Origin: Bdellovibrionota bacterium
GTDB taxonomy: Bacteria; Bdellovibrionota; Bdellovibrionia; Bdellovibrionales; Bdellovibrionaceae
Direction: 5' to 3'
Length of the DNA: 64,000 nucleotides
Assembly: GCA_963170155.1 (NCBI GenBank)
Contig: CAUJGP010000012.1
Coordinates: 1 to 64,000, forward strand
Positions 1 through 64,000 of this stretch are shown piece by piece (within the stretch, counting starts at the first letter, position 1; each line of letters starts with the position of its first letter). The notes under the pieces are model-generated. The model was not told where the DNA came from and searched no databases. It saw nothing but the letters and a program-made list of their open reading frames with translations. The position numbers were made by a program, and so were the translations under genes.

Positions 1-180
1 TCCACCCATACCCATTCCGGGCATCCCAAACATTCCACCCATGCCCATTCCGGGCATTCCAAACATTCCACCCATGCCCATTCCGGGCATTCCAAACATT
101 CCACCCATGCCCATTCCGGGCATTCCACCCATACCCATTCCGGGCATCCCAAACATTCCACCCATGCCCATTCCAGACAT
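1..180 (-). repeat. 33-base tandem repeats encoding MFGMPGMGMGG
   Basis: Units at 1-33, 34-66, 67-99, 100-123 (shortened by 9 bases), 124-156 and 157-180 (degenerate) are almost identical and keep the reading frame of the minus-strand gene. The array may continue to the left of the window. Confidence 0.9.
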
Positions 181-1293
181 CATCGGGTTCATCCCAAAGG
201 GACCACCCATTCCTAAATACATCCCACCCCCAGGCATTCCTGGATACATTCCGGAGGGATACCCCATCAATCCGCCAGGCCCAAAAGAGCCACCACCAAA
301 GCCCGAATTACAGCCAAACCCTCCGGTCATTCCTCCAGTAACAGCACCATAAAGGCCCATAGCTCCCATCATCATTCCCATAGGCCAACCAAAACCAGCC
401 GAAGGATTGGTCGGAAAACCTAATTGAGCATTAACCTGAACAGCATTCTTAGCTCCAAAATAACCCGCAAGAGCCCCAGCTCCTGCGGAGAGAACTCCCC
501 CGAGCATTTCCCACTTTCCAGGTCTCCGAGGTTGATAGGCTCGATTACCAGAAATAATACACCCGGGACAACCTCCCTCTAGCGCTTCTTCATAGGCTTC
601 TTCTTGCTCAGCCTTAGCCTCATCCGTCAGATCTCGTCTTCGTTCTTTCTGAGCGGCATATCTTTCTTTAGCACTCTCGATCTCTACATCCAAAATTCTC
701 AGTTTTGTTATTTTATTTCTCATCCCATTAATGAGACTCGTACATTGACTTCGGTCGTTTGCTCCTTGACAGGCCCTATCGGCATGAACAAGCCCTTTGT
801 TAGAAATATTACAAAGGTTGTGCCACTCACTTTGTCCATAAGGCTCTGTTGATAAATCTCCCCGATCCAGATCCTCTTGGCCCCGCCCATCGATCAATCT
901 CCTCTTAGCACCACAAGCGCCATAGGCATCCGCGCCAGAATAAAAATAACAACCTTCGTAACGGAAACAAGAGTTGTCATTGTTCATGTGTTCAAATAAG
1001 AAAATTCCTTTACCCGATTGACCAAAAGCTCTTTCTAGTTTTCTTTTAGATTCTTCCAATTCTCTCGTTAGTTTTCTCTTTTCACTTTCTTTTTTATTCT
1101 GTTCCTTTTTTGCCTCTCTCATGTCCTTATCAATCTCATCTAACTCATCGGAAATATCCACAGAACCACCGGCAACTTCAAGGTTACACTGAGGCATCAA
1201 GCCATAGGCTCCATACCCTCCAAAAGAAAAGGCTGATGGGCTTATCAAAAATAGAACCAATGATAAACAAACCAAAAGAGATTTTGATCTCAT
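1..1293 (-). CDS. Secreted Met/Gly-repeat protein, 3' end outside window
   Basis: The frame is open from ATG 1293 to base 1 (431 codons), so the C-terminus is missing. A GGAG ribosome site lies 7 bases before the ATG. The N-terminus is a signal peptide (KSLLVCLSLVLFLISPSAFS). Residues about 47-90 and 180-235 are charged and probably coiled coil, separated by a Cys-rich segment; about 260-285 is a hydrophobic Gly/Ala stretch that could be a membrane or glycine-zipper segment. From about residue 290 the chain is Gly/Met/Pro/Phe-rich, and from 372 it consists of 11-residue repeats MFGMPGMGMGG. No family recognised. It is probably exported and may bind metal or self-assemble through the Met repeats (inference). 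It diverges from the kinase gene at 1482. Confidence 0.8.
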   Translation of the reverse strand, partial: MRSKSLLVCLSLVLFLISPSAFSFGGYGAYGLMPQCNLEVAGGSVDISDELDEIDKDMREAKKEQNKKESEKRKLTRELEESKRKLERAFGQSGKGIFLFEHMNNDNSCFRYEGCYFYSGADAYGACGAKRRLIDGRGQEDLDRGDLSTEPYGQSEWHNLCNISNKGLVHADRACQGANDRSQCTSLINGMRNKITKLRILDVEIESAKERYAAQKERRRDLTDEAKAEQEEAYEEALEGGCPGCIISGNRAYQPRRPGKWEMLGGVLSAGAGALAGYFGAKNAVQVNAQLGFPTNPSAGFGWPMGMMMGAMGLYGAVTGGMTGGFGCNSGFGGGSFGPGGLMGYPSGMYPGMPGGGMYLGMGGPFGMNPMMSGMGMGGMFGMPGMGMGGMPGMGMGGMFGMPGMGMGGMFGMPGMGMGGMFGMPGMGMGG

Positions 1294-1481
1294 AAGTACT
1301 CCACGTTTGTTTCATTCTCGGCTATAACTTTCACAAACTAAACAACTTTCGCTAATATCCTGGACTATTGTCGACCGAAAAGATGATTTTGTTGCTCTCC
1401 CTAGTGTTCTCAGATTAGCTTAAGTCTAGACTCTCACCCAATCACAAAGGTCTTAAAGCTGAAAATTTTGGGAGAACGAAC

Positions 1482-2612
1482 ATGAATCAACCCACTCTCT
1501 TGGTGGTCGATGACGAATCCGATAACCTCGATGCTCTAGAAAGAGTTTTTCGCAAGCGCTATCGTTTTTTGCGAGCCAATTCAGGCGCCGAAGCGTTATC
1601 TCTTCTTGCTCAGAACCCTCGCATAGACGTCATTATCTCAGATCAAAGAATGCCCCAGATGACTGGAGTTGAATTTTTAGAAAAAACCCTCCCAACTCAC
1701 TCTAAAACTGTGCGGATCCTTCTGACCGGATACACAGATATTGATTCGATCATCGCTGCCGTCAATCAAGGACATATCTTCCGTTACATCACTAAACCTT
1801 GGGATACGACGGACCTTTCAAACAGCGTAGAGCAAGCCATGGATTATTATGCTCGAGGCGAACAACTCGAAATTAAAAACCAAGAACTGGAAAAAGCTTT
1901 CAAAGAACTTAAAACGCTCGATGAAACAAAAAATAAGTTCATGATTCTTATCAACCATGAACTTAAAACACCCTTGACTGTCATTAGTAGCTTCCTCGAA
2001 CTTTTATTGGAAGCTCACCCCAATGAAGAACAAAAAAATTATCTGGATCGAATCAAAAAAAGCACTCAACGCCTTAAGGAAATCATAGAAGACACCCTAA
2101 TCCTCACACACCATATTGCTGGCCTTCTCAAATGGAATCCTCAACCCGGCTCTATCCATGAACTTCTGCAAAAGATCATTCCTTCTTTCGAAAATGAATT
2201 CCATAAAAAAAATTTAAAAGTTCAATGGCAACTCTCTGCAGAACCACGGCCGTCATCTTCTTTTGATTCCCTCCTCCTGCAAAGAGCACTAAGACATTTA
2301 ATCGCCAATGCCCTTCATAACGCACCAAATGGCAGTGAGCTTCTCATAAAAACCACCCTGCAATCTCAAGGGCAACTCATTGTCCTGGAAAATCTTGGCT
2401 CCCCGATTCCTTCAATCGTCTTGGAGAGGCTTCATTCTCCTTTCAAACTCCAAGAAGAAATCATGAACCACAGTAAAGGACTTGGTTTGGGCCTCAGTGT
2501 GGTCAATGCTATTTTTCAACAGCATCGTATCCCATGGAGCATTGAAAATATTCCCGCTCCAGAAAATCCGTTTTCCAGCAACGTCATCCGAACTTCGTTT
2601 ACCATCTCTTAA
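1482..2612 (+). CDS. Hybrid receiver-histidine kinase, soluble
   Basis: A 376-residue cytoplasmic signalling protein with no membrane segment. Residues 1-122 form a CheY-like receiver with acidic pocket D10/D11, phosphoacceptor D54 (in SDQRMP) and K105 (TKPW). A short coiled coil (about 127-150) leads to a HisKA domain with H159 in NHELKTPL, then an HATPase with N-box HLIANALHNA and a GLGLGLSVV G2 box. A receiver in front of a kinase suggests that an upstream phosphosignal controls the kinase. GGGAG lies 7 bases before the ATG. The secretin gene follows after 41 bases, so it may regulate or be co-transcribed with the pilus-type genes; its own partner regulator is not visible. Confidence 0.9.
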   Translation: MNQPTLLVVDDESDNLDALERVFRKRYRFLRANSGAEALSLLAQNPRIDVIISDQRMPQMTGVEFLEKTLPTHSKTVRILLTGYTDIDSIIAAVNQGHIFRYITKPWDTTDLSNSVEQAMDYYARGEQLEIKNQELEKAFKELKTLDETKNKFMILINHELKTPLTVISSFLELLLEAHPNEEQKNYLDRIKKSTQRLKEIIEDTLILTHHIAGLLKWNPQPGSIHELLQKIIPSFENEFHKKNLKVQWQLSAEPRPSSSFDSLLLQRALRHLIANALHNAPNGSELLIKTTLQSQGQLIVLENLGSPIPSIVLERLHSPFKLQEEIMNHSKGLGLGLSVVNAIFQQHRIPWSIENIPAPENPFSSNVIRTSFTIS

Positions 2613-2653
2613 TTAAAAAGTTTTTAAATTCACATTCAATTGCATATAAAAAC

Positions 2654-3958
2654 ATGGCAAAATATTTCATTGATTTCTTGTTTTTATTATATTTTTTCCT
2701 CACTCTTCTTTTGAACGATTCCAAAGGTTGGGCCTATTCACCGCTCTCCCTTAAGGACCCGCAATCTCCATTGATTGTCATTCAAAAAAATCAATCCTAT
2801 TCTCTCCCTATCAAAATAAAAGAGCATGTTGTATTGCAAAAACCCAAGGTTCTAGCTCTCACGGATCAGGGAACACAGCTTATTCTCCAAGGATTGCAAG
2901 AAGGGGTTTCTCTACTCCGTGCGGGAACAACACTTTATAAAGTTATCATTGTAAACCAAGAACAATATGAATCTTATCAAAGATTAAAATTATTTCTGAA
3001 ACACGCTCCTGGGCTTCGACTAAGCTACGAAAATGATTTCTTCCAAATCGAAGGCACTCTCGATGATACTTCGACTTGGTTGAGTCTAAGCCAACTCTCT
3101 CTGAAGCATTTCAAAATGAAAATATCTGCATCTCAAAAACAAATAAAAACAATAGAATATCACATTAATTCACAATTAGAGAAAAAAGGAGGTCATCCCA
3201 TTGGCCTGACTCAAGAACCTTGGCCCGTCGCTCGAATTCCTTTCAAGATCACGACAAACCATCCTCTCCGGTTACTATTAAATAATTTAGGCCTCACCAT
3301 ACAAGAGGACGAGCATCAGCTTTTAACTGAACCATTAATTCGAGTTCAGGTTATCATCGTGGAAATGAGAAAGTCTTTTGCGCAAAATATGGGTATTGAG
3401 TGGCCCTATGAAATGTCAGCTCAGCTTGTTCCTGAAGGGTTTTTACCTACAGGAAACGATTCCACGATTCTGGCCCGCTTTATTGCCACGAAAGGGCAAG
3501 GCCGTGTTCTCGCTCAACCCGTGCTGCTGGCTAAAAGCGGAAGTGAAGCGGAATTTTTTGCTGGAGGCGAACTTCCTGTGAAGACAAAAACTAAACAAAC
3601 GCAAACTGTTCACTGGAAAAAATATGGTATCACTTTAAAAATCAAACCCAAAACAGATTCTGCTGGTAGAATTCATTTGGATTTAAAAAGTGAAATCTCG
3701 TCCATTGATCCTGGCGAAAAAAATGAAGGTATTCCTTCTCTCTTTACGAATACCCTCTCAAGCCAATTTGATCTGCATCAACGCCAAACGATCGCACTTT
3801 CGGGATTAATAAAAAAAATTGACGGAGAGGCGGTGAAACAATGGCCAGGTTGGGGGGACATCCCTATTTTTGGAAATCTGTTTTCAAGTCGGGAGTATCA
3901 AGAAGATAAAACCGAACTTACAGTCTTTGTTACTCCTTATATCGTCACTACTCCGTAA
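2654..3958 (+). CDS. CpaC/RcpA-like outer-membrane secretin
   Basis: A 434-residue protein with an N-terminal hydrophobic export signal (FIDFLFLLYFFLTLLL). Residues about 35-100 resemble the N-terminal CpaC domain (the ...LQGLQEGVSLLRAG... strand pattern), and 220-434 are a secretin core: IRVQVIIVEM, the VLAQPVLLAKSG segment, FFAGGELPV, and the closing WGDIPIFGNLFSSREYQEDKTEL split here as WGDIPIFGNLFS and TELTVFVTPYIV. Secretins form the gated outer-membrane ring of type II secretion and Tad/Flp pili. It is followed 26 bases later by a CpaF-type ATPase. There is no clear ribosome site before ATG 2654, so the start is moderately sure. No CpaB, TadB/C or pilin gene is nearby. Confidence 0.85.
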   Translation: MAKYFIDFLFLLYFFLTLLLNDSKGWAYSPLSLKDPQSPLIVIQKNQSYSLPIKIKEHVVLQKPKVLALTDQGTQLILQGLQEGVSLLRAGTTLYKVIIVNQEQYESYQRLKLFLKHAPGLRLSYENDFFQIEGTLDDTSTWLSLSQLSLKHFKMKISASQKQIKTIEYHINSQLEKKGGHPIGLTQEPWPVARIPFKITTNHPLRLLLNNLGLTIQEDEHQLLTEPLIRVQVIIVEMRKSFAQNMGIEWPYEMSAQLVPEGFLPTGNDSTILARFIATKGQGRVLAQPVLLAKSGSEAEFFAGGELPVKTKTKQTQTVHWKKYGITLKIKPKTDSAGRIHLDLKSEISSIDPGEKNEGIPSLFTNTLSSQFDLHQRQTIALSGLIKKIDGEAVKQWPGWGDIPIFGNLFSSREYQEDKTELTVFVTPYIVTTP

Positions 3959-3984
3959 AAAATAACCCAGATAAAGAAAAATCA

Positions 3985-5148
3985 ATGGACACTATGGACA
4001 ACTTAAATTCATTTTATAAACAAAAATGCCATGAAATTCAAAATCTTATCACCCAATCTCCCCTTAATGTCCATTTTCTTTCAAAAGACTCAGAGTTCAC
4101 CTCAGTTCAAAACGACGTTCATCTCTTTATTAAAAAGCATATTCAAAACTTAGAGTCCCACTATCAAGAGCGCCTCAGGGAAGAGTTTTTTGGAGTGGGA
4201 CCTCTAAAATTTCTTTTATCAGACCATCAAATTACGGAAATTATCATTAACAACTACGATGTCATTTGGATTGAAAGAGAAGGCCGACTTCAGAAATCCA
4301 ACGAAATCTTTTTTTCCAAACAAACCTACGAAGGCTTCCTACAAAGACTTTATCTTGAACTCGGACAAGAGCCCACCCTCCTAGAACCCTTTTTGGATGG
4401 AACATGGAGAAATCATCGACTTCATGTCGTCGGACACTATCATTCATTAACTCCTGAAGTACGACTCACCATCCGAAAACACAAATTACAACCTTGGACT
4501 CTCGCAGACTTGGAACAGAGAGGTTGGACGACTCATCCTCATGAGATTGAATTTCTTCAAATGCTTGTAAAAGAACGTCATAATATTTTGATCATTGGAC
4601 CTGCAAGTTCAGGAAAAACCAGTGTGCTCACGGCTCTTCTGAATATTTGTGAAGAAAATGAAAGGGTCATTATTATTGAAGATAGCCAAGAAATTTTTCC
4701 TTCTTCGAAAGTAAGCACCTCTCTTCTTGCCAGATTCGATACAAGAAAAACCTTACCTTCTATCACTCTTGCTGATTTGGTTCGGCAAAGTTTGCGGATG
4801 AGGCCCGATCGCTTGATTATCGGAGAAGTTCGTGGAGAAGAAGCCACTGATCTTCTATTAGCGCTTTCCACAGGTCATCAGGGAAGCTTTGGCACTCTTC
4901 ATGCCTCCGATCCCCGACAAGCTCTTTTTCGCCTTGAAATGCTCATTCAAATGGGGGCTCCCTACTGGAGCCTCGGAACTATTCGTAAACTCATTTTATT
5001 AAGCCTTAACTATATGATTCTCTGTTCTCGCACACAAAGTGGAGAAAGAAAATTAGCTGGAATTTATAAACTTATCTCCCTTGAAGACTCAGGCATAATA
5101 ATCGAGAGAGTCATCACTCAATCTCTCAGAACCTCGATCATGGGGTGA
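3985..5148 (+). CDS. CpaF/TadA-type secretion ATPase
   Basis: A 387-residue type II/IV secretion ATPase. The N-terminal domain (1-190) contains the FFGVGPL and EIIINN segments typical of CpaF. Walker A GPASSGKT is near residue 205, the Asp box reads RVIIIEDSQEI, Walker B RLIIGEVRGEEATDLL is near 275, and a His box GTLHAS follows, so all NTPase elements are present. CpaF powers assembly of Flp pili or protein secretion at the inner membrane. It pairs with the secretin just upstream. Its last 60 bases overlap the 3' end of the convergent gene 5089-5481. A second ATG at 3994 is possible, since no strong ribosome site decides between them. Confidence 0.88.
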   Translation: MDTMDNLNSFYKQKCHEIQNLITQSPLNVHFLSKDSEFTSVQNDVHLFIKKHIQNLESHYQERLREEFFGVGPLKFLLSDHQITEIIINNYDVIWIEREGRLQKSNEIFFSKQTYEGFLQRLYLELGQEPTLLEPFLDGTWRNHRLHVVGHYHSLTPEVRLTIRKHKLQPWTLADLEQRGWTTHPHEIEFLQMLVKERHNILIIGPASSGKTSVLTALLNICEENERVIIIEDSQEIFPSSKVSTSLLARFDTRKTLPSITLADLVRQSLRMRPDRLIIGEVRGEEATDLLLALSTGHQGSFGTLHASDPRQALFRLEMLIQMGAPYWSLGTIRKLILLSLNYMILCSRTQSGERKLAGIYKLISLEDSGIIIERVITQSLRTSIMG

Positions 5149-5481
5149 GGCTCCTGAGGGAGAACTCATACGATTCCTATTTTCAACTGAAGAGAGTTCC
5201 TCGGGAGGAGATGACGTCGTTTTTTTAGCCGGACCATTCATAAAAAAGTTTCGACTTAGCTCCTCAACGATTTGAACATTTTTGGCTTCTTTCGGATTTC
5301 TATAGTTTTGAACTTCTTGAGTCCCGATATTTTTCATTGTGCTCAAGCTCACACGATCTCTAATTTCTGCCGAACCCTCTGCTCGACCAAAAGCTGGAGC
5401 TCCGGGCCTCACCGGCGCCATTGACTCCACATCGCTTTTCAGTCTTGGCTTCTCTGGTAGTATCCCACTTATTTTTTCCAT
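5089..5481 (-). CDS. Small polar protein, overlaps cpaF-type gene tail to tail
   Basis: A 130-residue protein, rich in Ser, Pro, Glu, Arg and Asn, with no signal peptide, no membrane segment and no recognised domain. An AGGAGG ribosome site at 5487-5492 lies 5 bases before ATG 5481; a GTG at 5487 overlaps that site and is therefore not the start. The excellent ribosome site is the main reason to believe the gene. Its 3' end overlaps the end of the secretion ATPase gene by 60 bases on the opposite strand, so the two messages would be complementary there. The composition suggests a largely disordered cytoplasmic protein (inference). Confidence 0.65.
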   Translation of the reverse strand: MEKISGILPEKPRLKSDVESMAPVRPGAPAFGRAEGSAEIRDRVSLSTMKNIGTQEVQNYRNPKEAKNVQIVEELSRNFFMNGPAKKTTSSPPEELSSVENRNRMSSPSGASPHDRGSERLSDDSLDYYA

Positions 5482-5640
5482 ATGCACCTCCTGTGCTAGA
5501 GTTAATCGGTATCACCAAATAGTCGGATCTTTACAGGTGAAACTTGAGAGGAATTGACAAAATATTTTACAGTTAAAAACCCTTGATAAAAGTCCAGCCC
5601 TCTCCGCATTTTCATATTAACTCATTCCTCTCTTTGAATA

Positions 5641-6417
5641 CTATTGATCATACCAAGCTAAAAAAAGAACACCCTTCTTGATTGTATCAATAGCCGCTTT
5701 GGATATCTTTCGATCAATAGCGGGGCATCCCCAACTGCGTCCAATGGGGCTCATTGTGGGTTTTACATAATCAGATCCATGAATGACCACAGCGCGTTCC
5801 CTCAATTTGGAATTGCTTTTTTCAATTCCATCCAGTCTCAGGCTATAACCATTCTTTCCATTGTATGTCTCGGCGGTGATAAAAGCCCCCACAGAACTCA
5901 TATGACTATTCACGATATTTGAAAAAACGGTAGCATAACCTGTATTTTTACGATCAGAACCTTCTCCGTGAGTTGTTAGCATTTTTCTCACCGCTCCCGA
6001 ACGCATATCAATAATATAAAAACGGGGTTCACTGCTATGCTGTTTAAAATTAATAATACCAAGGTATTCAGGGCGCTTTAATCGATCTTTCAAGTTGTCA
6101 TAATAACTAAGCGCTAACTCTAATGGACGATCTGCAATTTCACTCTTTGGATCAACATATTCGTATTTTTGACGTATCTCCTTTGAAACACTGAATGGCT
6201 CCATCAAGAAGATATCTGTCTGAGGACTTAACATGTCTAAAGGAACAGGATCATGAAGCAATGATTCAGGTAAACGCATTCTTTCTTCAGGGGAGATTTC
6301 ACAAAACGGTACAACCTCTGTACACATGGCTGCTTCATAGCTGGCATACGTCAAAGAACCATGCCACATTAAAGCTAATCCCGTTAAAATAAATAGGGAT
6401 TTAAAGTTGAACTTCAT
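5641..6417 (-). CDS. L,D-transpeptidase-like (YkuD_2) secreted protein
   Basis: A 258-residue exported protein: signal peptide at about 8-25 (LFILTGLALMWHGSLTYA), then a catalytic domain with VVIHGSDYV (H213) and SWGCPAID (C231). The H...S.GC arrangement is that of the murein L,D-transpeptidase catalytic family, which cross-links or edits peptidoglycan tetrapeptides in the periplasm. The upstream SLRLDGIEKSNS and SVGAFITAETYNGKNGYS segments fit that family too. AAGGAG lies 6 bases before the ATG. Gene 6619-8433 (aspS) is upstream in the same direction with 200 bases between, so it is probably transcribed separately. Substrate (transpeptidase or carboxypeptidase) cannot be told. Confidence 0.85.
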   Translation of the reverse strand: MKFNFKSLFILTGLALMWHGSLTYASYEAAMCTEVVPFCEISPEERMRLPESLLHDPVPLDMLSPQTDIFLMEPFSVSKEIRQKYEYVDPKSEIADRPLELALSYYDNLKDRLKRPEYLGIINFKQHSSEPRFYIIDMRSGAVRKMLTTHGEGSDRKNTGYATVFSNIVNSHMSSVGAFITAETYNGKNGYSLRLDGIEKSNSKLRERAVVIHGSDYVKPTMSPIGRSWGCPAIDRKISKAAIDTIKKGVLFLAWYDQ

Positions 6418-6618
6418 ACTGACTCCTTTCAGTTGTTATTTCTAACTCTGCCCTACGACTGTCATCCTTGAAAATCGCAAGCATAAACAATCTTTGCTTA
6501 TGCTCTATGGGAGCTAAATTACTTTAGTTTAATTTTTGCTTAAAATCAAAGCAATTAAATTAGTTTTCAATCTCACGGCGCCAACAAACTAAGGTAAGGC
6601 GCAAGAACAAAGAAAATC

Positions 6619-8433
6619 CTAGCCCTTGAGTTTGTCGTCCAGTGCTTTTTCTGCCGAAGGAGCCAAGCGAATACCCAATTCAATGAGTTGCTCGCGGCTC
6701 ACTTCACTCGGGGCATCAGACATCAAACAAGATGCTTTTGCCGTCTTAGGAAAAGCAATAACTTCACGAATCGCATCAGTTCCACATAATAACATCACTA
6801 AACGATCCATGCCCCACGCAATACCTCCATGAGGAGGAGTTCCATACTTCAAAGCTTCAAGAAAGAATCCGAACTTAAGTTGCGTTTCTTCAGGCGTCAT
6901 ACCAAGAACTTTAAACATGGCCTGTTGAACTTCGTTTCGATAAATACGAATGCTACCACCTGCTAATTCATAACCGTTGCAAACTAAATCATAGGCTTTT
7001 GCTAATAAATTTCCAAATTTAGTTTCATTCATTGAAAGCAAATCATGAATCCCTTCATCCTTAGGAGCGGTAAAGGGATGATGTCGTGCCACCCAACGCT
7101 TTTCATCGGGAGAATATTCCAACAACGGAAAATCAAGCACCCATAAAAAAGCATCTTTTGTCTGATCAATAAGATTTAACTCTCGACCTAAGTGTAAACG
7201 CAAAGTGGATAAGGCCGCGCAAGCTGGATCAAAATCATCCGCGACCACTAAGAGGAGATCTCCCACCTTTCCATCATGACTTACAAACCAAGTTTTTAAT
7301 TGGTCCTGCGTAAAAAATTTACTCACAGAAGAATTGAACTGATCTTCCGCCTCCCATTTAGCCCAGACTAAACCCTTAGCTCCGGCTTTTTTCACTAAAT
7401 CCGTCAGCTTATCAAGCTGTCCACGGGAAAAAGAAGAAGCCCCAGGAACCACCAGGCCACGAATGACTCCTCCCCTCACCAGCACTTCATCAAAAACTTT
7501 GAATCCAGAGCCTTGAACCAAAGATCCTAAGTTTTTGATCTCCATTCCAAAACGAATATCGGGCTTGTCACTTCCATAACGGTCCATAGCCTCTTGATAG
7601 CTGATACGCGGAATATCACCAAGCTCAACGCCCTTGAACTCTTTCCACAACTGACGAAGGAGCCCTTCATTCATTTTTACGATATCCTCGCGATCAATAA
7701 AGGACATCTCGATATCGATCTGAGTAAACTCTGGTTGCCGATCCGCTCGCAAATCTTCATCCCGGAAACATCGTGCAATTTGAAAATAACGGTCATAACC
7801 AGCTATCATTAAGAGCTGTTTCAAAGTCTGTGGAGACTGTGGAAGCGCGTAAAACTCCCCTAAGTTAACTCTTGAGGGAACCAAGTAATCCCGCGCCCCT
7901 TCGGGAGTGCTTTTGTATAGGATCGGCGTTTCCACTTCAATGAACCCATTTTGCGAAAAATAATCTCGAACTTTCTGCAATGCCTTATGCCTCACCATGA
8001 GGTGTTGTTGCAATCGAGTGCTTCTTAAATCTAAATAACGGTATTTTAATCTTAATGTTTCGCTCACATTAGAGTCACTGATTTGAAAAGGTGGCGTTGC
8101 TGATTCATTCAAAATTTCACAACGAAAAGCTTCGACCTCAACTTCTCCTGTCTTTATTTTTTTATTGGTCATTCCATTCGGACGCTCGCGAACAACGCCT
8201 TCGAGAGCAATAATGTACTCTCCTCGGAAATCTTTTGCACAGGCTGTCTCCGTTTTATTGGGATCTAATACAACTTGAACAATACCTTCGCGGTCACGAA
8301 GATCAATAAACACTAAACTTCCATGGTCTCGACGAGAATCGACCCATCCAGCCAGAATGACTTTTTGACCAGACATTTGTTTAGTTAATTCACCGCAATA
8401 ATGAGTTCTCTTTAACTCAGTTATAAACTTCAC
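6619..8433 (-). CDS. aspS: Aspartyl-tRNA synthetase, bacterial type
   Basis: A 604-residue class II synthetase charging tRNA(Asp). The N-terminal OB-fold (about 1-110, GWVDSRRDHGSLVFIDLRDR split as GWVDSRRDHG and VFIDLRDREG) binds the anticodon. The core begins near 140 with motif 2 CFRDEDLRADRQPEFTQID, and a GAD insertion lies around 280-420. Motif 3 GIAWGMDRLVMLLCG and the bacterial C-terminal signature REVIAFPKTAKASCLMSDAP are seen in part. Length and layout are typical. The start is GTG 8433, with GGGAG upstream. Whether it discriminates tRNA(Asp) from tRNA(Asn) cannot be read here. Confidence 0.97.
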   Translation of the reverse strand: MKFITELKRTHYCGELTKQMSGQKVILAGWVDSRRDHGSLVFIDLRDREGIVQVVLDPNKTETACAKDFRGEYIIALEGVVRERPNGMTNKKIKTGEVEVEAFRCEILNESATPPFQISDSNVSETLRLKYRYLDLRSTRLQQHLMVRHKALQKVRDYFSQNGFIEVETPILYKSTPEGARDYLVPSRVNLGEFYALPQSPQTLKQLLMIAGYDRYFQIARCFRDEDLRADRQPEFTQIDIEMSFIDREDIVKMNEGLLRQLWKEFKGVELGDIPRISYQEAMDRYGSDKPDIRFGMEIKNLGSLVQGSGFKVFDEVLVRGGVIRGLVVPGASSFSRGQLDKLTDLVKKAGAKGLVWAKWEAEDQFNSSVSKFFTQDQLKTWFVSHDGKVGDLLLVVADDFDPACAALSTLRLHLGRELNLIDQTKDAFLWVLDFPLLEYSPDEKRWVARHHPFTAPKDEGIHDLLSMNETKFGNLLAKAYDLVCNGYELAGGSIRIYRNEVQQAMFKVLGMTPEETQLKFGFFLEALKYGTPPHGGIAWGMDRLVMLLCGTDAIREVIAFPKTAKASCLMSDAPSEVSREQLIELGIRLAPSAEKALDDKLKG

Positions 8434-8790
8434 AACACCGCTCCCTTACTTAATGATAAATATCAAACACCATGCAATAAAGACTGGATTTTTAACCTTA
8501 TGTTTTATTTAAGTCTCTTCAAAAATCTTATTGGTTCTGTCACTTATTCAATTTTTGAAAAATAACCTCACTTGAGGCCAAAACAATCTACCTTGTCATT
8601 AATACAACAGGTATGGTCTTAGATCTTCTTTCCACTAGTAGATTTGCATAGCACTATTTTCTAGTCAAAAGTCTTCTCGTCATCAAAGAGTTCTTTTTGC
8701 CAATTTAATGCTATGCCTTTAATATAAGAAAACCAAGATTGCTAAACTAAGACTATTACAAAGTAAGTCTTTAAAACCTTAGGAGGATTC
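8434..8790. other. Divergent intergenic region aspS / PHA-type gene
   Basis: This 357-base AT-rich spacer holds the upstream signals of two divergent genes. Apart from the promoter candidate at 8697-8725, no hairpin, RNA or open frame stands out. Confidence 0.5.
8697..8725 (+). promoter_or_regulatory. Candidate sigma70-type promoter
   Basis: TTGCCA (8697) and TAATAT (8720-8725) are separated by 17 bases. They match five and four of six consensus positions. The start would fall near 8732, about 60 bases before ATG 8791. AT-rich context makes chance matches common. Confidence 0.35.
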
Positions 8791-9096
8791 ATGCCCAAAT
8801 TCAAAGTGGAAACCCCTTCATCCCATGACCCAAAGGAAACTTTTAAAAAAATTAAAAATTTTTTAGAGAATGCCGATGATTTGAAAAAAATTGACTCCAA
8901 CATCGTTTGCCAATTTGAAGACTCCACACTCAAAGGGTCCGCAAAAGGAAAACAATTCAAAGCTGAAATTTCCGTGCAAGAGACAAGCCCTCACTGCACC
9001 GTGATGGTGGAGGTGGAAATTCCATTTTTACTGTCCCCGCTTAAAGGAAAAATCCAAGAAAGCTTAGAAAGAAAAATTAAAAAGGCATTGGCTTAA
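8791..9096 (+). CDS. PHA-granule-region-like small protein (PF09650-type)
   Basis: A 101-residue soluble protein. It starts with a region like the polyhydroxyalkanoic-acid system family: a SHDPKETFKKIKNFLEN helix, a DSTLKGSAKGKQFKAEI strand pair, and the closing IPFLLSPLKGKIQESLERKI helix. In that family the same order (H-x-eeA helix, G.i.G strand, LP..L.P.kg.ie..l) is found in proteins annotated near PHA genes, but the molecular role is unknown. AGGAGG lies 7 bases before the ATG. No PHA synthase or phasin is in the window, so a storage role is not supported by context. Confidence 0.6.
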   Translation: MPKFKVETPSSHDPKETFKKIKNFLENADDLKKIDSNIVCQFEDSTLKGSAKGKQFKAEISVQETSPHCTVMVEVEIPFLLSPLKGKIQESLERKIKKALA

Positions 9097-9216
9097 CAAA
9101 TTTTAAGCGATAAAACGAAGCGTCTACACTCACACATTGAATTTGTTGCCATTACCAATGGATTATGGTCGTAAAATTGATTTTGGAATGAGCGTAAATG
9201 AAAGTTGCTAAATAAA

Positions 9217-10293
9217 ATGAAAAGTAGATCCAACTCAACAAACAAAACCACTAAAAAATCCAAAAAACGAGTTCAGCCCGACGAATCAGAAAACGTTCGC
9301 TCGGTCACCGCGGAAGTCGTTACAGAAGACTTTAATCCTGACTTAGACGACAATCTGGACGCCGATGCGGATCCCTCTCATGATGATTCTAACGCACTTG
9401 TAGAAACCACAGCGTCCTCTTTAGCTACTAACACCACTAAAGCTTCCAAATCATTAACCACCGCAGATCCAATGTCTCTTTACTTGGCTTCTATCCAAAA
9501 ATACCCTCTCCTAAGTCGAGAAGAAGAGCAAAAGTTAGCTCTCCAATACTATGACACTAAAGATCCCTCTGCCGCTCAAGCATTAGTCACCGCTAATCTT
9601 AGATTTGTGGTTAAAGTCGCAGCTGAATACTCCAAATTTGGAGCTAAACTCATTGATTTAGTCCAAGAAGGAAACGTGGGGCTTATGCATGCCATTCGGG
9701 AATTCAATCCGTATAAAGGAGTACGGCTCATCACTTACGCTGTCTGGTGGATTCGTGGCTACATCCAAGAATACTTGATGCGACAATATTCACTAGTGCG
9801 TATTGGAACTACTCAAAATCAACGGAAACTTTTTTATCAACTCAAGAGAGAAAAAGAAGCTCTTGATGCTCTCGGTGAAAACCCAGACTACAAACAACTT
9901 TCAGAAAAGCTGGGTATTCCTGAAGGAGAAATCCAAGATATGCAAAATCGTCTTTCGGGCCGTGATATTAGTCTTGATCGCCCTTTAGATGATGATACAA
10001 AAACGACTTTAGGTGATCTGCAAAATAATAAAGAAGCACTTCCTCTCGATGAGGAATTAGCACTCCATGAGCAATTGTCTCTCTTAAGAGAAAAGATCGA
10101 TGAGATTCGCCCGGATCTATCGCCTCGGGAACTCATTATTTTAGATGAACGACTTCTTGCGGATGAACCCCTCACTCTGCAAGAAATTGGTGAAAAGTAC
10201 AAAATCACTCGCGAAGCCGTCCGGCAAATGGAAGTTCGGGTCATCAATAAAATCAAAAAAATCTTCTTAAACTCACCGCTGTCGCAAAATTAG
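9217..10293 (+). CDS. RpoH-like alternative sigma factor
   Basis: A sigma-70-family factor of the sigma-32 (RpoH) class, about 358 residues. An acidic, Ser/Thr-rich extension of about 85 residues precedes the sigma core, longer than in E. coli RpoH. Region 1.2 is DPMSLYLASIQKYPLLSREEE; region 2 contains LRFVVKVAAEYS, DLVQEGNVGLMHAIREFNP and the -10-reading YAVWWIRGYIQEYLMRQ. The RpoH-specific QRKLFYQLKREK box follows, then region 4 with LQEIGEKYKITREAVRQME. RpoH factors drive heat-shock and protein-quality genes. Start is uncertain: ATG 9217 or TTG 9205 in the same frame, and neither has a strong ribosome site. Its stop codon lies inside the hairpin at 10278-10312. Confidence 0.85.
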   Translation: MKSRSNSTNKTTKKSKKRVQPDESENVRSVTAEVVTEDFNPDLDDNLDADADPSHDDSNALVETTASSLATNTTKASKSLTTADPMSLYLASIQKYPLLSREEEQKLALQYYDTKDPSAAQALVTANLRFVVKVAAEYSKFGAKLIDLVQEGNVGLMHAIREFNPYKGVRLITYAVWWIRGYIQEYLMRQYSLVRIGTTQNQRKLFYQLKREKEALDALGENPDYKQLSEKLGIPEGEIQDMQNRLSGRDISLDRPLDDDTKTTLGDLQNNKEALPLDEELALHEQLSLLREKIDEIRPDLSPRELIILDERLLADEPLTLQEIGEKYKITREAVRQMEVRVINKIKKIFLNSPLSQN

Positions 10294-10312
10294 AAATTTT
10301 ATTTGCGACAGC
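10278..10312. repeat. Long hairpin, copy 1 of a dispersed element
   Basis: Perfect 11-base arms GCTGTCGCAAA (10278-10288) and TTTGCGACAGC (10302-10312) enclose a 13-base AT-rich loop that contains the TAG stop of the sigma gene. It sits between converging genes and could act as a terminator or 3' stabiliser, but no T-run follows on either strand. A near copy is found at 55164-55194. Confidence 0.8.
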
Positions 10313-10321
10313 AAAACAAAA

Positions 10322-11389
10322 CTAATTCATAGAATTAAAAATCAATTCTTCGCCTTGCAAAAGCTCTTCTTGTGGTGACTCCTGTGGTAATTCTTCCTGG
10401 AGCTCCTCTGGCAATAATTCCTCAGGCTGCGACTCCTCCACTTGAGGCAATTCTTTCTGTGGCTCCACTGGTGAGATCTCCTGCGGTGGATGCATAAACT
10501 CTACTGCACTTGCAATGAATTCAGCAAACGCAGGAACAGAAGTATAGACTCCAAACTGAGAACACGTTCGATCGCCCCAACTTGTCACACCCACTACGAC
10601 TAACTCTCCTGCCTGTGTTGTTACATAGGCTGGTCCACCAGAATCTCCCATGCAAGCGCTCTTTTTATCAATGACCTTGTAAGAAAACTGTGCTGACGTG
10701 AAAAATGGCTCACTAATAGTAACATCAACTTTCATCAATTGTGTCGCTAATGTTTGACCCACACCCGATGTGAGGCCATATCCAGCAAGAGTCAATGATA
10801 TCCCTTTTTGAATAAAAGCAGAATCAATACCCAATGGAACAGGAACAGCTCCTTCAGGGGCACTTGTTTCTAACTGAACCAACGCGATATCTGGCATCGG
10901 CATTCTTCTGTTTCTCTGAGGGTTTCCTCCTATATACTTAGGATGAATAATGACTTGTTTGGCCTTTACGAAAACGACACGCCCATCCGATTCATTCTTA
11001 ACGACAGCAGTTCCAAACCCCACACGAGTTCGATCTAAAAGCTCCTCTAAAGGAATCTCCATCAATTCTTCTGCTAAATCTTTAAAGCAATGTGCCGCTG
11101 TCAAAACAATATCATGAGCGATCAAAGTACCTGTGCAAAAATTTTGTATAGGTCCTGATTGATTTTTATTTGTGACATAAAATGCAACCGTTGATAGGGC
11201 GATCGGGTCCTGCCCAGAAACAGGTTCACCATTAACGATTTGAGATTGAGCCTTCTCGTGGTTAACATTTCCCTCAACTTGTAAAGTCTGAGTTTTATTG
11301 AATTGATGATTCGGGGTACAAGCACTTAATAAAATCAAACTGCCTGCGGCCAATAACGTAAGACACTTTAAACGACGAAGATAAACCAT
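10322..11389 (-). CDS. Trypsin-like (S1) serine protease lipoprotein with acidic tail
   Basis: A 355-residue exported protease. Its lipobox LLSAC puts the lipidated Cys at 24. The S1 domain runs from IVNG (51-54, the usual activation site) with H100 (TAAHC), D167 (PDIALVQL) and S250 (GDSGGP): the full triad is present. About residue 298 onward is a low-complexity tail of Glu, Pro, Leu and Gln (PEELLPEELQEELPQE), unusual for the family and perhaps a surface spacer or binding strip. AAGGAGG is 9 bases before the ATG. Such enzymes are common in predatory bacteria, but the target is unknown. Confidence 0.9.
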   Translation of the reverse strand: MVYLRRLKCLTLLAAGSLILLSACTPNHQFNKTQTLQVEGNVNHEKAQSQIVNGEPVSGQDPIALSTVAFYVTNKNQSGPIQNFCTGTLIAHDIVLTAAHCFKDLAEELMEIPLEELLDRTRVGFGTAVVKNESDGRVVFVKAKQVIIHPKYIGGNPQRNRRMPMPDIALVQLETSAPEGAVPVPLGIDSAFIQKGISLTLAGYGLTSGVGQTLATQLMKVDVTISEPFFTSAQFSYKVIDKKSACMGDSGGPAYVTTQAGELVVVGVTSWGDRTCSQFGVYTSVPAFAEFIASAVEFMHPPQEISPVEPQKELPQVEESQPEELLPEELQEELPQESPQEELLQGEELIFNSMN

Positions 11390-11567
11390 TATTTATTCCC
11401 TCCTTATAAATACTAGTTAGGAGGACAGAACTAGACAAACTCTGTCGTTTTTACAAATTAAAAACAAAGCAGCATTGAAGTTTTCTATTAAATTTAATTT
11501 CTATGCCCTACTCCAACTTAGACTTAAATGAAACTGCTTTTCTTGTGCCTTATATCAACGCAACTTA

Positions 11568-13988
11568 TTATTTCTTAAAAATCAACTCAACAGAATCTTG
11601 ACCCTCTACCATTAAATCCTCTGAGCTTGGCTTTGCCTTTTCAAAGGGGCTATGAAAAGCAGGAAGAGCTTTTTTTTCAACCTCTTCCGTCCAAGGAAAA
11701 TCCTTCACAGCATCATAGCGAGTGGCCTCTTTCATATAAGCGATCCAAGCCGGAAGAGAGCCTGATGCTCCTGTTAAACTACTGGAAGTATTATCATCAT
11801 AACCTGTCCAAACAATGGTTAATAAATCGGGTGTAAAGCCCACAAACCAAGAGTCTCGATAATCATTGGTAGTCCCCGTCTTTCCCGCCACAATTTTATC
11901 ATAACCAGCCTGCTGAATTCTTCTTGCTGTACCAGTTTGAGCTGTCTGTTTGAGAATCCCGATTAAAATCTGAGTAGCCACTGAAGAAATACGAGCGTCA
12001 TCTTTTCTTTGACTAGAATCCCACACCATTTTTCCATCCGCATCTTCTATGTAATCTAAAAAAGTGTATTCAACAAAATGACCAAAACGAGCCACTGTTA
12101 AATAAGCTTGTAACAGCTCTAAAGGATTGAGCTCGAAAGCACCAAGACTGAGAGACGGTACGGGCTTCAGCTCAGAAGTAATCCCTAAAAGTCGTGCCAT
12201 CTCAATCACAGGATTTAAACCTACGTCGAGAGCAAGCTTAGCTGCCGACAGGTTCAGACTTTCCTTTAATGCAAAGTAAAGGGGAACGGAACCATAACTT
12301 TTTTTATCGTAATTCTCTGGAGTCCAACGTTGCTTTCCATATTTATGCGTGAAAGTTTCATCCAAAATTTGATCATCGGGGTTGAGTTCATTTTTATCAA
12401 AAGCTGTCAAATATACGATAGGCTTAAAAGTTGAACCGACCTGTCTTTTTGCCAAGAGAACTCTGTTAAACTGAGTCTTATTAAAAGATTGTCCCCCCAC
12501 TACGGCCCGGACACCACCCGTTGCAATATCCACCGATACCAAAGCACTTTCTAAATCAATTTTTTTCTGAGCCTTCACCTTTTTAACCAAAGAGTTTTCA
12601 CTCTCAATTCGCTTGACGTTTTGAACAACAGCTCTTTGCGCCGCCTCTTGGTCATGAACATCCATGGTAGTATAAAGACGATGCCCCTCATGCTCTATCA
12701 ATCCCAGTTTTCGAGCTTGATTTAAGGAGGCCTGAAGAAAATAAGGCAGAGTCGTATATAAATTCGGATTTTCATTTTTAGGTAAAGGCTCTGCCTCGGC
12801 CTTTAAGCGTTCGTCATGAGTAATTAACTTCTGCTCTTCCATTTTTTCCAATACCAACGCACGTCGTGTACTGGCATGGTCTGGATTCGTAAAAGGATTA
12901 TAGTATCCAGGACTATTAACAATCGCAGCAAGCAAACTGCATTGTGCGAGAGAAAGATCCGAAACGGACTTTTGAAAGTAGTATCGAGACGCCGCACCGT
13001 AGCCCCTCACCTGATACGGCCCCTGTTGTCCCATGTAAATGATGTTAAGATAGGTCTCTAAAATCAAATCTTTATCAAAACGGCTTTCCATTAAAAGGGC
13101 CATGATAAACTCAAGAGCTTTTCTTTTTAATGTTTTTTCAGGCGTTAAAAAATAATTTTTAATGAGCTGTTGAGTGAGAGTGCTTCCTCCCTGGGCTTTT
13201 CTGCCTTTAGCAAAATTGACAATTCCCGCTCTGACAATCCCCAACCAGCTAACACCTTTGTGTTCTAAAAATTTTGAATCTTCAATTGCCATGATGGCAT
13301 TCAGACAAGTTACAGGAAATTCCCTTAATGCCGTCTCTTCTCTTAAAATAGGCTCCTCACCCAAATATTGGGCAACTACTTGAGGCATCATCACAAAGGC
13401 GTCAAGGGTCTGAGACGGGTCTCCTCGATAAATACCTTTTATTTTCAAGTCGGAGCTAAGCCATAGAGTTTCAATCCAGGGTTCTTGAAAAAGACGGTGA
13501 ACACCACGATCCCAATAAATCCTTAAGCACTGATCTTCTTCAAAAAGCTGCGGCTTTGCTGCCTCCGCCTTCAAACTCCAAGTGTCTCGCTCGCCTGCAC
13601 TATCTTGATTATTCTCGAAATCATCACTTTGAATTTCTGAAGGAATTAAAAATTCTCGACAAGAGGCTCCCTGGGAAATAACAAAATCACCTGGAAATAA
13701 GCGTTGCCCCATTTGTCGCATCCGCAACTGTTGAGCCAAGTTTTTTTTTACTTCTTCCAAGGGAAACAAGTCATTGATTCGCCAGCGAGCCGCTCTTGAA
13801 TAAAAAACAGTTGGCTGAAGCATTTTCTTTTGCTGCATTTTCACAAGCATCTGCTGATCCAATTTGTATACGAAAGCGCCCGCTCCCAAAGCCAGCAGAA
13901 GCAAAATAACCAAAGAACTCAGTCCAATAATTTTTAATCGTTTTTTATTTTGAAAGAACCTAAATCTCATATTTTTAATAGCCATCAT
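11568..13988 (-). CDS. mrcB: Class A penicillin-binding protein, PBP1B type
   Basis: An 806-residue bifunctional peptidoglycan synthase. A short cytoplasmic basic N-terminus and one TM (about 21-43, IIGLSSLVILLLLALGAGAF) are followed by a UB2H-like domain (about 55-115, the YSRAARWRINDLF and RLFPGDFVIS segments, characteristic of PBP1B). The GT51 glycosyltransferase has catalytic E236 (AIEDSKFLEHKG), then GGSTLTQQLIKN. The transpeptidase has S519 (GSTFKP), an SLN motif, and K703 (KTGTTND). The C-terminal tail is short. All catalytic boxes are intact, so it should be active. Two adjacent ATGs (13988, 13985) are possible. The gene is flanked by non-wall genes, so it is probably monocistronic. 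Confidence 0.95.
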   Translation of the reverse strand: MMAIKNMRFRFFQNKKRLKIIGLSSLVILLLLALGAGAFVYKLDQQMLVKMQQKKMLQPTVFYSRAARWRINDLFPLEEVKKNLAQQLRMRQMGQRLFPGDFVISQGASCREFLIPSEIQSDDFENNQDSAGERDTWSLKAEAAKPQLFEEDQCLRIYWDRGVHRLFQEPWIETLWLSSDLKIKGIYRGDPSQTLDAFVMMPQVVAQYLGEEPILREETALREFPVTCLNAIMAIEDSKFLEHKGVSWLGIVRAGIVNFAKGRKAQGGSTLTQQLIKNYFLTPEKTLKRKALEFIMALLMESRFDKDLILETYLNIIYMGQQGPYQVRGYGAASRYYFQKSVSDLSLAQCSLLAAIVNSPGYYNPFTNPDHASTRRALVLEKMEEQKLITHDERLKAEAEPLPKNENPNLYTTLPYFLQASLNQARKLGLIEHEGHRLYTTMDVHDQEAAQRAVVQNVKRIESENSLVKKVKAQKKIDLESALVSVDIATGGVRAVVGGQSFNKTQFNRVLLAKRQVGSTFKPIVYLTAFDKNELNPDDQILDETFTHKYGKQRWTPENYDKKSYGSVPLYFALKESLNLSAAKLALDVGLNPVIEMARLLGITSELKPVPSLSLGAFELNPLELLQAYLTVARFGHFVEYTFLDYIEDADGKMVWDSSQRKDDARISSVATQILIGILKQTAQTGTARRIQQAGYDKIVAGKTGTTNDYRDSWFVGFTPDLLTIVWTGYDDNTSSSLTGASGSLPAWIAYMKEATRYDAVKDFPWTEEVEKKALPAFHSPFEKAKPSSEDLMVEGQDSVELIFKK

Positions 13989-14142
13989 CTGTTTATTCAG
14001 GGATCCTGTGATATTTTACTACTCTTGTCACTGATTTTTAAATCTTCTATCTTCAATAAGTTGATTGGTTATTTTGATCTCAAGCGTCACTTTTGAAAAG
14101 CAACTCATAAGTAGAGACAAGTGTTCAAGTGCATGACTTGAG

Positions 14143-14170
14143 TTGACGGTTCCTTTCTAATACCTATGAT
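14143..14170 (+). promoter_or_regulatory. Candidate upstream promoter
   Basis: TTGACG (14143-14148) and TATGAT (14165-14170) are separated by 16 bases, each matching five of six consensus positions. It would leave a leader of about 190 bases before the DUF507 gene. Confidence 0.4.
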
Positions 14171-14302
14171 AAAGATGGCTTCTTTCAAATCACAAGCTTT
14201 TCTCGGAGTTTTTTTGAATCAAGATCTCTGAAAATTTACTCTCCCCACCAATGCCACCCGTGAATGATTGGCCCTTATCAAAAAAGGGTTCACTCTGAGA
14301 CC

Positions 14303-14331
14303 TTGACAATCAACGAAGACCCTCGTTTATT
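14303..14331 (+). promoter_or_regulatory. Candidate proximal promoter of DUF507 operon
   Basis: A perfect TTGACA (14303-14308) stands 17 bases before TTTATT (14326-14331), which matches four of six. Transcription would begin about 30 bases before ATG 14370. Confidence 0.45.
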
Positions 14332-14369
14332 GAACCAGTAAGAATGTCATTTAATCAGGTAGGTAACCT

Positions 14370-14648
14370 ATGAAATTAACGCCCCTTCACTTACAAGCTA
14401 TTGTTGAGCGCGTATTTAAGTTATGGAAGCAAAAAAATATTGCCACATTTAAAGAAGATGAAAAAAAAGTCTTAAGCCGTGGAATTGAGCTCTTAAAAAT
14501 GGAACTCCAAAAGGAGTTAGATCTTGATAAAGAGGTCATCAAAAAACTCGATGAGCTTGAAAAAACAAATCCTGGTGAGTTCCAACGACATAAAATGTTT
14601 CAATTAATGAAAATAAAATTAGCTAAAGACAGAAAGGTCATTTTATGA
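14370..14648 (+). CDS. DUF507 family protein, first copy
   Basis: A 92-residue, highly charged helical protein without signal peptide. The Lys/Glu-rich sequence with LHLQAIVERVFKLWKQK at the start and LDLDKEVIKKLDEL in the middle fits DUF507 (PF04368), a family of unknown function found mainly in delta- and epsilon-type lineages. The gene overlaps the next (also DUF507) by 4 bases (ATGA), so the two are probably translated together and may form a heterodimer (inference). The promoter candidate at 14303 lies just upstream. Confidence 0.7.
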   Translation: MKLTPLHLQAIVERVFKLWKQKNIATFKEDEKKVLSRGIELLKMELQKELDLDKEVIKKLDELEKTNPGEFQRHKMFQLMKIKLAKDRKVIL

Positions 14649-14920
14649 TTCTCTCCGAAGAACGACAACTCCATTTTGCTCGTCTCCTTACTGATGAACT
14701 TTGGAATGACGACCTTGTTGATTACTCTGATGATGAAATTGCACTAAGAGTCGCTAGACAAGCACTTGCAGAGTTTGTTAAAGAAGACCTTGATATTGAT
14801 TTGAAAGCAAAAGAAAAAGTCGCTAGTTTGAAAAGAAATGTCATCGAAGGAAGCCCTGAATGGGAAATTCTGTATAAAAAATATTATGAAGAGGAGAGAA
14901 ATCGCCGTGGCAACAACTAA
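14645..14920 (+). CDS. DUF507 family protein, second copy
   Basis: A 91-residue soluble protein of the same family as its neighbour: HFARLLTDELWNDDLVDY, then ALRVARQALAEFVKEDLDID and the closing EILYKKYYEEERNRR helix. It shares the d/e-x-D-x-KAKEK turn with the first copy, but the copies have diverged. It overlaps the first DUF507 gene by 4 bases and the H1-GroES gene by 14, forming one translationally coupled trio. Function unknown; the link to a chaperonin-fold protein hints at a shared role in protein or nucleoid handling (inference). Confidence 0.72.
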   Translation: MILSEERQLHFARLLTDELWNDDLVDYSDDEIALRVARQALAEFVKEDLDIDLKAKEKVASLKRNVIEGSPEWEILYKKYYEEERNRRGNN

Positions 14921-15581
14921 AACTAAAAAATCCACTTCCAAGAAAGCAAAAAAAGAAATCAAAAATAAAAAATCGAAACCATCGATCAAGGTAAAGTCTG
15001 CAAGCAAGAAGGCTTCCAGCAAAACCAAAAAGAGTCCCGTCAAAAAAGCAGCTAAAACTCAATCTTCGCAAAAAAAAGCGGCTTTGAGCCCATCGAAAAA
15101 AAATCAAACGAGTTTACAGAAAGCTAAAAAAGCAGCAACCAAACCAAAAAAGTCTCTGCAAAAAAGAACTCGCTCTGCGACCAATACAAAAGTATCCAAA
15201 GCCCCCCTGAGAACCAATTCAAAAAGCAACTCTTTAGCCAAAAAATCCACAAATTTCAGTGCTAAGCCGAAGGGAACAGCATGGCTACAGCCCTTAGATG
15301 ACAGACTTTTAATTGAAATTATTGATGAGCCCAAACAAACTTCTGGAGGTCTCATTTTAGTTGACACTACAGAACAAAATGAAAACCTTCAGGGCTTCGT
15401 TATCAAAGTAGGAAGAGGTCACCAAAATAAAAAAGGGCGTGTTCGCCCTATTGAAGCCAAAGCAGGAGATCGAGTCATTTTCTCTAAGTATGCAGGTGAC
15501 AAGGTCACTCACGACGGCATCAAATTTGTTATTTTACGAGAAACAGAAGTCCTTGGTTTTGCCGCCCACAAACAATCGTAA
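14907..15581 (+). CDS. Histone-H1-like tail fused to GroES (Cpn10) domain
   Basis: About 224 residues from GTG 14907, with AGGAG 10 bases upstream; an ATG at 14886 is an in-frame alternative. Residues 1-125 are almost only Lys, Ala, Ser, Thr and Arg (VKKAAKTQSSQKKAA), like the C-terminal tail of histone H1. From W126 to the end is a complete Cpn10 fold: LQPLDDRLLIEII, mobile loop EPKQTSGGLILV, GFVIKVGRGH, GDRVIFSKYAG, and LRETEVLGFAA. GroES caps the GroEL folding chamber; the basic tail would bind nucleic acid or acidic surfaces. No groEL is nearby. It may be a second, specialised co-chaperonin. The stop overlaps the arm of the hairpin at 15580. Confidence 0.85.
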   Translation: MATTKTKKSTSKKAKKEIKNKKSKPSIKVKSASKKASSKTKKSPVKKAAKTQSSQKKAALSPSKKNQTSLQKAKKAATKPKKSLQKRTRSATNTKVSKAPLRTNSKSNSLAKKSTNFSAKPKGTAWLQPLDDRLLIEIIDEPKQTSGGLILVDTTEQNENLQGFVIKVGRGHQNKKGRVRPIEAKAGDRVIFSKYAGDKVTHDGIKFVILRETEVLGFAAHKQS

Positions 15582-15632
15582 TACTCATCACAATCCCATT
15601 TATATTCTTGTTTTATTCCGGGAATGAGTATT
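15580..15632 (+). terminator. Long inverted repeat after the H1-GroES gene
   Basis: Arms AATACTCAT (15580-15588) and ATGAGTATT (15624-15632) pair perfectly, with an inner TCCC/GGGA pair. No T-run follows, so this may be an attenuator or mRNA stabiliser rather than a strong terminator. Confidence 0.45.
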
Positions 15633-15689
15633 AAGATCAACGCAGTAATCGCTTTTATAGCATTTGTCAGATTTTTAGAGGGGTTCTCT

Positions 15690-17132
15690 ATGATTATAAA
15701 AAACATGAAAGTTCATCTTACATATCTTCTGTTAGTTGTGTTTTTCTTTCAAACCTCTGCTTACGCTGTTGCCATCGACTGGAGTGGTCATTATCGCTTT
15801 GACTTCATTAGTGTTGATAAATCAGAGCTCACAACAGGATCTCATAAAAGTTACCTCCTCAACAATTTGATCCTCATGCCACACATTATTCCCAGTGATG
15901 GCTTTGAGGTGGTGAGTAAAATCCACCTCACAAATGATCCCGCTTCGCCCTATAATAATTCCTCTCAGGCTGGTTTGATTTGGGGAGGCTCTGTCAACCC
16001 AGCGGCGGGCCCAGTGTCTTACACTGACAATTCAAATGCACTTTCCGGTAGCCGTCCAAAAACACAACTTGCGATCAGTCAACTCTATCTTAAGGTAGAA
16101 CAAGAATGGGGTTCTTTGGTTGTGGGCCGCGCTCCCGTTCATTTTGGCCTTGGGATCACACACAATGCAGGTAATGATCCCTTTAGCCACTGGTACGATA
16201 CACGCGATTTATTAGCTTATAAGATCCATATTGGTAATCTATTCATTATGCCTTCTGTGAGTAAACAATATGCTGGAGATTTCTCTCTGGGAAATGAAAT
16301 TACAAACCAGACACTCCACTTTGAATATAAAAATCATGATACAGGCGATTGGCTCGGTTTATTTTATGAAACAAGCAAAGGAAGTGCCTCTGCCAATGAT
16401 ATTCCACTTGCACCCATTGGAGGCACAGCCGTCGACAAAGCTCTCAATATGAACTCCTATAATATTATTTTAGGAAAAGATTTTACTCATTTTAACTTTC
16501 GAGTGGAGGGCGGTTTTCAATCAGGTTCTACAGGAATCGTGAATGCCACGGGACGCAATATCCTTCTAAACAGCTATGCCGTTGTTTCTGAGTTTAATCT
16601 CTTTTCTAATGAGAGTAAAAATACCTGGAATATTAAAGCAGGAACCGTGAGTGGGGATAATCCTGACACTGAAGACTTTGAAGGCTTTCTCGTCGATAGA
16701 AATTATGACGTCGCATTCTTACTTTTTAATCATTCTCTTGGACAAAATGTCGATGTCTTTAAAACTTCTCTAGGGCATGATCCTACCATTGCAATTAAAA
16801 ATAGCCTAGACGATGAATATATGAGTAACGTGCTTTTCATTGCTCCCCAATGGACACGACAGCTTGCCGACCGCTGGAAAATGAAGAATACATTGATCTT
16901 TGCTCGACTTAACAACGCAAAAATGAATATTGGAAGTGGTATTGAAACAATCTCTAGCGATGTTGGTATTGAATGGGACCTTGGCTTTCATTATAAAGCC
17001 AACGACAACATGGAATGGAAATTTGATCTTGGTCTTTTAAAGCCTGGAGCTGCCTTCAAAAAAGGATCTCTCGATCATAAAATTTCTGATACTGTTTTTG
17101 GATTTGGAACTTCGGCCGCCATAACATTTTAA
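15690..17132 (+). CDS. Porin-like outer-membrane beta-barrel protein
   Basis: About 480 residues. ATG 15690 is chosen because it is followed by a normal signal peptide (HLTYLLLVVFFFQTSAYA) and preceded by GAGGGG; a frame that opens at 15624 adds a second hydrophobic stretch with no ribosome site. The mature part has alternating polar/hydrophobic strands, aromatic belts and a phenylalanine C-terminus (SAAITF), typical of outer-membrane barrels. The WGSLVVGRAPVHFGLGI segment resembles OprB/porin-like families. Substrate unknown. Converges with the sensor kinase gene at 17390; hairpins lie between them. Confidence 0.8.
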   Translation: MIIKNMKVHLTYLLLVVFFFQTSAYAVAIDWSGHYRFDFISVDKSELTTGSHKSYLLNNLILMPHIIPSDGFEVVSKIHLTNDPASPYNNSSQAGLIWGGSVNPAAGPVSYTDNSNALSGSRPKTQLAISQLYLKVEQEWGSLVVGRAPVHFGLGITHNAGNDPFSHWYDTRDLLAYKIHIGNLFIMPSVSKQYAGDFSLGNEITNQTLHFEYKNHDTGDWLGLFYETSKGSASANDIPLAPIGGTAVDKALNMNSYNIILGKDFTHFNFRVEGGFQSGSTGIVNATGRNILLNSYAVVSEFNLFSNESKNTWNIKAGTVSGDNPDTEDFEGFLVDRNYDVAFLLFNHSLGQNVDVFKTSLGHDPTIAIKNSLDDEYMSNVLFIAPQWTRQLADRWKMKNTLIFARLNNAKMNIGSGIETISSDVGIEWDLGFHYKANDNMEWKFDLGLLKPGAAFKKGSLDHKISDTVFGFGTSAAITF

Positions 17133-17225
17133 TAGTACTCGTTTTCAACTTGGCAAAACAACTTAGACTCATCTTGATCACGTAATTACCGTGGCGGCCG
17201 ATTATGACTTTTAATTCCATTCACG

Positions 17226-17285
17226 GACAGTAATCATAAGTTACTGTCGTAAAATGTCTTTTTGATATTACCAAGTCAAAAAGAC
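17226..17285. terminator. Two hairpins between converging genes
   Basis: GACAGTAA (17226) pairs with TTACTGTC (17241-17248) across 7 bases. GTCTTTTTGA (17256) pairs perfectly with TCAAAAAGAC (17276-17285) across 10 bases. Both lie in the gap between the porin-like gene and the kinase gene, so they probably end transcription from either side. Confidence 0.55.
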
Positions 17286-17389
17286 GAGAGCTATGAAACT
17301 CTAATCAAATAAAGACAACTCACGCGCTGACATGATCTTCGAATGCACTTCATAACAAAATCTATTCTCAATTTTATGATTCAAACTCA

Positions 17390-18856
17390 TTAAAGTTTGG
17401 TATTGGAGGGCAAAAAAATCTCAACCCTCGCTCCTAAAATCTCACCGTTAAGTCTTCTGTTTGAAACTTTAATTTCACCCGCCAAAGTCTCTGCAACAGT
17501 CTTCATGACTACGGAGCCAAGCCCAACCGATAAACGCCCGCCCGATTTAGTTTCAAGCTTTCTTGTTACTTTTCTTGTACCGAAGGTAGCCAAAGCTTCG
17601 TCACTAAAGCCCGATCCATCATCCTCGATGCAAATTTCAATTTTTTTCTCGTTATTAACTTTGGTTGAAATAGAAACGGTTGAATTTGCAAATGAAAATG
17701 AATTCTCAAGAGCATTGCGGAACAAGCGAGTTATTAAATGAAGGTCACCATGAATTTCCAAAGGAATGCCTTCATAATTTTGTTTTAATCTAATTTGTTT
17801 ATTCTGATGTTGGTAGCGAATAAACACATCATCCGCTGTCTCAGAAAGAACTTCAGAGACATTCACCAGAGGATATTGAACTTGAAGTGACAGTTCTTTT
17901 ATTTGTGCTAAAAATAATAAATCCTCAACAAGCCGTTCAAAATAATCAATTTCTTTAAGCGCAAGTTCGGTCATCTCATTTTGAACTTCTTGCGTGAAGC
18001 TTTGTCGTTTTGTATTTAGGGACTCCATCAAACTCTTAAGTGATGCAATCGGGGTTCTTAAGTCGTGTGCAAGCTCCTGAAGAAGGCGAGTGCGAGCTTG
18101 ATCAACAGCTTTTAAATTGAGAATAAGAGTTTCGATTTCATCGGCCATTGTATTAAAACGCATCATAGCTTTGCCAAATTCATCTTTTCTATCTATTTTG
18201 AATCTCGCTTTTAAATTTCCTCTATGAAGTTCAGAAATCACATGATCAGCCTGGATAACTCCCTTTTTAACACCGTTGTAAATAATCGCCATTGTGGTTC
18301 CAACTCCAAGCAACAGTGAAAGCACCAAGCTTCCCAGAACAATAACAGGAAACAACATGAATCCCCCCTCTTTGCCAGGAGGGTGTTTTTCTGGTGGTTT
18401 AATAAGAAGAAATTGATCTGGGGTTCCTTTTAACTTTACTAGCACATCCTGCATTCGAGGACGAGGAGGCCCCAATGGGAGTAGTTGTCGTTTATTTTCA
18501 CGTGCCGAAGGAATATAGACAAAATCATACGGGTGATTTGGTTTTTCAATATGGCTCCAATCAAGGGTTTCCGTTCTATTCTCAGGGTAAATCACTTGCC
18601 CATTTTCATTGAGTAAAATAAGCGTCGGGATGGGAAAATCATCGCGCCATGAAGAAATTTCTTTCAGTGCTTCAACTTTATTCTGCAAATTCACTCTATC
18701 GATCACTCGAGCGAAAAACAACGGTGGTGAAAACTCTTTGTTTGAAGTTATGGCTTTCATAACGAAAGAACTAAGAACAAAACCGAGAATGAGGAAAAAA
18801 AACAATAATGTTGAAGCGAGTAAAAAATATTTTCGGTAAATTCGATGAAAAATCAA
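17390..18856 (-). CDS. Membrane sensor histidine kinase with HAMP
   Basis: A 488-residue two-TM kinase: TM1 about 12-34, a periplasmic sensor of about 130 residues, TM2 about 168-193 (FPVIVLGSLVLSLLLGVGT), HAMP to about 250, then HisKA with LAHDLRTPIASL, N-box FRNALENSFSF, D-box EDDGSGFSDE and a G2-like GLGSVVMKT. It should phosphorylate the regulator encoded directly upstream (overlap 4 bases). The periplasmic domain carries a Pro-rich stretch (PLGPPRPR) and PENRTE; the signal is unknown. The nearest exported candidate partner is the Cys-repeat protein at 19782. Confidence 0.93.
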   Translation of the reverse strand: MIFHRIYRKYFLLASTLLFFFLILGFVLSSFVMKAITSNKEFSPPLFFARVIDRVNLQNKVEALKEISSWRDDFPIPTLILLNENGQVIYPENRTETLDWSHIEKPNHPYDFVYIPSARENKRQLLPLGPPRPRMQDVLVKLKGTPDQFLLIKPPEKHPPGKEGGFMLFPVIVLGSLVLSLLLGVGTTMAIIYNGVKKGVIQADHVISELHRGNLKARFKIDRKDEFGKAMMRFNTMADEIETLILNLKAVDQARTRLLQELAHDLRTPIASLKSLMESLNTKRQSFTQEVQNEMTELALKEIDYFERLVEDLLFLAQIKELSLQVQYPLVNVSEVLSETADDVFIRYQHQNKQIRLKQNYEGIPLEIHGDLHLITRLFRNALENSFSFANSTVSISTKVNNEKKIEICIEDDGSGFSDEALATFGTRKVTRKLETKSGGRLSVGLGSVVMKTVAETLAGEIKVSNRRLNGEILGARVEIFLPSNTKL

Positions 18857-19521
18857 GTCTTCTCCAATCTATACCCTAACCCATAAACTGAAGAAATTTT
18901 GATGTTAGTGACCCCAGCAGCTTTAAATCGAGATCTCAAATGGCTCACATGTGAATCAATAGTGCGATCAAAGATATCTCCGTCCTTATCAATATGCTCC
19001 ATTAAGGCTTCCCGTGTAACAATCATTTCAGCCCTTTGAATAAGAAAGTGCAAAACATCAAACTCTCTTCGGTTCATTTCAATATTCGATTCTTTGAATT
19101 TTACTATTCTTTGGTCATGAAGAAGCAATAAGTCGCTATATCGCGTTTGAGCTTCTCTCACTTGTGGCTCTCTGAGGACGGCTTTGATCCTGGCGACAAG
19201 CTCCCGATTACTGAATGGTTTTTTCATATAGTCATTAGCGCCCTGCTGCAAGCCTTCAATAAGTGAATCCTCATCACTTTGCGCTGTTAAAATTATGATC
19301 GGCAAACGAGATCCACTGTTACGAACTTCATTCAGAAAATCAAATCCACTCCCGTCAGTTAAACCTAAATCAAGAATAACAAGCCCTAGTTTTTCTTTCT
19401 GATTTTTATCGAATGCTGACTTTAGGTTGTCTGCCCATACAATAGCATACCCTTCAGCCTGAAGAGTCAGCTGAAGTCCTCGAGCTAATACAGGATCATC
19501 CTCTACAAGAAGTATATTCAT
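18853..19521 (-). CDS. OmpR/PhoB-type response regulator
   Basis: A 222-residue regulator: receiver 1-118 with E7/D8/D9 pocket, phosphoacceptor D51 (VILDLGL), and K in MKKPFS; winged-helix DNA-binding domain about 130-222 with FDVLHFLIQRAE, DRTIDSHVSHLRSRF and SSVYGLGYRL, the standard OmpR pattern. It is the cognate partner of the kinase just downstream, with which it overlaps by 4 bases. Target genes are not readable here; the periplasmic Cys-repeat protein gene, same strand, starts 842 bases upstream and may belong to the same regulon. Confidence 0.95.
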   Translation of the reverse strand: MNILLVEDDPVLARGLQLTLQAEGYAIVWADNLKSAFDKNQKEKLGLVILDLGLTDGSGFDFLNEVRNSGSRLPIIILTAQSDEDSLIEGLQQGANDYMKKPFSNRELVARIKAVLREPQVREAQTRYSDLLLLHDQRIVKFKESNIEMNRREFDVLHFLIQRAEMIVTREALMEHIDKDGDIFDRTIDSHVSHLRSRFKAAGVTNIKISSVYGLGYRLEKT

Positions 19522-19781
19522 TGTTAAATTCCTATCTCAACGAATTCATCGTCAAATATAATAAAAATTTTAGTCCGAGGGCTCACTTATCTCTCATGTT
19601 CATTATAAATATAAGACCCATACTGATGAAAGGCTTTTCCTTGGACAGAAGTTCTGGTTGTCACTCCAAATGGAATATAAAATTATTTGCCTCCACTAAA
19701 GTAGATATGGCCCCCCATGCTTAAAAGGATGAATGGCATCATAAGACAAGGGGCAGTCGTAAACTCACCTTTAATTTGTAT

Positions 19782-20363
19782 TTATTTCGTCGAACTTGCC
19801 ATACGCTCAACCTCTTGAGTCGACCTCATGACAGACTGAGGATTATCGCGCAAAAACTGCCGAACTTGATTCTTTACTGGCGTGTCTTTTGTTGTATAAA
19901 ATAATTTCTGAATCGACTCTCTCACTGTATCTTTCTCTTCATCTGTGGTTGCTGCAGCATACTTGGCTCTTAAAGCTGATAAATCATTATTAGAGCCTTG
20001 ATGAGGACGCTCAATACCACAGGCGCTTAATGCTGCATCCATTTGCTCACGCGAAGGACGATCACCACGGCCAGGCTGACCTATTTTTTCTTTAAGGCAA
20101 TGGCGCTGCTCTTCTGTGAAATTGGGGCTAAAACCATCGCCATGCCTTCCTCCAGGACCGCCGTGTTTTGGTGCTTGAATTCCACAAGCTTCAAAAGCAG
20201 ATTTCATCTGCTCAGGGTTAGGACGAACCCCAGCTTCAGGGCTGCCAATTTTTCCTTCAAGACATCCGCGTTGTTCATCCGTCAATCGAGGTCCACGCTG
20301 TGCATGACCATAACCACTCACGAAGATTATTCCCAAAAATGTTGCAAAAAAAATTCTCTTCAT
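19782..20363 (-). CDS. Exported protein with two ~45-residue Cys repeats
   Basis: A 193-residue secreted protein: signal peptide 1-21 ending AQR, then two tandem copies of LTDEQRGCLEGKIGSPEAG...MKSAFEACGI (the second begins FTEEQRHCLKEKIGQPGRG...DAALSACGI). Each copy has two Cys, suggesting an internal disulfide. A helical C-terminal part with charged residues follows. The two repeats are separated by a Gly/His-rich linker (KHGGPGGRHGDG). No family recognised. AAGGAGG precedes the ATG by 6 bases. It lies upstream of the two-component genes on the same strand, so could be a periplasmic accessory or target of that system (inference). Confidence 0.78.
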   Translation of the reverse strand: MKRIFFATFLGIIFVSGYGHAQRGPRLTDEQRGCLEGKIGSPEAGVRPNPEQMKSAFEACGIQAPKHGGPGGRHGDGFSPNFTEEQRHCLKEKIGQPGRGDRPSREQMDAALSACGIERPHQGSNNDLSALRAKYAAATTDEEKDTVRESIQKLFYTTKDTPVKNQVRQFLRDNPQSVMRSTQEVERMASSTK

Positions 20364-20589
20364 ATTTCCTCCTTATTTTTTATTTACATCTCGTAACTTT
20401 TAACATCCGAGGACCAATTTAGGATGAACTATAATCTATGAATAATTATGGAAAAATACGTTTATTAAAGTTTTAATGTCTCATTGAATCTCAGAGCGAG
20501 AAAAAATTGAACCTAGACCATTGTCTTAAATTGAAGAGCTTCCAAGCTCTTTCCATAGTTCATCATTATTCTCCATTTACTGTTGTGGA

Positions 20590-21855
20590 ATGTTATCTGA
20601 ACAAAATTTAGATCTAAAACAGTCGTCAGGAGTTAATCAGAGGTTACAACTGGCTGCTGTTCCTTCAACTTCACTGCAGAAACGATCTTCAATCTGGAAT
20701 CCTCTTTCGGATTTTTGGGCTTTAGGAGGTCTCAGCATCCTACTCTGTATAGTCTTGCACATTGCCAATTTTTTCAGAGACGATCTTCCTGTCCTTCAAA
20801 TGAGATTTATGCAGCTCTTTGCTGTTTTTTCTATCCTCTCTATCGTATGCAATCACCCCCATTTCTTAGTTTCATATCGCTTTGGATACGGGCGTGGATT
20901 TAAGTTTATTTTCAAAAATTGGTTCGCACTGATTGTTGTCCCACTGGTGTTAATGGCGACTTATGCCGTGGCTTATTTTAAATTTGATACGGAGATATCC
21001 CAATCACCCTACATATTGAGTTTAAACTCTCTGATGACTCATATAGGATTGAGCTTCAGATTTGGGGCATCCGATAAACTCGGAGCAGAAATTATGAGCC
21101 TCTCAATTTGGTTCATGTATTTTACCGTCGGTTGGCACTACTGTAAACAAGTTTACGGATGCATGATGGTCTATGCCTTTTACGATGGATATACCCTGAA
21201 GCCATGGCAAAGAGGGCTGTTTAAATGGAGTGTGGTCAGCGTCGCAATCTATCAATTTATATATATGACTCATCTCATGGAACAACACTCCCTGGACGGC
21301 AACATTCAAGATTTAAGGTTTCAAGGTTTTTCTCTGACGCCGATTGGACTTCCTGAATGGATGCTAGGATGGTCTACCTTAATTATGGCTATTCTTGCAG
21401 CCGGTGGGGTTATAATACTGATTCTGAATTATCAAAAATCCAAACAGTTGCCATCTTGGAACTTTCTCATTCCATGGATTGCATTTTATGTCTGGTGGGT
21501 GCCCATCTCTCACCTTCCTGAATATTACCTTGCAATGGTACCATTCTTTCATTCACTTCAATATCTTCCCTTTGCTCTTCGCATGGAAAGCACAAAAATC
21601 AAACGGAATCGCTGGTACAATGCTCAGGCTTCGTTGCGTATTCTACTTCTTTTAGCCGCGGGACTCTGGGCTTTTGAACTTATCCCATCCATTCTCGATA
21701 AAAAACTTGAAACGGATGTTTATCAATCGGCTTGGTTCTTTACTTCCGCATTTGCTGTATTCTTAAATATTCATCACTTCTTTATCGATTCTGTCGTTTG
21801 GAAGCTCAAGAATAAAGATGTCAGAGACAGTCTTCTCTATGAAACAAAATCCTAA
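20590..21855 (+). CDS. Polytopic membrane protein, His-rich, unknown
   Basis: A 421-residue protein with about nine hydrophobic segments (for example SILLCIVLHIANFF, VIILILNYQ) and a soluble N-terminus of 35 residues. Conserved-looking histidines sit at or near the membrane: CNHPHFLVSYRF, GWHYCKQVYG, PFFHSLQYLPFAL and NIHHFFIDSVVWK. Such paired His could bind metal as in fatty-acid hydroxylases, but the order does not match any family recognised here. The region before ATG 20590 has only a weak ribosome site. Function unknown. Confidence 0.75.
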   Translation: MLSEQNLDLKQSSGVNQRLQLAAVPSTSLQKRSSIWNPLSDFWALGGLSILLCIVLHIANFFRDDLPVLQMRFMQLFAVFSILSIVCNHPHFLVSYRFGYGRGFKFIFKNWFALIVVPLVLMATYAVAYFKFDTEISQSPYILSLNSLMTHIGLSFRFGASDKLGAEIMSLSIWFMYFTVGWHYCKQVYGCMMVYAFYDGYTLKPWQRGLFKWSVVSVAIYQFIYMTHLMEQHSLDGNIQDLRFQGFSLTPIGLPEWMLGWSTLIMAILAAGGVIILILNYQKSKQLPSWNFLIPWIAFYVWWVPISHLPEYYLAMVPFFHSLQYLPFALRMESTKIKRNRWYNAQASLRILLLLAAGLWAFELIPSILDKKLETDVYQSAWFFTSAFAVFLNIHHFFIDSVVWKLKNKDVRDSLLYETKS

Positions 21856-21932
21856 TCGGCATCCATTAATTTTTCCACATTGTTTACTATCTCGCTCTGT
21901 GAAAAGACAATTGTTGACTCTTTTACTGAAAA

Positions 21933-21961
21933 TTGACACTAAAAACTATTTCCACAATTAT
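21933..21961 (+). promoter_or_regulatory. Candidate promoter for the Tyr/Cys-repeat lipoprotein
   Basis: TTGACA (21933-21938) is followed after 17 bases by AATTAT (21956-21961), four of six -10 matches. The start would be about 80 bases before ATG 22046. Confidence 0.35.
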
Positions 21962-22045
21962 TACACCATCTAAAAAAATCATCTATCTCTATAAGCTTAC
22001 GGGTTTACAAACAAAATGGCGCGCAAGTTGCTCATACATAAAGGT

Positions 22046-22618
22046 ATGAAAACAAAAAATAAATTTATCAAATTAGTCTTTCTAAGTTTACTTGCCATTT
22101 TGCAAACTAGTTGCAGCAAAGATTCAAATAGCAGCTCAACAGCAAATGTAGCAGCAGTCTCATACACTATGAATAATGGGTATTGCTATTCGAATACAGG
22201 TCAACAGGTTGCCACAAGCTATTGCTCATCAACAAACAATGGGTACTATTTATCAAATGGCTACTGTTACTCAAGCACCACAGGACAAACAGTGAACAAT
22301 AGCTATTGCTCATCCACAAATGGATACTACATGAGCAATGGATACTGCTATTCAAGTTCTGGCCAAGCCGTTAGTACCAGTTATTGCAATTCAACCACTA
22401 CAGGATACACATGGAACAATGGGTATTGCTATTCAACCAGTACGGGCCAAACCGTGAACAATTCATATTGTTCAAATTCTACTGGTTCTTCGCAACAATG
22501 CGTAGGCTACTATTATTATTACAACAACTCTGGTTATACGACTGTATATTGCAATGGAGCCGATTGCAGAGGATATACTTTATTGAATCAACAAGGAACA
22601 CAAGTATCTTGTCAGTAG
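22046..22618 (+). CDS. Lipoprotein with four 27-residue Tyr/Cys repeats
   Basis: About 190 residues from ATG 22046; an earlier in-frame ATG at 22016 would give a long basic leader. The signal ends in a lipobox LQTSC. Residues 40-147 are four repeats of exactly 27 residues with the frame GYCYS..TGQ.V..SYCS, so each carries two Cys and many Tyr, Asn, Ser and Thr. A C-terminal part (YYYYYNNSGYTTVYC, NGADCRGY) has further Cys. The pattern suggests a rigid, disulfide-linked surface lipoprotein; the function is unknown. Only a weak ribosome site (AAAGG) precedes 22046. Confidence 0.78.
   Translation: MKTKNKFIKLVFLSLLAILQTSCSKDSNSSSTANVAAVSYTMNNGYCYSNTGQQVATSYCSSTNNGYYLSNGYCYSSTTGQTVNNSYCSSTNGYYMSNGYCYSSSGQAVSTSYCNSTTTGYTWNNGYCYSTSTGQTVNNSYCSNSTGSSQQCVGYYYYYNNSGYTTVYCNGADCRGYTLLNQQGTQVSCQ
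22163..22486 (+). repeat. Four 81-base in-frame repeats
   Basis: Repeats at 22163-22243, 22244-22324, 22325-22405 and 22406-22486 encode the four 27-residue units. Length is constant while bases differ, so selection on the protein unit seems likely rather than recent duplication alone. Confidence 0.85.
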
Positions 22619-22950
22619 CCTTTTGATAACATGTAAAAACAAACAAAAGTTATTCTCTTACCCTGATAAAATATGACAACATTTGTCTCTATCTATGGTG
22701 TTTGACAACTTTTACTTAAATAAGTGAAATCATGTTGAAATATTTTTTTATATTCAAGCATCATGTCAAAATTTTTGAAATCAATTTTTATTTACCCTCC
22801 TGAAAATGGGATTGAGCGAATTTCTGTAACGAATCAACTTGATGTTATTACATGATTTTCTCCCATCCATTTTCCCTCTTATAATTTGGCCTCATTTTTG
22901 AATAGAAAAAGGTTGGTCAAGAAGATTTCAACGGTATTTTAAGGAGTATT
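22619..22950. other. Intergenic region before a lipoprotein gene
   Basis: This 332-base AT-rich region has TTGACA (22702) with TGAAAT (22725-22730) 17 bases later, a weak promoter candidate about 220 bases before ATG 22951. No hairpin terminator or RNA gene is seen. Confidence 0.4.
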
Positions 22951-23400
22951 ATGGAACAAAAAAACAGGATTTCATTGAAGGGTTTTTTAGTATTCCTCTT
23001 TCCCGCTGCATTCCTGATTGGTTGTGGCGAGCGAGAATGCACGCAAAAAGTCCAAGATGTTGCCTACATCCATAATCATACAAGAGCTAATTTTTATTTT
23101 CAGGTTTGCAAGGGAGGATTTGGCGAGAGTCGAGTTCACGTTCAACCCACAACTTCTGGCTTTGTTAATCTAGGAACACGAGAACAAACGGTCAGTAAAT
23201 CCGATGCCTTTGGCGTTTGCAAAACCAAGGACCTCAGAGATGAAACAACAGTCTTAAGTCTAGCTCCCAGTAGCGTTGGAACTGTTCTTCTTTGCTACCG
23301 CCAGATCGATAACTCCTATGCTCTTATGCCCGTAAGTCCTGCAGGCTGCCCCGCTGGCTATATAGAACACTCATCTCCTGAGGCCTGCCCCCATTTTTGA
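22951..23400 (+). CDS. Small Cys-rich lipoprotein
   Basis: A 149-residue exported lipoprotein. Signal peptide with lipobox LIGC (FLVFLFPAAFLIGC), then about 120 residues containing eight Cys after the lipid Cys (VCKGGFGESRV, FGVCKTKDL, LLCYRQ, AGCPAGYIE, EACPHF). The strand-like composition (VLLCYRQIDNSYALMPV) suggests a compact disulfide-rich beta domain. AAGGAG is 6 bases before the ATG. No family recognised; no obvious operon partner. It may be an anchored envelope protein facing the periplasm or surface. Confidence 0.75.
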   Translation: MEQKNRISLKGFLVFLFPAAFLIGCGERECTQKVQDVAYIHNHTRANFYFQVCKGGFGESRVHVQPTTSGFVNLGTREQTVSKSDAFGVCKTKDLRDETTVLSLAPSSVGTVLLCYRQIDNSYALMPVSPAGCPAGYIEHSSPEACPHF

Positions 23401-23564
23401 CAATTATTCTCTGTCGATAACTCTGATTTCTCTCCAACTCAACAATGACAAAAGTATGGGAAAAATGGTGGTTTCATGGGTTATAAAATAGCTTTTGAAT
23501 GATCAACAGCAAAAATGTTTAATTCTTGCCCAAAACCATTGAATCTACTATTCTTTCCCTATCT

Positions 23565-23795
23565 ATGAAGTGCAATGTTTCATTCTTTGATCGATTTATC
23601 CGCTTTCTTTTTGGTGTTACTCTTTCAGCCTGGGGCTTTGCTGGAGGTCCAATCTGGACTTACGCTGGAGTCTATTTACTCTTTACGTCAGGTTGGGGGT
23701 TTTGCCTATTCTATGGAATTTTGAAAATTAATACGATTAAAGAATTAAAATCTCAAAGTCATATTATGAGCGTACCTGATCATGAACAATCGTAA
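23565..23795 (+). CDS. DUF2892 family membrane protein
   Basis: A small protein of about 76 residues with two membrane helices (RFLFGVTLSAWGFAGG and YAGVYLLFTSGWGFCLFYGIL). The RFIRFLFG...YLLFTSGWGFCLFY pattern, with the Cys after the GWGF turn, fits the DUF2892/YgaP-TM family. The start is uncertain: ATG 23565 lacks a clear ribosome site, and a TTG at 23526 lies in frame. Its end overlaps the Hpt gene by 14 bases, so they are probably co-translated. Role unknown. Confidence 0.65.
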   Translation: MKCNVSFFDRFIRFLFGVTLSAWGFAGGPIWTYAGVYLLFTSGWGFCLFYGILKINTIKELKSQSHIMSVPDHEQS

Positions 23796-24162
23796 TGTTT
23801 CTGATGATTTCTTAAAATTACAAGAACGCTATCGAATCAACCTCAAAGATAAATTCAAAAAAATAGAAGAGTGTGTTCAAAAACAAGATCTGACAACTCT
23901 GGCGGACTATTTTCATAAATTAAAGGGAAGTGGTCAAACTTATGGTTTTAAGCCTATTTCTGATATTGCAGCCTTAGTTCATGAACATTACAAATCACAA
24001 TCTCCTGACTTCTTTCAGTGGGCCCAAGTCGGCCTCTCTCTTCTCCAAAAAATACATCCAACTCTTAATACTCCCCCCTCGATTTCTCTGAATCAGTATC
24101 CGGAGTTTCAACAACTGGAATCATCAATGAAATCACTGATGAAAAAAGAAGGAGAATCATGA
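23782..24162 (+). CDS. Single-domain histidine phosphotransfer (Hpt) protein
   Basis: A 126-residue soluble four-helix Hpt protein. The phosphorylatable H45 is in DYFHKLKGSGQTYGF, the classical HxxKGSGxxxG box, and flanking helices (DKFKKIEECVQKQDLT, ISDIAALVHEHY) complete the bundle. Hpt domains relay phosphate from a hybrid kinase to a response regulator. The soluble receiver-kinase at 1482 is one possible partner but is distant. It overlaps the oxidase gene by 4 bases, an odd neighbour, suggesting its signalling may concern that enzyme or its substrate (inference). Confidence 0.8.
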   Translation: MNNRNVSDDFLKLQERYRINLKDKFKKIEECVQKQDLTTLADYFHKLKGSGQTYGFKPISDIAALVHEHYKSQSPDFFQWAQVGLSLLQKIHPTLNTPPSISLNQYPEFQQLESSMKSLMKKEGES

Positions 24163-25550
24163 CTCTTTTAACAGAACTTTATTCTTTCTTAAAACCTGAT
24201 CAGATCAAAACTGATAATGAAAGCCTTCTTCACTATGGTAAAGATTGGACCACCTATTTTGATGTTAAGGCGCAAGCGATTCTGTTTCCTGAATCCATTC
24301 ATGAGGTTCAACAAATCGTCTTTTGGGCTGTCAAAAATAAAATGGCTCTTATTCCCTCAGGAGGACGAACAGGTCTCAGTGGCGCCGCTGTCGCAACGCA
24401 AGGGGAAGTTGTTATTTCTTTTGATAAAATGAATAAAATTAAAGAGTTCAACAGCATCGATCGTCAAGTCACCTGCGAACCGGGAGTGGTTGTTGAAGAG
24501 CTACAAAACTTTGCCCTGCAAAAAAATCTCTTTTATCCTATAGAATTTGCCGCACAAGGATCCAGTCAAATTGGAGGAACCATTGCCACCAATGCTGGAG
24601 GCATTAAGGTTTTACGGTATGGAATGACCCGAGACTGGATTGTTGGCCTCAAGGTTATCACCGGAACGGGAGCTCTTTTGGATTTAAATAAAGGCCTTGT
24701 AAAAAATGCGACTGGCTATGATCTTCGCCATCTTTTTATTGGCAGTGAAGGAACTTTAGGCCTTATTGTTGAAGCAACCATAAAGCTTTCTATGCAACCT
24801 CCTCCACTTAAAACACTTTTACTGGCCTGTCCTTCTCTGGATCGAATCATGAGCCTTTATAATTTGTTTAAAGAAAAGTGCGTGCTCACAGCCTTTGAAA
24901 TGTTTTCGGATAAAGCTCTCTCTTACGTCTTAGAGTCCACTCAAATGGCTCCACCCTTTGGAACGCACAGCCCTTTTTATGCTGTTTTGGAAGTTGAATG
25001 CCCTCATGAATCTACAGAAGACATCATTTTAGAATGCTTTGAAAAAGGAATGGAACTTCAGCTGATCACAGATGGACTCTTAGCTCAATCGGAAGAACAA
25101 TCTCATACTTTCTGGTGTTTCAGAGAACAAATCAGTGAAAGCCTTTCTCGGTTCTCACCTTATAAAAATGATTTAAGCGTTAAAATTTCAGCGGTCCCCA
25201 ATTTTGTTTCTGAATTGGATCGTGTATTAAAACAATCCTACCCTTTATGGACAGTTGTTTGGTTCGGCCATATCGGTGACGGAAATTTACATATTAATAT
25301 TCTAAGACCTCCAGGAATGGGAAAAGAAGAATTTGTCCGAGAATGTCAAAAAGTAGATCAATTGGTTTTTGAAACGACTCAAAAGTTTTCCGGCAGCATT
25401 TCAGCAGAACACGGTGTCGGACTCACCAAAAAACCTTTTTTGCATTTCTCCCGCTCCCAAGAGGAAATTCAAATTTTAAAACAAATAAAAACTGTGTTTG
25501 ACCCTTTGAACATTATGAACCCAGGGAAAATCATCGACAGCGCCCATTAA
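24159..25550 (+). CDS. FAD-linked oxidase, GlcD / D-2-hydroxyacid dehydrogenase type
   Basis: A 463-residue FAD enzyme. The PCMH FAD domain (about 35-215) has LIPSGGRTGLSGAAV and GSSQIGGTIATNAGGIKVLRYG split as QIGGTIATNAGG and KVLRYGMTRDW; the C-terminal domain has VWFGHIGDGNLHINI and SAEHGVGLTKKPFL, with the closing FDPLNIMNPGKI. These are the hallmarks of GlcD/LDH-type flavoproteins oxidising glycolate, D-lactate or 2-hydroxyglutarate and feeding electrons to quinone. Which substrate is not decided by the motifs. It overlaps the Hpt gene by 4 bases. No GlcE/GlcF partners are present. Confidence 0.92.
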   Translation: MTLLTELYSFLKPDQIKTDNESLLHYGKDWTTYFDVKAQAILFPESIHEVQQIVFWAVKNKMALIPSGGRTGLSGAAVATQGEVVISFDKMNKIKEFNSIDRQVTCEPGVVVEELQNFALQKNLFYPIEFAAQGSSQIGGTIATNAGGIKVLRYGMTRDWIVGLKVITGTGALLDLNKGLVKNATGYDLRHLFIGSEGTLGLIVEATIKLSMQPPPLKTLLLACPSLDRIMSLYNLFKEKCVLTAFEMFSDKALSYVLESTQMAPPFGTHSPFYAVLEVECPHESTEDIILECFEKGMELQLITDGLLAQSEEQSHTFWCFREQISESLSRFSPYKNDLSVKISAVPNFVSELDRVLKQSYPLWTVVWFGHIGDGNLHINILRPPGMGKEEFVRECQKVDQLVFETTQKFSGSISAEHGVGLTKKPFLHFSRSQEEIQILKQIKTVFDPLNIMNPGKIIDSAH

Positions 25551-25977
25551 AACCCCATTGCGTTCTCTTCATCCAGTAAATCCTCAATCCCATTCGAGAA
25601 ACATGCATCTTGATGAAGGGATGACGAAAAAAGAGTTACCACACTTGACTAAAAGATCGACACCGCTCTGCAAAGAAAACGGCTAAAAAGAATCTCATTT
25701 GATGACTTTTGTTAAATCCAAAAACTAAATAATATTTAATTAAATGCGAGATTTATGCAAAACCTTCACTCCAACTCCAACCCCTTTTTAACTTTTTACT
25801 CCTAAATAGGCCTCAATATTGCATCTACTTTTAAGTGTTAGGTTTATTTGCTTTCAATCAGAAGTTGTTACTGGTTATCGGCGCGAAATTGGAAATTCTT
25901 TTTATGACTAATGAAAAGAAAGCATAAAAAAGTTTTTTAGAAAGAAAAACTCTAAGAAAGGTTCTTCGGAGGAATTT
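25551..25977. other. Intergenic region before a barrel gene
   Basis: This 427-base AT-rich spacer lies between two plus-strand genes. No convincing terminator, promoter, RNA or coding frame was seen. Confidence 0.45.
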
Positions 25978-26985
25978 ATGAGAAACATTAAAACATCCCT
26001 TTTTTTGATGGCTACAGTTGTCAGTTATTCCTATTGGAGTTTTGGCCAAACCTCTCCTTCTCCGTTAAATCCTCCTTCCAATACAGTCCAAATAGAGCCT
26101 GAAGAGAATGCAGCGCCTTCATATAATGTAGCATCCATCGTTCCTGCTTATAAAATCGCATTAAAAAAGAAAATGTTCGAAGTCTCTGGCGGACTAGGGC
26201 ATATTGATGAAAATCAACCCGTCAACAACGGACAGTCACAAAACGTGAAGAAAAACCCTCAAACAGATTTTTTCCCCTTCCAAGTGGCCTATGCATTCAC
26301 AGATAATTTTAATATCTCAGTTGCTGGAAAAATCATGCGCACCACGGAGAAGGTGGGTAATACGAGTTTTGAGGGAACCTCAGAGCCTCAATTCTCAGCC
26401 TCCTATGCCTTCCGAAATGCTTACTCGGTTTTCTTGCTTACAGGCGTTTACACTGCTGATATCGGTCCTCGCGAAATTCTCCGCAAAGGTCTTAGCAGAG
26501 AAGAAGGAAACACGCTCAAGGGCGGTGCCTCTGGTGAAGTCATAGCCGGTTATTTTGCACGAGTGGGCCCCATGATCCTAGGCGGAGAAGCCTCTTACCT
26601 CTACAAAGACACAAGGATCGTAAATGAATCGGATATCCCTCTCTTTACCGGAGAATCCACTGCCCCTAAACAAATTCGCTATGAGGGTGGCGCAGAAAAA
26701 AGCTTACGCGCCGTTGCTGAACTCGCTACATCTTTTCGTCTTGGTGTTTTCTTTGGACGAACATGGATTGAAGCAGAAGAATTGATTATTTCAAATCAAC
26801 TTGGTAATATGCTTGGCAATTCTTACTACAAAAATTTCTTCGGTGCCTACGGTCGTATTCAAATCCACCCTCGGCTTTCCGTATTGCCTCTTCTCAGCGT
26901 GACAGAAGCCCCAGATACCTCAGGGTTTTCCAACTACAGCAATCATGAAGTGTTGACTCAAGTGAACTTGCGGTTTCGATTTTAG
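25978..26985 (+). CDS. Exported barrel-like protein, unknown
   Basis: A 335-residue exported protein: signal peptide about 1-23 (MATVVSYSYWSFGQ), a Pro/Asn linker, then strands with alternating hydrophobic residues. The C-terminus (HEVLTQVNLRFRF) ends in Phe after RF, a typical outer-membrane barrel ending. GGAGG lies 6 bases before the ATG. No close family recognised. A short hairpin with T-run (26984-27014) follows, so the gene is likely transcribed alone. Confidence 0.72.
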   Translation: MRNIKTSLFLMATVVSYSYWSFGQTSPSPLNPPSNTVQIEPEENAAPSYNVASIVPAYKIALKKKMFEVSGGLGHIDENQPVNNGQSQNVKKNPQTDFFPFQVAYAFTDNFNISVAGKIMRTTEKVGNTSFEGTSEPQFSASYAFRNAYSVFLLTGVYTADIGPREILRKGLSREEGNTLKGGASGEVIAGYFARVGPMILGGEASYLYKDTRIVNESDIPLFTGESTAPKQIRYEGGAEKSLRAVAELATSFRLGVFFGRTWIEAEELIISNQLGNMLGNSYYKNFFGAYGRIQIHPRLSVLPLLSVTEAPDTSGFSNYSNHEVLTQVNLRFRF

Positions 26986-27014
26986 AGATTTTATCTCATA
27001 AACAGTCTCTTTTT
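26984..27014 (+). terminator. Weak terminator candidate
   Basis: AGAGA (26984-26988) can pair with TCTCT (27006-27010), and four T follow. The stem is short; an inner GAGAT/ATCTC pair overlaps it. Confidence 0.3.
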
Positions 27015-27051
27015 AAAATCGTAAATTTAAGATAAAAAACATAGTCTCGTC

Positions 27052-28356
27052 TTAAGTTTTAGAATCGCTTAAAAGAGGAAACAAGCGAAAATCCGTTAAA
27101 CAAGAATACCCCATCAGCACCATGAATAATCGATCAACTCCGAGAGCGATACCGCTGGATGGAGGCATGCCTCGATCCAAGTGCAAAAAGAAATCCTCAT
27201 CAAGCATGACAGGCGTTTTTCCATACGTTTCTTTTTTGTCAAGATCCTCCAACGAACGCGCTCTTTGTTCTACAGGATTATTGAGTTCACAAAAAGCGTT
27301 CGCAATTTCAATGCCTTGTATATACAGTTCAAAACGATCCCCCCACCCTTCAGGAGTCAAGCGAGCCAAGGCCGCCTGACTTGGAGGATAGCTATGAAGA
27401 AAGAGGCATTCCCACTCCTTTAAACGTGGCTCTATCTTTTCTAAAAATAAATAATAAAAGACCTCATCGAAATCAACCGCAGCGGTTACATCGATTTCAT
27501 GGTGGCGAGCCAATTCCACCAATTCATTTTGGCTTGTCGAAGGGGTTAACTCAAAATCCAAATATTTCTGAAACAACTCCGCCATGCTCACGCGGGCCCA
27601 AACCTTGGATTTAAAAGGGGGCGCTAAAAAAGAAACTAACTCCTTAAGATCTTCTTGAATATCCAATGTTGATGCAAAAGCCCGATACCATTCCAATAAA
27701 TGAAATTCAGGTTGATGCAGGGAAGAAATCTCTCCGTTACGAAAACAAGGCCTTATTTCATAAATCTTATCCCATCCTTTGGCTAAACACTTCTTAAGAT
27801 GCAGCTCCGGGCTCGTGGGCAAAAACATTTTCATTGTTTTAGAACCATAAATAAATTCTGTGCTAAAGGGCTCTAAAAATGGCTCTGTCCCAGGACAAAG
27901 CACTAAGGTCGGAGTGTTAATGAAATCAAACCCACGCTGGTCAAAGAAAGCATTGATGGATTTTATAAAATCCCGCCAATCTCGAATGACAGTTTTGACT
28001 TCAGAGCGATGCTCTTTGCTTGTCAAGTTAGGGCTCAAAAGGCGAATCCATTCTACCTGCACGGCAGATGATGTCTCGCGCCCCACACACTCCACCCAGT
28101 CTCCAGAGCAAAGAACAGACAAGGGTGAAATATTTTGCAGATGACCCTTGGCAGAGCTTTCAAAGAAAGCGGCCGTATCCATCACTAAATTTTTTACTTT
28201 TTCACCCCCACGCTCCAACCATACCTGATCCTTCAAAAAAACGATCATCCCAGAAAAACCAACCCCTGAAGACAAGGGGTATTCCTGATTCCAAATTTTT
28301 AAAAACTGTTGTCTTTCAAAACGATCTAAATTCAAATTTGTAAAATTCACATCCAT
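27052..28356 (-). CDS. epmA: EpmA-type EF-P lysyl ligase with extra N-terminal domain
   Basis: A 434-residue protein. From about residue 115 it is a class II aminoacyl-tRNA synthetase core of the LysRS/EpmA type: PGTEPFLEPFSTEF, MFLPTSPELHLKKCLAKGW, EIRPCFRNGEISSLHQPEF split, GIEIANAFCELNNPVEQR and GIALGVDRLFMVLMG. EpmA attaches beta-lysine to elongation factor P so ribosomes pass polyproline stretches. The E. coli enzyme has no anticodon domain; here residues 1-115 look like an OB-fold (GMIVFLKDQVWLERGG, CSGDWVECVG, VEWIRLLSP). No epmB or efp gene is in the window. Diverges from the phospholipase gene with 55 bases between. Confidence 0.85.
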   Translation of the reverse strand: MDVNFTNLNLDRFERQQFLKIWNQEYPLSSGVGFSGMIVFLKDQVWLERGGEKVKNLVMDTAAFFESSAKGHLQNISPLSVLCSGDWVECVGRETSSAVQVEWIRLLSPNLTSKEHRSEVKTVIRDWRDFIKSINAFFDQRGFDFINTPTLVLCPGTEPFLEPFSTEFIYGSKTMKMFLPTSPELHLKKCLAKGWDKIYEIRPCFRNGEISSLHQPEFHLLEWYRAFASTLDIQEDLKELVSFLAPPFKSKVWARVSMAELFQKYLDFELTPSTSQNELVELARHHEIDVTAAVDFDEVFYYLFLEKIEPRLKEWECLFLHSYPPSQAALARLTPEGWGDRFELYIQGIEIANAFCELNNPVEQRARSLEDLDKKETYGKTPVMLDEDFFLHLDRGMPPSSGIALGVDRLFMVLMGYSCLTDFRLFPLLSDSKT

Positions 28357-28371
28357 CCACCACCCCTCTCT

Positions 28372-28400
28372 TTGACATGATCAAAAGCATAGGATACTGT
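28372..28400 (+). promoter_or_regulatory. Candidate promoter for the phospholipase gene
   Basis: TTGACA (28372-28377) precedes TACTGT (28395-28400) by 17 bases. The -10 is weak (three of six), and the start would lie only a few bases before ATG 28412, which would fit a leaderless message as no ribosome site is seen. Confidence 0.3.
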
Positions 28401-28411
28401 TGCACCCCTGT

Positions 28412-29536
28412 ATGAGTTTATCCCAATGGGCTTCAGAAAAACTGTATCTCGACAACGACGACCTTGTCAGTGATTTCATTCAAGAGATAGAAACCGCTAA
28501 AATCTCCATCGATATGGAAGTCTTTACTTTCGAAGATGGGGTGTTTGCAAGGCGCCTTTTGGAGGCTTTCAAAAAAGCGATTGAAAGAGGTGTACAAGTC
28601 CGACTTGTTGCTGATGGCTGGGGTTCTCCTACTTTCTGGGAGACCATCGGTCCTGAACTAGAAAAAATTGGTGTCGGCATTCGAATTCACCGTTCTTTGC
28701 CATGGCGCCATCATCGGCATAACCTTGATGAGCCTCGTTCTCGAATTGCCAAATTCATCGTCCGACTCAGACGTATCAATCGCGGCTTCCATCGAAAAAT
28801 CACCGTCATTGATAAAAAAAGCGCCTGGGTCACAAGCCTCAATGTCACCGATGTGCATCTCAAGGAAGTTTATGGCAAGAATGCATGGTCTGATGTCGGC
28901 GTTCGATTTACAGGCCCTGGTATTGCTACGTTTATCTACGCTTTTGATAAGATTTTTTTAAGAGGCCAATGGGTGAAGTTTTCTTCACAGCCAAAATCGC
29001 CTCTTATTCTCTTAAACAATTCTTTTTTTCGACGCCGTAAAACCACCTTCATTCAAAAACGCCGGCTGAAAAGAGCTCAGAAACGCATTTGGATTCAAAC
29101 TCCGTATTTCATACCTGAAAGAACCCTACTTCGAGCCCTTTACCGTGCCGCTAGAAAAAATATCGACATCAAAATCATTATCCCTGAAAAAAACGATCAA
29201 CCCATCGTAAAATTTTTGACTTATGCGCTTTTAAATCAACTCATTCATCATAAAATCCAGGTGTATGAGTACCAACCCCGCTTTGCTCACAAAAAAGTAC
29301 TCATCGTCGATGATATTTACACGTTAGGATCAACGAATTTTAATCACAGAAGCTTTTTACATGACTTAGAAGTGGAGGTGTTACTCTCTCACTCCAATAC
29401 AAAAGAACAAGTGGAGTTGAGTTTTCTTGATGACCTCAAAGAATGCTTAGAGATAACCCCCCAATGGATCAAGAAAAAGCCCATTTGGTACCGAATGACA
29501 GCTCGAATTCTCTTCTTCTTCAGATTTTGGTGTTGA
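28412..29536 (+). CDS. Phospholipase D / cardiolipin-synthase family enzyme
   Basis: A 374-residue HKD enzyme. Two active-site motifs are present: HRKITVIDKKSAWVTSLN (H127) and HKKVLIVDDIYTLGSTNFN (H293), the H-x-K-x(4)-D plus G-S-x-N arrangement. The family makes or breaks phosphodiester bonds of phospholipids. There is no N-terminal membrane helix pair, unlike ClsA, but a hydrophobic and basic C-terminus (ARILFFFRFWC) may touch the membrane. The start is ATG 28412; a TTG at 28400 is also in frame. Substrate unknown; could be cardiolipin synthesis or a secreted-type lipase without export signal. Confidence 0.88.
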   Translation: MSLSQWASEKLYLDNDDLVSDFIQEIETAKISIDMEVFTFEDGVFARRLLEAFKKAIERGVQVRLVADGWGSPTFWETIGPELEKIGVGIRIHRSLPWRHHRHNLDEPRSRIAKFIVRLRRINRGFHRKITVIDKKSAWVTSLNVTDVHLKEVYGKNAWSDVGVRFTGPGIATFIYAFDKIFLRGQWVKFSSQPKSPLILLNNSFFRRRKTTFIQKRRLKRAQKRIWIQTPYFIPERTLLRALYRAARKNIDIKIIIPEKNDQPIVKFLTYALLNQLIHHKIQVYEYQPRFAHKKVLIVDDIYTLGSTNFNHRSFLHDLEVEVLLSHSNTKEQVELSFLDDLKECLEITPQWIKKKPIWYRMTARILFFFRFWC

Positions 29537-29639
29537 GATTAACCAAAATAAATTTGAAAAGATAACACGCTTCAGCTTCTATAGGGTTGCAATAGGATTA
29601 TCGCTATGCTACTAGAGGACCAGAAACGAGGAGAACCGT

Positions 29640-30041
29640 ATGCAAAAGACAATTAATAACTTTCTTGAAGAGCTCTCGAAAAATCCACGTTGGAATCACT
29701 TCAAATCTGAAGCGAAAAGAAAATTAAATGCTGAGCTAACAAAGCTAAAACAATCTGTGGGCAACAGCACTTGGCAAAATGCTGAAAAAAATTACAATAA
29801 AATCATTAAAACTCTTTCTTCCGCACAATCTCAAGTGGATCAAGAGGTACAAAAAACATTTAAGACCATCAAGAAATCAGCTCTTGAACTTGAAAAAACC
29901 ATTAAACAATACAAGTCCGTGGCTTTGAAGCAGAAAAAACAATCTAAAAAAGCCAAACCAGCAGCAAAAAGCAGAACAGCTAAAGCCACTACCACTTCTA
30001 AAACAGCAACAAGAAAAAGGGCGTCAACAAGAAGAGCCTAA
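29640..30041 (+). CDS. Histone-like Lys/Ala-tailed coiled-coil protein
   Basis: A 133-residue basic protein. Residues 1-90 are predicted helix/coiled coil (the LEELSKNPRWNHFKSEAKRK and EVQKTFKTIKKSALELEK segments), and about 95-133 is a Lys/Ala/Thr/Arg tail (KKAKPAAKSRTAKATT) like histone H1 or phasin-type proteins. It probably binds nucleic acid or polyanions; a phasin role is an alternative. GAGGAG is 7 bases before the ATG. With the H1-GroES gene, it is the second strongly basic tail in the window. No family confirmed. Confidence 0.75.
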   Translation: MQKTINNFLEELSKNPRWNHFKSEAKRKLNAELTKLKQSVGNSTWQNAEKNYNKIIKTLSSAQSQVDQEVQKTFKTIKKSALELEKTIKQYKSVALKQKKQSKKAKPAAKSRTAKATTTSKTATRKRASTRRA

Positions 30042-30284
30042 TTATTAATACCACTTGTTGATTCCAGTTTTTCACTCTCGAAACCCCTACGCTGGACTGG
30101 TGAAAAGTCAGTCCCTTTTGGTTCATAGGTTGTGGTCTTAGTTTGACGAAAGTGAAGCGTTCATTCATCAAAAATGAAAGTACTGGATTTGTCTTCAAAC
30201 GCTTCCAGACAAAGGTCAAATTATTAGAATCTCTAAAGCCGGTCTCTTGTCTTGATTAAAGCCTTCCCTTAAACTTCAAGGAAG

Positions 30285-30551
30285 ATGGAAAAAGGCTATA
30301 ATTCAGACATAAAAATTTACGGGGATCTCTATCATGTTCAAACAGAAGATTGGGGACCTGACCTTAAAATATTGATCACTCGTGTTTTTAAGAATGGCGC
30401 TGTTATTAAGAGCTTTAAAACTCCCTATCAAAGCTTTCTTGCAGAAGTCTCTTCGGACCCCCTTTACCATCGTCCCAAACTTCGCGAAGCTCTTCGTCAT
30501 CAACATAAAAAAATTCTAGACCTTTTGCAGAGTGGCCAAATCTTATACTAA
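30285..30551 (+). CDS. Small protein at head of ftsEX operon
   Basis: An 88-residue soluble protein: NSDIKIYGDLYHVQTEDWGP, ILITRVFKNGAVIKSFKTPY, then a basic helix LREALRHQHKKILDLLQ. No domain recognised, although the VQTEDWG...TRVF.NGAV pattern looks like a conserved bacterial family. It ends 17 bases before the GTG of ftsE, so it is probably in the same transcript and may have a role in division or cell-wall control (inference). AAGGA stands very close to the ATG. Confidence 0.7.
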   Translation: MEKGYNSDIKIYGDLYHVQTEDWGPDLKILITRVFKNGAVIKSFKTPYQSFLAEVSSDPLYHRPKLREALRHQHKKILDLLQSGQILY

Positions 30552-30568
30552 AAAGTTAAGATAAAAGG

Positions 30569-31231
30569 GTGATAAAACTCTCGCATATTTACAAAACATA
30601 TCATGGCCCCACTCATGCCCTTCGAAATATCAATTTTGAAATTGAAAAGGGAGAATTTGTTTTTTTAACAGGACCCAGCGGAGCAGGAAAAACAACACTA
30701 TTTAAAATGATCTCCGCCTACGATAAGCCTACCTCTGGAAAAGTAACCGTAGGGGATTTTTCGGTAGAGCAACTTCGCCTCTCTGAAATTCCTTTTTATA
30801 GAAGAAAAGTTGGAGTGGTCTTTCAAGATTTCAAATTACTCAAAAATAAAACCCTTTTTGAAAACGTAGCGCTTCCCCTGATCATTCGAGGAGACACCAC
30901 TGATTTTATTAAAACCAAAGTTATGGACACACTGGAACTCCTGGGCATTCAGCACAAACACAATCAGTATCCAGAGTTTATCTCCGGAGGGGAGCAACAA
31001 AGAGTTGCCATTGCCCGTGCCATTATTCACCAACCATTTATTCTTATTGCGGATGAACCCACGGGAAATTTAGATCCCACTCTTGCTCAAGAAATCATGC
31101 AAATTCTCGAACAAATCTGTGCCCAAGGGACCACTGTTTTTGTCGCTACTCACGATACATTCTTGATCGATAAGTATAAAAAAAGAAGAATTGAGATCCA
31201 TAAAGGCGAGATTTTGGAGACGTCACCATGA
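30569..31231 (+). CDS. ftsE: Cell-division ATPase FtsE
   Basis: A 220-residue ABC ATPase: Walker A GPSGAGKT (35-42), Q-loop VVFQDFKLL, ABC signature SGGEQQRVAIARAI, Walker B ILIADEPTGNLDP, and H-loop VATHDT. The KNKTLFENVALPL stretch after the Q-loop is FtsE-like. With FtsX it forms the inner-membrane complex that controls septal wall hydrolases. The start is GTG 30569. It overlaps ftsX by 4 bases (ATGA) and heads a tight run ftsE-ftsX-envC-ctpA. Confidence 0.95.
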   Translation: MIKLSHIYKTYHGPTHALRNINFEIEKGEFVFLTGPSGAGKTTLFKMISAYDKPTSGKVTVGDFSVEQLRLSEIPFYRRKVGVVFQDFKLLKNKTLFENVALPLIIRGDTTDFIKTKVMDTLELLGIQHKHNQYPEFISGGEQQRVAIARAIIHQPFILIADEPTGNLDPTLAQEIMQILEQICAQGTTVFVATHDTFLIDKYKKRRIEIHKGEILETSP

Positions 31232-32124
31232 AGCGTCCCATCTTAGTCACCAGCTCTTTTTTGATCATCAGCACGATTTATACTTTTTCACTTTTTTCAT
31301 GGGTTTCGTTACAAGCACTCTCTCATCTTCTCCAGCGTTGGAGTCATGAGTCTGAAATGACGGTTTATCTCAGGCCTGAAGTTAAAAACTCCGAAATCAA
31401 CCAACTGAAGCAGCAACTTTCCCCTTATCTCAATCAAATTAAGTTGCAATTTCAATCTCCAGACGAAATTCGAAATCACATCCAAAAAATCATGCCTCAA
31501 AGTGAATTCGATTTTTCTCAAAATGATGAACTGGCATCCATCATCCCTCCCCATATCATCATCACGACCACGACCTCTTCACTTTTTGGATCTTCCTTAT
31601 TCAGTTTATTTGAGGATATCAAAACAAAAATAAACAACCTCCCTTACGTTGAATCAGCAAGTTACGGAAAATCTTGGTTGGATAAATACTCTTTAGCGTT
31701 GGGTTCTTTTAAAAAAGGAGCGCTAGGCTTTCTCGCGATTTTATCCTTAACAGTTGTCCTCGCCATCGGAAATACCATTCGCTCTTACATCAACTCTTGC
31801 CGCGATGAAATTGAAATTTTGGAATTGGTAGGAGCCACTCCCCGCATGATCCGCAAACCTTTTTTGTTAAAAGGAGCGCTTCTCTCTGCAAGCGCCATGT
31901 TTTTTGCTTTAACGTTGGTTTCAATCACCATCTTCTTTTTTAAAACAAACGTCTCAAGCTTTCTGCCCTTTCTTTCTTTAGAAAGCGGGCTTTACCAACT
32001 CTCTTTTCCTGAATGGATCAGTGGCCTTTTCGGAGCTGTTCTCGTCGGTCTTCTCGGCAGTTATTTCTGCCTCATCGAAATTAATACGGGATGGGCAGCC
32101 TCAGAATCAGGTCAACATGAATAA
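31228..32124 (+). CDS. ftsX: Cell-division membrane protein FtsX
   Basis: A 298-residue protein with FtsX topology: TM1 about 6-30 (SSFLIISTIYTFSLFSWV), a periplasmic domain of about 130 residues, then three TM helices (GFLAILSLTVVLAIGNTI; GALLSASAMFFALTLVSI; ISGLFGAVLVGLLGSYFC). The cytoplasmic loop has RDEIEILELVGATPRMIRKPF, the site that contacts FtsE. The periplasmic loop would bind the EnvC-type activator encoded next. It overlaps that gene by 8 bases. Confidence 0.93.
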   Translation: MKRPILVTSSFLIISTIYTFSLFSWVSLQALSHLLQRWSHESEMTVYLRPEVKNSEINQLKQQLSPYLNQIKLQFQSPDEIRNHIQKIMPQSEFDFSQNDELASIIPPHIIITTTTSSLFGSSLFSLFEDIKTKINNLPYVESASYGKSWLDKYSLALGSFKKGALGFLAILSLTVVLAIGNTIRSYINSCRDEIEILELVGATPRMIRKPFLLKGALLSASAMFFALTLVSITIFFFKTNVSSFLPFLSLESGLYQLSFPEWISGLFGAVLVGLLGSYFCLIEINTGWAASESGQHE

Positions 32125-33220
32125 AATTTTTTTCTTCTCATGGACCTTGCTTGTTCACCTCTACACGATGAACCTCCAGGCCGCCTCTCCTTCCAATGCT
32201 CGTTTAATCAACGAATGGAAAAAGTCAGACAATCAATTATATAAAATCTCACTAAAAGAAACAAAATTAACCAACCAAAAATTACAACTTGAACTTGCCT
32301 TGGACCAAACCAGTGAAAATATAAAACAACTCACAGAATTTATCAGCGAAAAAAGAGATCTTATTCTTCGCAGGATTCGCTACTTGAACCAAGGATCAGG
32401 TTCGGATTTTTTAAAAAATTTAATAGAATCTTCCAATCCTGGCGAGCTTGATCGAAACATGAAATTATATTCAGCGGCCACGCAGTCTGATTTAGGGCTC
32501 ATTCAACAATACAACAAAGACATCTCCAAACTGAAATCCGAGCAAAGAAATTACGCTCATAGAATCTCTAAATTAAAAATATTAAAATATGACCTTCAAA
32601 AGCAAGCTGAAATACATAAGCAAGAGCTCAAAAGAAAAAATGAAATTCTCTCTCAAATAAAATCTCGTATGAAGCTCAATTCCACTCTTTGGAAAAAGGA
32701 GTTGCAACTCGCTATCAAAAATAAAAACAACAGTAAAATTCATCTTTATCAATCTCTACTCAATAAAAACTGGCTCGATCGCAAGGGGCAACTCACAGCT
32801 CCAAGCCACCACTCTATAAAATATGGATTTGGCGCGATCAAATTTTCTCCTACATCTCCCACTCTTCCATTCCATGGTATTCTCTTTGATAGTCCTGCTG
32901 GGGCCCCGGTTCGAGCGATTGCAGATGGTTCCATCGTCTGGCTTGGGCATATTGATGGTCTTGGTGACACCGTTATTCTAGACCATGGCCGAGATCTTCA
33001 CTCTCTTTATGCAAGAGTTACGTTGGCAAAACTCCATCTTGGAGACATGATTGAAGAAGGAACTATTTTTGGCAGAGTTGCAACAGCACCTCAATTTATA
33101 AGTAATGGATTGTATTTTGAGTTGCGGGAACATGGGCATCCCACGAACCCTCTGCGATGGATTTTATCTAAACCCGAGTTTTTGCAAAAAGACTCTTCTC
33201 CATTGGAGTATATACAATGA
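32117..33220 (+). CDS. envC: EnvC-type activator with degenerate LytM domain
   Basis: About 367 residues. ATG 32117 overlaps the ftsX stop by 8 bases and is followed by a signal peptide (FFSWTLLVHLYTMNLQAAS); the frame opens earlier inside ftsX, which is not the start. Residues about 30-220 are long coiled coil, as in EnvC. The LytM domain (about 260-355) keeps the fold (PAGAPVRAIADGSIVWLG, GDTVILDHGRDLHSLYARV, LYFELREHG) but the zinc-binding positions of active M23 enzymes are F, L, R and G/Y instead of H, D, H, H. It therefore activates other wall hydrolases (amidases) under FtsEX control rather than cutting itself. It overlaps ctpA by 4 bases. Confidence 0.9.
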   Translation: MNKIFFFSWTLLVHLYTMNLQAASPSNARLINEWKKSDNQLYKISLKETKLTNQKLQLELALDQTSENIKQLTEFISEKRDLILRRIRYLNQGSGSDFLKNLIESSNPGELDRNMKLYSAATQSDLGLIQQYNKDISKLKSEQRNYAHRISKLKILKYDLQKQAEIHKQELKRKNEILSQIKSRMKLNSTLWKKELQLAIKNKNNSKIHLYQSLLNKNWLDRKGQLTAPSHHSIKYGFGAIKFSPTSPTLPFHGILFDSPAGAPVRAIADGSIVWLGHIDGLGDTVILDHGRDLHSLYARVTLAKLHLGDMIEEGTIFGRVATAPQFISNGLYFELREHGHPTNPLRWILSKPEFLQKDSSPLEYIQ

Positions 33221-34584
33221 AAGTAGCTTCATTCATCACTATCGTATTCACAACATCTCTGCTTTTTCTTTCTCTTCGTTCGCCCATAGCGGCTTTTGCT
33301 GAAGATCGCTATTCAGAGCTGCAGTCTTTTACAAAAATCCTTAATCTCGCCCAACAATTTTATGTGGAACCCGTCGACACAAAAAAACTAATCTACGGCG
33401 CGGTCAAAGGAATGTTACGGGAACTTGACCCACACACGAACTACATGCCTGTTGAAATTTTTAAAGAATTTGAGTCTGAAACCACAGGTGAATTTGGCGG
33501 ACTTGGTATCGAAATTTCTATCCAAAACAACATTCTAACTATCATCTCGCCCATCGAAGATGCTCCCGCATGGGTTGCTGGCATCAAAGCCGGTGATAAA
33601 ATCATCTCCATCAATGGACAAAGCACCAAAGGACTCAGTTTAGTTGAAGCTTCTCAGCTCATGAGAGGCAAACGAGGTTCCTCTGTTGTTCTTGGCATTA
33701 TCAGAGGCACAAGCGACTCTCCTCAAAACTACACAATCAAAAGAGGCCAAGTCAAACTCAAGTCTGTTAAGTACACTAATCTCGAGGATGGCTACGCTTA
33801 CGTCCGCATCACGAGCTTCATAGAAAACACCTCTCGTGATCTTGAAAAAATTCTTGATGATCATGTTAAAAAGAATAAGGACATCAAAGGACTTTTAATC
33901 GACTTAAGAAGAAACCCCGGTGGCCTCTTTCAACAAGCCATCAAAATCAGTGACCTGTTTCTGGATGAAGGGACCATTGTTTCCACCATCGGTCGAAATA
34001 AAAAAGATCAAGAAATCGTTGTTGCAAAAAAAGATGGGGGATATCCCACGCTCCCTCTTGTTGTATTAATCAATGAGTTCTCGGCCAGTGCCAGTGAAAT
34101 TCTAGCGGGAGCCCTTCAAGATAACCGCCGTGCCATTGTCGTCGGTGAAAAAAGTTTTGGTAAAGGTTCCGTACAATCCGTGATCAAACTCGGCGATGGT
34201 TCGGGATTAAAATTAACGGTGGCTCGCTACTACACTCCAAATGGCCGCTCCATTCAAGCCGAAGGAATCACTCCCGATGTTGAAATTAAAAATATTGATA
34301 TTCAAGCTCTCAACAAAGCGATCATCACAAGCGAAAATATCCGAGAAAAAGACATGGAAGGGCATCTCATCGGCGAGAATGAAAAACCCGCCTCTCCACT
34401 CACTGCCTCGGATAAAAATGGAAAAGAAACACGGTCTCCAAGCGCTTCTTCTTCTTGGTGGAACAAATCTTCGAAAAAAACAGAGGATTCTCTTTCTCCC
34501 AAAGACAAACTTTTACAATCTGATTATCAAGTCTACCAAGCCTTTAACTACCTTAAAACTTGGAAAATTTTCTCCAAAAAGTAA
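33217..34584 (+). CDS. ctpA: C-terminal processing protease, S41 family
   Basis: A 455-residue exported serine protease. Signal peptide 1-28 (LLFLSLRSPIAAFA), a helical bundle with LDPHTNYMP, a PDZ domain about 95-175 (GLGIEISIQN, AGDKIISINGQS), and the S41 catalytic core with DLRRNPGG, S291 (SASASEILAGAL) and K316 (SFGKGSVQ): the Ser-Lys dyad spacing of 25 is canonical. The tail after residue 380 is Ser/Lys/Glu-rich. In the same operon as ftsEX-envC it may control turnover of wall-hydrolase factors in the periplasm. A weak terminator (34578-34604) follows. Confidence 0.94.
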   Translation: MKVASFITIVFTTSLLFLSLRSPIAAFAEDRYSELQSFTKILNLAQQFYVEPVDTKKLIYGAVKGMLRELDPHTNYMPVEIFKEFESETTGEFGGLGIEISIQNNILTIISPIEDAPAWVAGIKAGDKIISINGQSTKGLSLVEASQLMRGKRGSSVVLGIIRGTSDSPQNYTIKRGQVKLKSVKYTNLEDGYAYVRITSFIENTSRDLEKILDDHVKKNKDIKGLLIDLRRNPGGLFQQAIKISDLFLDEGTIVSTIGRNKKDQEIVVAKKDGGYPTLPLVVLINEFSASASEILAGALQDNRRAIVVGEKSFGKGSVQSVIKLGDGSGLKLTVARYYTPNGRSIQAEGITPDVEIKNIDIQALNKAIITSENIREKDMEGHLIGENEKPASPLTASDKNGKETRSPSASSSWWNKSSKKTEDSLSPKDKLLQSDYQVYQAFNYLKTWKIFSKK

Positions 34585-34604
34585 GGGCTTCAAACCTTTA
34601 CTTT
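34578..34604. terminator. Terminator-like hairpin after ctpA
   Basis: AAAGTAAGG (34578-34586) pairs with CCTTTACTTT (34595-34604) with one bulged T; the ctpA stop codon lies in the left arm. Gene 34612 (dciA) converges here, so it may serve both strands. Confidence 0.45.
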
Positions 34605-34611
34605 AAAAAAC

Positions 34612-35019
34612 TCATGGTGAAGCTTCATTCTCCCCTTTGAGAATGTTATCAATAAACTTTTGCCACTCGGGATCAGAAGCACTAGGAACCTCTTGGCGAT
34701 CCAATGTTAAGCGAATGCGCTTTACAAAGGGTTTTCCAAGATGCTCATTCACCTTTTCTTGGATGGAATCTTTCATGAATTGCAAATGATGCATCCATGC
34801 TGAATTCTTCACCCATATAAACAAAGTTCCCTTATCATAACCGACAGGCAGACAGCATCGCGCCACAGCGACTCCAACATAATGAGTCCATGAATACCAA
34901 ATCTTCCAACGCACGAAGGGTTCAGAAAGTGGGCTGTTTTTTCCTTCAAAAAGGGATTGAATAATCGCTGACCCGCTATTGAGCTTTCCTCCGATTCTTT
35001 TCTTAGGTTTGTATTCCAT
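34612..35019 (-). CDS. DciA-like (DUF721) replication protein
   Basis: A 135-residue protein. VRWKIWYSWTHYVGVAVAR, PVGYDKGTLFIWVKNSAWM and HHLQFMKDSIQEKVNEHLG follow the DUF721/DciA pattern of W-x-x-v-V-G, a p.....G.L.v.v..saW, and a closing KH-like basic end. DciA loads the DnaB helicase at replication forks in bacteria lacking DnaC. GGGAG is 9 bases before ATG 35019. It diverges from trmFO and converges with ctpA. Cysteines VARCCLP are an extra feature. A short, unlinked gene. Confidence 0.78.
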   Translation of the reverse strand: MEYKPKKRIGGKLNSGSAIIQSLFEGKNSPLSEPFVRWKIWYSWTHYVGVAVARCCLPVGYDKGTLFIWVKNSAWMHHLQFMKDSIQEKVNEHLGKPFVKRIRLTLDRQEVPSASDPEWQKFIDNILKGENEASP

Positions 35020-35185
35020 CGTAACGCTCTCCCATGCCTTTTCGCGGAAGTCCTGAAAACTCCCTTATCGACTTCAGAGTCTTCTTGAACCCTTCTCGAA
35101 AACCCAAGAAAACTAACGTGAAAACCACCATCAAGCCAGACACAACGCCCACTTAAATAAAATAATTTATTCATTTGTGAAAAAT

Positions 35186-35215
35186 AGATGCTTTTTGCTT
35201 TTAAGGAAAGCATCT
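35186..35215. promoter_or_regulatory. Perfect hairpin in the dciA-trmFO divergent region
   Basis: AGATGCTTT (35186-35194) and AAAGCATCT (35207-35215) are perfectly complementary across a 12-base loop. The element lies about 85 bases before trmFO and could be a leader hairpin or operator. Confidence 0.4.
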
Positions 35216-35299
35216 GCCCCTCATTTATTCATGTCAAACCTTGATCTCTTGCATATTATGTTGTCTTATCTCGCGTCATTCAATCCAAAGAGGTCTTTC

Positions 35300-36637
35300 A
35301 TGAATCTAGAAGCTCATCCTAAGCGTATTACTATTGTTGGAGGCGGCTTAGCGGGCAGCGAATGCGCCCTCCAGTTAGCCCATCAAGGTATTCCAGTGCT
35401 TTTCTACGAAATGCGTGGTACGACGATGACTCCGGCTCATAAAACATCTCAATTCGCAGAAATCGTTTGTTCAAACTCCTTTGGCTCTTTAGCTGAGGTC
35501 TCAGCTCCCGGCCAACTCAAATGGGAAGCCCGAAAGCTCAACTCATACGTTCTACAAGCGGCAGAACAGTCTCAGGTTCCAGCCGGCCAAGCTCTAGGAA
35601 TTGATCGTGAAATTTTTTCTCAAACAATCACTCATTGGATTGAGTCACACCCTCTCATTGAAGTGAAGAGAGAGCTTATTCATTCCTTAGAGTCCCTTCC
35701 ACGACCGTGTGTCATTGCCACTGGCCCTCTCACTCATGATGATCTTGCTCAATCTTTGCGTCATCATTTTGATGGAGATTTTCTCTATTTCTTCGATGCA
35801 ATTGCCCCCGTCATCGATGCTGATTCCATTGATAGCTCAATCGCTTGGAAAGCAGATCGTTATGATAAAGGCACGCCTGACTACTACAATTGCCCTCTTA
35901 ATAAAGACGAATACATGGCGTTCATTCAAGCCATTAAGGACGCACGTAAAATTGAGCCTAAACATTTTGAACAAACTCCCTTTTTTGAATCCTGCATGCC
36001 TATCGAAACGATGGTGAGTCGCGGAGACCAAACACTCAGATTTGGCCCCATGAAGCCCGTCGGCCTTAAAGATCCAAAAACAGGTAAAATTCCTTATGCT
36101 GTCGTTCAATTACGTCAAGAAAACAAAGAAGGCACTGCCTATAATATTGTGGGCTTTCAAACACGAATGGCTTATGGAGATCAAAAAACAGTTTTTAAAA
36201 TGATCCCTGGCCTTCTAAATGCAGAGTTCCTCAAGCTCGGCAGCATTCATCGAAATCTTTTTATCAATACACCCGCGTTGCTGAATCCGGATTTATCTTC
36301 TAAAAAAGACCCACAAATTTATTTTGCTGGTCAAATCACAGGAGTTGAGGGTTATTTTGAATCAACCTGTATCGGCTTGCTCGTGGCTCAAAGACTGATT
36401 GCCCATTTAAAAAATCGCTTGTGGAATCCACCACCGCGCGAATCAGCCTTTGGTTCTCTTCTTAACGCCATCACTGATGAAACTAAAATCAAACACTTTC
36501 AACCTACCAATATTAATATGGGTCTTTTTCCTCGCCCTGACGAAACCTTCACAGACAAAGTTGAAAAGAAAAAGGCTCAAATACAAAAAGCCCAATCCTC
36601 GCTTGAAACTTGGGCTCACACAATATGGAAAAACTAG
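35300..36637 (+). CDS. trmFO: tRNA (uracil-5-)-methyltransferase TrmFO
   Basis: A 445-residue folate- and FAD-dependent enzyme that makes m5U54 in tRNA. FAD-binding motif IVGGGLAGSECALQLA is at the N-terminus; MTPAHKTSQFAEIVCSNSFGS split as MTPAHKTSQFAEIVCSN, VPAGQALGIDREIFSQ, CPLNKDEYMAFI, ESCMPIETMVSRG, GPMKPVGL and FAGQITGVEGYFEST are all TrmFO signatures. ATG 35300 is preceded by AGAGGT at 6 bases; the frame opens earlier at 35177 without a sound start. AGGCT/AGCCT (36636, 36675) then a T-run follow the stop. Confidence 0.95.
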   Translation: MNLEAHPKRITIVGGGLAGSECALQLAHQGIPVLFYEMRGTTMTPAHKTSQFAEIVCSNSFGSLAEVSAPGQLKWEARKLNSYVLQAAEQSQVPAGQALGIDREIFSQTITHWIESHPLIEVKRELIHSLESLPRPCVIATGPLTHDDLAQSLRHHFDGDFLYFFDAIAPVIDADSIDSSIAWKADRYDKGTPDYYNCPLNKDEYMAFIQAIKDARKIEPKHFEQTPFFESCMPIETMVSRGDQTLRFGPMKPVGLKDPKTGKIPYAVVQLRQENKEGTAYNIVGFQTRMAYGDQKTVFKMIPGLLNAEFLKLGSIHRNLFINTPALLNPDLSSKKDPQIYFAGQITGVEGYFESTCIGLLVAQRLIAHLKNRLWNPPPRESAFGSLLNAITDETKIKHFQPTNINMGLFPRPDETFTDKVEKKKAQIQKAQSSLETWAHTIWKN

Positions 36638-36685
36638 GCTCAAAGATACGAATTCAATATCCGAAGTGGGTTTTAGCCTCTTTTT
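36636..36685 (+). terminator. Possible terminator after trmFO
   Basis: AGGCT (36636-36640) can pair with AGCCT (36675-36679), followed by CTTTTT. The loop is long and the stem short, so this is weak. Confidence 0.3.
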
Positions 36686-36939
36686 ATACTTAGACCAACA
36701 TCTCTATAGACTCTTCATGATGAATAAGTCACCGTTCGTTATTACGAGCCCGCCGATCCATTAAGATTAATAAGATTAAATTGAGTGTTAGATAATTCAA
36801 ATATTTCTCTAACAAGATTTTTCACCAATGAATGAACGTATATTCAATAAAAAACGCCAAACAAAATGAGTGCTGATAGAGTTATAACAGCACTCATTTA
36901 TTAAAAATAAGATTTCTCTACTTATAAAAAGAGAGGGCT
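36638..36939. other. Intergenic region between trmFO and cytochrome gene
   Basis: This 302-base convergent gap holds one strong hairpin (36864-36899) and one weak one (36636-36685). No frame or RNA gene is supported. Confidence 0.5.
36864..36899. terminator. Bidirectional terminator hairpin
   Basis: Perfect 12-base arms AAATGAGTGCTG (36864-36875) and CAGCACTCATTT (36888-36899) enclose a 12-base loop. On the minus strand, it is followed by a T-rich run, which fits termination of the cytochrome gene. Confidence 0.7.
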
Positions 36940-37281
36940 CTACTTTTTCTTTCTTAAAGTTAAAACATATTTCGCAATGGCTTTGCGATCCGCCTCGGGT
37001 AAATGAGCGAAAGACGTCATTCCTGTGCCAGGAACTCCTGTTTTTAAAGTGCCTAAAATATCTGACTCCGTCACACCTGCCTTTTTGTCCTTCACTTGCT
37101 TAAACTCCTCAGTAATAAGATTTCGGGCCTTAACAGCCTTACCAACATCCGTCTGAGACTTTCCATCATTCCCATGACAGCTCGCACAGTTTGTAACAAA
37201 TAACTTCTCACCTGGCTCAACTGCGGCCAACGACAGTGACGCAGTTGACACGAATAAACCCAAAACCATAACTAACTTCAT
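36940..37281 (-). CDS. Periplasmic mono-haem cytochrome c
   Basis: A 113-residue class I cytochrome c. ATG 37281 is chosen as AAGGAG lies 7-8 bases upstream and a normal signal peptide follows (MVLGLFVSTASLSLAA). The haem site is CASCHG, and a Met ligand is plausible in GTGMTSFAHLPEADR; the last helix is KAIAKYVLTLRKK. It carries electrons in the periplasm. A long inverted repeat around its promoter (37320-37361) suggests regulation. Neighbours are not obvious electron partners, though quinone-related genes follow at 37603. Confidence 0.92.
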   Translation of the reverse strand: MKLVMVLGLFVSTASLSLAAVEPGEKLFVTNCASCHGNDGKSQTDVGKAVKARNLITEEFKQVKDKKAGVTESDILGTLKTGVPGTGMTSFAHLPEADRKAIAKYVLTLRKKK

Positions 37282-37602
37282 ACAATAGCTCCTTTTCAGC
37301 ATGAGATGCTGATAATAAAAAACGCAAAATCTTTTGATCTTCACTCATATCTTTTGCGTTTAACGTACTCAATGGTACTTAGTGTATTGTAGTGTTTTTC
37401 TTTTTTCAAGATCGCGCTCAACTCACTTCAAGATTTCTTGATAATGGAATGACAATGGGACAAATTTTAACATAAACAGAAATTATTAAATCTCACAGTG
37501 AAAAAAAAACAACAGAACTCTTCTTTTGAAAGACTTCAAAATTAAAAATGGCCAACGACAACGAAAATAATCTTGCCCTGACTTTTAGCTAGTTATGAGC
37601 AA
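37282..37602. other. Cytochrome upstream region and gap to UbiA-type gene
   Basis: This 321-base region contains the promoter/operator-like inverted repeat at 37320-37372 for the cytochrome. The remainder, to 37602, is AT-rich with no feature seen. Confidence 0.5.
37320..37372 (-). promoter_or_regulatory. Inverted repeat around a candidate promoter
   Basis: AAACGCAAAA (37320-37329) and TTTTGCGTTT (37352-37361) form a perfect 10-base inverted repeat. On the minus strand, TTGAGT (37367-37372) and TATGAG (37344-37349) are spaced 17, so the repeat brackets the -10 box. It looks like an operator for the cytochrome gene. Confidence 0.4.
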
Positions 37603-38685
37603 CTAAAGAGTCGTTTTCCATATCATGGCTCCGATCACCATCATGATGGAAACAGCATAAAAATGCCAACGGAACAAAGAATGCAAGTTCTTGAGCGAAG
37701 ACCCAATGCTCGATTGAACTTTTTCATTGTAATTCAATTCCCAAAAAATAAAAAAAGAGTGCGTAACAAGTAAGGGGAAGAACCACGCGGCTCCACCACT
37801 AACAAAAATAAAATTAAACAACATCATTCCAGGAACAACAACAATCATTAAGCGCATTAAAGCTTTTGCTCGATCAAATCCTAGATTCAAAAAAGCATAA
37901 CTCGATTTCTTTTGAAAAGGTCTCCACTGTTTTGAATACACATTTTGTTGCCGCACAAAACTCATCCACAAACCCCATGCAATACCTAAAAACAAAGAGT
38001 TTTTATTTAATTGAGCATCATGAGCTAAATCAATGCCAATGGCTAAAAGTGGACCTGATAATAAAAAAATACAAAGTGAAGAGACCCCTAAACCCACAGA
38101 TTGTCTCCACCAGCGTGGCAAAAGAAACAAAAGGGCTAGGACACCCAGAGCGTAGGGGACTAAAACCCAAGGGTTATTCATAATCAGAGGAATTCCAATC
38201 ACAACATTGGCGAGTAAAATCCCTTGAGACCATTGCTTCAATTGTTGACCCGTAAACCAACCTTTTTGTAAAACGCTTTTATCATCTCCTCCACTGAGAC
38301 GATCCCATCCTTCTAAATGATCAGCAAGGTCCGCCTGCCAATTGGCATAAACCATCAAGCTGATCAAACTCAAAAGCAAAATAATATTTGTTGATATAGA
38401 ATGAGAAAGATCCACGCGACTAATGACAATAAAAGGAACTATCACCGTCAACCATGTGTGTGGTTTTAATAAAAGCCACACTTTTCGCCCCCAAGAAGCG
38501 GGCTCTAAATGCTCAATTTTTCTTATTTCAAAAGTGACAATTTCATTCACACACTGGGGATTCAAACTGATCTGAGGAATGGCTCGTTCGGTATCAGAAA
38601 AACGACCCATCATGTATTCTTTGTATTCTGAATCCTTCGGGGTCAAACTTTTATAAGAACTCATTACTTCTTTTTGTTGATCCAT
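37603..38685 (-). CDS. UbiA/MenA-like prenyltransferase, second Asp motif lost
   Basis: About 360 residues from ATG 38685, which stands 4 bases after the polyprenyl synthase stop. An N-terminal soluble segment of about 75 residues precedes seven to nine membrane helices. The first aspartate-rich motif of MenA is kept (ADLADHLEGWD), but the second, which should be R-D-x-x-D before K.(S/T), is not: NVYSKQWRPFQKKS. MenA/UbiA enzymes join a polyprenyl chain to an aromatic ring in quinone synthesis. The loss makes its activity doubtful or atypical. Co-located with a polyprenyl synthase, so still a quinone-related protein (inference). Confidence 0.7.
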   Translation of the reverse strand: MDQQKEVMSSYKSLTPKDSEYKEYMMGRFSDTERAIPQISLNPQCVNEIVTFEIRKIEHLEPASWGRKVWLLLKPHTWLTVIVPFIVISRVDLSHSISTNIILLLSLISLMVYANWQADLADHLEGWDRLSGGDDKSVLQKGWFTGQQLKQWSQGILLANVVIGIPLIMNNPWVLVPYALGVLALLFLLPRWWRQSVGLGVSSLCIFLLSGPLLAIGIDLAHDAQLNKNSLFLGIAWGLWMSFVRQQNVYSKQWRPFQKKSSYAFLNLGFDRAKALMRLMIVVVPGMMLFNFIFVSGGAAWFFPLLVTHSFFIFWELNYNEKVQSSIGSSLKNLHSLFRWHFYAVSIMMVIGAMIWKTTL

Positions 38686-38689
38686 GAGT

Positions 38690-39625
38690 TCACCCTTTTT
38701 TTCGCCAATAAAGCAATTCATGGAGAGAAGATATTTGAGAGACCAAATTCTTCTCGTTCCCCTCTAAATAGGAATCAAGCACTGTCAATAAGCTCTCATA
38801 TCTTGAAATGAGCTGGTGATTCAATCCATCAAACTCTTCAACTTTCAAAGAAAAATACTCTTCATCCACCACTGACTTCAATTGCTCTAAAGTGTCCACT
38901 TTTACAAATAACTCTTTTTTAGCGCTATCTAAGTCTTTCATTAAAAATACAGCGAAAGAATTCAAGTACCCCGATTTAAGGTCTCCAAGAAGGGCCTTTC
39001 CCTCGTAATTCCGAATATTGAAGTCCAATAAATCATCGCTACGCTGAAATAAAACTCCCAAGAGGGTGCCCATTTCTTCCAGCGTTGTATGCAACTTTGG
39101 ATCTAACCTCTGAATGGCAATGAAAGGGGCCCGTAAGCACCACTTAAATAAGGACGCTGTTTTAAGATTATGAACACGATCTAATTGATCAAGGGTGATC
39201 TGGAAGTCTTTGACCAATGAATCTTGAATCCACTCCCCCTCTAAAAGATCAGAAATCACTTCGGCAGTGTATTGAACTAAATGAATATTCCCAAAGCTGG
39301 ACAAGTTGACCATGACTCGCGCTAACAAATAATCACCCGCCAGCACAGCGTACTCAGGGGTGTACTTTAACCAAGCTGTGGTCTTGCCTCGACGTAAAGA
39401 AGAGCGATCAATAAGATCATCGTGAAGAAGTGAGGCATTGTGTATAAACTCGATCGTTTGTCCTAACAATTTTTCTGTTTCATAAGGAATGCCTAAACTG
39501 ACAACAAACGGATGAATTAATCGAGACCGGAACCCTTTGCCTCCACTGAAAAGATCATCATATAAAGCATTTAACTTTGGCAAATAACTGGGAAAGTCTT
39601 TCGGGCTATATATTTTTATTTCCAT
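38690..39625 (-). CDS. Polyprenyl diphosphate synthase
   Basis: A 311-residue isoprenyl chain-elongating enzyme. The first aspartate-rich motif is HDDLIDRSSLRRG (D69, D70, D73) and the second QRSDDLLDF near residue 197; KALLGDLKSGYLNSFAV follows, a normal trans-prenyltransferase site. FARM has two residues between the Asp pairs, as in long-chain synthases, but product length is not readable. It supplies the side chain for quinones. Immediately upstream of the UbiA/MenA-like gene (4 bases), and diverging from a hotdog thioesterase gene at 39864. Confidence 0.92.
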   Translation of the reverse strand: MEIKIYSPKDFPSYLPKLNALYDDLFSGGKGFRSRLIHPFVVSLGIPYETEKLLGQTIEFIHNASLLHDDLIDRSSLRRGKTTAWLKYTPEYAVLAGDYLLARVMVNLSSFGNIHLVQYTAEVISDLLEGEWIQDSLVKDFQITLDQLDRVHNLKTASLFKWCLRAPFIAIQRLDPKLHTTLEEMGTLLGVLFQRSDDLLDFNIRNYEGKALLGDLKSGYLNSFAVFLMKDLDSAKKELFVKVDTLEQLKSVVDEEYFSLKVEEFDGLNHQLISRYESLLTVLDSYLEGNEKNLVSQISSLHELLYWRKKG

Positions 39626-39863
39626 ACCTGAAAAACCACCTCTAAAACGTCAATAATTCTAATTTCATTGAATTCAAAAAAATGCACTCGTAAGCATCGG
39701 GATAATGAGCTGGAAGGCTATCGTTTTCAAGCTCTTGTTCATTCTCTTGATTGATTGCCAATGAGTGTCATTAACTCATAAACTCCTCGCCCATAGTGGG
39801 AAATTGAGATTGTATCCATAATGAAGTTAAATTCAAAATTCTGATCTCATTAAAGGACTTTTT

Positions 39864-40307
39864 ATGACTCAAGAAAACCCACCTGCTCCTCTCGTTTTTC
39901 AATCTAAAATCAAACTTCGATTTAGAAATGCCGACCCCGCTGGAGTGATGTTTTTTGGACAAATTCTCGGTCTTGCTCATGACGTCTTTGAAGACTTTAT
40001 TAAAGCTAATGGTATTCTTTGGGAAGATTGGTTTCAAAATCAGGATTTAGTTTGCCCCATTCGACATACAGAGGTGGATTATCAAGCGCCTTTAAAACCG
40101 GGTCATGACTACTTGGTGGAAGCCAAAGTAGTAAAAATAAGCCAAAGCACATTTAATATGCACTATGAATTCAAAGATCACCTAAACAAGCTTTGCGCTC
40201 GGGTTCAAATGGTTCATGTATTTGTGGATCCAAAGACCAAACAAAAAGCACAGTTTCCTGAAAAATACCTGAAAACCTTTGCCAGGTACTGCCTTCCCTC
40301 TCTTTGA
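39864..40307 (+). CDS. Hotdog-fold acyl-CoA thioesterase, MenI/YbgC-like
   Basis: A 147-residue hotdog protein: KLRFRNADPAGVMFFGQIL, GLAHDVFEDFI and the RHTEVDYQAPLKPGHDY strand fit the 4HBT/YbgC and 1,4-dihydroxy-2-naphthoyl-CoA hydrolase group (D in NADPAG is the catalytic candidate). Hydrolysis of acyl-CoA thioesters is the known family reaction; the substrate is unproven. It diverges from the polyprenyl synthase and UbiA-type genes, which makes a menaquinone role attractive (inference). A terminator hairpin (40329-40359) follows. Confidence 0.8.
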   Translation: MTQENPPAPLVFQSKIKLRFRNADPAGVMFFGQILGLAHDVFEDFIKANGILWEDWFQNQDLVCPIRHTEVDYQAPLKPGHDYLVEAKVVKISQSTFNMHYEFKDHLNKLCARVQMVHVFVDPKTKQKAQFPEKYLKTFARYCLPSL

Positions 40308-40328
40308 AAATCTGGAGTTCGCGTAAAA

Positions 40329-40359
40329 AGCCCACCAACAGTAAAGAGGGCTCTTTTTT
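40329..40359 (+). terminator. Rho-independent terminator after thioesterase
   Basis: AGCCC (40329-40333) pairs with GGGCT (40348-40352), and a CTTTTTT run follows (40354-40359). Confidence 0.6.
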
Positions 40360-40422
40360 CAACTCTCAATGTGATCTGAAATTAAAAAAGAAGGGATAAT
40401 TCGCTTGTTCGCGCTTTACTCT

Positions 40423-41013
40423 TTACTGCTGTGGCATATCAGGCTGCTGAAGAACAGCGAAATTAATTTCACCGGCTCCGGCCTCTGTTAAAGTAAACAA
40501 AATCTTTTTAATAGTGAGGAAATCGATCTCTTTATGAGCCTGCACCGTGATTTTCTTCCAAGGTTCTAAATTTTCAAGCTCCGCCATCTCTTCCGGCTTC
40601 AACGCAGCTCTGACTTCTTTCATAACAGGAGACGTCTCCGCCTTTAATTTTGCTTTTTCAATGGCTTTTTGAGCCTCAACAAATAAAGGTTGTACCATCC
40701 AATCCTTCTGATTCTTCACTTCTTCGAAATTAGCAATAGGAAAATCATCTAATAAAATCCCTGAAGATGAAATAGTGACAATAATGGATGGTTTCAATTC
40801 TTTGATCACTTCAGCCCGTGGCAAAAGAAGATCTTTAGGAATATTAACAATCAACCCTTCCGTATTATAATTCTGCAATAAAAAGATCACGAGCACAGTG
40901 AACATATCCACCATGGCTGTCAAAGAAAGAAGAGCTGTCACTTCTCGTTTACCTTTTTGTTTGCTTAACAAACGATGGTTTCTAAACTTTTTTCCCGGAA
41001 CATGAATAGGCAT
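40423..41013 (-). CDS. Second TolR/ExbD-type stator protein (AglS/AglQ-like)
   Basis: A 196-residue inner-membrane protein with one TM containing D36 (LTAMVDMFTVLVIFLLQ), the proton-carrying Asp of TolR/ExbD/MotB-like stators, and a long periplasmic part with a Lys/Glu-rich helical insertion (about 100-150) that ordinary ExbD lacks. AGGAGG is just upstream and its ATG overlaps the stop of the first TolR gene by 1 base (TGATG). In M. xanthus, AglQ and AglS act with AglR as the gliding motor. It is the last gene of the operon, so its output may limit stator numbers (inference). Confidence 0.85.
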   Translation of the reverse strand: MPIHVPGKKFRNHRLLSKQKGKREVTALLSLTAMVDMFTVLVIFLLQNYNTEGLIVNIPKDLLLPRAEVIKELKPSIIVTISSSGILLDDFPIANFEEVKNQKDWMVQPLFVEAQKAIEKAKLKAETSPVMKEVRAALKPEEMAELENLEPWKKITVQAHKEIDFLTIKKILFTLTEAGAGEINFAVLQQPDMPQQ

Positions 41014-41483
41014 CAGATACCTCCTGATGCAACGCTGATTTTAGGAAACCCTGATTTTAAGACAGCATCCATTCCTGTAATCAAATGGTCAAAGGCAAGT
41101 GAATCGTCCATTGCGACCATGGCATCTATTTTTTCTGGAAACAGGGTTTTCGCTTTTTTCAACATTTCCACTAAGGTGGGAGTGTCAAAGATCTCGCCTT
41201 GACGAGCAATCAGATGAGACTCACGGCCAATAGTTACGAAATACCCATCTTGACGAATATCCACTCGAACAATCTTATCCATATCAGGAGTTAAAGGCGT
41301 TGTTTTATCTCCCGATTTTTTAGAGTACAAGGAACTTCCAATCTGAATCATGGAGACTTGAGTCCAGACAGCTGTGATCAACAAGAAAGTGATCAAAACA
41401 CTCATTAAATCAATAACTGGAACCAGATTTAATTCAACGCTGCTCGCTCGCCTTCCTGATCCTCCGCTTTGTATGTGGGCCAT
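41013..41483 (-). CDS. First TolR/ExbD-type stator protein (AglQ/AglS-like)
   Basis: A 156-residue inner-membrane protein. D25 in the TM (NLVPVIDLMSVLITFLLI) is the stator Asp. The periplasmic part has a TolR/ExbD fold (VRVDIRQDGYFVTIG, PTLVEMLKKAKTLF, FDHLITGMDAVLKSG). The N-terminal HIQSGGSGRR is cytoplasmic. It is followed, with overlapping stop and start, by a second TolR, the same doubling as AglQ/AglS. A 163-base gap with an inverted repeat separates it from the TolQ gene at 41647. Confidence 0.88.
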   Translation of the reverse strand: MAHIQSGGSGRRASSVELNLVPVIDLMSVLITFLLITAVWTQVSMIQIGSSLYSKKSGDKTTPLTPDMDKIVRVDIRQDGYFVTIGRESHLIARQGEIFDTPTLVEMLKKAKTLFPEKIDAMVAMDDSLAFDHLITGMDAVLKSGFPKISVASGGI

Positions 41484-41592
41484 AAAAACCTCACTATCCC
41501 TTTCTCAGTCTTACAATCGCGCCCTTGTTTTGTTTGTTATATGAAACAAATTCAGGCGCTATTTTTAAATTCGTTTCATTGCTCGTTATCTT

Positions 41593-41630
41593 AGAGTCAA
41601 AATCCACAAAGATAGCTTTCAATTGACTCT
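41593..41630 (-). promoter_or_regulatory. Inverted repeat between TolQ and TolR genes
   Basis: AGAGTCAA (41593-41600) pairs with TTGACTCT (41623-41630) across 22 bases, in the only sizeable gap inside the operon. It may set the TolQ:TolR ratio as an attenuator or processing site. Confidence 0.35.
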
Positions 41631-41646
41631 GAGAGTTTCTACTTTT

Positions 41647-42303
41647 TTAATCTCTGATTTTTTCTCTATTTGCAGCAACAAGATTCAACATTTGCATAGA
41701 GCTTTCCATTAATTCATTTTCAGATCTTTGAATCTGCATTTGGTAATAGGCATAAGCAATGATACAAATGATGGAAACAATAAGTCCAAAAGCCGTACAA
41801 TTCAACGCGTGTGAAATACCGTTAGAAAGCTCTGCAGCTTTTGTGGCATTATCCGCATTCGCCACAGCTCCGAAAGACCGAATCATACCTGCGATGGTAC
41901 CTAAAAGACCCGCTAAAACGGCTACGTTACCAAACACCGCGAGAAAAGGAGTCCAACCTTCAAGCTTAGGAGTTTCTCTCAAAACAGCAGCATCCATAGC
42001 GACTTGCACTTCTTCATCAGGTCGTTTATTCAAAACGGCAACCAAGCCAGCCTTGATTGTATTAGTCATTGGTGCAGGACGAGCATCACAAAAAGCCAGT
42101 GCTTGTTTCAAATCACCTTTTAAAATCATACCGAAAATATTTTCATTGAATTCTCGGCGATTGATTCGAGCAGCACTCAAAGCCAACCATCGCTCAACAA
42201 TGAGCATGATAGAGAGAATGCCGATCAGAGCAATCACATACATGACGGGTCCGCCGTCATTAAAAGCCTTTTGGATAAAAGGTAAATTATCTACTTGGTT
42301 CAC
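41647..42303 (-). CDS. TolQ/ExbB/MotA-type proton-channel subunit (AglR-like)
   Basis: A 218-residue inner-membrane protein with three TM segments (VMYVIALIGILSIMLIVERW; a central pair FLAVFGNVAVLAGLLGTIAGM; and LIVSIICIIAYAYYQMQI) and a large cytoplasmic loop, the TolQ/ExbB architecture. TM2-3 hold AVLAGLLGTIAGMIRSF and the T in ALNCTAFGLIVSII, normal for proton channels. GTG start 42303, with AAGGAGG. It would partner with the two TolR-type proteins encoded downstream to make a stator, as AglR with AglQ and AglS in M. xanthus. Sits directly after the FHA/TonB-like gene. Confidence 0.9.
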   Translation of the reverse strand: MNQVDNLPFIQKAFNDGGPVMYVIALIGILSIMLIVERWLALSAARINRREFNENIFGMILKGDLKQALAFCDARPAPMTNTIKAGLVAVLNKRPDEEVQVAMDAAVLRETPKLEGWTPFLAVFGNVAVLAGLLGTIAGMIRSFGAVANADNATKAAELSNGISHALNCTAFGLIVSIICIIAYAYYQMQIQRSENELMESSMQMLNLVAANREKIRD

Positions 42304-42329
42304 AAAAACCTCCTTAAATTAACTCTAAA

Positions 42330-44528
42330 CTATTCTTCATTTTGGAAACTAAATGGGAAAAGCACTTCGGCCACACTATTTGCCGGTGGCTCCGGAAAAA
42401 GCCAAGTTGCTAACTCATTAGTTAAACACGTTTCAACGCCTTTGTTATTAATAGATGATTCATTCACCTCTGCCGAGAGAACTTTCCCTTTTTCTCCGAT
42501 GACAAACTTCACAACGAGTCTTCCACTCAATGTTGTTTTAAATCTCAATTCTTTTTCATAACAACGGCGTATCACAGGCTTATGTGTTTGAATCACACGG
42601 AGAACCGCATTGCGATCGATGGTTCCTGCAAATGTAGCCCCATAGCCTCCAACATCCACCATCACTCCTGACTTGTCTCCCAATCCGCTGCCGACGCCAC
42701 CATAACCAGAGTTTCCACTGCCACGACCATTGGTGATACCACCACTGATTCCCTCGATAGCAACACCTTTACCGCCAGCACCCGTATCTTTAAAAGCGGA
42801 ACCTAAATCATCACCAGGGCGTCCTTTAGAAAAACCAACGGCACCCGTTGCCTGATTGGCGTCTCCAATGATTCCTCCAGCCCCTTGAACGGCTTGTCTT
42901 AATTTACTATTCACGCCACCACCACCAAAGGTGCTGGTAAGTCCTACGTTACTTAAATCCACGGGTTTTTTAGTTTGGCTCGCATTAGCACCCGCTTGAG
43001 CTCCCAGCTTCACCGCACCACCTTGTTGAACCGAGGTGAATGTCTTTTTCGCTGAAGTATTTTTATTAGGGGCCGCCTCAGCAGCCCGACTACCAGCCGC
43101 TCCACCCGACGTGACCGCTTTACCGGGCTTTTGAACCGGCTTTTCCGATTTGGTTGTAGCGACTTGATTTTTATCACCTAACACTAATTTTTGCTTTTCT
43201 TTAGGCGGTGTTTCCACTTTCACAGGAGGAGGAGTTTGAGGCGGTGGCACGCTTCTCTCAGGTGCTGGTTTTACCGTAGGATAAACAAATTTTGTTACAG
43301 AAATAATTTCTGGCTCAATCTCTTCTTTAGGAACTTCAATCGGAGCATGAATAATATTGTATAAAGCAATCAAACCAACCAACGCTGTTGCCAAAAGAAC
43401 ACTCGCGATTTCTCCGGTTGTAAATGGCAAGAAGGGTACAAGTGTTGGCTTTTGCGTTGATGGAACATAGCGGATATAAACATTGATTAAATCTGGAACA
43501 AGAGCCAATCGAAAAGCTTCGCCTTGCTCTAAACGAATGATATTTTGTCCGCGAGGCCCCGTCGTAATTCGTTTAATTTCTCTGAGGTCTTCATAACTAT
43601 AACTTTTTTTCTCTAAAATCAAATCACCCGTCATGGAAGAAGAAATATTGACGGTGGCAACGCCACCTTGAAAATCGGCCAAAGTAAAGGTGCCCGGAAA
43701 TACTTTTCCAGGGATCAAGATATCCGTTTTTTCACCGGAACCAATGGTGATGGCTTTGTTTCCTTTAAAATGATAAGTTTCAATAATACGCTCTTTCCAA
43801 GCAATAGAAACTTCCAATACGGAACCACGACTTGCCTTCACCACCTGATTCAATTCCGAAACAGCACTGGGAGGAGCAAAGGTTTTTGATAAATCAGGAC
43901 GGGAAACCGTCGGTGGGGCCGGAGGCTCAACAGGCAGAGCCTCTGCTGTCATCTGAGGTTTATTGACACTCATCCCATTTTCAAGATTGGGCCGTAATCC
44001 TACTTCTGCATGTTGTTGTGGTTCGCTGGCATAAGCTGTCTGAGGCGAAGAAGGGGATGGCGGAGCCACTGTTGCTGCCGACACCATTTCTGTCGTACTG
44101 ACGGTCGCAGAGGACAACCCTGAACCCGCTGGAGATTGATTCATGGAAACACTCTGCTCCGGATAGGCTGGAGGCGTTGGAAGAGCCGTTGCTAAAACGA
44201 CGGCATCGGGTGCTACCACTCGGGGTTTTGGAGCTCCCACATAAAACTGAAGCCTAAAGCTTCCAATCTTTAATTCATCCCCGGACTCCAACACATCATC
44301 TAAGATTTGATTGGGACCTTTATAAGTGCCATGGGCAGATCCGAGATCACAAATATAATAAGTTTCGTTTCGTTTTTCAATAAGCGCATGGATGGGTGAA
44401 ACGGATGGGTCATTGAGATTCAAGTTAACTTCCGCCTGATTACCAATAACGATTTGATCAAGCTGAAATTGCTTTACTTCAACAAGATGATCTCCCTTAA
44501 AAATTCTGAGTATTATTGGTAAATTCAA
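42330..44528 (-). CDS. FHA - TM - TonB-like gliding protein (GltG-like)
   Basis: A 732-residue trans-membrane protein. Cytoplasmic part: FHA phosphothreonine-binding domain about 15-95 (DPSVSPIHALIEKR, CDLGSAHGTYKG), a Pro/Ala-rich linker, and a second beta-rich domain about 225-360. One TM near 385-405 (ASVLLATALVGLIALYNII). Periplasmic part: Pro-rich strip (VPPPQTPPPVKVETPP), a long Gly-rich region, and a C-terminal TonB/AgmX-like domain with VIRRCYEKELRFKTTLSG and WLFPEP. This is the GltG layout of M. xanthus: it couples stator movement and regulation to the periplasmic scaffold. Overlaps the small gene upstream by 4 bases. Confidence 0.88.
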   Translation of the reverse strand: MNLPIILRIFKGDHLVEVKQFQLDQIVIGNQAEVNLNLNDPSVSPIHALIEKRNETYYICDLGSAHGTYKGPNQILDDVLESGDELKIGSFRLQFYVGAPKPRVVAPDAVVLATALPTPPAYPEQSVSMNQSPAGSGLSSATVSTTEMVSAATVAPPSPSSPQTAYASEPQQHAEVGLRPNLENGMSVNKPQMTAEALPVEPPAPPTVSRPDLSKTFAPPSAVSELNQVVKASRGSVLEVSIAWKERIIETYHFKGNKAITIGSGEKTDILIPGKVFPGTFTLADFQGGVATVNISSSMTGDLILEKKSYSYEDLREIKRITTGPRGQNIIRLEQGEAFRLALVPDLINVYIRYVPSTQKPTLVPFLPFTTGEIASVLLATALVGLIALYNIIHAPIEVPKEEIEPEIISVTKFVYPTVKPAPERSVPPPQTPPPVKVETPPKEKQKLVLGDKNQVATTKSEKPVQKPGKAVTSGGAAGSRAAEAAPNKNTSAKKTFTSVQQGGAVKLGAQAGANASQTKKPVDLSNVGLTSTFGGGGVNSKLRQAVQGAGGIIGDANQATGAVGFSKGRPGDDLGSAFKDTGAGGKGVAIEGISGGITNGRGSGNSGYGGVGSGLGDKSGVMVDVGGYGATFAGTIDRNAVLRVIQTHKPVIRRCYEKELRFKTTLSGRLVVKFVIGEKGKVLSAEVNESSINNKGVETCLTNELATWLFPEPPANSVAEVLFPFSFQNEE

Positions 44529-44812
44529 TCACTTCTCCCAGAGCCCCTTAACCGTTCCCCTGTCTCCACCATTTCTGGTAAGAAGTTTTCTCTCAAACGA
44601 ATTAATTTTTTGAAGTTAAAATTCTTTCTTTGCAGAAGATACATAAGCTCTGGCTTTTGCACTCCACCTTCAATCAATTCGTCTTCGAAACTCAGGGTAT
44701 GTTTTTTAACGGACTCCTCATTTGTTTTATTTTGCGCTTTTACAAATTCAGGAAAAACGCACATAAAAGTAATTAGCAAAATTGATACCGTTTTAAAACA
44801 TAAATTAATCAT
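44525..44812 (-). CDS. Small secreted protein of the gliding-type operon
   Basis: A 95-residue exported protein: signal peptide about 1-25 (VSILLITFMCVFPEFVKAQ) and a short mature part with FEDELIEGGVQKPELMYLL, NFKKLIRLRENFLPEM and a charged end. The E-G-G-x-x-(K/R)-P-E...I-x-L-R-x-N-F pattern looks like a conserved motif of delta-proteobacterial TonB/TolQR operons (recalled, not checked). No domain name is certain. Wedged between a TPR lipoprotein and the FHA/TonB protein, with a 4-base overlap to the latter, so it probably works in the same periplasmic complex. Confidence 0.78.
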   Translation of the reverse strand: MINLCFKTVSILLITFMCVFPEFVKAQNKTNEESVKKHTLSFEDELIEGGVQKPELMYLLQRKNFNFKKLIRLRENFLPEMVETGERLRGSGRSD

Positions 44813-44842
44813 AAATATCCTTTATTTAATTTACTGCTTATT

Positions 44843-45715
44843 TTATTCAGAACTCTTGCCGCTAATTGTCTCTTCCATCCTCACGAGGGCTTGTTTTTTC
44901 TTTGGCGGCACTCCCATAAATCTTATTTTGTCTATTAGCGCACTTGCCCCTTTAAAATCTTTCTTAACGTAAGTGAGATAAAGTGCATAATTAAATGACA
45001 CTACGGCATCAGATGACCCAATTTGGAGCGCTTCCTTGAAAATACTATCAGCTCGAGAGTTTCCATCTTCCATCAAAGAAACCGCAAAATTGTTCAACAC
45101 TGGTAAATCCTTAATACCTCCCTTATAGGCGGCCTCCAGAAAATTCCGAGCCTTGCCGTAGTCCTTTCCGACAGCAAAAACAGAACCAAGATTCGCATTC
45201 GCAGCGGGGTAATTCGGATTTAAAGAAAGAGCCTTTCGAAAAGACTCTATTGCCAAACGATTTTCTCCGCTTTGAGAATACATCACGCCCATATTATTGT
45301 GAGCGACCGGATTTTTTGGGTCCTTATCCAAGATATTCTTAAATATCATACGGGCCAATGCCTCTCTCCCTTTTGAAAAGTGATAAAGAGCTAAGGAGTT
45401 CAGGGCCTTTGAGTCACCGGGATCCTGAGAAAGAAGGTTAGCCACTGTTTTCTCTACTGCCTCATCGTCTCCGCTACCGATTGTGATTTGCAAACTGTCG
45501 TAGAGATCTTTCTTTTTAGGAAGTCCTTCCTCCGGATCGCTACTCGCACTCTTACTTTGGCTACCTCCCGCAGAGCTTTTACCCGTCGCTACACTTGAAG
45601 ATTTGGATTCACCTGCGGAATCAGAGCCTTCCTCTCCTGATTTCACACCAGAGGTCGAGCAAGCTGTGAGTAAGTAAGCCGTAAAAAGACATAAAAATAA
45701 ATTTCGCTTTCTCAT
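44843..45715 (-). CDS. TPR lipoprotein (GltE/AglT-like)
   Basis: About 290 residues from ATG 45715; it overlaps the upstream stop by 4 bases (ATGA). Lipobox LLTAC with lipidated C19, then a Ser/Gly/Lys spacer (about 25-60), then six or so TPR helices: NSLALYHFSKGREALARMIF, NNMGVMYSQSGENRLAIESF, NANLGSVFAVGKDYGKARNF, NNFAVSLMEDGNSRADSIF. It is probably anchored in the outer membrane, facing the periplasm, as GltE. TPRs bind partner proteins, here plausibly the larger TPR protein encoded upstream. Confidence 0.85.
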   Translation of the reverse strand: MRKRNLFLCLFTAYLLTACSTSGVKSGEEGSDSAGESKSSSVATGKSSAGGSQSKSASSDPEEGLPKKKDLYDSLQITIGSGDDEAVEKTVANLLSQDPGDSKALNSLALYHFSKGREALARMIFKNILDKDPKNPVAHNNMGVMYSQSGENRLAIESFRKALSLNPNYPAANANLGSVFAVGKDYGKARNFLEAAYKGGIKDLPVLNNFAVSLMEDGNSRADSIFKEALQIGSSDAVVSFNYALYLTYVKKDFKGASALIDKIRFMGVPPKKKQALVRMEETISGKSSE

Positions 45716-48700
45716 TTTAACCCCATCCAATCCTGGTACGTTTTAGCAAAGGCTTCTGATCCTAAATCCAATTTAGCATTTGGATCCAAAACTCTAAGTC
45801 CTTCCATGGCATTGAAATAAGAATTATTATAAGTTTCCAATTCTTTACCTTTAGCAACGGTTCCGCGAAAACTTTCAATTGCTTTCGCCAAAAATGGTTT
45901 TGCCATCTCTGCAACGGCCGCCGTGTATTGGTTTCTTGCCGCCTCATCATTAGCCACCTCTGGAGGTAAAGGAGCTGAGAGTAGAGCTTCATTCATGTGA
46001 GCATTTGTTCTGCCTAATAACTCAAGGGCTCCCACAATTTCTTCAGCGCTGTCATATTTAATAACTTCCGCTAACTCTTGATTTAATTTATTGATGAGTG
46101 CGAGCTTATCATCGGCTACTTTTTTTAATCGAGCTGAATTCGCTGGAAACTTCAATGAAACGAGTTGTTGATACACTTGTTCTGTGTTTTGTAAGCGAAT
46201 TTGAGCGGCATACTGAGCTCCTGGTCCTCTCAACCTCGGAACAAGATTTTTTTGCACAGAAACCACCTTCGATCGCCAATCATTCCACTCTCGGCGATTC
46301 CGGATTTTACCGTAGCAATCCATAATTTTATAATGGGATTCAACGATAAGCTCTGGGTCTCGCCCCAATCTCAAATACTCTTTGAAGTGATCAATTGCTT
46401 TATAATATTGCTGATTCCGATAGGTCAGGTTAGCCATCCTATAAAAGACCGCGGCCTTTTCTGTGTTATTGGCTTTCTTCAAATACAAGCCATAGTACTT
46501 ATTGGCTCGCTCCACCGAGTTTAAAGCATCATATAAAATAGCCGCATTGTAAAAAAATCCCATTGCATCTTTATCATTAGGATTTTTTTCACCAACGACA
46601 GCATAGGCCCCAGCCGCCTTCTGAAACATCCCCAAGTTTTGATACATACTGGGTAAAAGCTTATAGGCTTTTTCTTGTAAAGGAATGGCCGCTTTATCTT
46701 TGCTTTTTAAAACCATTTCAAAGGCATTAATAGAGGGCCAAAGACGATTGGCTCTTTGGTAATTCACTCCCGAATTGAACTGTGCCTTCAATAAAAAAGT
46801 AGAACGAGGGTATTTTTTTGTGAAATCCTCAAATCTTTTCGCGCTTCCCAAATAATCCTTCTTAGATTCCAAGTCTTCGCCAGCTTTAAAACTCGCACGC
46901 TCTAAAATATTTCGAATTTGATTGGCTGATGAACTTTCAGAAACTCCACTTTGAGTGAGTAGCTCGTTCCCCACTCTTTCAAGACCTACGAAATCTTTTT
47001 TCAAATTATACATATCCAACAAAAGATTAGCAGCGTATTCGGCTTGTTTGGATTTAGGGCTACTTTGAATCACTTCCTTGAAAACTCGCTCCGCTTCCGT
47101 AAAATGATTGGAAAGATAATAGAGCCGTCCAATTTTAAAGCGAAGTTCGACGTTCTTGTCTCCCTTCTGAAAGTTTTTAAGGTACCACTCCCCATTTTCA
47201 ATGAATTGCTTCACTCGGGGATCGAGAGGCAAAGGTTCTGTCGATTGCCCCACTCGCGCTTGCATTTGCTCTTCTGTCGGCAAATTCTTTTCCAAACCTA
47301 GAATCATGTTCATCCCGGCCTTGGGTCCATATTTACTTTGTGGAGCGTTCTTTGCCACCCAAGCATATTGCTGAGCCGCTTCTCCAAATTTTTCCATATC
47401 ATAAAGCAATTCACCGTAAAAAAACATCATGTCCGGATATTGAGCGGCATCTTGGAATTCTGATAAATAAAGTTTATAGCCTTCTGCGGCCTGCTCCTGA
47501 GAAAATTTTCCTCTCGAATTTTGAGCAGATTGATGTTGTTGGAGCGTGTAGGTTCGCAAAAAATTCTCTGTGGTTTTATTGCTGGTTTCAACGACTGTTT
47601 TATTGGATTTATTTTCTTTATACCACTCGGACTTCGGCCCATAATTTTTGATGAATGAATACATTTCTTCTTTGAATCTTTGATTTTTAGAATCATTTAA
47701 ATAATTTTTCACGATCTGAAATTGGTATTCATAGGCTTTCGGAGACATTTTACTTCTGGCAATCAACTTTTTAAATAAAATAGCCGCTTTTTCCCGCTCT
47801 CCTTTATCACTATAATAATACGCAAGTTTTTCCACTTCCCGAGGGGCACGCTCTTCACCCAAATGCTTTGCAAAGTAAGGGAAGGCTTTTTCAACATCAC
47901 CTCCATCCGCAAAAAAGATCACCAAATCCCGTCGTGCCTCAATATCTAACTTAGCAACGTTGACTTTCTTAGAAGAATCTCCGCTCATCCTTATGAGCAC
48001 CTCTAGAAACTTCATTCCTTCCGCCGACTGTCCTTTACGGTGTAAACACCAAGCCGCTTTATAAAGAGCAATCCCAAAGGTGCTCGCATTCTGGTTCTTG
48101 ATCACTTTTTTATAAGACTCGAGGGCCAGATCCCACTTTTCTTCATCAAAATAATATTCACCGATGGAAAAATGAGCCTCTCCCACATAAGGACTTCGCG
48201 GATATTCAGTGGTGAGACGCGAGTAGTAACCGGCCCCTTTTTTGAACTCTCCCAGCTCAATATAATTAAACCCTAAAAAATAAAGGGCCTGATCCATTTT
48301 AGGGTGGTTGCGAAAATCTCTCACAAAGTATTCATAAAGTTGAATAGCTTTTTTATTGTAAGACATGGACTCGGAAAGATCGATATCTGGCTTTAAAGCT
48401 GTTTTCTTCTCATGAAACGCTTTTAGTTTTTCTTCATACTCATTTTGTTTACGACTTTTAATATAATCCGACTTTTCAACATAAAGCTCAGCTAATCTTA
48501 GCCACAATTCCCCCCGGTTGGGGCTGCCTTTCATTTTCTCTGTTAATCGATACAGCTCTTGAATTTGCCTTTCCGTAATGCGCTCGAGCTCCACACGGTC
48601 TTTCCCTACTTTTTCTACATTGATCTCTTCACGAGAAAGTGTCGGCCGGATGGATTGAAAATCAATGCGATCTCGCTTAGGTTCTTGAAAGAGATTTGCC

Positions 48701-48885
48701 GTTGGGACAGCGAAGTTTTGCTTCGACATCACTGTTTGCCCTTGCGACGCTCCCGATTTCCGCAATTTTTTCAACATGTCTCCAATGGTCTCTTCTGAAT
48801 AAACATTCACAGACGCACTGAAGACTCCCAGAGCCACAATGAGTATAAACGACAATTTAGTTTGCACAGCTTTGTTTTCCGACAT
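45712..48885 (-). CDS. Large exported TPR protein (GltD/AgmU-like)
   Basis: A 1057-residue protein: signal peptide (KLSFILIVALGVFSASV), a Lys/Arg-rich stretch, and then many TPR or Sel1-type repeats through most of the chain (YFLGFNYIELGEFKKGAGYY, AHFSIGEYYFDEEKWDLALE, FRMANLTYRNQQYYKAIDHF). Length and content match GltD/AgmU of M. xanthus, the periplasmic scaffold of gliding complexes. ATG 48885 lies 29 bases inside the upstream gene with AGGA before it; GTG 48867 is an alternative. Its stop overlaps the TPR lipoprotein gene by 4 bases. Confidence 0.85.
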   Translation of the reverse strand: MSENKAVQTKLSFILIVALGVFSASVNVYSEETIGDMLKKLRKSGASQGQTVMSKQNFAVPTANLFQEPKRDRIDFQSIRPTLSREEINVEKVGKDRVELERITERQIQELYRLTEKMKGSPNRGELWLRLAELYVEKSDYIKSRKQNEYEEKLKAFHEKKTALKPDIDLSESMSYNKKAIQLYEYFVRDFRNHPKMDQALYFLGFNYIELGEFKKGAGYYSRLTTEYPRSPYVGEAHFSIGEYYFDEEKWDLALESYKKVIKNQNASTFGIALYKAAWCLHRKGQSAEGMKFLEVLIRMSGDSSKKVNVAKLDIEARRDLVIFFADGGDVEKAFPYFAKHLGEERAPREVEKLAYYYSDKGEREKAAILFKKLIARSKMSPKAYEYQFQIVKNYLNDSKNQRFKEEMYSFIKNYGPKSEWYKENKSNKTVVETSNKTTENFLRTYTLQQHQSAQNSRGKFSQEQAAEGYKLYLSEFQDAAQYPDMMFFYGELLYDMEKFGEAAQQYAWVAKNAPQSKYGPKAGMNMILGLEKNLPTEEQMQARVGQSTEPLPLDPRVKQFIENGEWYLKNFQKGDKNVELRFKIGRLYYLSNHFTEAERVFKEVIQSSPKSKQAEYAANLLLDMYNLKKDFVGLERVGNELLTQSGVSESSSANQIRNILERASFKAGEDLESKKDYLGSAKRFEDFTKKYPRSTFLLKAQFNSGVNYQRANRLWPSINAFEMVLKSKDKAAIPLQEKAYKLLPSMYQNLGMFQKAAGAYAVVGEKNPNDKDAMGFFYNAAILYDALNSVERANKYYGLYLKKANNTEKAAVFYRMANLTYRNQQYYKAIDHFKEYLRLGRDPELIVESHYKIMDCYGKIRNRREWNDWRSKVVSVQKNLVPRLRGPGAQYAAQIRLQNTEQVYQQLVSLKFPANSARLKKVADDKLALINKLNQELAEVIKYDSAEEIVGALELLGRTNAHMNEALLSAPLPPEVANDEAARNQYTAAVAEMAKPFLAKAIESFRGTVAKGKELETYNNSYFNAMEGLRVLDPNAKLDLGSEAFAKTYQDWMGLK

Positions 48886-50434
48886 AAAAGTAGTTTCCTA
48901 TTTCATCAAGCCAAAATTCCCCTTGAAAGGGCCAATAATCATATCCATTTTTCACGTAATAACTACGATCAGAATCATCGTCGATTTTTGGAGACTCTAC
49001 AGGCTGCCCTGCGATTTTCTTCTTGAGCGCATCCTTTTGTAAGCCAATCATTTCGTACCTTAGGTAAGAAACCTGCTCATCAAGGTCCTTCAGCTCTCCT
49101 CTCATGTAAATCATGTGAATCTTAGCTTTGATTCCCACCAACTTTTGGGCGGTCTTGATTCGACCAATCAATAGCTTCACCGTGTATCGCCCTAAAGGAG
49201 ATTCCAAAAAACCAACAGACATTTTCTCTAGTTGTTGTCTCTCAATAAAGAGTTTACGAAGATAATCCAATCCTCGTTCGATATCGGGCTTTCCAATAAT
49301 ATTTCTTATCACTCGGTAGGGGATTCGCCCTTCCGCTGGTTTACCCCCGCTTTGAATCATCTTTTTCATTAAAAGACCATGTTCAACCTCATCGTAATAA
49401 GCTTTAGGGTCGTTGGTCGAACGCAAGAAATTAGTCAAACGCGTTTGAACATCGCCATAGGATCTTTCAAAGAGCCCCACAACCTTGTTCACTTCATCAT
49501 ATTTACAAATGTACAAGTACACAATGGCTCTTAAGACTAATGATTCAGGAACATAAAAATCATCATAGTAACTTGAATGAAGAGAGTGAAAAGTGCCTAA
49601 TGCAGATCGAAAACGGGCGCTCCGTAAATTAGCCCATGCCGATTCAAAGAGAGCATTATGCCAAAGAGTGTGATCCCTCGGAACTCTGCGATAGTACTCT
49701 AAGCTTCGTCTCCAATCTTTTCTTTGGTAATGCGCACGAGCCAGAGCCATGAGAGTTGAAACTCTTGTGCTGTCTGTGATCGCTCTTTTTTTATTGGCGA
49801 GCAGGGCTTCAAACTTACTAATGGCGGCTCCAGTATCATTGAGCATCGCAAAGCTAGAACCAGACATATATTGAGCCATCTCTGAATAAGAGCTATCGGA
49901 GGTCACGCGATCAAAAGCTTCAATTGCACCTTTGTAATCTTTATTACGGAACTTAATCTCTCCCATTCGAAAAAAGAGCATGTCTTTCTCTTGAGCAGGA
50001 AACTCAGAGACCTTCATCTTAGAAACGGCGTAATTCAAAATGGTTTCATCACCGAGCTTATCCGCCGCAATCGATAAATACTCCAAAGCTTTTTTATTGT
50101 AATTTTGGTCATTAACCATAATGACATTAGCGAACTGCCAAGCAGCAATTTGGGGAAAATTCAGATCTAAAAAGATTTTTCCCAAAGTGAGGTAAATCAG
50201 CCCTCGATAAGGCCTCAGTTCTGGTCTGGTACGAATAGAAAAAAGAGCCGAAGCGGCTGGCAAAAGTTGTTTTTTTTCATATAAACTCAGAGCATTCCGC
50301 AACCGTTGATCTCGAACACCATACTCATTTTGCGCTTGCGCCTTAGAGACGCCAATGAAGGTTATGATCAAAATCACAAGACTGAAATAGCGCACACTTT
50401 CACTCAATAATCCTAAAACTCTTATTTTTTTCAT
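48857..50434 (-). CDS. Exported TPR protein (GltC-like)
   Basis: A 525-residue exported protein: signal peptide about 15-33 (FSLVILIITFIGVSKAQAQ), then tandem helical repeats (ALSLYEKKQLLPAASALF, FRMGEIKFRNKDYKGAIEAF, SLEYYRRVPRDHTLWHNALF). The last 120 residues are helical and charged, not repeat-like. By position (after the two barrels) and TPR content it resembles GltC, which joins the barrels to the scaffold. It overlaps the upstream barrel gene by 4 bases (ATGA) and the downstream scaffold gene by 29. Confidence 0.8.
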   Translation of the reverse strand: MKKIRVLGLLSESVRYFSLVILIITFIGVSKAQAQNEYGVRDQRLRNALSLYEKKQLLPAASALFSIRTRPELRPYRGLIYLTLGKIFLDLNFPQIAAWQFANVIMVNDQNYNKKALEYLSIAADKLGDETILNYAVSKMKVSEFPAQEKDMLFFRMGEIKFRNKDYKGAIEAFDRVTSDSSYSEMAQYMSGSSFAMLNDTGAAISKFEALLANKKRAITDSTRVSTLMALARAHYQRKDWRRSLEYYRRVPRDHTLWHNALFESAWANLRSARFRSALGTFHSLHSSYYDDFYVPESLVLRAIVYLYICKYDEVNKVVGLFERSYGDVQTRLTNFLRSTNDPKAYYDEVEHGLLMKKMIQSGGKPAEGRIPYRVIRNIIGKPDIERGLDYLRKLFIERQQLEKMSVGFLESPLGRYTVKLLIGRIKTAQKLVGIKAKIHMIYMRGELKDLDEQVSYLRYEMIGLQKDALKKKIAGQPVESPKIDDDSDRSYYVKNGYDYWPFQGEFWLDEIGNYFYVGKQSCAN

Positions 50435-51306
50435 CGATAACTTGCTCCTGGAAATAAAAGAGTTAAACCAATCCCCAGATATAAATCACCCAGCGATTGC
50501 TTTTTTCCGGAATCCACTAAACTACCATCATCTTTGACATCTGGAATTCGAGCCGTGTAACTAACGTAACTCAAATCCCATCGCCAAGCGAAAGACTTGG
50601 TGATTGAAAAAATCTCGCCCGTTCCTAAATGAATACTGGGAGCTGTCTTATCCAAATAAGATGTTTCAGTGGTACCTCCCCCTATCGAAAAATAAAAATC
50701 GTAGGGAATGATAACCTTATCTAAAAAAGTCATCTTACCGTAGAAGGGGATATAGATAAGAGAAGCTCCTAAGTAGCTTAAACTGCTCAACATGGTTTTG
50801 GTGGTAATTCTGTATTTGGATTGTAGATCCGCGGTGATGGTTCTAGGAGAGACCGAGTGACTCCACATACCGATTTCAACACCAAGGGATTCCGTGAAGA
50901 AAAAAGAAAATCGCCCATTGAAACCATAGCTGTCAAAAAAAGGGTTATTGGTTAAAAAATCCACTCCACCATAAATTTGAAAGCGGTTCGTTTTCGGCAT
51001 AAACCTTTTTTGTATCACTGTCACATCAGAAAAAGCCGAGAGCTTCGGTAGGTCCTGAAAAGTGAGCTGCTTAGCATCCTCCCTTAAACTTCTATCTTGA
51101 GCTGAAGGTTGTGAGCTCTCCGCTTGCTCTTCTCCTCGACGGCTCATCTCTCTCTCAATCGCATCTAGATCAAAATCATCATTTGCCAAAGCAAATCGAT
51201 CCCCAAAAAGAATCAAGATCAAGCTTAACGCGTAAAAGAAAATCCCTTTCACTTTCAAGCCCGTACTCTTCCATTGCTTACTTTTTCGTTTCAATCCCTG
51301 AAACAT
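50431..51306 (-). CDS. Outer-membrane barrel, gliding-type operon (GltA/GltB-like), second
   Basis: A 291-residue exported protein. A hydrophobic signal follows a basic N-terminus (IFFYALSLILILFGDRFALA), then a charged stretch (EREMSRRGEEQAESS) and a 200-residue barrel with strand pairs (RFQIYGGVDFLTNNPFF, GVEIGMWSHSV, YDFYFSIGGGTTETSYL, WRWDLSYVSYTAR, DLYLGIGLTLLF). The ending LFPGASYR is barrel-like. AAGGGG precedes the ATG. It overlaps the GltC-like gene by 4 bases. It would form an outer-membrane pore or anchor with the neighbouring barrel. Confidence 0.78.
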   Translation of the reverse strand: MFQGLKRKSKQWKSTGLKVKGIFFYALSLILILFGDRFALANDDFDLDAIEREMSRRGEEQAESSQPSAQDRSLREDAKQLTFQDLPKLSAFSDVTVIQKRFMPKTNRFQIYGGVDFLTNNPFFDSYGFNGRFSFFFTESLGVEIGMWSHSVSPRTITADLQSKYRITTKTMLSSLSYLGASLIYIPFYGKMTFLDKVIIPYDFYFSIGGGTTETSYLDKTAPSIHLGTGEIFSITKSFAWRWDLSYVSYTARIPDVKDDGSLVDSGKKQSLGDLYLGIGLTLLFPGASYR

Positions 51307-51378
51307 ATTTTTCCCCTTAACAACTTTAAGAGTTCTTGCTTCGCCTCAATTCGTATTAATGACGAAAGCTCCCTCAAT

Positions 51379-52125
51379 TTAGAATAAAAAAACCAACCCT
51401 CCCGTGAGATGCGTTAGCATGTAGGTTGTGGATTCAAAGTCTCGGATTTTTAAAACACCATTACGAAGATCGTCTTTACTCTGATTTTGAGAGCGTCCTG
51501 AAGGACGATAAATAGGGTTCGGTCCGGAATACCTAACAAATTTCAAATCAAAGCGAAGTGCGAAGTTTTTAGAAAGGTAAAATCGTTGACCTAACCCAAA
51601 ATCAAAAGCTAATGCTGTTAGGCCATCGTACATCACAGACCCAACGCCTGCGAGCCCATAAATGTGAGTATTGACCACTAAGTTTTTGAGGATGCTTAGT
51701 TTTCCATAAAAAGCAGTTAATTGATAACTCACTAAAGCCACACTCTTGGGCCCAAAGGTCTTGGATAAATCCAAATTGACCTCGCTATTGAGGGTTTTCG
51801 CGTAATCCCCGACTCCCGTTCCCATCAAGCCATAACTCAAGTTCACCCCGTGAACCTCATTGATGTGATACGTACCCAAAAAACCCATTTGATCTTGGCT
51901 GTGCACAGCTTCATCGGTGACCTTTCCCAAAAACCCACCCAACTCGAATCTTCCTTCAACCACAACGTTTCTATTTCGAACACTGTTAGGAACATCAAAT
52001 TTAGGTAAAACACTTTCTCGTGCCAATTCCTCTTCTGGAAAAGCCATTTTTTCGGCTCGAAGGGATGTTGTCATCCCAACCACACTCATGAAACATATCA
52101 GAGGCCATCCATAGATTTTTCGCAT
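51379..52125 (-). CDS. Outer-membrane barrel, gliding-type operon (GltA/GltB-like), first
   Basis: About 248 residues. ATG 52125 shares its A with the kdsC stop (TGATG), with AGGTG 5 bases upstream; GTG 52128 is an alternative. Signal peptide (CFMSVVGMTTSLRA), then barrel strands (VEGRFELGGFLGKV, GVNLSYGLMGTG, LVSYQLTAFYGKL, FALRFDLKFVRYS) ending in LTGGLVFLF, an outer-membrane barrel terminus. The two barrels are similar in plan (LRWDL/ALRFDLKFVRYS). It is the first motility-type gene of the operon, translationally coupled to kdsC. Confidence 0.78.
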   Translation of the reverse strand: MRKIYGWPLICFMSVVGMTTSLRAEKMAFPEEELARESVLPKFDVPNSVRNRNVVVEGRFELGGFLGKVTDEAVHSQDQMGFLGTYHINEVHGVNLSYGLMGTGVGDYAKTLNSEVNLDLSKTFGPKSVALVSYQLTAFYGKLSILKNLVVNTHIYGLAGVGSVMYDGLTALAFDFGLGQRFYLSKNFALRFDLKFVRYSGPNPIYRPSGRSQNQSKDDLRNGVLKIRDFESTTYMLTHLTGGLVFLF

Positions 52126-52643
52126 CACTGCACCTCACTCCTCGTCTCTTGACTCAAATAACCATACTTGATGATTTGATCACAAATTTCTCGAGCGGCA
52201 CCCAAGCCACCGGATTGGGTTGTTACATAATCAACAATGGCTTTAACCTCTTTCACAGCCTCTGGAACCGTGGCCGAAAACCCAACACTCTGCAAAAGCG
52301 GTACATCATAAATATCGTCTCCAACATAAGCCATTTCATGTGTTGAAATCTGGGATTGTTCTTGAAGTTTTCGAAAGGCCGGAATCTTATCTAAAAATCC
52401 CTCATAAAAATAATGGATTCCAAGGGTTTTGACTCTTTCTCGAATATCTTTTGATTGCGATCCTGTAATCACAGCTGTTTTATAACCCCGTTTATGAAGT
52501 TCTTTAATTCCCACGCCATCACGAATTGAAAAAAATCGCTTCCATTCACCATCAGAATCTAAAAAAATCCGCGTGTCTGTTAACACGCCGTCAACATCCA
52601 GAATCAGTAATTTGATTTTTTTTAATTTTTCAATGTGATCCAT
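52125..52643 (-). CDS. kdsC: KDO-8-phosphate phosphatase, KdsC type
   Basis: A 172-residue HAD phosphatase: nucleophile motif LILDVDGVLTDT, then FSIRDGVGIKELHKRGYK, TGSQSKDIRERV and the AYVGDDIYDVPLLQSVG loop; GGLGAAREICD near the end is the KdsC C-terminal signature. KdsC makes KDO for the LPS core. It is the first gene of the operon and ends with TGATG shared with the first barrel gene, an unusual link between LPS synthesis and motility-type genes. Its own upstream partner (kdsA/kdsD) is not in the window. Confidence 0.92.
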   Translation of the reverse strand: MDHIEKLKKIKLLILDVDGVLTDTRIFLDSDGEWKRFFSIRDGVGIKELHKRGYKTAVITGSQSKDIRERVKTLGIHYFYEGFLDKIPAFRKLQEQSQISTHEMAYVGDDIYDVPLLQSVGFSATVPEAVKEVKAIVDYVTTQSGGLGAAREICDQIIKYGYLSQETRSEVQ

Positions 52644-52929
52644 CTATCAGTCATTCTATCGAAAGTCCTAGTGATGACAACTTCGGGACGTTTATCAGGC
52701 TCTGAACTCGACTAAGGGCTCGTATTTTCTAGACTTTAGATTAATTCTATCAAACCATCGAGCTCCACAGATCTATCGCTACAGCATCTCCAATGGGATA
52801 AGCCAAACTGCGCTAATCCTACTCATATCTAAAATTTTAATTGCCTCATGCTAAGAAAAAGTGCAAACAACACTCACAATTCGAAAAAGTCATTAAACTT
52901 AAAAACAACCCAATACAGAGGAGGGATTT

Positions 52930-53361
52930 ATGTTGAATCTTCTAAAAAGTGTCCTGTTAGCTTCTATGACAATGGCCTTTGTTTCATCAGCTCAAGCTGG
53001 AATTGATGAGCTCGATCAGGATCCAGTGAACCAAACTATTCAAGGAACTGTGGTCTTAAGAGTTGATCAAAGAACGGGTGAAATGGCCATGTTACAAACA
53101 GAGGCTCTGACTGATACAGAAGCAGAAGCTCAATCCTTGATTCATAACCACTTTGAAAATGTTCCCCAAGATAAAATCAAATCTGAATTGGATCGTGAAT
53201 CAGGAGCTTCAAGTTGGTACTGGTACTACCCTGGCTATAACAGTGGATACGGATACAACCGCTACTACTATAACTACGGAAACTGTTATTCTCCTTGGTA
53301 CTCTTACTACTATGGCAATTACTCCTACTACTACTATAATAGATACAGTCCTTACTTCTGA
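52930..53361 (+). CDS. Secreted Tyr/Gly-tail protein
   Basis: A 143-residue exported protein: signal peptide about 1-23 (VLLASMTMAFVSSAQA), a polar middle (ELDQDPVNQTIQGTVV, RTGEMAMLQTEALTDTE), and a C-terminal third dominated by Tyr, Gly, Asn and Ser (GYGYNRYYYNYG, YYYGNYSYYYYNRYSP). GAGGAGG is 6 bases before ATG. Tyr-rich tails of this sort occur in adhesive or structural proteins; no family recognised. A strong terminator follows (53374-53408), showing it is a single, probably well-expressed gene. Confidence 0.8.
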   Translation: MLNLLKSVLLASMTMAFVSSAQAGIDELDQDPVNQTIQGTVVLRVDQRTGEMAMLQTEALTDTEAEAQSLIHNHFENVPQDKIKSELDRESGASSWYWYYPGYNSGYGYNRYYYNYGNCYSPWYSYYYGNYSYYYYNRYSPYF

Positions 53362-53373
53362 TCACACAGGATC

Positions 53374-53408
53374 AAAGGAGCTTCTTAAAAAAGGAAGCTC
53401 CTTTTTTT
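53374..53408 (+). terminator. Strong rho-independent terminator
   Basis: Arms AAAGGAGCTTC (53374-53384) and GAAGCTCCTTT (53394-53404) pair perfectly over 11 bases across a 9-base loop, followed by a run of T to 53408. Ends the Tyr-rich gene. Confidence 0.9.
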
Positions 53409-53555
53409 ATTCTTTTTTTTCATGATTCATTATGAAGAATAAAGAAAATAACTACCTTTTTATACGCTCTAAAATCAAAATTCCATCTTGAATGGGTTGT
53501 TTTGTAAGCCATGATTCTAGTAAGCTCATAAAAATTGAAATGAGGAGTCGTCTTG

Positions 53556-55145
53556 ATGAAAAATTTTCAAAGTATTTTGTTTGTATTAGGCCTTATCTTT
53601 ACCCCTCATTGGTCTTTCAGTCTTTCCATTGAAAACTTAGACGAAATCGAAAACGCCCTCAACGTTCACTCTTGGAATGTTCGCCCACTCAAACAACGAG
53701 TTAAGATTGCCGTTCTTGATAAAGCCTTTTACGGTTATCAATCTGAATTTGGCCGAAGCCTTCCCTCTGATACTCAATATTTTACAGGGCCCGTCAATGT
53801 ACCACCAGAATTAAAAAGTCAGCATGGACTCGTCATGGCTCAGCTTGTAACAGCCATTACCGGCGACCCTGAATTATATCTTTATAATACTTACGGATAC
53901 TCAAATCTTAAATTCGCAATTGAAGATCTCATTCAAAAAGATATCGACTTGGTTCTCTACTCTGAAGTTTGGGAGTTTGGTGGCAATCGAGATGGACAAG
54001 GCTTCATCAATGCACTTGTCGATAAGGCTTTAGATCAAGGAATCACTTGGGTCAATGCCGCGGGAAACTTTGAACAGACTTCCTATATCACTAAGATCAA
54101 AACTCTTTCAGAAGACTGGGTTCAGCTTCCCAATCAAAACAACGCCCTTCAAATCGAGTGTAAGACTTCACAAAGAAATCAAAAATGTCCCATCAGAGTC
54201 GTTTTGAGTTGGAATGACTTTAAGAATGATCCCACCCAAGGCACAGATAAAGATTTAGATTTAGCTCTTGTTGATGATTTTATGAATATTCTAGCAACCA
54301 GTAGTCAAAAACAAACTCAAGATTCCAACAATAATCAACCCGGTTACTCTCTCTATCCAAGAGAGACAATCGCCTTAGAAGTATCTTCCGGTATCTATTA
54401 CTTAAGGGTTAAAAATCGATCTCATAATTTTCATCCCAGCAGAGACGAATTAATGATTTCAATTGATGGAGAAGGTCTCTCTATGCCCAGTCATAGCCGT
54501 GGACAATCTGTGTTAAATCCTGCGGATAATCCTCGAGTTATTACTGTCGGCGCTTTAGACTCCGATCGTTCCTCCTACAACACGGCAATGAACAAGCCCA
54601 ATGTTCTCACGATGTCTTCAGTGAAAACAGGAGATCAAGGGGAGTTCCGTGGAAGCTCCAATGCCGCCGCATTTGTTGCGGGAGCTTTAGGCCTTGCCAA
54701 GTCTAGAGCCCCTAATACCAACTTTAAAAAAATCATGCAAAACTCCACCCTTTCAGGATGGCATCATAACGAACGAGGCTTATCACTACAGTGGTTGGGG
54801 TTTTCCTCCCCTGATCGCCGATGCTTCAACGTTTATCCAAATACCAACAGTTTCCCTCAACATATCATTGATGTTGTTAATGTCGGGGGGTTGATCGTTC
54901 AAACAACGGCGGGGTTGCGGGTCATGACTCCCTTTGACCCTATTAATCTAACTAGAAACTTGAATCGCTATCAACCCAATGATCTCATCCTTACAGCTCC
55001 TGACGGCTACCGCATTTCACCTCGCAATAACCCTCAAATTCCTCCCAACTGGGTTGAAGTTTTTCAAACTCCTATGGAAATGGGCCTTTGTCAGCGTCCA
55101 CCACAATCCCAAGGAGCTATTTTTAGACTCTATCACTTTATGTAG
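53556..55145 (+). CDS. Subtilisin-like (S8) exported serine protease
   Basis: About 529 residues. ATG 53556 has GAGGAG 8 bases upstream. Signal peptide (QSILFVLGLIFTPHWSFS), then a subtilase core: D55 (IAVLDKAFYGY), H90 (SQHGLVMAQL), oxyanion NAAGN, and S368 (GSSNAAAFVAG). The last box lacks the usual Pro and the His (SNAAAFV versus the family's SMAAPHV). About 150 residues of beta-rich sequence are inserted between the N and S boxes. It ends in a beta-like C-terminal region of 140 residues. The catalytic trio is present, so it is probably active. The hairpin repeat at 55164 follows. Confidence 0.87.
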   Translation: MKNFQSILFVLGLIFTPHWSFSLSIENLDEIENALNVHSWNVRPLKQRVKIAVLDKAFYGYQSEFGRSLPSDTQYFTGPVNVPPELKSQHGLVMAQLVTAITGDPELYLYNTYGYSNLKFAIEDLIQKDIDLVLYSEVWEFGGNRDGQGFINALVDKALDQGITWVNAAGNFEQTSYITKIKTLSEDWVQLPNQNNALQIECKTSQRNQKCPIRVVLSWNDFKNDPTQGTDKDLDLALVDDFMNILATSSQKQTQDSNNNQPGYSLYPRETIALEVSSGIYYLRVKNRSHNFHPSRDELMISIDGEGLSMPSHSRGQSVLNPADNPRVITVGALDSDRSSYNTAMNKPNVLTMSSVKTGDQGEFRGSSNAAAFVAGALGLAKSRAPNTNFKKIMQNSTLSGWHHNERGLSLQWLGFSSPDRRCFNVYPNTNSFPQHIIDVVNVGGLIVQTTAGLRVMTPFDPINLTRNLNRYQPNDLILTAPDGYRISPRNNPQIPPNWVEVFQTPMEMGLCQRPPQSQGAIFRLYHFM

Positions 55146-55163
55146 TATTTGTTGATGAATGGG

Positions 55164-55194
55164 TGTCGCAAAATTAAAAATTTTATTCGCGGCA
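55164..55194. repeat. Hairpin, copy 2 of the dispersed element
   Basis: TGTCGCAAAATTAAAAATTT (start) continues to GCGGCA; it is 28 of 31 identical to 10280-10310. Arms TGTCGC and GCGGCA pair with one G-U wobble, so the RNA hairpin is kept. Located 18 bases after the subtilase stop. Confidence 0.75.
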
Positions 55195-55320
55195 CTTGCA
55201 AGTCATTAATGAAGTCGTGTCTCAATTTGACAATACAAAACCCGAGGAATACCCTTAAAGGGTGAGTTCATTCTTAAATTCAAATTATTTATTAACAATA
55301 CTCTAAAAGGGATCACCACC

Positions 55321-56481
55321 ATGAAACTCTCTTCACCCTATTTTATCTTATTTGCAGTCCTTTTCTTTTCTCAAATTACTTTTAGTTGGGATGAAGATTG
55401 TTTTAAAAATACATATGCAGAAGCACAAAATAACTTTAAGACATTATCCAATGAGTTCGCCACCATGAACCCTCAATATAAAGTCGGCGCAGAAACAATT
55501 GCCGGAGCCACCATTGATTACCTGTACTTAATGAATAAATCTGAGGCCCCACTCATCTTAATTCAATCCGGAATGCACGGTGTAGAAGGCCATGTTGGGA
55601 GTGCCGTCCAATGCTTTCTCTTGCGCTCGCTGAAACGCTCTCCAGTTCATGATGTTAATTTTATCTTCATCCATGGCATTAATGCCCATGGTTTTGAACA
55701 TAACCGACGCGTCAATCACAATAATGTGGATCTCAATCGAAATTTTTTTGAAGATGCGAGTGGTTATCAAACCACCAATGAGGGTTATTCAAAGCTGGAA
55801 CACTTTTTAAACCCTAAAGAGCCTACAAAAATTCATTGGTTGTCAAAGCCTCAATTTTTAGGAAGCACTCTCATCCAACTCATTCAATCCTCTAAAGATG
55901 CAATAAAACGGGCTCTTCTTAAAGGACAATACCAATACCCCAAAGGAATTTCCTTTGGAGGAACACAATTGGAGCCACAAAACCAAGTTCTCCTGCAATT
56001 ATGGACGCGCTTTGGCTCTTTACATGAAAAGCTTCTACTGATTGATCTACACACGGGGTATGGAGAACGGGGACGCCTGCACCTAATGTCTCATTCTTCC
56101 CATGCCGAAGACGCTGAACGACTACAAAAATTATTTACTCCCACCTCCGTTGATTTTGGCGACCACAAAGATTTCTACCAAACAACAGGCGATGGTGTGG
56201 CTGCTTTCGTCAAAAAATTTCGTGCTAAAAATGCCAATGGAGTGGCCTTTGAATATGGAACATTGAACTCTCAAAACCTCATGGGATCCCTCGACTCGCT
56301 TTATCGCTTGATCATCGAAAACCAAGGCTTTCAATTCGGATTTGCAGATGAAAGCTCTGAAAAAAAGACTCGAAATCTATTTATAGAAATGTTTTATCCC
56401 AGTGATCCTGTATGGAGACAAAGTGTTCTTCAGCAAACCCAAGTTGAATTTGAGAAAGTCTTAAAGAGAATCAATCAGTAA
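55321..56481 (+). CDS. DUF2817 / M14-like zinc peptidase, exported
   Basis: A 386-residue exported protein: signal peptide (FILFAVLFFSQITFSW), then a carboxypeptidase-like fold with GMHGVEGHVGS (H-x-x-E zinc site), HNRRVNHNNVDLNRNF, and DLHTGYGERG, the third zinc His. These are the motifs of DUF2817 in the M14 family, whose members trim peptides or peptidoglycan stems. GAFEYGTLN... near the end (VAFEYGTL) holds the general-base Glu. Substrate unknown. A hairpin terminator follows (56536-56569). Confidence 0.85.
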   Translation: MKLSSPYFILFAVLFFSQITFSWDEDCFKNTYAEAQNNFKTLSNEFATMNPQYKVGAETIAGATIDYLYLMNKSEAPLILIQSGMHGVEGHVGSAVQCFLLRSLKRSPVHDVNFIFIHGINAHGFEHNRRVNHNNVDLNRNFFEDASGYQTTNEGYSKLEHFLNPKEPTKIHWLSKPQFLGSTLIQLIQSSKDAIKRALLKGQYQYPKGISFGGTQLEPQNQVLLQLWTRFGSLHEKLLLIDLHTGYGERGRLHLMSHSSHAEDAERLQKLFTPTSVDFGDHKDFYQTTGDGVAAFVKKFRAKNANGVAFEYGTLNSQNLMGSLDSLYRLIIENQGFQFGFADESSEKKTRNLFIEMFYPSDPVWRQSVLQQTQVEFEKVLKRINQ

Positions 56482-56535
56482 TCCCATTATTGAATCAATT
56501 TTGAGACAAAAAATTTTGATTTTATTCAAAATATT

Positions 56536-56575
56536 TTTTTCAGTTGTTAAAAAGTTTAACACTGAAAAACCTTTT
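56536..56575 (+). terminator. Terminator after the M14-like gene
   Basis: TTTTTCAG and TGTTAAA (56536-56551) pair with TTTAACA and CTGAAAAA (56555-56569), one bulged T, 3-base loop; CCTTTTT follows. Confidence 0.7.
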
Positions 56576-56759
56576 TAAAATTAAAGTGTTATAAGACAGT
56601 TTTCATTTTTGTTGATTTAATAAACTTTGTTTGTATATTTTTATTGTTTTATTTCAAGCAGTTAGGTCCGGCTCTGATATTGCATCTCTAATAAGAAGGC
56701 GAGTCTACTGAATAAAAGAGGATTTCTTTTTGCAGTAGCCTGATAGGATGGGGTGCAAG

Positions 56760-57563
56760 ATGGTTCGTTTCATAAAATGCATAGGAATAGGTTTAATCCT
56801 CATCACCATAGCCGCTTGCAATAACGGCCGATACAGCAGCTCCGATGCCTCAAGCCTCAGTAAACTTGGAATGAACCTTCAACTACAATCAACCGATACG
56901 ATGGGAGCGAATTACCACTTCAATGGCACAGAGGGAACATACGATATTATTATTACCACCACGAATCCCTCCTTGAACTCCTACCCAGCTTACACATCAT
57001 TAGAACTCGCGACTATCCAAGGAACATTGAAAACCTACAACAAACTTAACGTAAAACCCTTTCATGGAATTTTCGTACCTGGAGGAGAATCCCAATCTGC
57101 ACAAATCTTACCGAATGTGATTCTCCCTTTGGGTCCTCATTTATGTTCTATTTTAGCATTAAACGTAGAGATGCTCAGCGGTCATTCTGTTTTTATTGAA
57201 TTTCAAAATAAAATCGCCATGAATCAAATTATCGCTGTTGGAGCAATTCCTCACCAAAGCAATATCAATCCTTGTGATGGAGTGAGTCCTCTCTCTGAAA
57301 CAAATAACGACGATGACTCTTCACAAGGTAATACCGCGACGGTTTCCTTTAGTCGAGATATTGCCCCTGTTCTTGCCAACCATTGCACCCGATGTCATAC
57401 CGAATTTTATAGCTACCAAGGTGTACGCTCGACTGTTTGGGCCAAAGATGTCAGTAAGAGCGGGTTATACCGCGCTCTGAATGGTGAAATGTCCCGCTAT
57501 GCGCCTGCAGGATTATCTGAAGTTGTTAAAACCTGGATCAATGAAGGAGCCCTTAACAACTAA
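56760..57563 (+). CDS. Lipoprotein with C-terminal c-haem motif
   Basis: About 267 residues. ATG 56760 has GGGGTG upstream (another ATG lies at 56748). Lipobox ITIAAC, then a beta-rich domain (about 40-190: EGTYDIIITTTNPS, PAYTSLELATIQGTLKTY split) of unknown family, and a C-terminal segment FSRDIAPVLANHCTRCH, a CxxCH c-haem site as in large multi-domain cytochromes, followed by GVRSTVWAKDV and EVVKTWINEGA. The haem could carry electrons at the outer membrane, or act as a sensor; no methionine ligand is obvious. No neighbour gives context. Confidence 0.8.
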   Translation: MVRFIKCIGIGLILITIAACNNGRYSSSDASSLSKLGMNLQLQSTDTMGANYHFNGTEGTYDIIITTTNPSLNSYPAYTSLELATIQGTLKTYNKLNVKPFHGIFVPGGESQSAQILPNVILPLGPHLCSILALNVEMLSGHSVFIEFQNKIAMNQIIAVGAIPHQSNINPCDGVSPLSETNNDDDSSQGNTATVSFSRDIAPVLANHCTRCHTEFYSYQGVRSTVWAKDVSKSGLYRALNGEMSRYAPAGLSEVVKTWINEGALNN

Positions 57564-57587
57564 ACTCCCACCACTGAAATAGGCCTT

Positions 57588-57962
57588 TTAATTGCCACGG
57601 CAGAGGCTCTTAATTTCAGCCAACCGTGTGATGCGTTCTCGACGTTCGATAAACGAAGAACCCCTTCCTTCCACTGAAATTGAACGTGAATTAAGTTTTT
57701 GAATAATAGGAAGAGTGGAGTCGCAAAATTCCTTTTTTGAAATCACCTGAGAGCAATATTTCGCTTCATTCAAAAAAATTTGCGCATGATGCAAATCAGC
57801 CTGCACAACAATACCGTCCTGATAAAACTTCGCTACCGCATCATACATTTCTTGGGCAAGACCTACAACTTGACGATCGTCTTTGTCACACTTCAAGAGT
57901 GCTTGCGCCTGCATACCAACAAACACGAGTAAACAACTTAAGATTAAATTTAACTTTGCCAT
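57588..57962 (-). CDS. Small exported protein, unknown
   Basis: A 124-residue exported protein; ATG 57962 follows AAGGAG by 6 bases. Signal peptide (LILSCLLVFVGMQAQA), then a helical chain with five Cys in the mature part (LLKCDKDD, AKYCSQV, EFCDST, LCRGN). Helical, charged, no family recognised. Its N-terminal ribosome site and signal peptide support a real gene. It converges with the haem lipoprotein gene (24 bases). Confidence 0.7.
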   Translation of the reverse strand: MAKLNLILSCLLVFVGMQAQALLKCDKDDRQVVGLAQEMYDAVAKFYQDGIVVQADLHHAQIFLNEAKYCSQVISKKEFCDSTLPIIQKLNSRSISVEGRGSSFIERRERITRLAEIKSLCRGN

Positions 57963-58123
57963 AGGCTTCTCCTTCATTATAAAATAAATGAGATTTTGAT
58001 CTCACTTTGGAAATAGTTGTAACCAACCGTATATTTTAAAATGAAACTAAAATCAACCATAACCATTTTTTAAATGAAAGATCTGAAAAAAGAAATATTG
58101 AAATAATAACCGAAAGGAAACTT

Positions 58124-58489
58124 ATGAGTCACTATGTCGATGGATTTGTAATCGCGATCCCAAAAAAAAATTTAAAAGCCTATAAAAAGATGGCTCAACT
58201 GGCTTGCAAGATTTGGAAAGAATATGGGGCTCTCAATTATTATGAGTGCGTTGGAGATGATATCAACGTCCCTTGGGGAGTCTCCTTTCCTAAAAGATAC
58301 AAACTAAAACCCAGTGAAACAATCATCTTCGCATTCATTGTTTATAAATCAAAAGCAGATCGCAATAAAATCAATAAAAAAATCATGAAAGACCCTCGCA
58401 TGCAGATGGATGAATCTAAAATGCCGTTTGATATGAAACAATTCTCCTCCGGTGGTTTTAAAACTTTGGTTTCCTCAGCTAAAAAATAA
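58124..58489 (+). CDS. DUF1428 family protein
   Basis: A 121-residue protein: MSHYVDGFVIAIPKKNLKAY, LNYYECVGDDINVPWG and the closing PFDMKQFSSGGFKTLVS match DUF1428, a small ferredoxin-fold family (EthD/ABM-like) of unknown role. GAAAGGAAAC is before the ATG. A perfect 11-base inverted repeat lies just after its stop (58495-58540) before the AlkD-type gene. Confidence 0.9.
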   Translation: MSHYVDGFVIAIPKKNLKAYKKMAQLACKIWKEYGALNYYECVGDDINVPWGVSFPKRYKLKPSETIIFAFIVYKSKADRNKINKKIMKDPRMQMDESKMPFDMKQFSSGGFKTLVSSAKK

Positions 58490-58494
58490 TTTTT

Positions 58495-58540
58495 TTGAAT
58501 TGAAGCTCGCAAAAAAATTTCGATGAGAACTTCAATTCAA
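58495..58540. terminator. Inverted repeat between DUF1428 and AlkD-type genes
   Basis: TTGAATTGAAG (58495-58505) pairs perfectly with CTTCAATTCAA (58530-58540). The 24-base loop is long and no T-run follows, so the role is uncertain. Confidence 0.45.
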
Positions 58541-58553
58541 GATCTAATTCATC

Positions 58554-59324
58554 ATGAGCAATACCAAACTCGACCTTAACCTTAGTGAAGTAGAAAAAGC
58601 CATGCGAGAACTGTCCTCCGTTCACAAGCCTGAAAAATGGCTGGCAAGAAATTATGTCGGCGGAGGACTTTCTCAACGGGATTTTTTAGACGTCAAAATT
58701 CCACATGTGCGTAAGCGCTTTACTCAAGGATTTTCATTTTCTCAGAACTCTCCACACGATCAATGGGTCATTTGGAATTATATTTGGATGCAGTCCAACA
58801 CCTTTGAAACCATGCTTCTATCTTCTTATTGGGTCTCACAGCGTCCTCTGCAAGAACTTATCTCATACGCTCCGATGATTTTTCGTTGGGCAAATAGAGT
58901 GGATAATTGGGCTCATTCGGATGAAATGAGCGGACATTATTCAAAAATTCTTGAATCCAATCATAAACAATTTTTTCCCACCTTTGAAAAATGGTCTCGT
59001 TCGAAAAATCCCTGGTTACGTCGCCAATCTTTAGTTGGCCTTTTATTTTACTCAAGAATGAGAAAAAAAACTCTTCCCTTCTCTACCCTAAAAAAATCAA
59101 TTGACCGCCAAATGAACGACAAACACTTTTATGTGCAAAAGGGAGTGGGTTGGGCTTTACGTGAATGTTGGAATGTTTATCCACAAGAGACCGAAATGTA
59201 CCTTCAACTCAACGCTCATCGCGTCCCTCCCGCGGGCTGGACAGCCGCGACGGAGAAACTCTCACCAAAAACAAAAGCCAAACTCACATCCCTCCGTAAA
59301 GCCTTGCGAGCCCAAAAAAAATAA
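58554..59324 (+). CDS. AlkD-type DNA alkylation repair protein
   Basis: A 256-residue HEAT-like helical protein. VDNWAHSDEMSG (the glycosylase D-x-W region), NPWLRRQSLVGLLFY and HFYVQKGVGWALRECW are the family signatures. AlkD removes alkylated bases (3-methyl-A, 7-methyl-G) by scanning the backbone. It lies 64 bases after DUF1428 in the same direction, possibly one transcript. Start ATG 58554; the ribosome site is weak. Confidence 0.85.
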   Translation: MSNTKLDLNLSEVEKAMRELSSVHKPEKWLARNYVGGGLSQRDFLDVKIPHVRKRFTQGFSFSQNSPHDQWVIWNYIWMQSNTFETMLLSSYWVSQRPLQELISYAPMIFRWANRVDNWAHSDEMSGHYSKILESNHKQFFPTFEKWSRSKNPWLRRQSLVGLLFYSRMRKKTLPFSTLKKSIDRQMNDKHFYVQKGVGWALRECWNVYPQETEMYLQLNAHRVPPAGWTAATEKLSPKTKAKLTSLRKALRAQKK

Positions 59325-59515
59325 ACCTATGGAGTCTTTATAATGGCATCTTTTTTGCTAAAATAGACTTTGAGGAGAAGAGTAAAATCCCTTCCTTAAA
59401 AGAACGAATCATAGGCCTATTAAGAGCTCCTTTTTTTGAAACTTGATTGTAAAAAAGTGATTTCTTAGAGCCTTTTAAAAGATCTTGAATCTGAATGAAA
59501 TAAACGGGTTAATAA

Positions 59516-60361
59516 ATGAAACTAGTCTATAAAATAATACCGTCATTTCTTTTATTTATTATAACTCATAATTTATTATTCGCTTTTGAAAAAAAATCGA
59601 GTGGGGGATTGAATAATTTTTCTCCTCATCTTTCAACTCCAAGCCGTACTGTCGGCCCAGGAAAATGGACTTTTCAGCCCACGGCGGGCTATGCGGTGAC
59701 CTCGACAGGTTCTCTCTTCTTAAACAACCTCAGTTACGGTATTAACCATCGATACGAAATTGGCACCGTTCCCCTTTTACTGATTTCTCCTCCTTCTGGA
59801 GTTAAAATTTACCCTTTAACCCTTAAAGTCAGCCTCCATGAAAGTAAAGACTTTGATTTTGGGTTCACATTAACTTACATAAAGTATGATTTTTCTTCAC
59901 AATTTCTAGAAACCTCTGGTGCCGCTCCCCTCTCTTTAGAAAGAGGATCAAATTCACTCATCTCGACGGCGACATCCACGGCTGATAAAAGTTACAGAAT
60001 AAATGCAACGTTCCAGGTTCCACAAATTAATTTTATTTGGCGAATGAATTTGAAAAATCAAATGGGATTCAATTACGCTTATAAATTCTCTACTTTTAAA
60101 GTTGATTTTGAAAAAACTGACCCGAAAGAGCTCAATGTTGGAAACGATCTTTTCATTGATTTTCTTCATAGCCCTGGAAACCAATTTCATTATGGCTTAG
60201 GTTATTCACACACTCATGATATTTTCTCAAAACCTAAAGACGGAGTGGGCGTTTCAATGACTCTCAGCAGACGTGGAAAATTCCTATCCGCCCCACGGAT
60301 TGGAGTTCACCACTACAACAATGGCGAAAGTTTATTTTTAATTTCCAGCAGCTTTTACTAG
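59516..60361 (+). CDS. Exported outer-membrane barrel-like protein
   Basis: A 281-residue exported protein: signal peptide (IIPSFLLFIITHNLLFA), a Gly/Ser/Pro linker (SSGGLNNFSPHLSTPSR), then strand pairs (KWTFQPTAGYAVTS, YGINHRYEIGTVPL, FDFGFTLTYIKYDF, GFNYAYKFSTFKV, FHYGLGYSHTHD) ending LFLISSSFY, a barrel-type terminal aromatic. No family recognised. Converges with the hldC-type gene. Confidence 0.75.
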   Translation: MKLVYKIIPSFLLFIITHNLLFAFEKKSSGGLNNFSPHLSTPSRTVGPGKWTFQPTAGYAVTSTGSLFLNNLSYGINHRYEIGTVPLLLISPPSGVKIYPLTLKVSLHESKDFDFGFTLTYIKYDFSSQFLETSGAAPLSLERGSNSLISTATSTADKSYRINATFQVPQINFIWRMNLKNQMGFNYAYKFSTFKVDFEKTDPKELNVGNDLFIDFLHSPGNQFHYGLGYSHTHDIFSKPKDGVGVSMTLSRRGKFLSAPRIGVHHYNNGESLFLISSSFY

Positions 60362-60378
60362 TGAATTTGAAAAGGCCA

Positions 60379-60855
60379 TCATTTTTTATCCACTCTATCC
60401 ATCCGCCCAATAATATTCGTCGTGGATCGACCCTCAATAAAATTTAAAGATAGAACTTTCCCCCCAGCGGCTAATACAACATCACTTCCAATGATTTGAT
60501 CAGGCTTCCAATCGCCGCCCTTCACTAAAACCTGTGGTTGTAATTCTTGAATTAAACGCAGAGGAGTATCTTCTTCAAATAAGGCCACGTAATCCACGCA
60601 CTCTAGTGCCGATAAAATCTCAGCCCTATCCTGTTCTGTTTGCAAAGGACGTTGAGGCCCTTTAAGACGCTTAACACTAGCATCTGTATTAATACCTACA
60701 ATTAAAATATCACCTTGTTTTTTTGCCTCTTGTAAATAACGAACATGACCCACATGAAGCAGGTCAAAACATCCATTAGTGAAAACAATTTTTTTCTTTT
60801 GCTTCAAAGACTCGCAAATTTTCTTTAGTTCACGCCGATCAACAAATTGCCCCAT
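60379..60855 (-). CDS. RfaE/HldE-domain II type heptose-1-P adenylyltransferase
   Basis: A 158-residue nucleotidyltransferase from ATG 60855 (AAGG upstream; GTG 60861 less likely). [17 protein letters not shown] is the HxGH site, [16 protein letters not shown] and [15 protein letters not shown] follow, then [17 protein letters not shown]. It makes ADP-heptose for the LPS core, using ATP; the kinase domain (RfaE domain I) is absent, so it is an hldC-type stand-alone enzyme. Located 62 bases after the RDD gene, same strand. Confidence 0.93.
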
Positions 60856-60917
60856 AATCACCTTACTCTTTCACGGATGATACCCAGGAAGGGTTTGTTC
60901 GGTGGCCTCTGCTTCAT

Positions 60918-61715
60918 TCATTTTTTCCGACGGTATAATTGTAACCCGCACCACTGACCTAAATAGTCTTTTCTGAAAGCAAGGGACAAAAGAGGGATTA
61001 AAATAAATCCTGTAACCATGACTAAAAAAACTCGCGCTATCACTAAAAAGGAATAAGAAAGACGGCCTTGTTGTTCTGTTGTTCCCAACTGAATATCGAA
61101 AATTAATTCTCCCAATGAGTTTCCTAGAAAAATTCGAGATAATGACATATAAGCAAATGTCATAACGGCTCCTATAGCCGGAAGAGTCAGCCATAGTCCA
61201 ATATCAGAGGAGTTTTGGACCAACACCATTAATAAATCAATTTTAGTGACTAAAAGCACGGCCATCAGTGCAGATAAAATAAGAGCCATCACCAACATCG
61301 TATCAATTAAAAAAGGACTCATCATCCAAGGTAAAGGAAACGCCTCCTCATCAATTTGAGGTTGAACAGGGTTAATGATCACCTGAGGTGTTTTGGGAGC
61401 CGCAAGATCTTCCACTTCTTTGCTTTTTTTAAAGTTTCTGACCAATTCATCAATCACTTCTTTTGAAGGCGATTCCATCGTCAGAGAGGAAGAGGCAGAA
61501 GCTGATGCTGACATCATCTCTTTTTTAGGGAGAGGGCTTCTCAGAGCTCCTATTTCACTTTTATTCTTAGAAGACATCTCTTTAGATTTGTTAAGAACAG
61601 GGACAATATCCTTTTTAAAGGCTTTCTCTTCACCTTTCGAGAAATCCTTTTTCTTTTTGTGAAACCCCAACCCCTCTGTCAGGGGTTTAAAAGTAAATTC
61701 ATTAGTTGGATCCAT
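60918..61715 (-). CDS. RDD family membrane protein with long cytoplasmic N-terminus
   Basis: A 265-residue protein: GGAGGAG precedes the ATG. Residues 1-125 are soluble, charged and Ser-rich with predicted coils (MSSKNKSEIGALRSPLPKK, SASASASSSLTMESPSKEV). From about 130, three TM helices (LIDTMLVMALILSALMAVL, IGLWLTLPAIGAVMTFAYM, FLVIARVFLVMVTGFILIPL) with an LGNSLGELIFDIQLG loop match the RDD family. RDD proteins often are transporters or quality-control factors; the role here is unknown. Co-directional with the hldC-type gene. Confidence 0.8.
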   Translation of the reverse strand: MDPTNEFTFKPLTEGLGFHKKKKDFSKGEEKAFKKDIVPVLNKSKEMSSKNKSEIGALRSPLPKKEMMSASASASSSLTMESPSKEVIDELVRNFKKSKEVEDLAAPKTPQVIINPVQPQIDEEAFPLPWMMSPFLIDTMLVMALILSALMAVLLVTKIDLLMVLVQNSSDIGLWLTLPAIGAVMTFAYMSLSRIFLGNSLGELIFDIQLGTTEQQGRLSYSFLVIARVFLVMVTGFILIPLLSLAFRKDYLGQWCGLQLYRRKK

Positions 61716-61806
61716 CCCCTATCTCCTCCTCAATAACAAGTCCACTCATGCCGTTTTTCACGGTAAACTTTAATAATTAACCGATCAAACAAGATTCATA
61801 CCTTAT

Positions 61807-61834
61807 CTATGGCATCTTTTCTATGGCATCTTTT
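61807..61834. repeat. 14-base tandem duplication
   Basis: CTATGGCATCTTTT occurs twice in a row (61807-61820, 61821-61834), in the gap before rsmE (minus). A related ATGGCATCTTTT is at 59343-59354. Meaning unknown. Confidence 0.6.
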
Positions 61835-61886
61835 GCCGCTTTTGCATCCTTAACAAGCAAATCAGCCATAGACTCGTGAATATGAA

Positions 61887-62636
61887 TCATATATCAAATT
61901 CATATTTTAGGCTTGAGACCAAGGTCAGGCAAGCCGTTTCCACGCGAAGGACCTGATCTCCCAACGTGACTGGAGAAAGGTCTAGGGACTGAAAGCGTTT
62001 AATTTCGCGATCAGAAAATCCACCTTCGCTCCCTACAAAGATGTAAACATCCCTTAAAAAAGGAGACTTTCTTGCATGCAAGTAATTCTTGAGGGTCCAA
62101 GAAGCCTCTCCCTCATACGCGACAAGAGTGAGAGCTTCTTCTTTTTTTTGAATCTGAGGAGCGAGAATTTCGTCAAAGGCCTGAACTTCATTCAATATCA
62201 TCAAATCCCCGCGTCCACTTTGCTGAGTAGCTTGAAGTATGATTCTTTGCCAACGAGCTTCTTTGGCTGAGGGAAACTGTGCTTTGGTTCGAATAGAACT
62301 AAAATCAGATAAAAAAGGAGTGATAGATTTCACTCCCAATTCCACTGATTTTTCAATTATAAATTCAAACGTAGAAACTTTTGGAAAACTCAAACAAAGA
62401 TGAAGATGAGGCTCTTTAATTTTTGGAATGATTCTCTCTTCACGAACCATTACCTGAGCTGATTTTTTACCAATTGATTCTACAGAAACTAGATACGCCT
62501 GACCTGTTGAATTCAGCAATTCAAAGTGTTGGCCCATCTGCACACGGCAAACATCAAAAATGTGATGAAATAGATCCCCTGTTAAAGAGAGAGACTCCCC
62601 CGTATTTAATGTTTCTGAATAAAAATAGCGTCGCAT
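61887..62636 (-). CDS. rsmE: 16S rRNA (uracil1498-N3)-methyltransferase RsmE
   Basis: A 249-residue SPOUT methyltransferase: N-terminal PUA-like domain with GDLFHHIFDVCRVQMGQHF, then SFPKVSTFEFIIEKSVELGV, LQATQQSGRGDLM, the trefoil GSEGGFSDREIKRF and LGDQVLRVETACLTLVSSL, all diagnostic. It methylates U1498 of 16S rRNA. The ATG directly follows the prmA stop (TAAATG), so prmA-rsmE form a translationally coupled pair, the order found in many bacteria. Confidence 0.95.
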   Translation of the reverse strand: MRRYFYSETLNTGESLSLTGDLFHHIFDVCRVQMGQHFELLNSTGQAYLVSVESIGKKSAQVMVREERIIPKIKEPHLHLCLSFPKVSTFEFIIEKSVELGVKSITPFLSDFSSIRTKAQFPSAKEARWQRIILQATQQSGRGDLMILNEVQAFDEILAPQIQKKEEALTLVAYEGEASWTLKNYLHARKSPFLRDVYIFVGSEGGFSDREIKRFQSLDLSPVTLGDQVLRVETACLTLVSSLKYEFDI

Positions 62637-63539
62637 TTACGGACTCTTGGAGAGTAAAAAACCAACCCACTCTTCTTTTGCCAATCTCATTTCAATTTTC
62701 AAAGAAGTCTGACTTAAAAACTGATCCAGAAAAGAACTCTCTCTCTCTTCCAAAATTCCCGTGAGGATCAAAAATCCAGGAGTTTTCGTCACTCTTTCTA
62801 AATCATCTTTAAGATTTAACAAAACACCATCAATAATATTAGCAATAACCAAGTCAAAAGTGCCTTTGACTTCTTCCAACAAAAGATCAGAAACCTCGAT
62901 CCCCTGAATTTCGTTTCTTAAAATATTCTCACGCGCCACACGCCGCGCCTCAGGATCAACATCAATGGCAACAACTTTGCTGGCTCCTGCTTTTTGAGAC
63001 AACATCGCTAAGATAGCAGTTCCTGTTCCCACATCCAAAACTTGCCAATTGGAATCAGAAGATTTTTTTTGAAGTGCTTTGTAAACTAAAGCGGCCGCCA
63101 TTTGAGTTGTTGCATGGGTGCCTGTCCCAAATGCCATTCCAGGATCCAAGGATAACGTTGTTTCTGCCTCAATAGGAGCTTGTAGCCAAGAAGGAACCAC
63201 CCAAACAGGTCCCACCAAAGGAAAGGGTTTGAAGTCTTTTTTCCATTCTTCCAACCAGTCCTTATGCTCTTCCTCAACCAATTGGTACTCAATGTTTCCA
63301 TGGAGCTCTTGAATGGCTTCAAAAAAAGATAGGGGTGGTTTTTCTGAGAAAAAAACATCCACGTCATGAAATCTTTGATGTCGAATTTCCGGATCATAAA
63401 CAAGATCTTTTTGAATATAGTTAAGGGCTTCAGACAAGCCTGTACAACCATACTCAAAACCAAGCTCTGTCATTTCCGCTTCCAAATTGGACGGTATTTT
63501 TTTAACCCTAACACGAAAGTAGGTTTGTTGATTCATCAT
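62637..63539 (-). CDS. prmA: Ribosomal protein L11 methyltransferase PrmA
   Basis: About 300 residues from ATG 63539 (or 63536); no strong ribosome site. The N-terminal domain (about 1-120) contains HRFHDVDVFFSEKPPLSFF split as RFHDVDVFFSEKP; the SAM-binding core has DWKPFPLV-type lead, LDPGMAFGTGTHATTQMAA split as GMAFGTGTHATTQM, VLDVGTGTAILAML and DVDPEARRVARENI. The NxxDG (VIANIIDGVLL) motif follows. PrmA trimethylates ribosomal protein L11. A longer reading frame starts at 63623, but family length (about 293) supports the later start. Followed directly by rsmE. Confidence 0.94.
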   Translation of the reverse strand: MMNQQTYFRVRVKKIPSNLEAEMTELGFEYGCTGLSEALNYIQKDLVYDPEIRHQRFHDVDVFFSEKPPLSFFEAIQELHGNIEYQLVEEEHKDWLEEWKKDFKPFPLVGPVWVVPSWLQAPIEAETTLSLDPGMAFGTGTHATTQMAAALVYKALQKKSSDSNWQVLDVGTGTAILAMLSQKAGASKVVAIDVDPEARRVARENILRNEIQGIEVSDLLLEEVKGTFDLVIANIIDGVLLNLKDDLERVTKTPGFLILTGILEERESSFLDQFLSQTSLKIEMRLAKEEWVGFLLSKSP

Positions 63540-63667
63540 AAAAGGGACAGGTATACTCAATCTTTCCAGGCGGCAACAAAAATATTCAACAAGAGTGTAA
63601 AATTTACGTTTACAGAATGCCACTCATCCCAAGGCATCAATCATACCTATAAATATGAGAGACACAG

Positions 63668-64000
63668 TTACGGCTGCTGACTTTGAACTTCGGCTGCGGG
63701 TTGATCGCTCCCTTTGGGTACTGCGATGACCTGGGCACTGTCTTTAGGTGGTGGCTTACCAACGCTCTTCGGTATGTAAGAGCGCTCCAAAGACACGGCA
63801 TCTCCGATCAGAACTCCCGGCTGATCTAAGACAGGAGAGCTGGCGTAATTCACACTCTCATAAAGACGAGCCACAGAAAATCGATCCTGAATGAAAATAA
63901 TTTGCAACCATCCTACAGGTTCCAACATTTTCGTTGATTGTTCCGCGGCTTGATTATTGTCCCTAAGATTCACCCATCTCGTGACAGGAACAACCAAATG
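63668..64000 (-). CDS. 3' end of a gene running off the right edge
   Basis: The frame is open from the right edge to a stop at 63668, giving at least 110 residues of C-terminus: VTRWVNLRDNNQAAEQSTKM, VGWLQIIFIQDRFSVARLYE, VLDQPGVLIGDAVSLERSYI and a Pro/Gln-rich tail (KPPPKDSAQVIAVPKG). It looks like a secreted or periplasmic domain. No family recognised. It lies about 130 bases before prmA on the same strand and may head that operon. Confidence 0.6.
   Translation of the reverse strand, partial: HLVVPVTRWVNLRDNNQAAEQSTKMLEPVGWLQIIFIQDRFSVARLYESVNYASSPVLDQPGVLIGDAVSLERSYIPKSVGKPPPKDSAQVIAVPKGSDQPAAEVQSQQP

Follow-up and report, generated by a model that had tools for sequence, protein, structure and literature searches.

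It was found that eleven genes on the minus strand of the window, the whole 64,000-nucleotide stretch of Bdellovibrionota DNA analysed here, form one intact operon running from 52643 down to 40423. This operon is very probably the orthologue of Bdellovibrio bacteriovorus Bd0828-Bd0838, the order's core trans-envelope motor of the Glt/Agl kind, with kdsC as its lead gene. That judgement concerns what the operon is, and not the choice between gliding and surface transport. Gene content, gene order, homology, conserved proton sites, the fold of one barrel, and the orthology to Bd0828-38 were computed here. From 5′ to 3′, the genes are kdsC, two outer-membrane barrels, GltC, GltD, GltE, GltF, GltG, TolQ, and two TolR, as follows.

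52125..52643, minus strand: kdsC, Kdo-8-phosphate phosphatase, 172 aa, first gene (TIGR01670)
51379..52128, minus strand: outer-membrane 8-stranded beta-barrel at the GltB position, 249 aa, GTG start (TIGR04565 and AlphaFold2 model; named by gene order only)
50431..51306, minus strand: outer-membrane beta-barrel at the GltA position, 291 aa (TIGR04565; named by gene order)
48857..50434, minus strand: GltC homologue, exported TPR protein, 525 aa (NF033756)
45712..48885, minus strand: putative GltD homologue, large exported TPR protein, 1057 aa (TPR repeats and position between GltC and GltE)
44843..45715, minus strand: GltE homologue, TPR lipoprotein, 290 aa from ATG (NF033758, lipobox LLTAC)
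44525..44812, minus strand: GltF/CglF, small exported protein, 95 aa (NF033764)
42330..44528, minus strand: GltG homologue, 732 aa, TTG start (NF033760, NF033768, PF00498)
41647..42303, minus strand: AglR-type TolQ/MotA-like stator protein, 218 aa, GTG start (PF01618 and TolQ tree)
41013..41483, minus strand: TolR/ExbD-like stator protein at the AglQ position, D25 as putative proton site, 156 aa (PF02472)
40423..41013, minus strand: TolR/ExbD-like stator protein at the AglS position, D36, 196 aa, last gene, counterpart of Bd0838 (PF02472)

The first-pass annotation had described ten genes in one direction; the direction, order, and coordinates hold, while the count is eleven, as its own list adds up to. 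It had also described overlaps of 1 to 29 bases at most junctions. The junctions in order are -4, +72, -4, -29, -4, +30, -4, +26, +163, and -1 bases, so overlaps (4, 4, 29, 4, 4, and 1 bases) occur at six of the ten, while the other four are gaps of 72, 30, 26, and 163 bases. A promoter-like site (10/12) lies at 52680-52653, which is not evidence of function, and promoter and terminator scans of the operon gave results near the chance level. The order of the genes had been read as following the envelope from outside to inside. The idea that such a mirror of the envelope layers is meaningful was rejected, as it has neither supporting evidence nor demonstrated meaning.

The orthology was traced in the 3,782,950-base genome G036, which I take to be B. 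bacteriovorus HD100, with the matching locus presumably being Bd0828-Bd0838. All eleven genes are present there in the same order and on the same strand at 776-789 kb. The four Agl-type motors of this genome, at 398, 787, 1403, and 2282 kb, fit the published clusters Bd0411-21, Bd0828-38, Bd1473-83, and Bd2368-77; moreover, Bd0828 to Bd0838 comprises exactly eleven gene numbers, and the identity of Bd0838 as AglS fits the eleventh gene. The identity between the window and the Bd0828-38 locus is 68% for TolQ, 63% for KdsC, 54% and 52% for the two TolR proteins, 47% for GltC, and 45% over 97% of the length for GltD. In the TolQ tree, the window copy groups with the 787-kb copy of G036 and with the copy of G002 (support 100/99), the 787-kb copy being the nearest among the HD100 clusters, whereas the window genome has three further Agl-type motors that branch apart: one (C23) goes with Bd0411-21/Bd2368-77, a second (C6) goes with Bd1473-83, and the third (C3) has no clear partner. 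The two loci differ in their diverged sequences and in the longer TolQ-TolR gap of the window, 163 bases, which is at most 94 bases in 58 relatives.

The operon is thus a well-preserved case of a machine already known, not a new one. Lambert et al. listed Bd0828-0838 in 2010 among four tonB-like/agl operons (PMC2797640), and Luciano et al. reported in 2011 that its Agl proteins are the closest to M. xanthus aglRQS and that it holds most of the glt homologues, and they picked it as the strongest candidate for a Bdellovibrio gliding apparatus (PMC3169522). Since Bd0828-0838 was published in 2010-2011 with the same arrangement, the novelty that the first-pass annotation implied for a single compact operon falls away; what is new is a sequence of a known kind.

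How closely do the individual proteins resemble those of the M. xanthus Agl/Glt machine? GltC, GltE, GltF, and GltG were recognised with curated NCBIfam models built on Myxococcus. The GltC homologue matches NF033756 with an E-value of 1.7e-51, the next best model giving 7e-8; its 175.7 bits compare with an equivalog cut-off of 450 bits. GltG matches NF033760 over residues 1-730 (E-value 8.3e-67) and has an FHA domain (PF00498), a transmembrane segment, a proline-rich periplasmic part, and an AgmX/PglI TonB-like tail, the latter scoring 89.3 bits against NF033768 (cut-off 40). GltE matches NF033758 with an E-value of 2.3e-8, among general TPR matches of which some score better, and has the lipobox LLTAC. 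An alternative TTG start for GltE, at 45730, is also open. Because none of the GltC, GltE, GltF, and GltG models reaches its equivalog cut-off, these four, judged by their sequences, are to be called homologues rather than certified Myxococcus equivalents. Within that limit, the Agl/Glt component types named in the first-pass annotation were recovered by these models, and profile matches bore out the proteins it had described: the pair of large exported TPR proteins, the TPR lipoprotein, the small exported protein, the FHA-TM-TonB-like protein, TolQ, and both TolR. It had also asked whether an unrelated secretion system would be a better match; the GltC and GltG models beat every unrelated TPR or FHA model by dozens of orders of magnitude, so the assignment withstood this check at the sequence level. 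The solved structures retrieved by searches were confined to FHA proteins, TolQ/ExbB, and TPR proteins, mostly designed ones.

The two barrels, likewise correctly recognised at first pass, score 84.3 bits (GltB position) and 84.8 bits (GltA position) against TIGR04565, whose cut-off is 60. The AlphaFold2 model of the GltB-position barrel (pLDDT 84.5) has 8 strands and folds like OmpA/OmpW, with a VIA Z of about 16 and an rmsd of 2.5-3.1 across 155-160 residues. The other barrel adjoins GltC, as gltA does in M. xanthus. The barrels would be the orthologues of GltB and GltA by gene order only, and the assignments of GltA, GltB, and GltD all draw on gene order and the literature. The Group B core of GltC, GltD, GltE, and GltG with AglRQS homologues is present, with GltD recognised only by its TPR content and position.

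It had been stated that no obvious GltF is seen. However, the protein listed there as a small secreted protein (95 aa) is GltF: its residues 25-84 match positions 25-84 of the 88-position CglF model NF033764 with an E-value of 6.1e-11, and CglF is GltF (PMC4488436). Its homologues (n=36) conserve FEDEL..KPEL..NF..LI.LRENFLPEM, and its structure model has low confidence (pLDDT 66.7, pTM 0.24). In M. xanthus, the gene order is gltD-E-F-G, and GltF has 89 aa with a signal peptide (PMC3169522). The suggestion of a reduced machine was right. GltJ is absent from the window's own genome, where the main matches of the GltJ model cover only the last ~95 of 671 positions, a C-terminal tail common to GltG-type proteins; and gltH, gltI, gltJ, and gltK are lacking in the Bdellovibrio cluster Bd0828-0838 (PMC3169522). 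The machine cannot be called "full", as it had been, because GltJ is absent. In summary, the window operon shares with M. xanthus Agl/Glt the components GltC, E, F, and G by model, the barrels and GltD by protein type and gene order, the stator triplet, and the D-E-F-G and barrels-C sub-orders of the clusters G1 and G2. It differs in being one operon instead of three clusters, in lacking GltJ, with no GltH, I, or K seen either, and in having proteins that score below the equivalog cut-offs.

The stator proteins were identified by PF01618 for TolQ (E-value 2.4e-26) and by PF02472 for the TolR proteins at the AglQ position (9.3e-14) and the AglS position (2.1e-7). The stator aspartates pointed out earlier, D25 and D36, are invariant in 85/85 and 84/84 homologues, respectively. 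Since these proteins belong to the TolQR/ExbBD family, and TolQ and ExbB are the solved structures they match best, could the operon be a duplicate of a Tol-Pal or TonB energiser that plays no part in motility? This is highly improbable, and the proposal was rejected. In the TolQ tree, the Agl-type proteins form a group of nine rows (support 96/94), and the remaining TolQ/ExbB-like stators in those genomes fall into separate groups; the GltC, GltG, and GltF models match the window proteins specifically; and the operon has no TolA, TolB, or Pal gene, none of its 11 proteins matching TolB or Pal in the profile searches.

The kdsC identification made at first pass is sound, with 155.7 bits against TIGR01670 (cut-off 106.95), and kdsC does lead the operon in the window. 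Its combination with the motor is not general, as it adjoins the operon in only 30 of the 64 informative loci. Where kdsC is not adjacent, it is found on other contigs in three genomes (G043, G051, and G046) and ~17 kb away in a fourth (G058), while it was not found in two more, G042 and G044, which keep the glt operon. If kdsC were a working part, its co-transcription would couple the Kdo-LPS supply to the surface motor. In line with this, kdsC lies directly upstream, often with a 4-base overlap, in 16 of the 16 members of the window's family examined, and the copy scoring above the cut-off is unique in the window genome (a single match) and in two relatives. However, 34 of the 64 loci have no adjacent kdsC, other families keep the glt operon regardless of where kdsC lies or whether it was found, and the Kdo pathway is not gathered at the operon, with kdsA being on another contig. 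Such coupling is therefore very unlikely, and kdsC was rejected as a motor part. Probably, kdsC is a housekeeping LPS gene that supplies Kdo outside the motor and has become the operon's first gene in certain lineages.

Apart from kdsC, the arrangement is widely kept. GltC is present in 60/60 relatives searched, and the 11-gene order is found in locus L056 and 15 further family members, two of which are interrupted by contig ends. A scan of a second collection with a GltC alignment gave 80 loci, none of them titled as a myxobacterium. In 39 of the 52 with enough flanking sequence, the ten-gene glt/agl order is complete by BLAST, and in most of the others GltE, a divergent TPR protein, is the only one to miss the BLAST threshold. 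The gene order is not due to chance, for it recurs across the families of the order. The 2,657,893-base genome G002 has a single Agl-type motor, and it is of the window type.

The likeliest mechanism follows that of M. xanthus: TolQ (AglR), together with the TolR pair (AglQ and AglS), would form a proton-driven inner-membrane motor. GltG may sit in the inner membrane, its FHA domain facing the cytoplasm, and pick up the motion by way of its periplasmic, TonB-like part; that the stator would drive GltG is suggested because AglR binds GltG in M. xanthus (PMC3169522). In the periplasm, GltC, GltD, the lipoprotein GltE, and GltF would pass the motion to the two outer-membrane barrels, which may move surface material or adhesins, resulting in slow gliding and prey contact. 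Here I infer the proton driving, the force path, the motion and its direction, and the gliding or prey-contact function. An MglA-like GTPase is present in the window genome.

Does the machine move the cell or only its surface? The Nfs spore-coat machine of M. xanthus offers another analogy: as published, nfsA-H are paralogues of gltA-H in one cluster without GltI, J, and K, and they use the same AglRQS motor. An operon of this type would move polysaccharide or adhesins over the surface for prey attachment, invasion, or envelope building, and not the cell. The window operon resembles Nfs in its gene set and its single cluster; a transposon insertion in Bd0838 (aglS) abolishes prey attachment, killing, and rounding (PMC6561027); the operon is kept where other Agl-type motors have been lost; and the presence of several paralogous motors in one genome implies that their tasks are specialised. 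The window operon differs from Nfs in carrying its own stator genes and in belonging to a group of organisms not known for myxospores. Against the Nfs-like reading, M. xanthus aglRQS has its closest counterparts in the Agl proteins of the Bdellovibrio cluster, and B. bacteriovorus does glide (PMC3169522). An Nfs-like task is possible, if less than likely, and is compatible with the orthology to Bd0828-38; of the two purposes, gliding is likelier than surface transport serving prey contact. The further proposal that the operon serves prey attachment and entry rather than locomotion and is also tied to LPS synthesis through kdsC in one family is improbable. Since other Bdellovibrio clusters (bd1480 and Bd2368-77) respond to the surface or the exit phase, the gliding engine may also be another paralogue.

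The gliding machinery of Bdellovibrio is still called unidentified in a 2026 review, in which finding the engine among the Agl/Glt paralogues is an open challenge (PMC13104615). The linkage of kdsC is of minor interest, for annotation. The orthologue described here, divergent yet complete, adds a sequence from which structures can be predicted and interfaces mapped. The Bd0828-38 type, kept universally across the order and the sole type in one small genome, is the one to be singled out first for deletion.

In the operon, the TolQ and TolR genes are separated by 163 bases (window 41484-41646, -), whereas this spacing is at most 94 bases in 58 related loci. It was found that the TolQ frame stays open for about 50 further codons past its stop codon and ends at a double stop. 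The extra sequence could be a remnant or an insertion. Convergent with the operon's end lies a gene resembling ybgC, the first gene of the E. coli tol-pal operon:

Window 39864-40307, +: YbgC-like thioesterase (4HBT_2, 9e-22)

I found four more Glt/Agl-like clusters or cluster parts in the same genome, each on a different contig (C23, C6, C3 and C37):

C23:55000-74900: cluster or part
C6:31000-50900: cluster or part
C3:60000-79900: cluster or part
C37:30000-49900: GltC-, barrel- and GltG-like genes, in whose vicinity no TolQ was found

Elsewhere in the window, a row of consecutive genes looks like ftsE-ftsX-envC-ctpA, the domain test having covered the M23 peptidase alone:

Window 30569-34584, +: ABC ATPase, membrane protein, M23 peptidase, CtpA-like protein

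An open frame at window 41-352 (+), proline-rich and of low complexity, is built from the short repeat PIPGIPNIPPM and may lie antisense to a gene rich in glycine codons.

On another contig of this genome, C24, a small GTPase gene (locus L175) has a RecR-like gene near it on the same strand:

C24:250109-250627: MglA-like small GTPase, 198 aa

The protein is presumably MglA-like, a name given by sequence likeness. MglA is the polarity switch of Myxococcus gliding.
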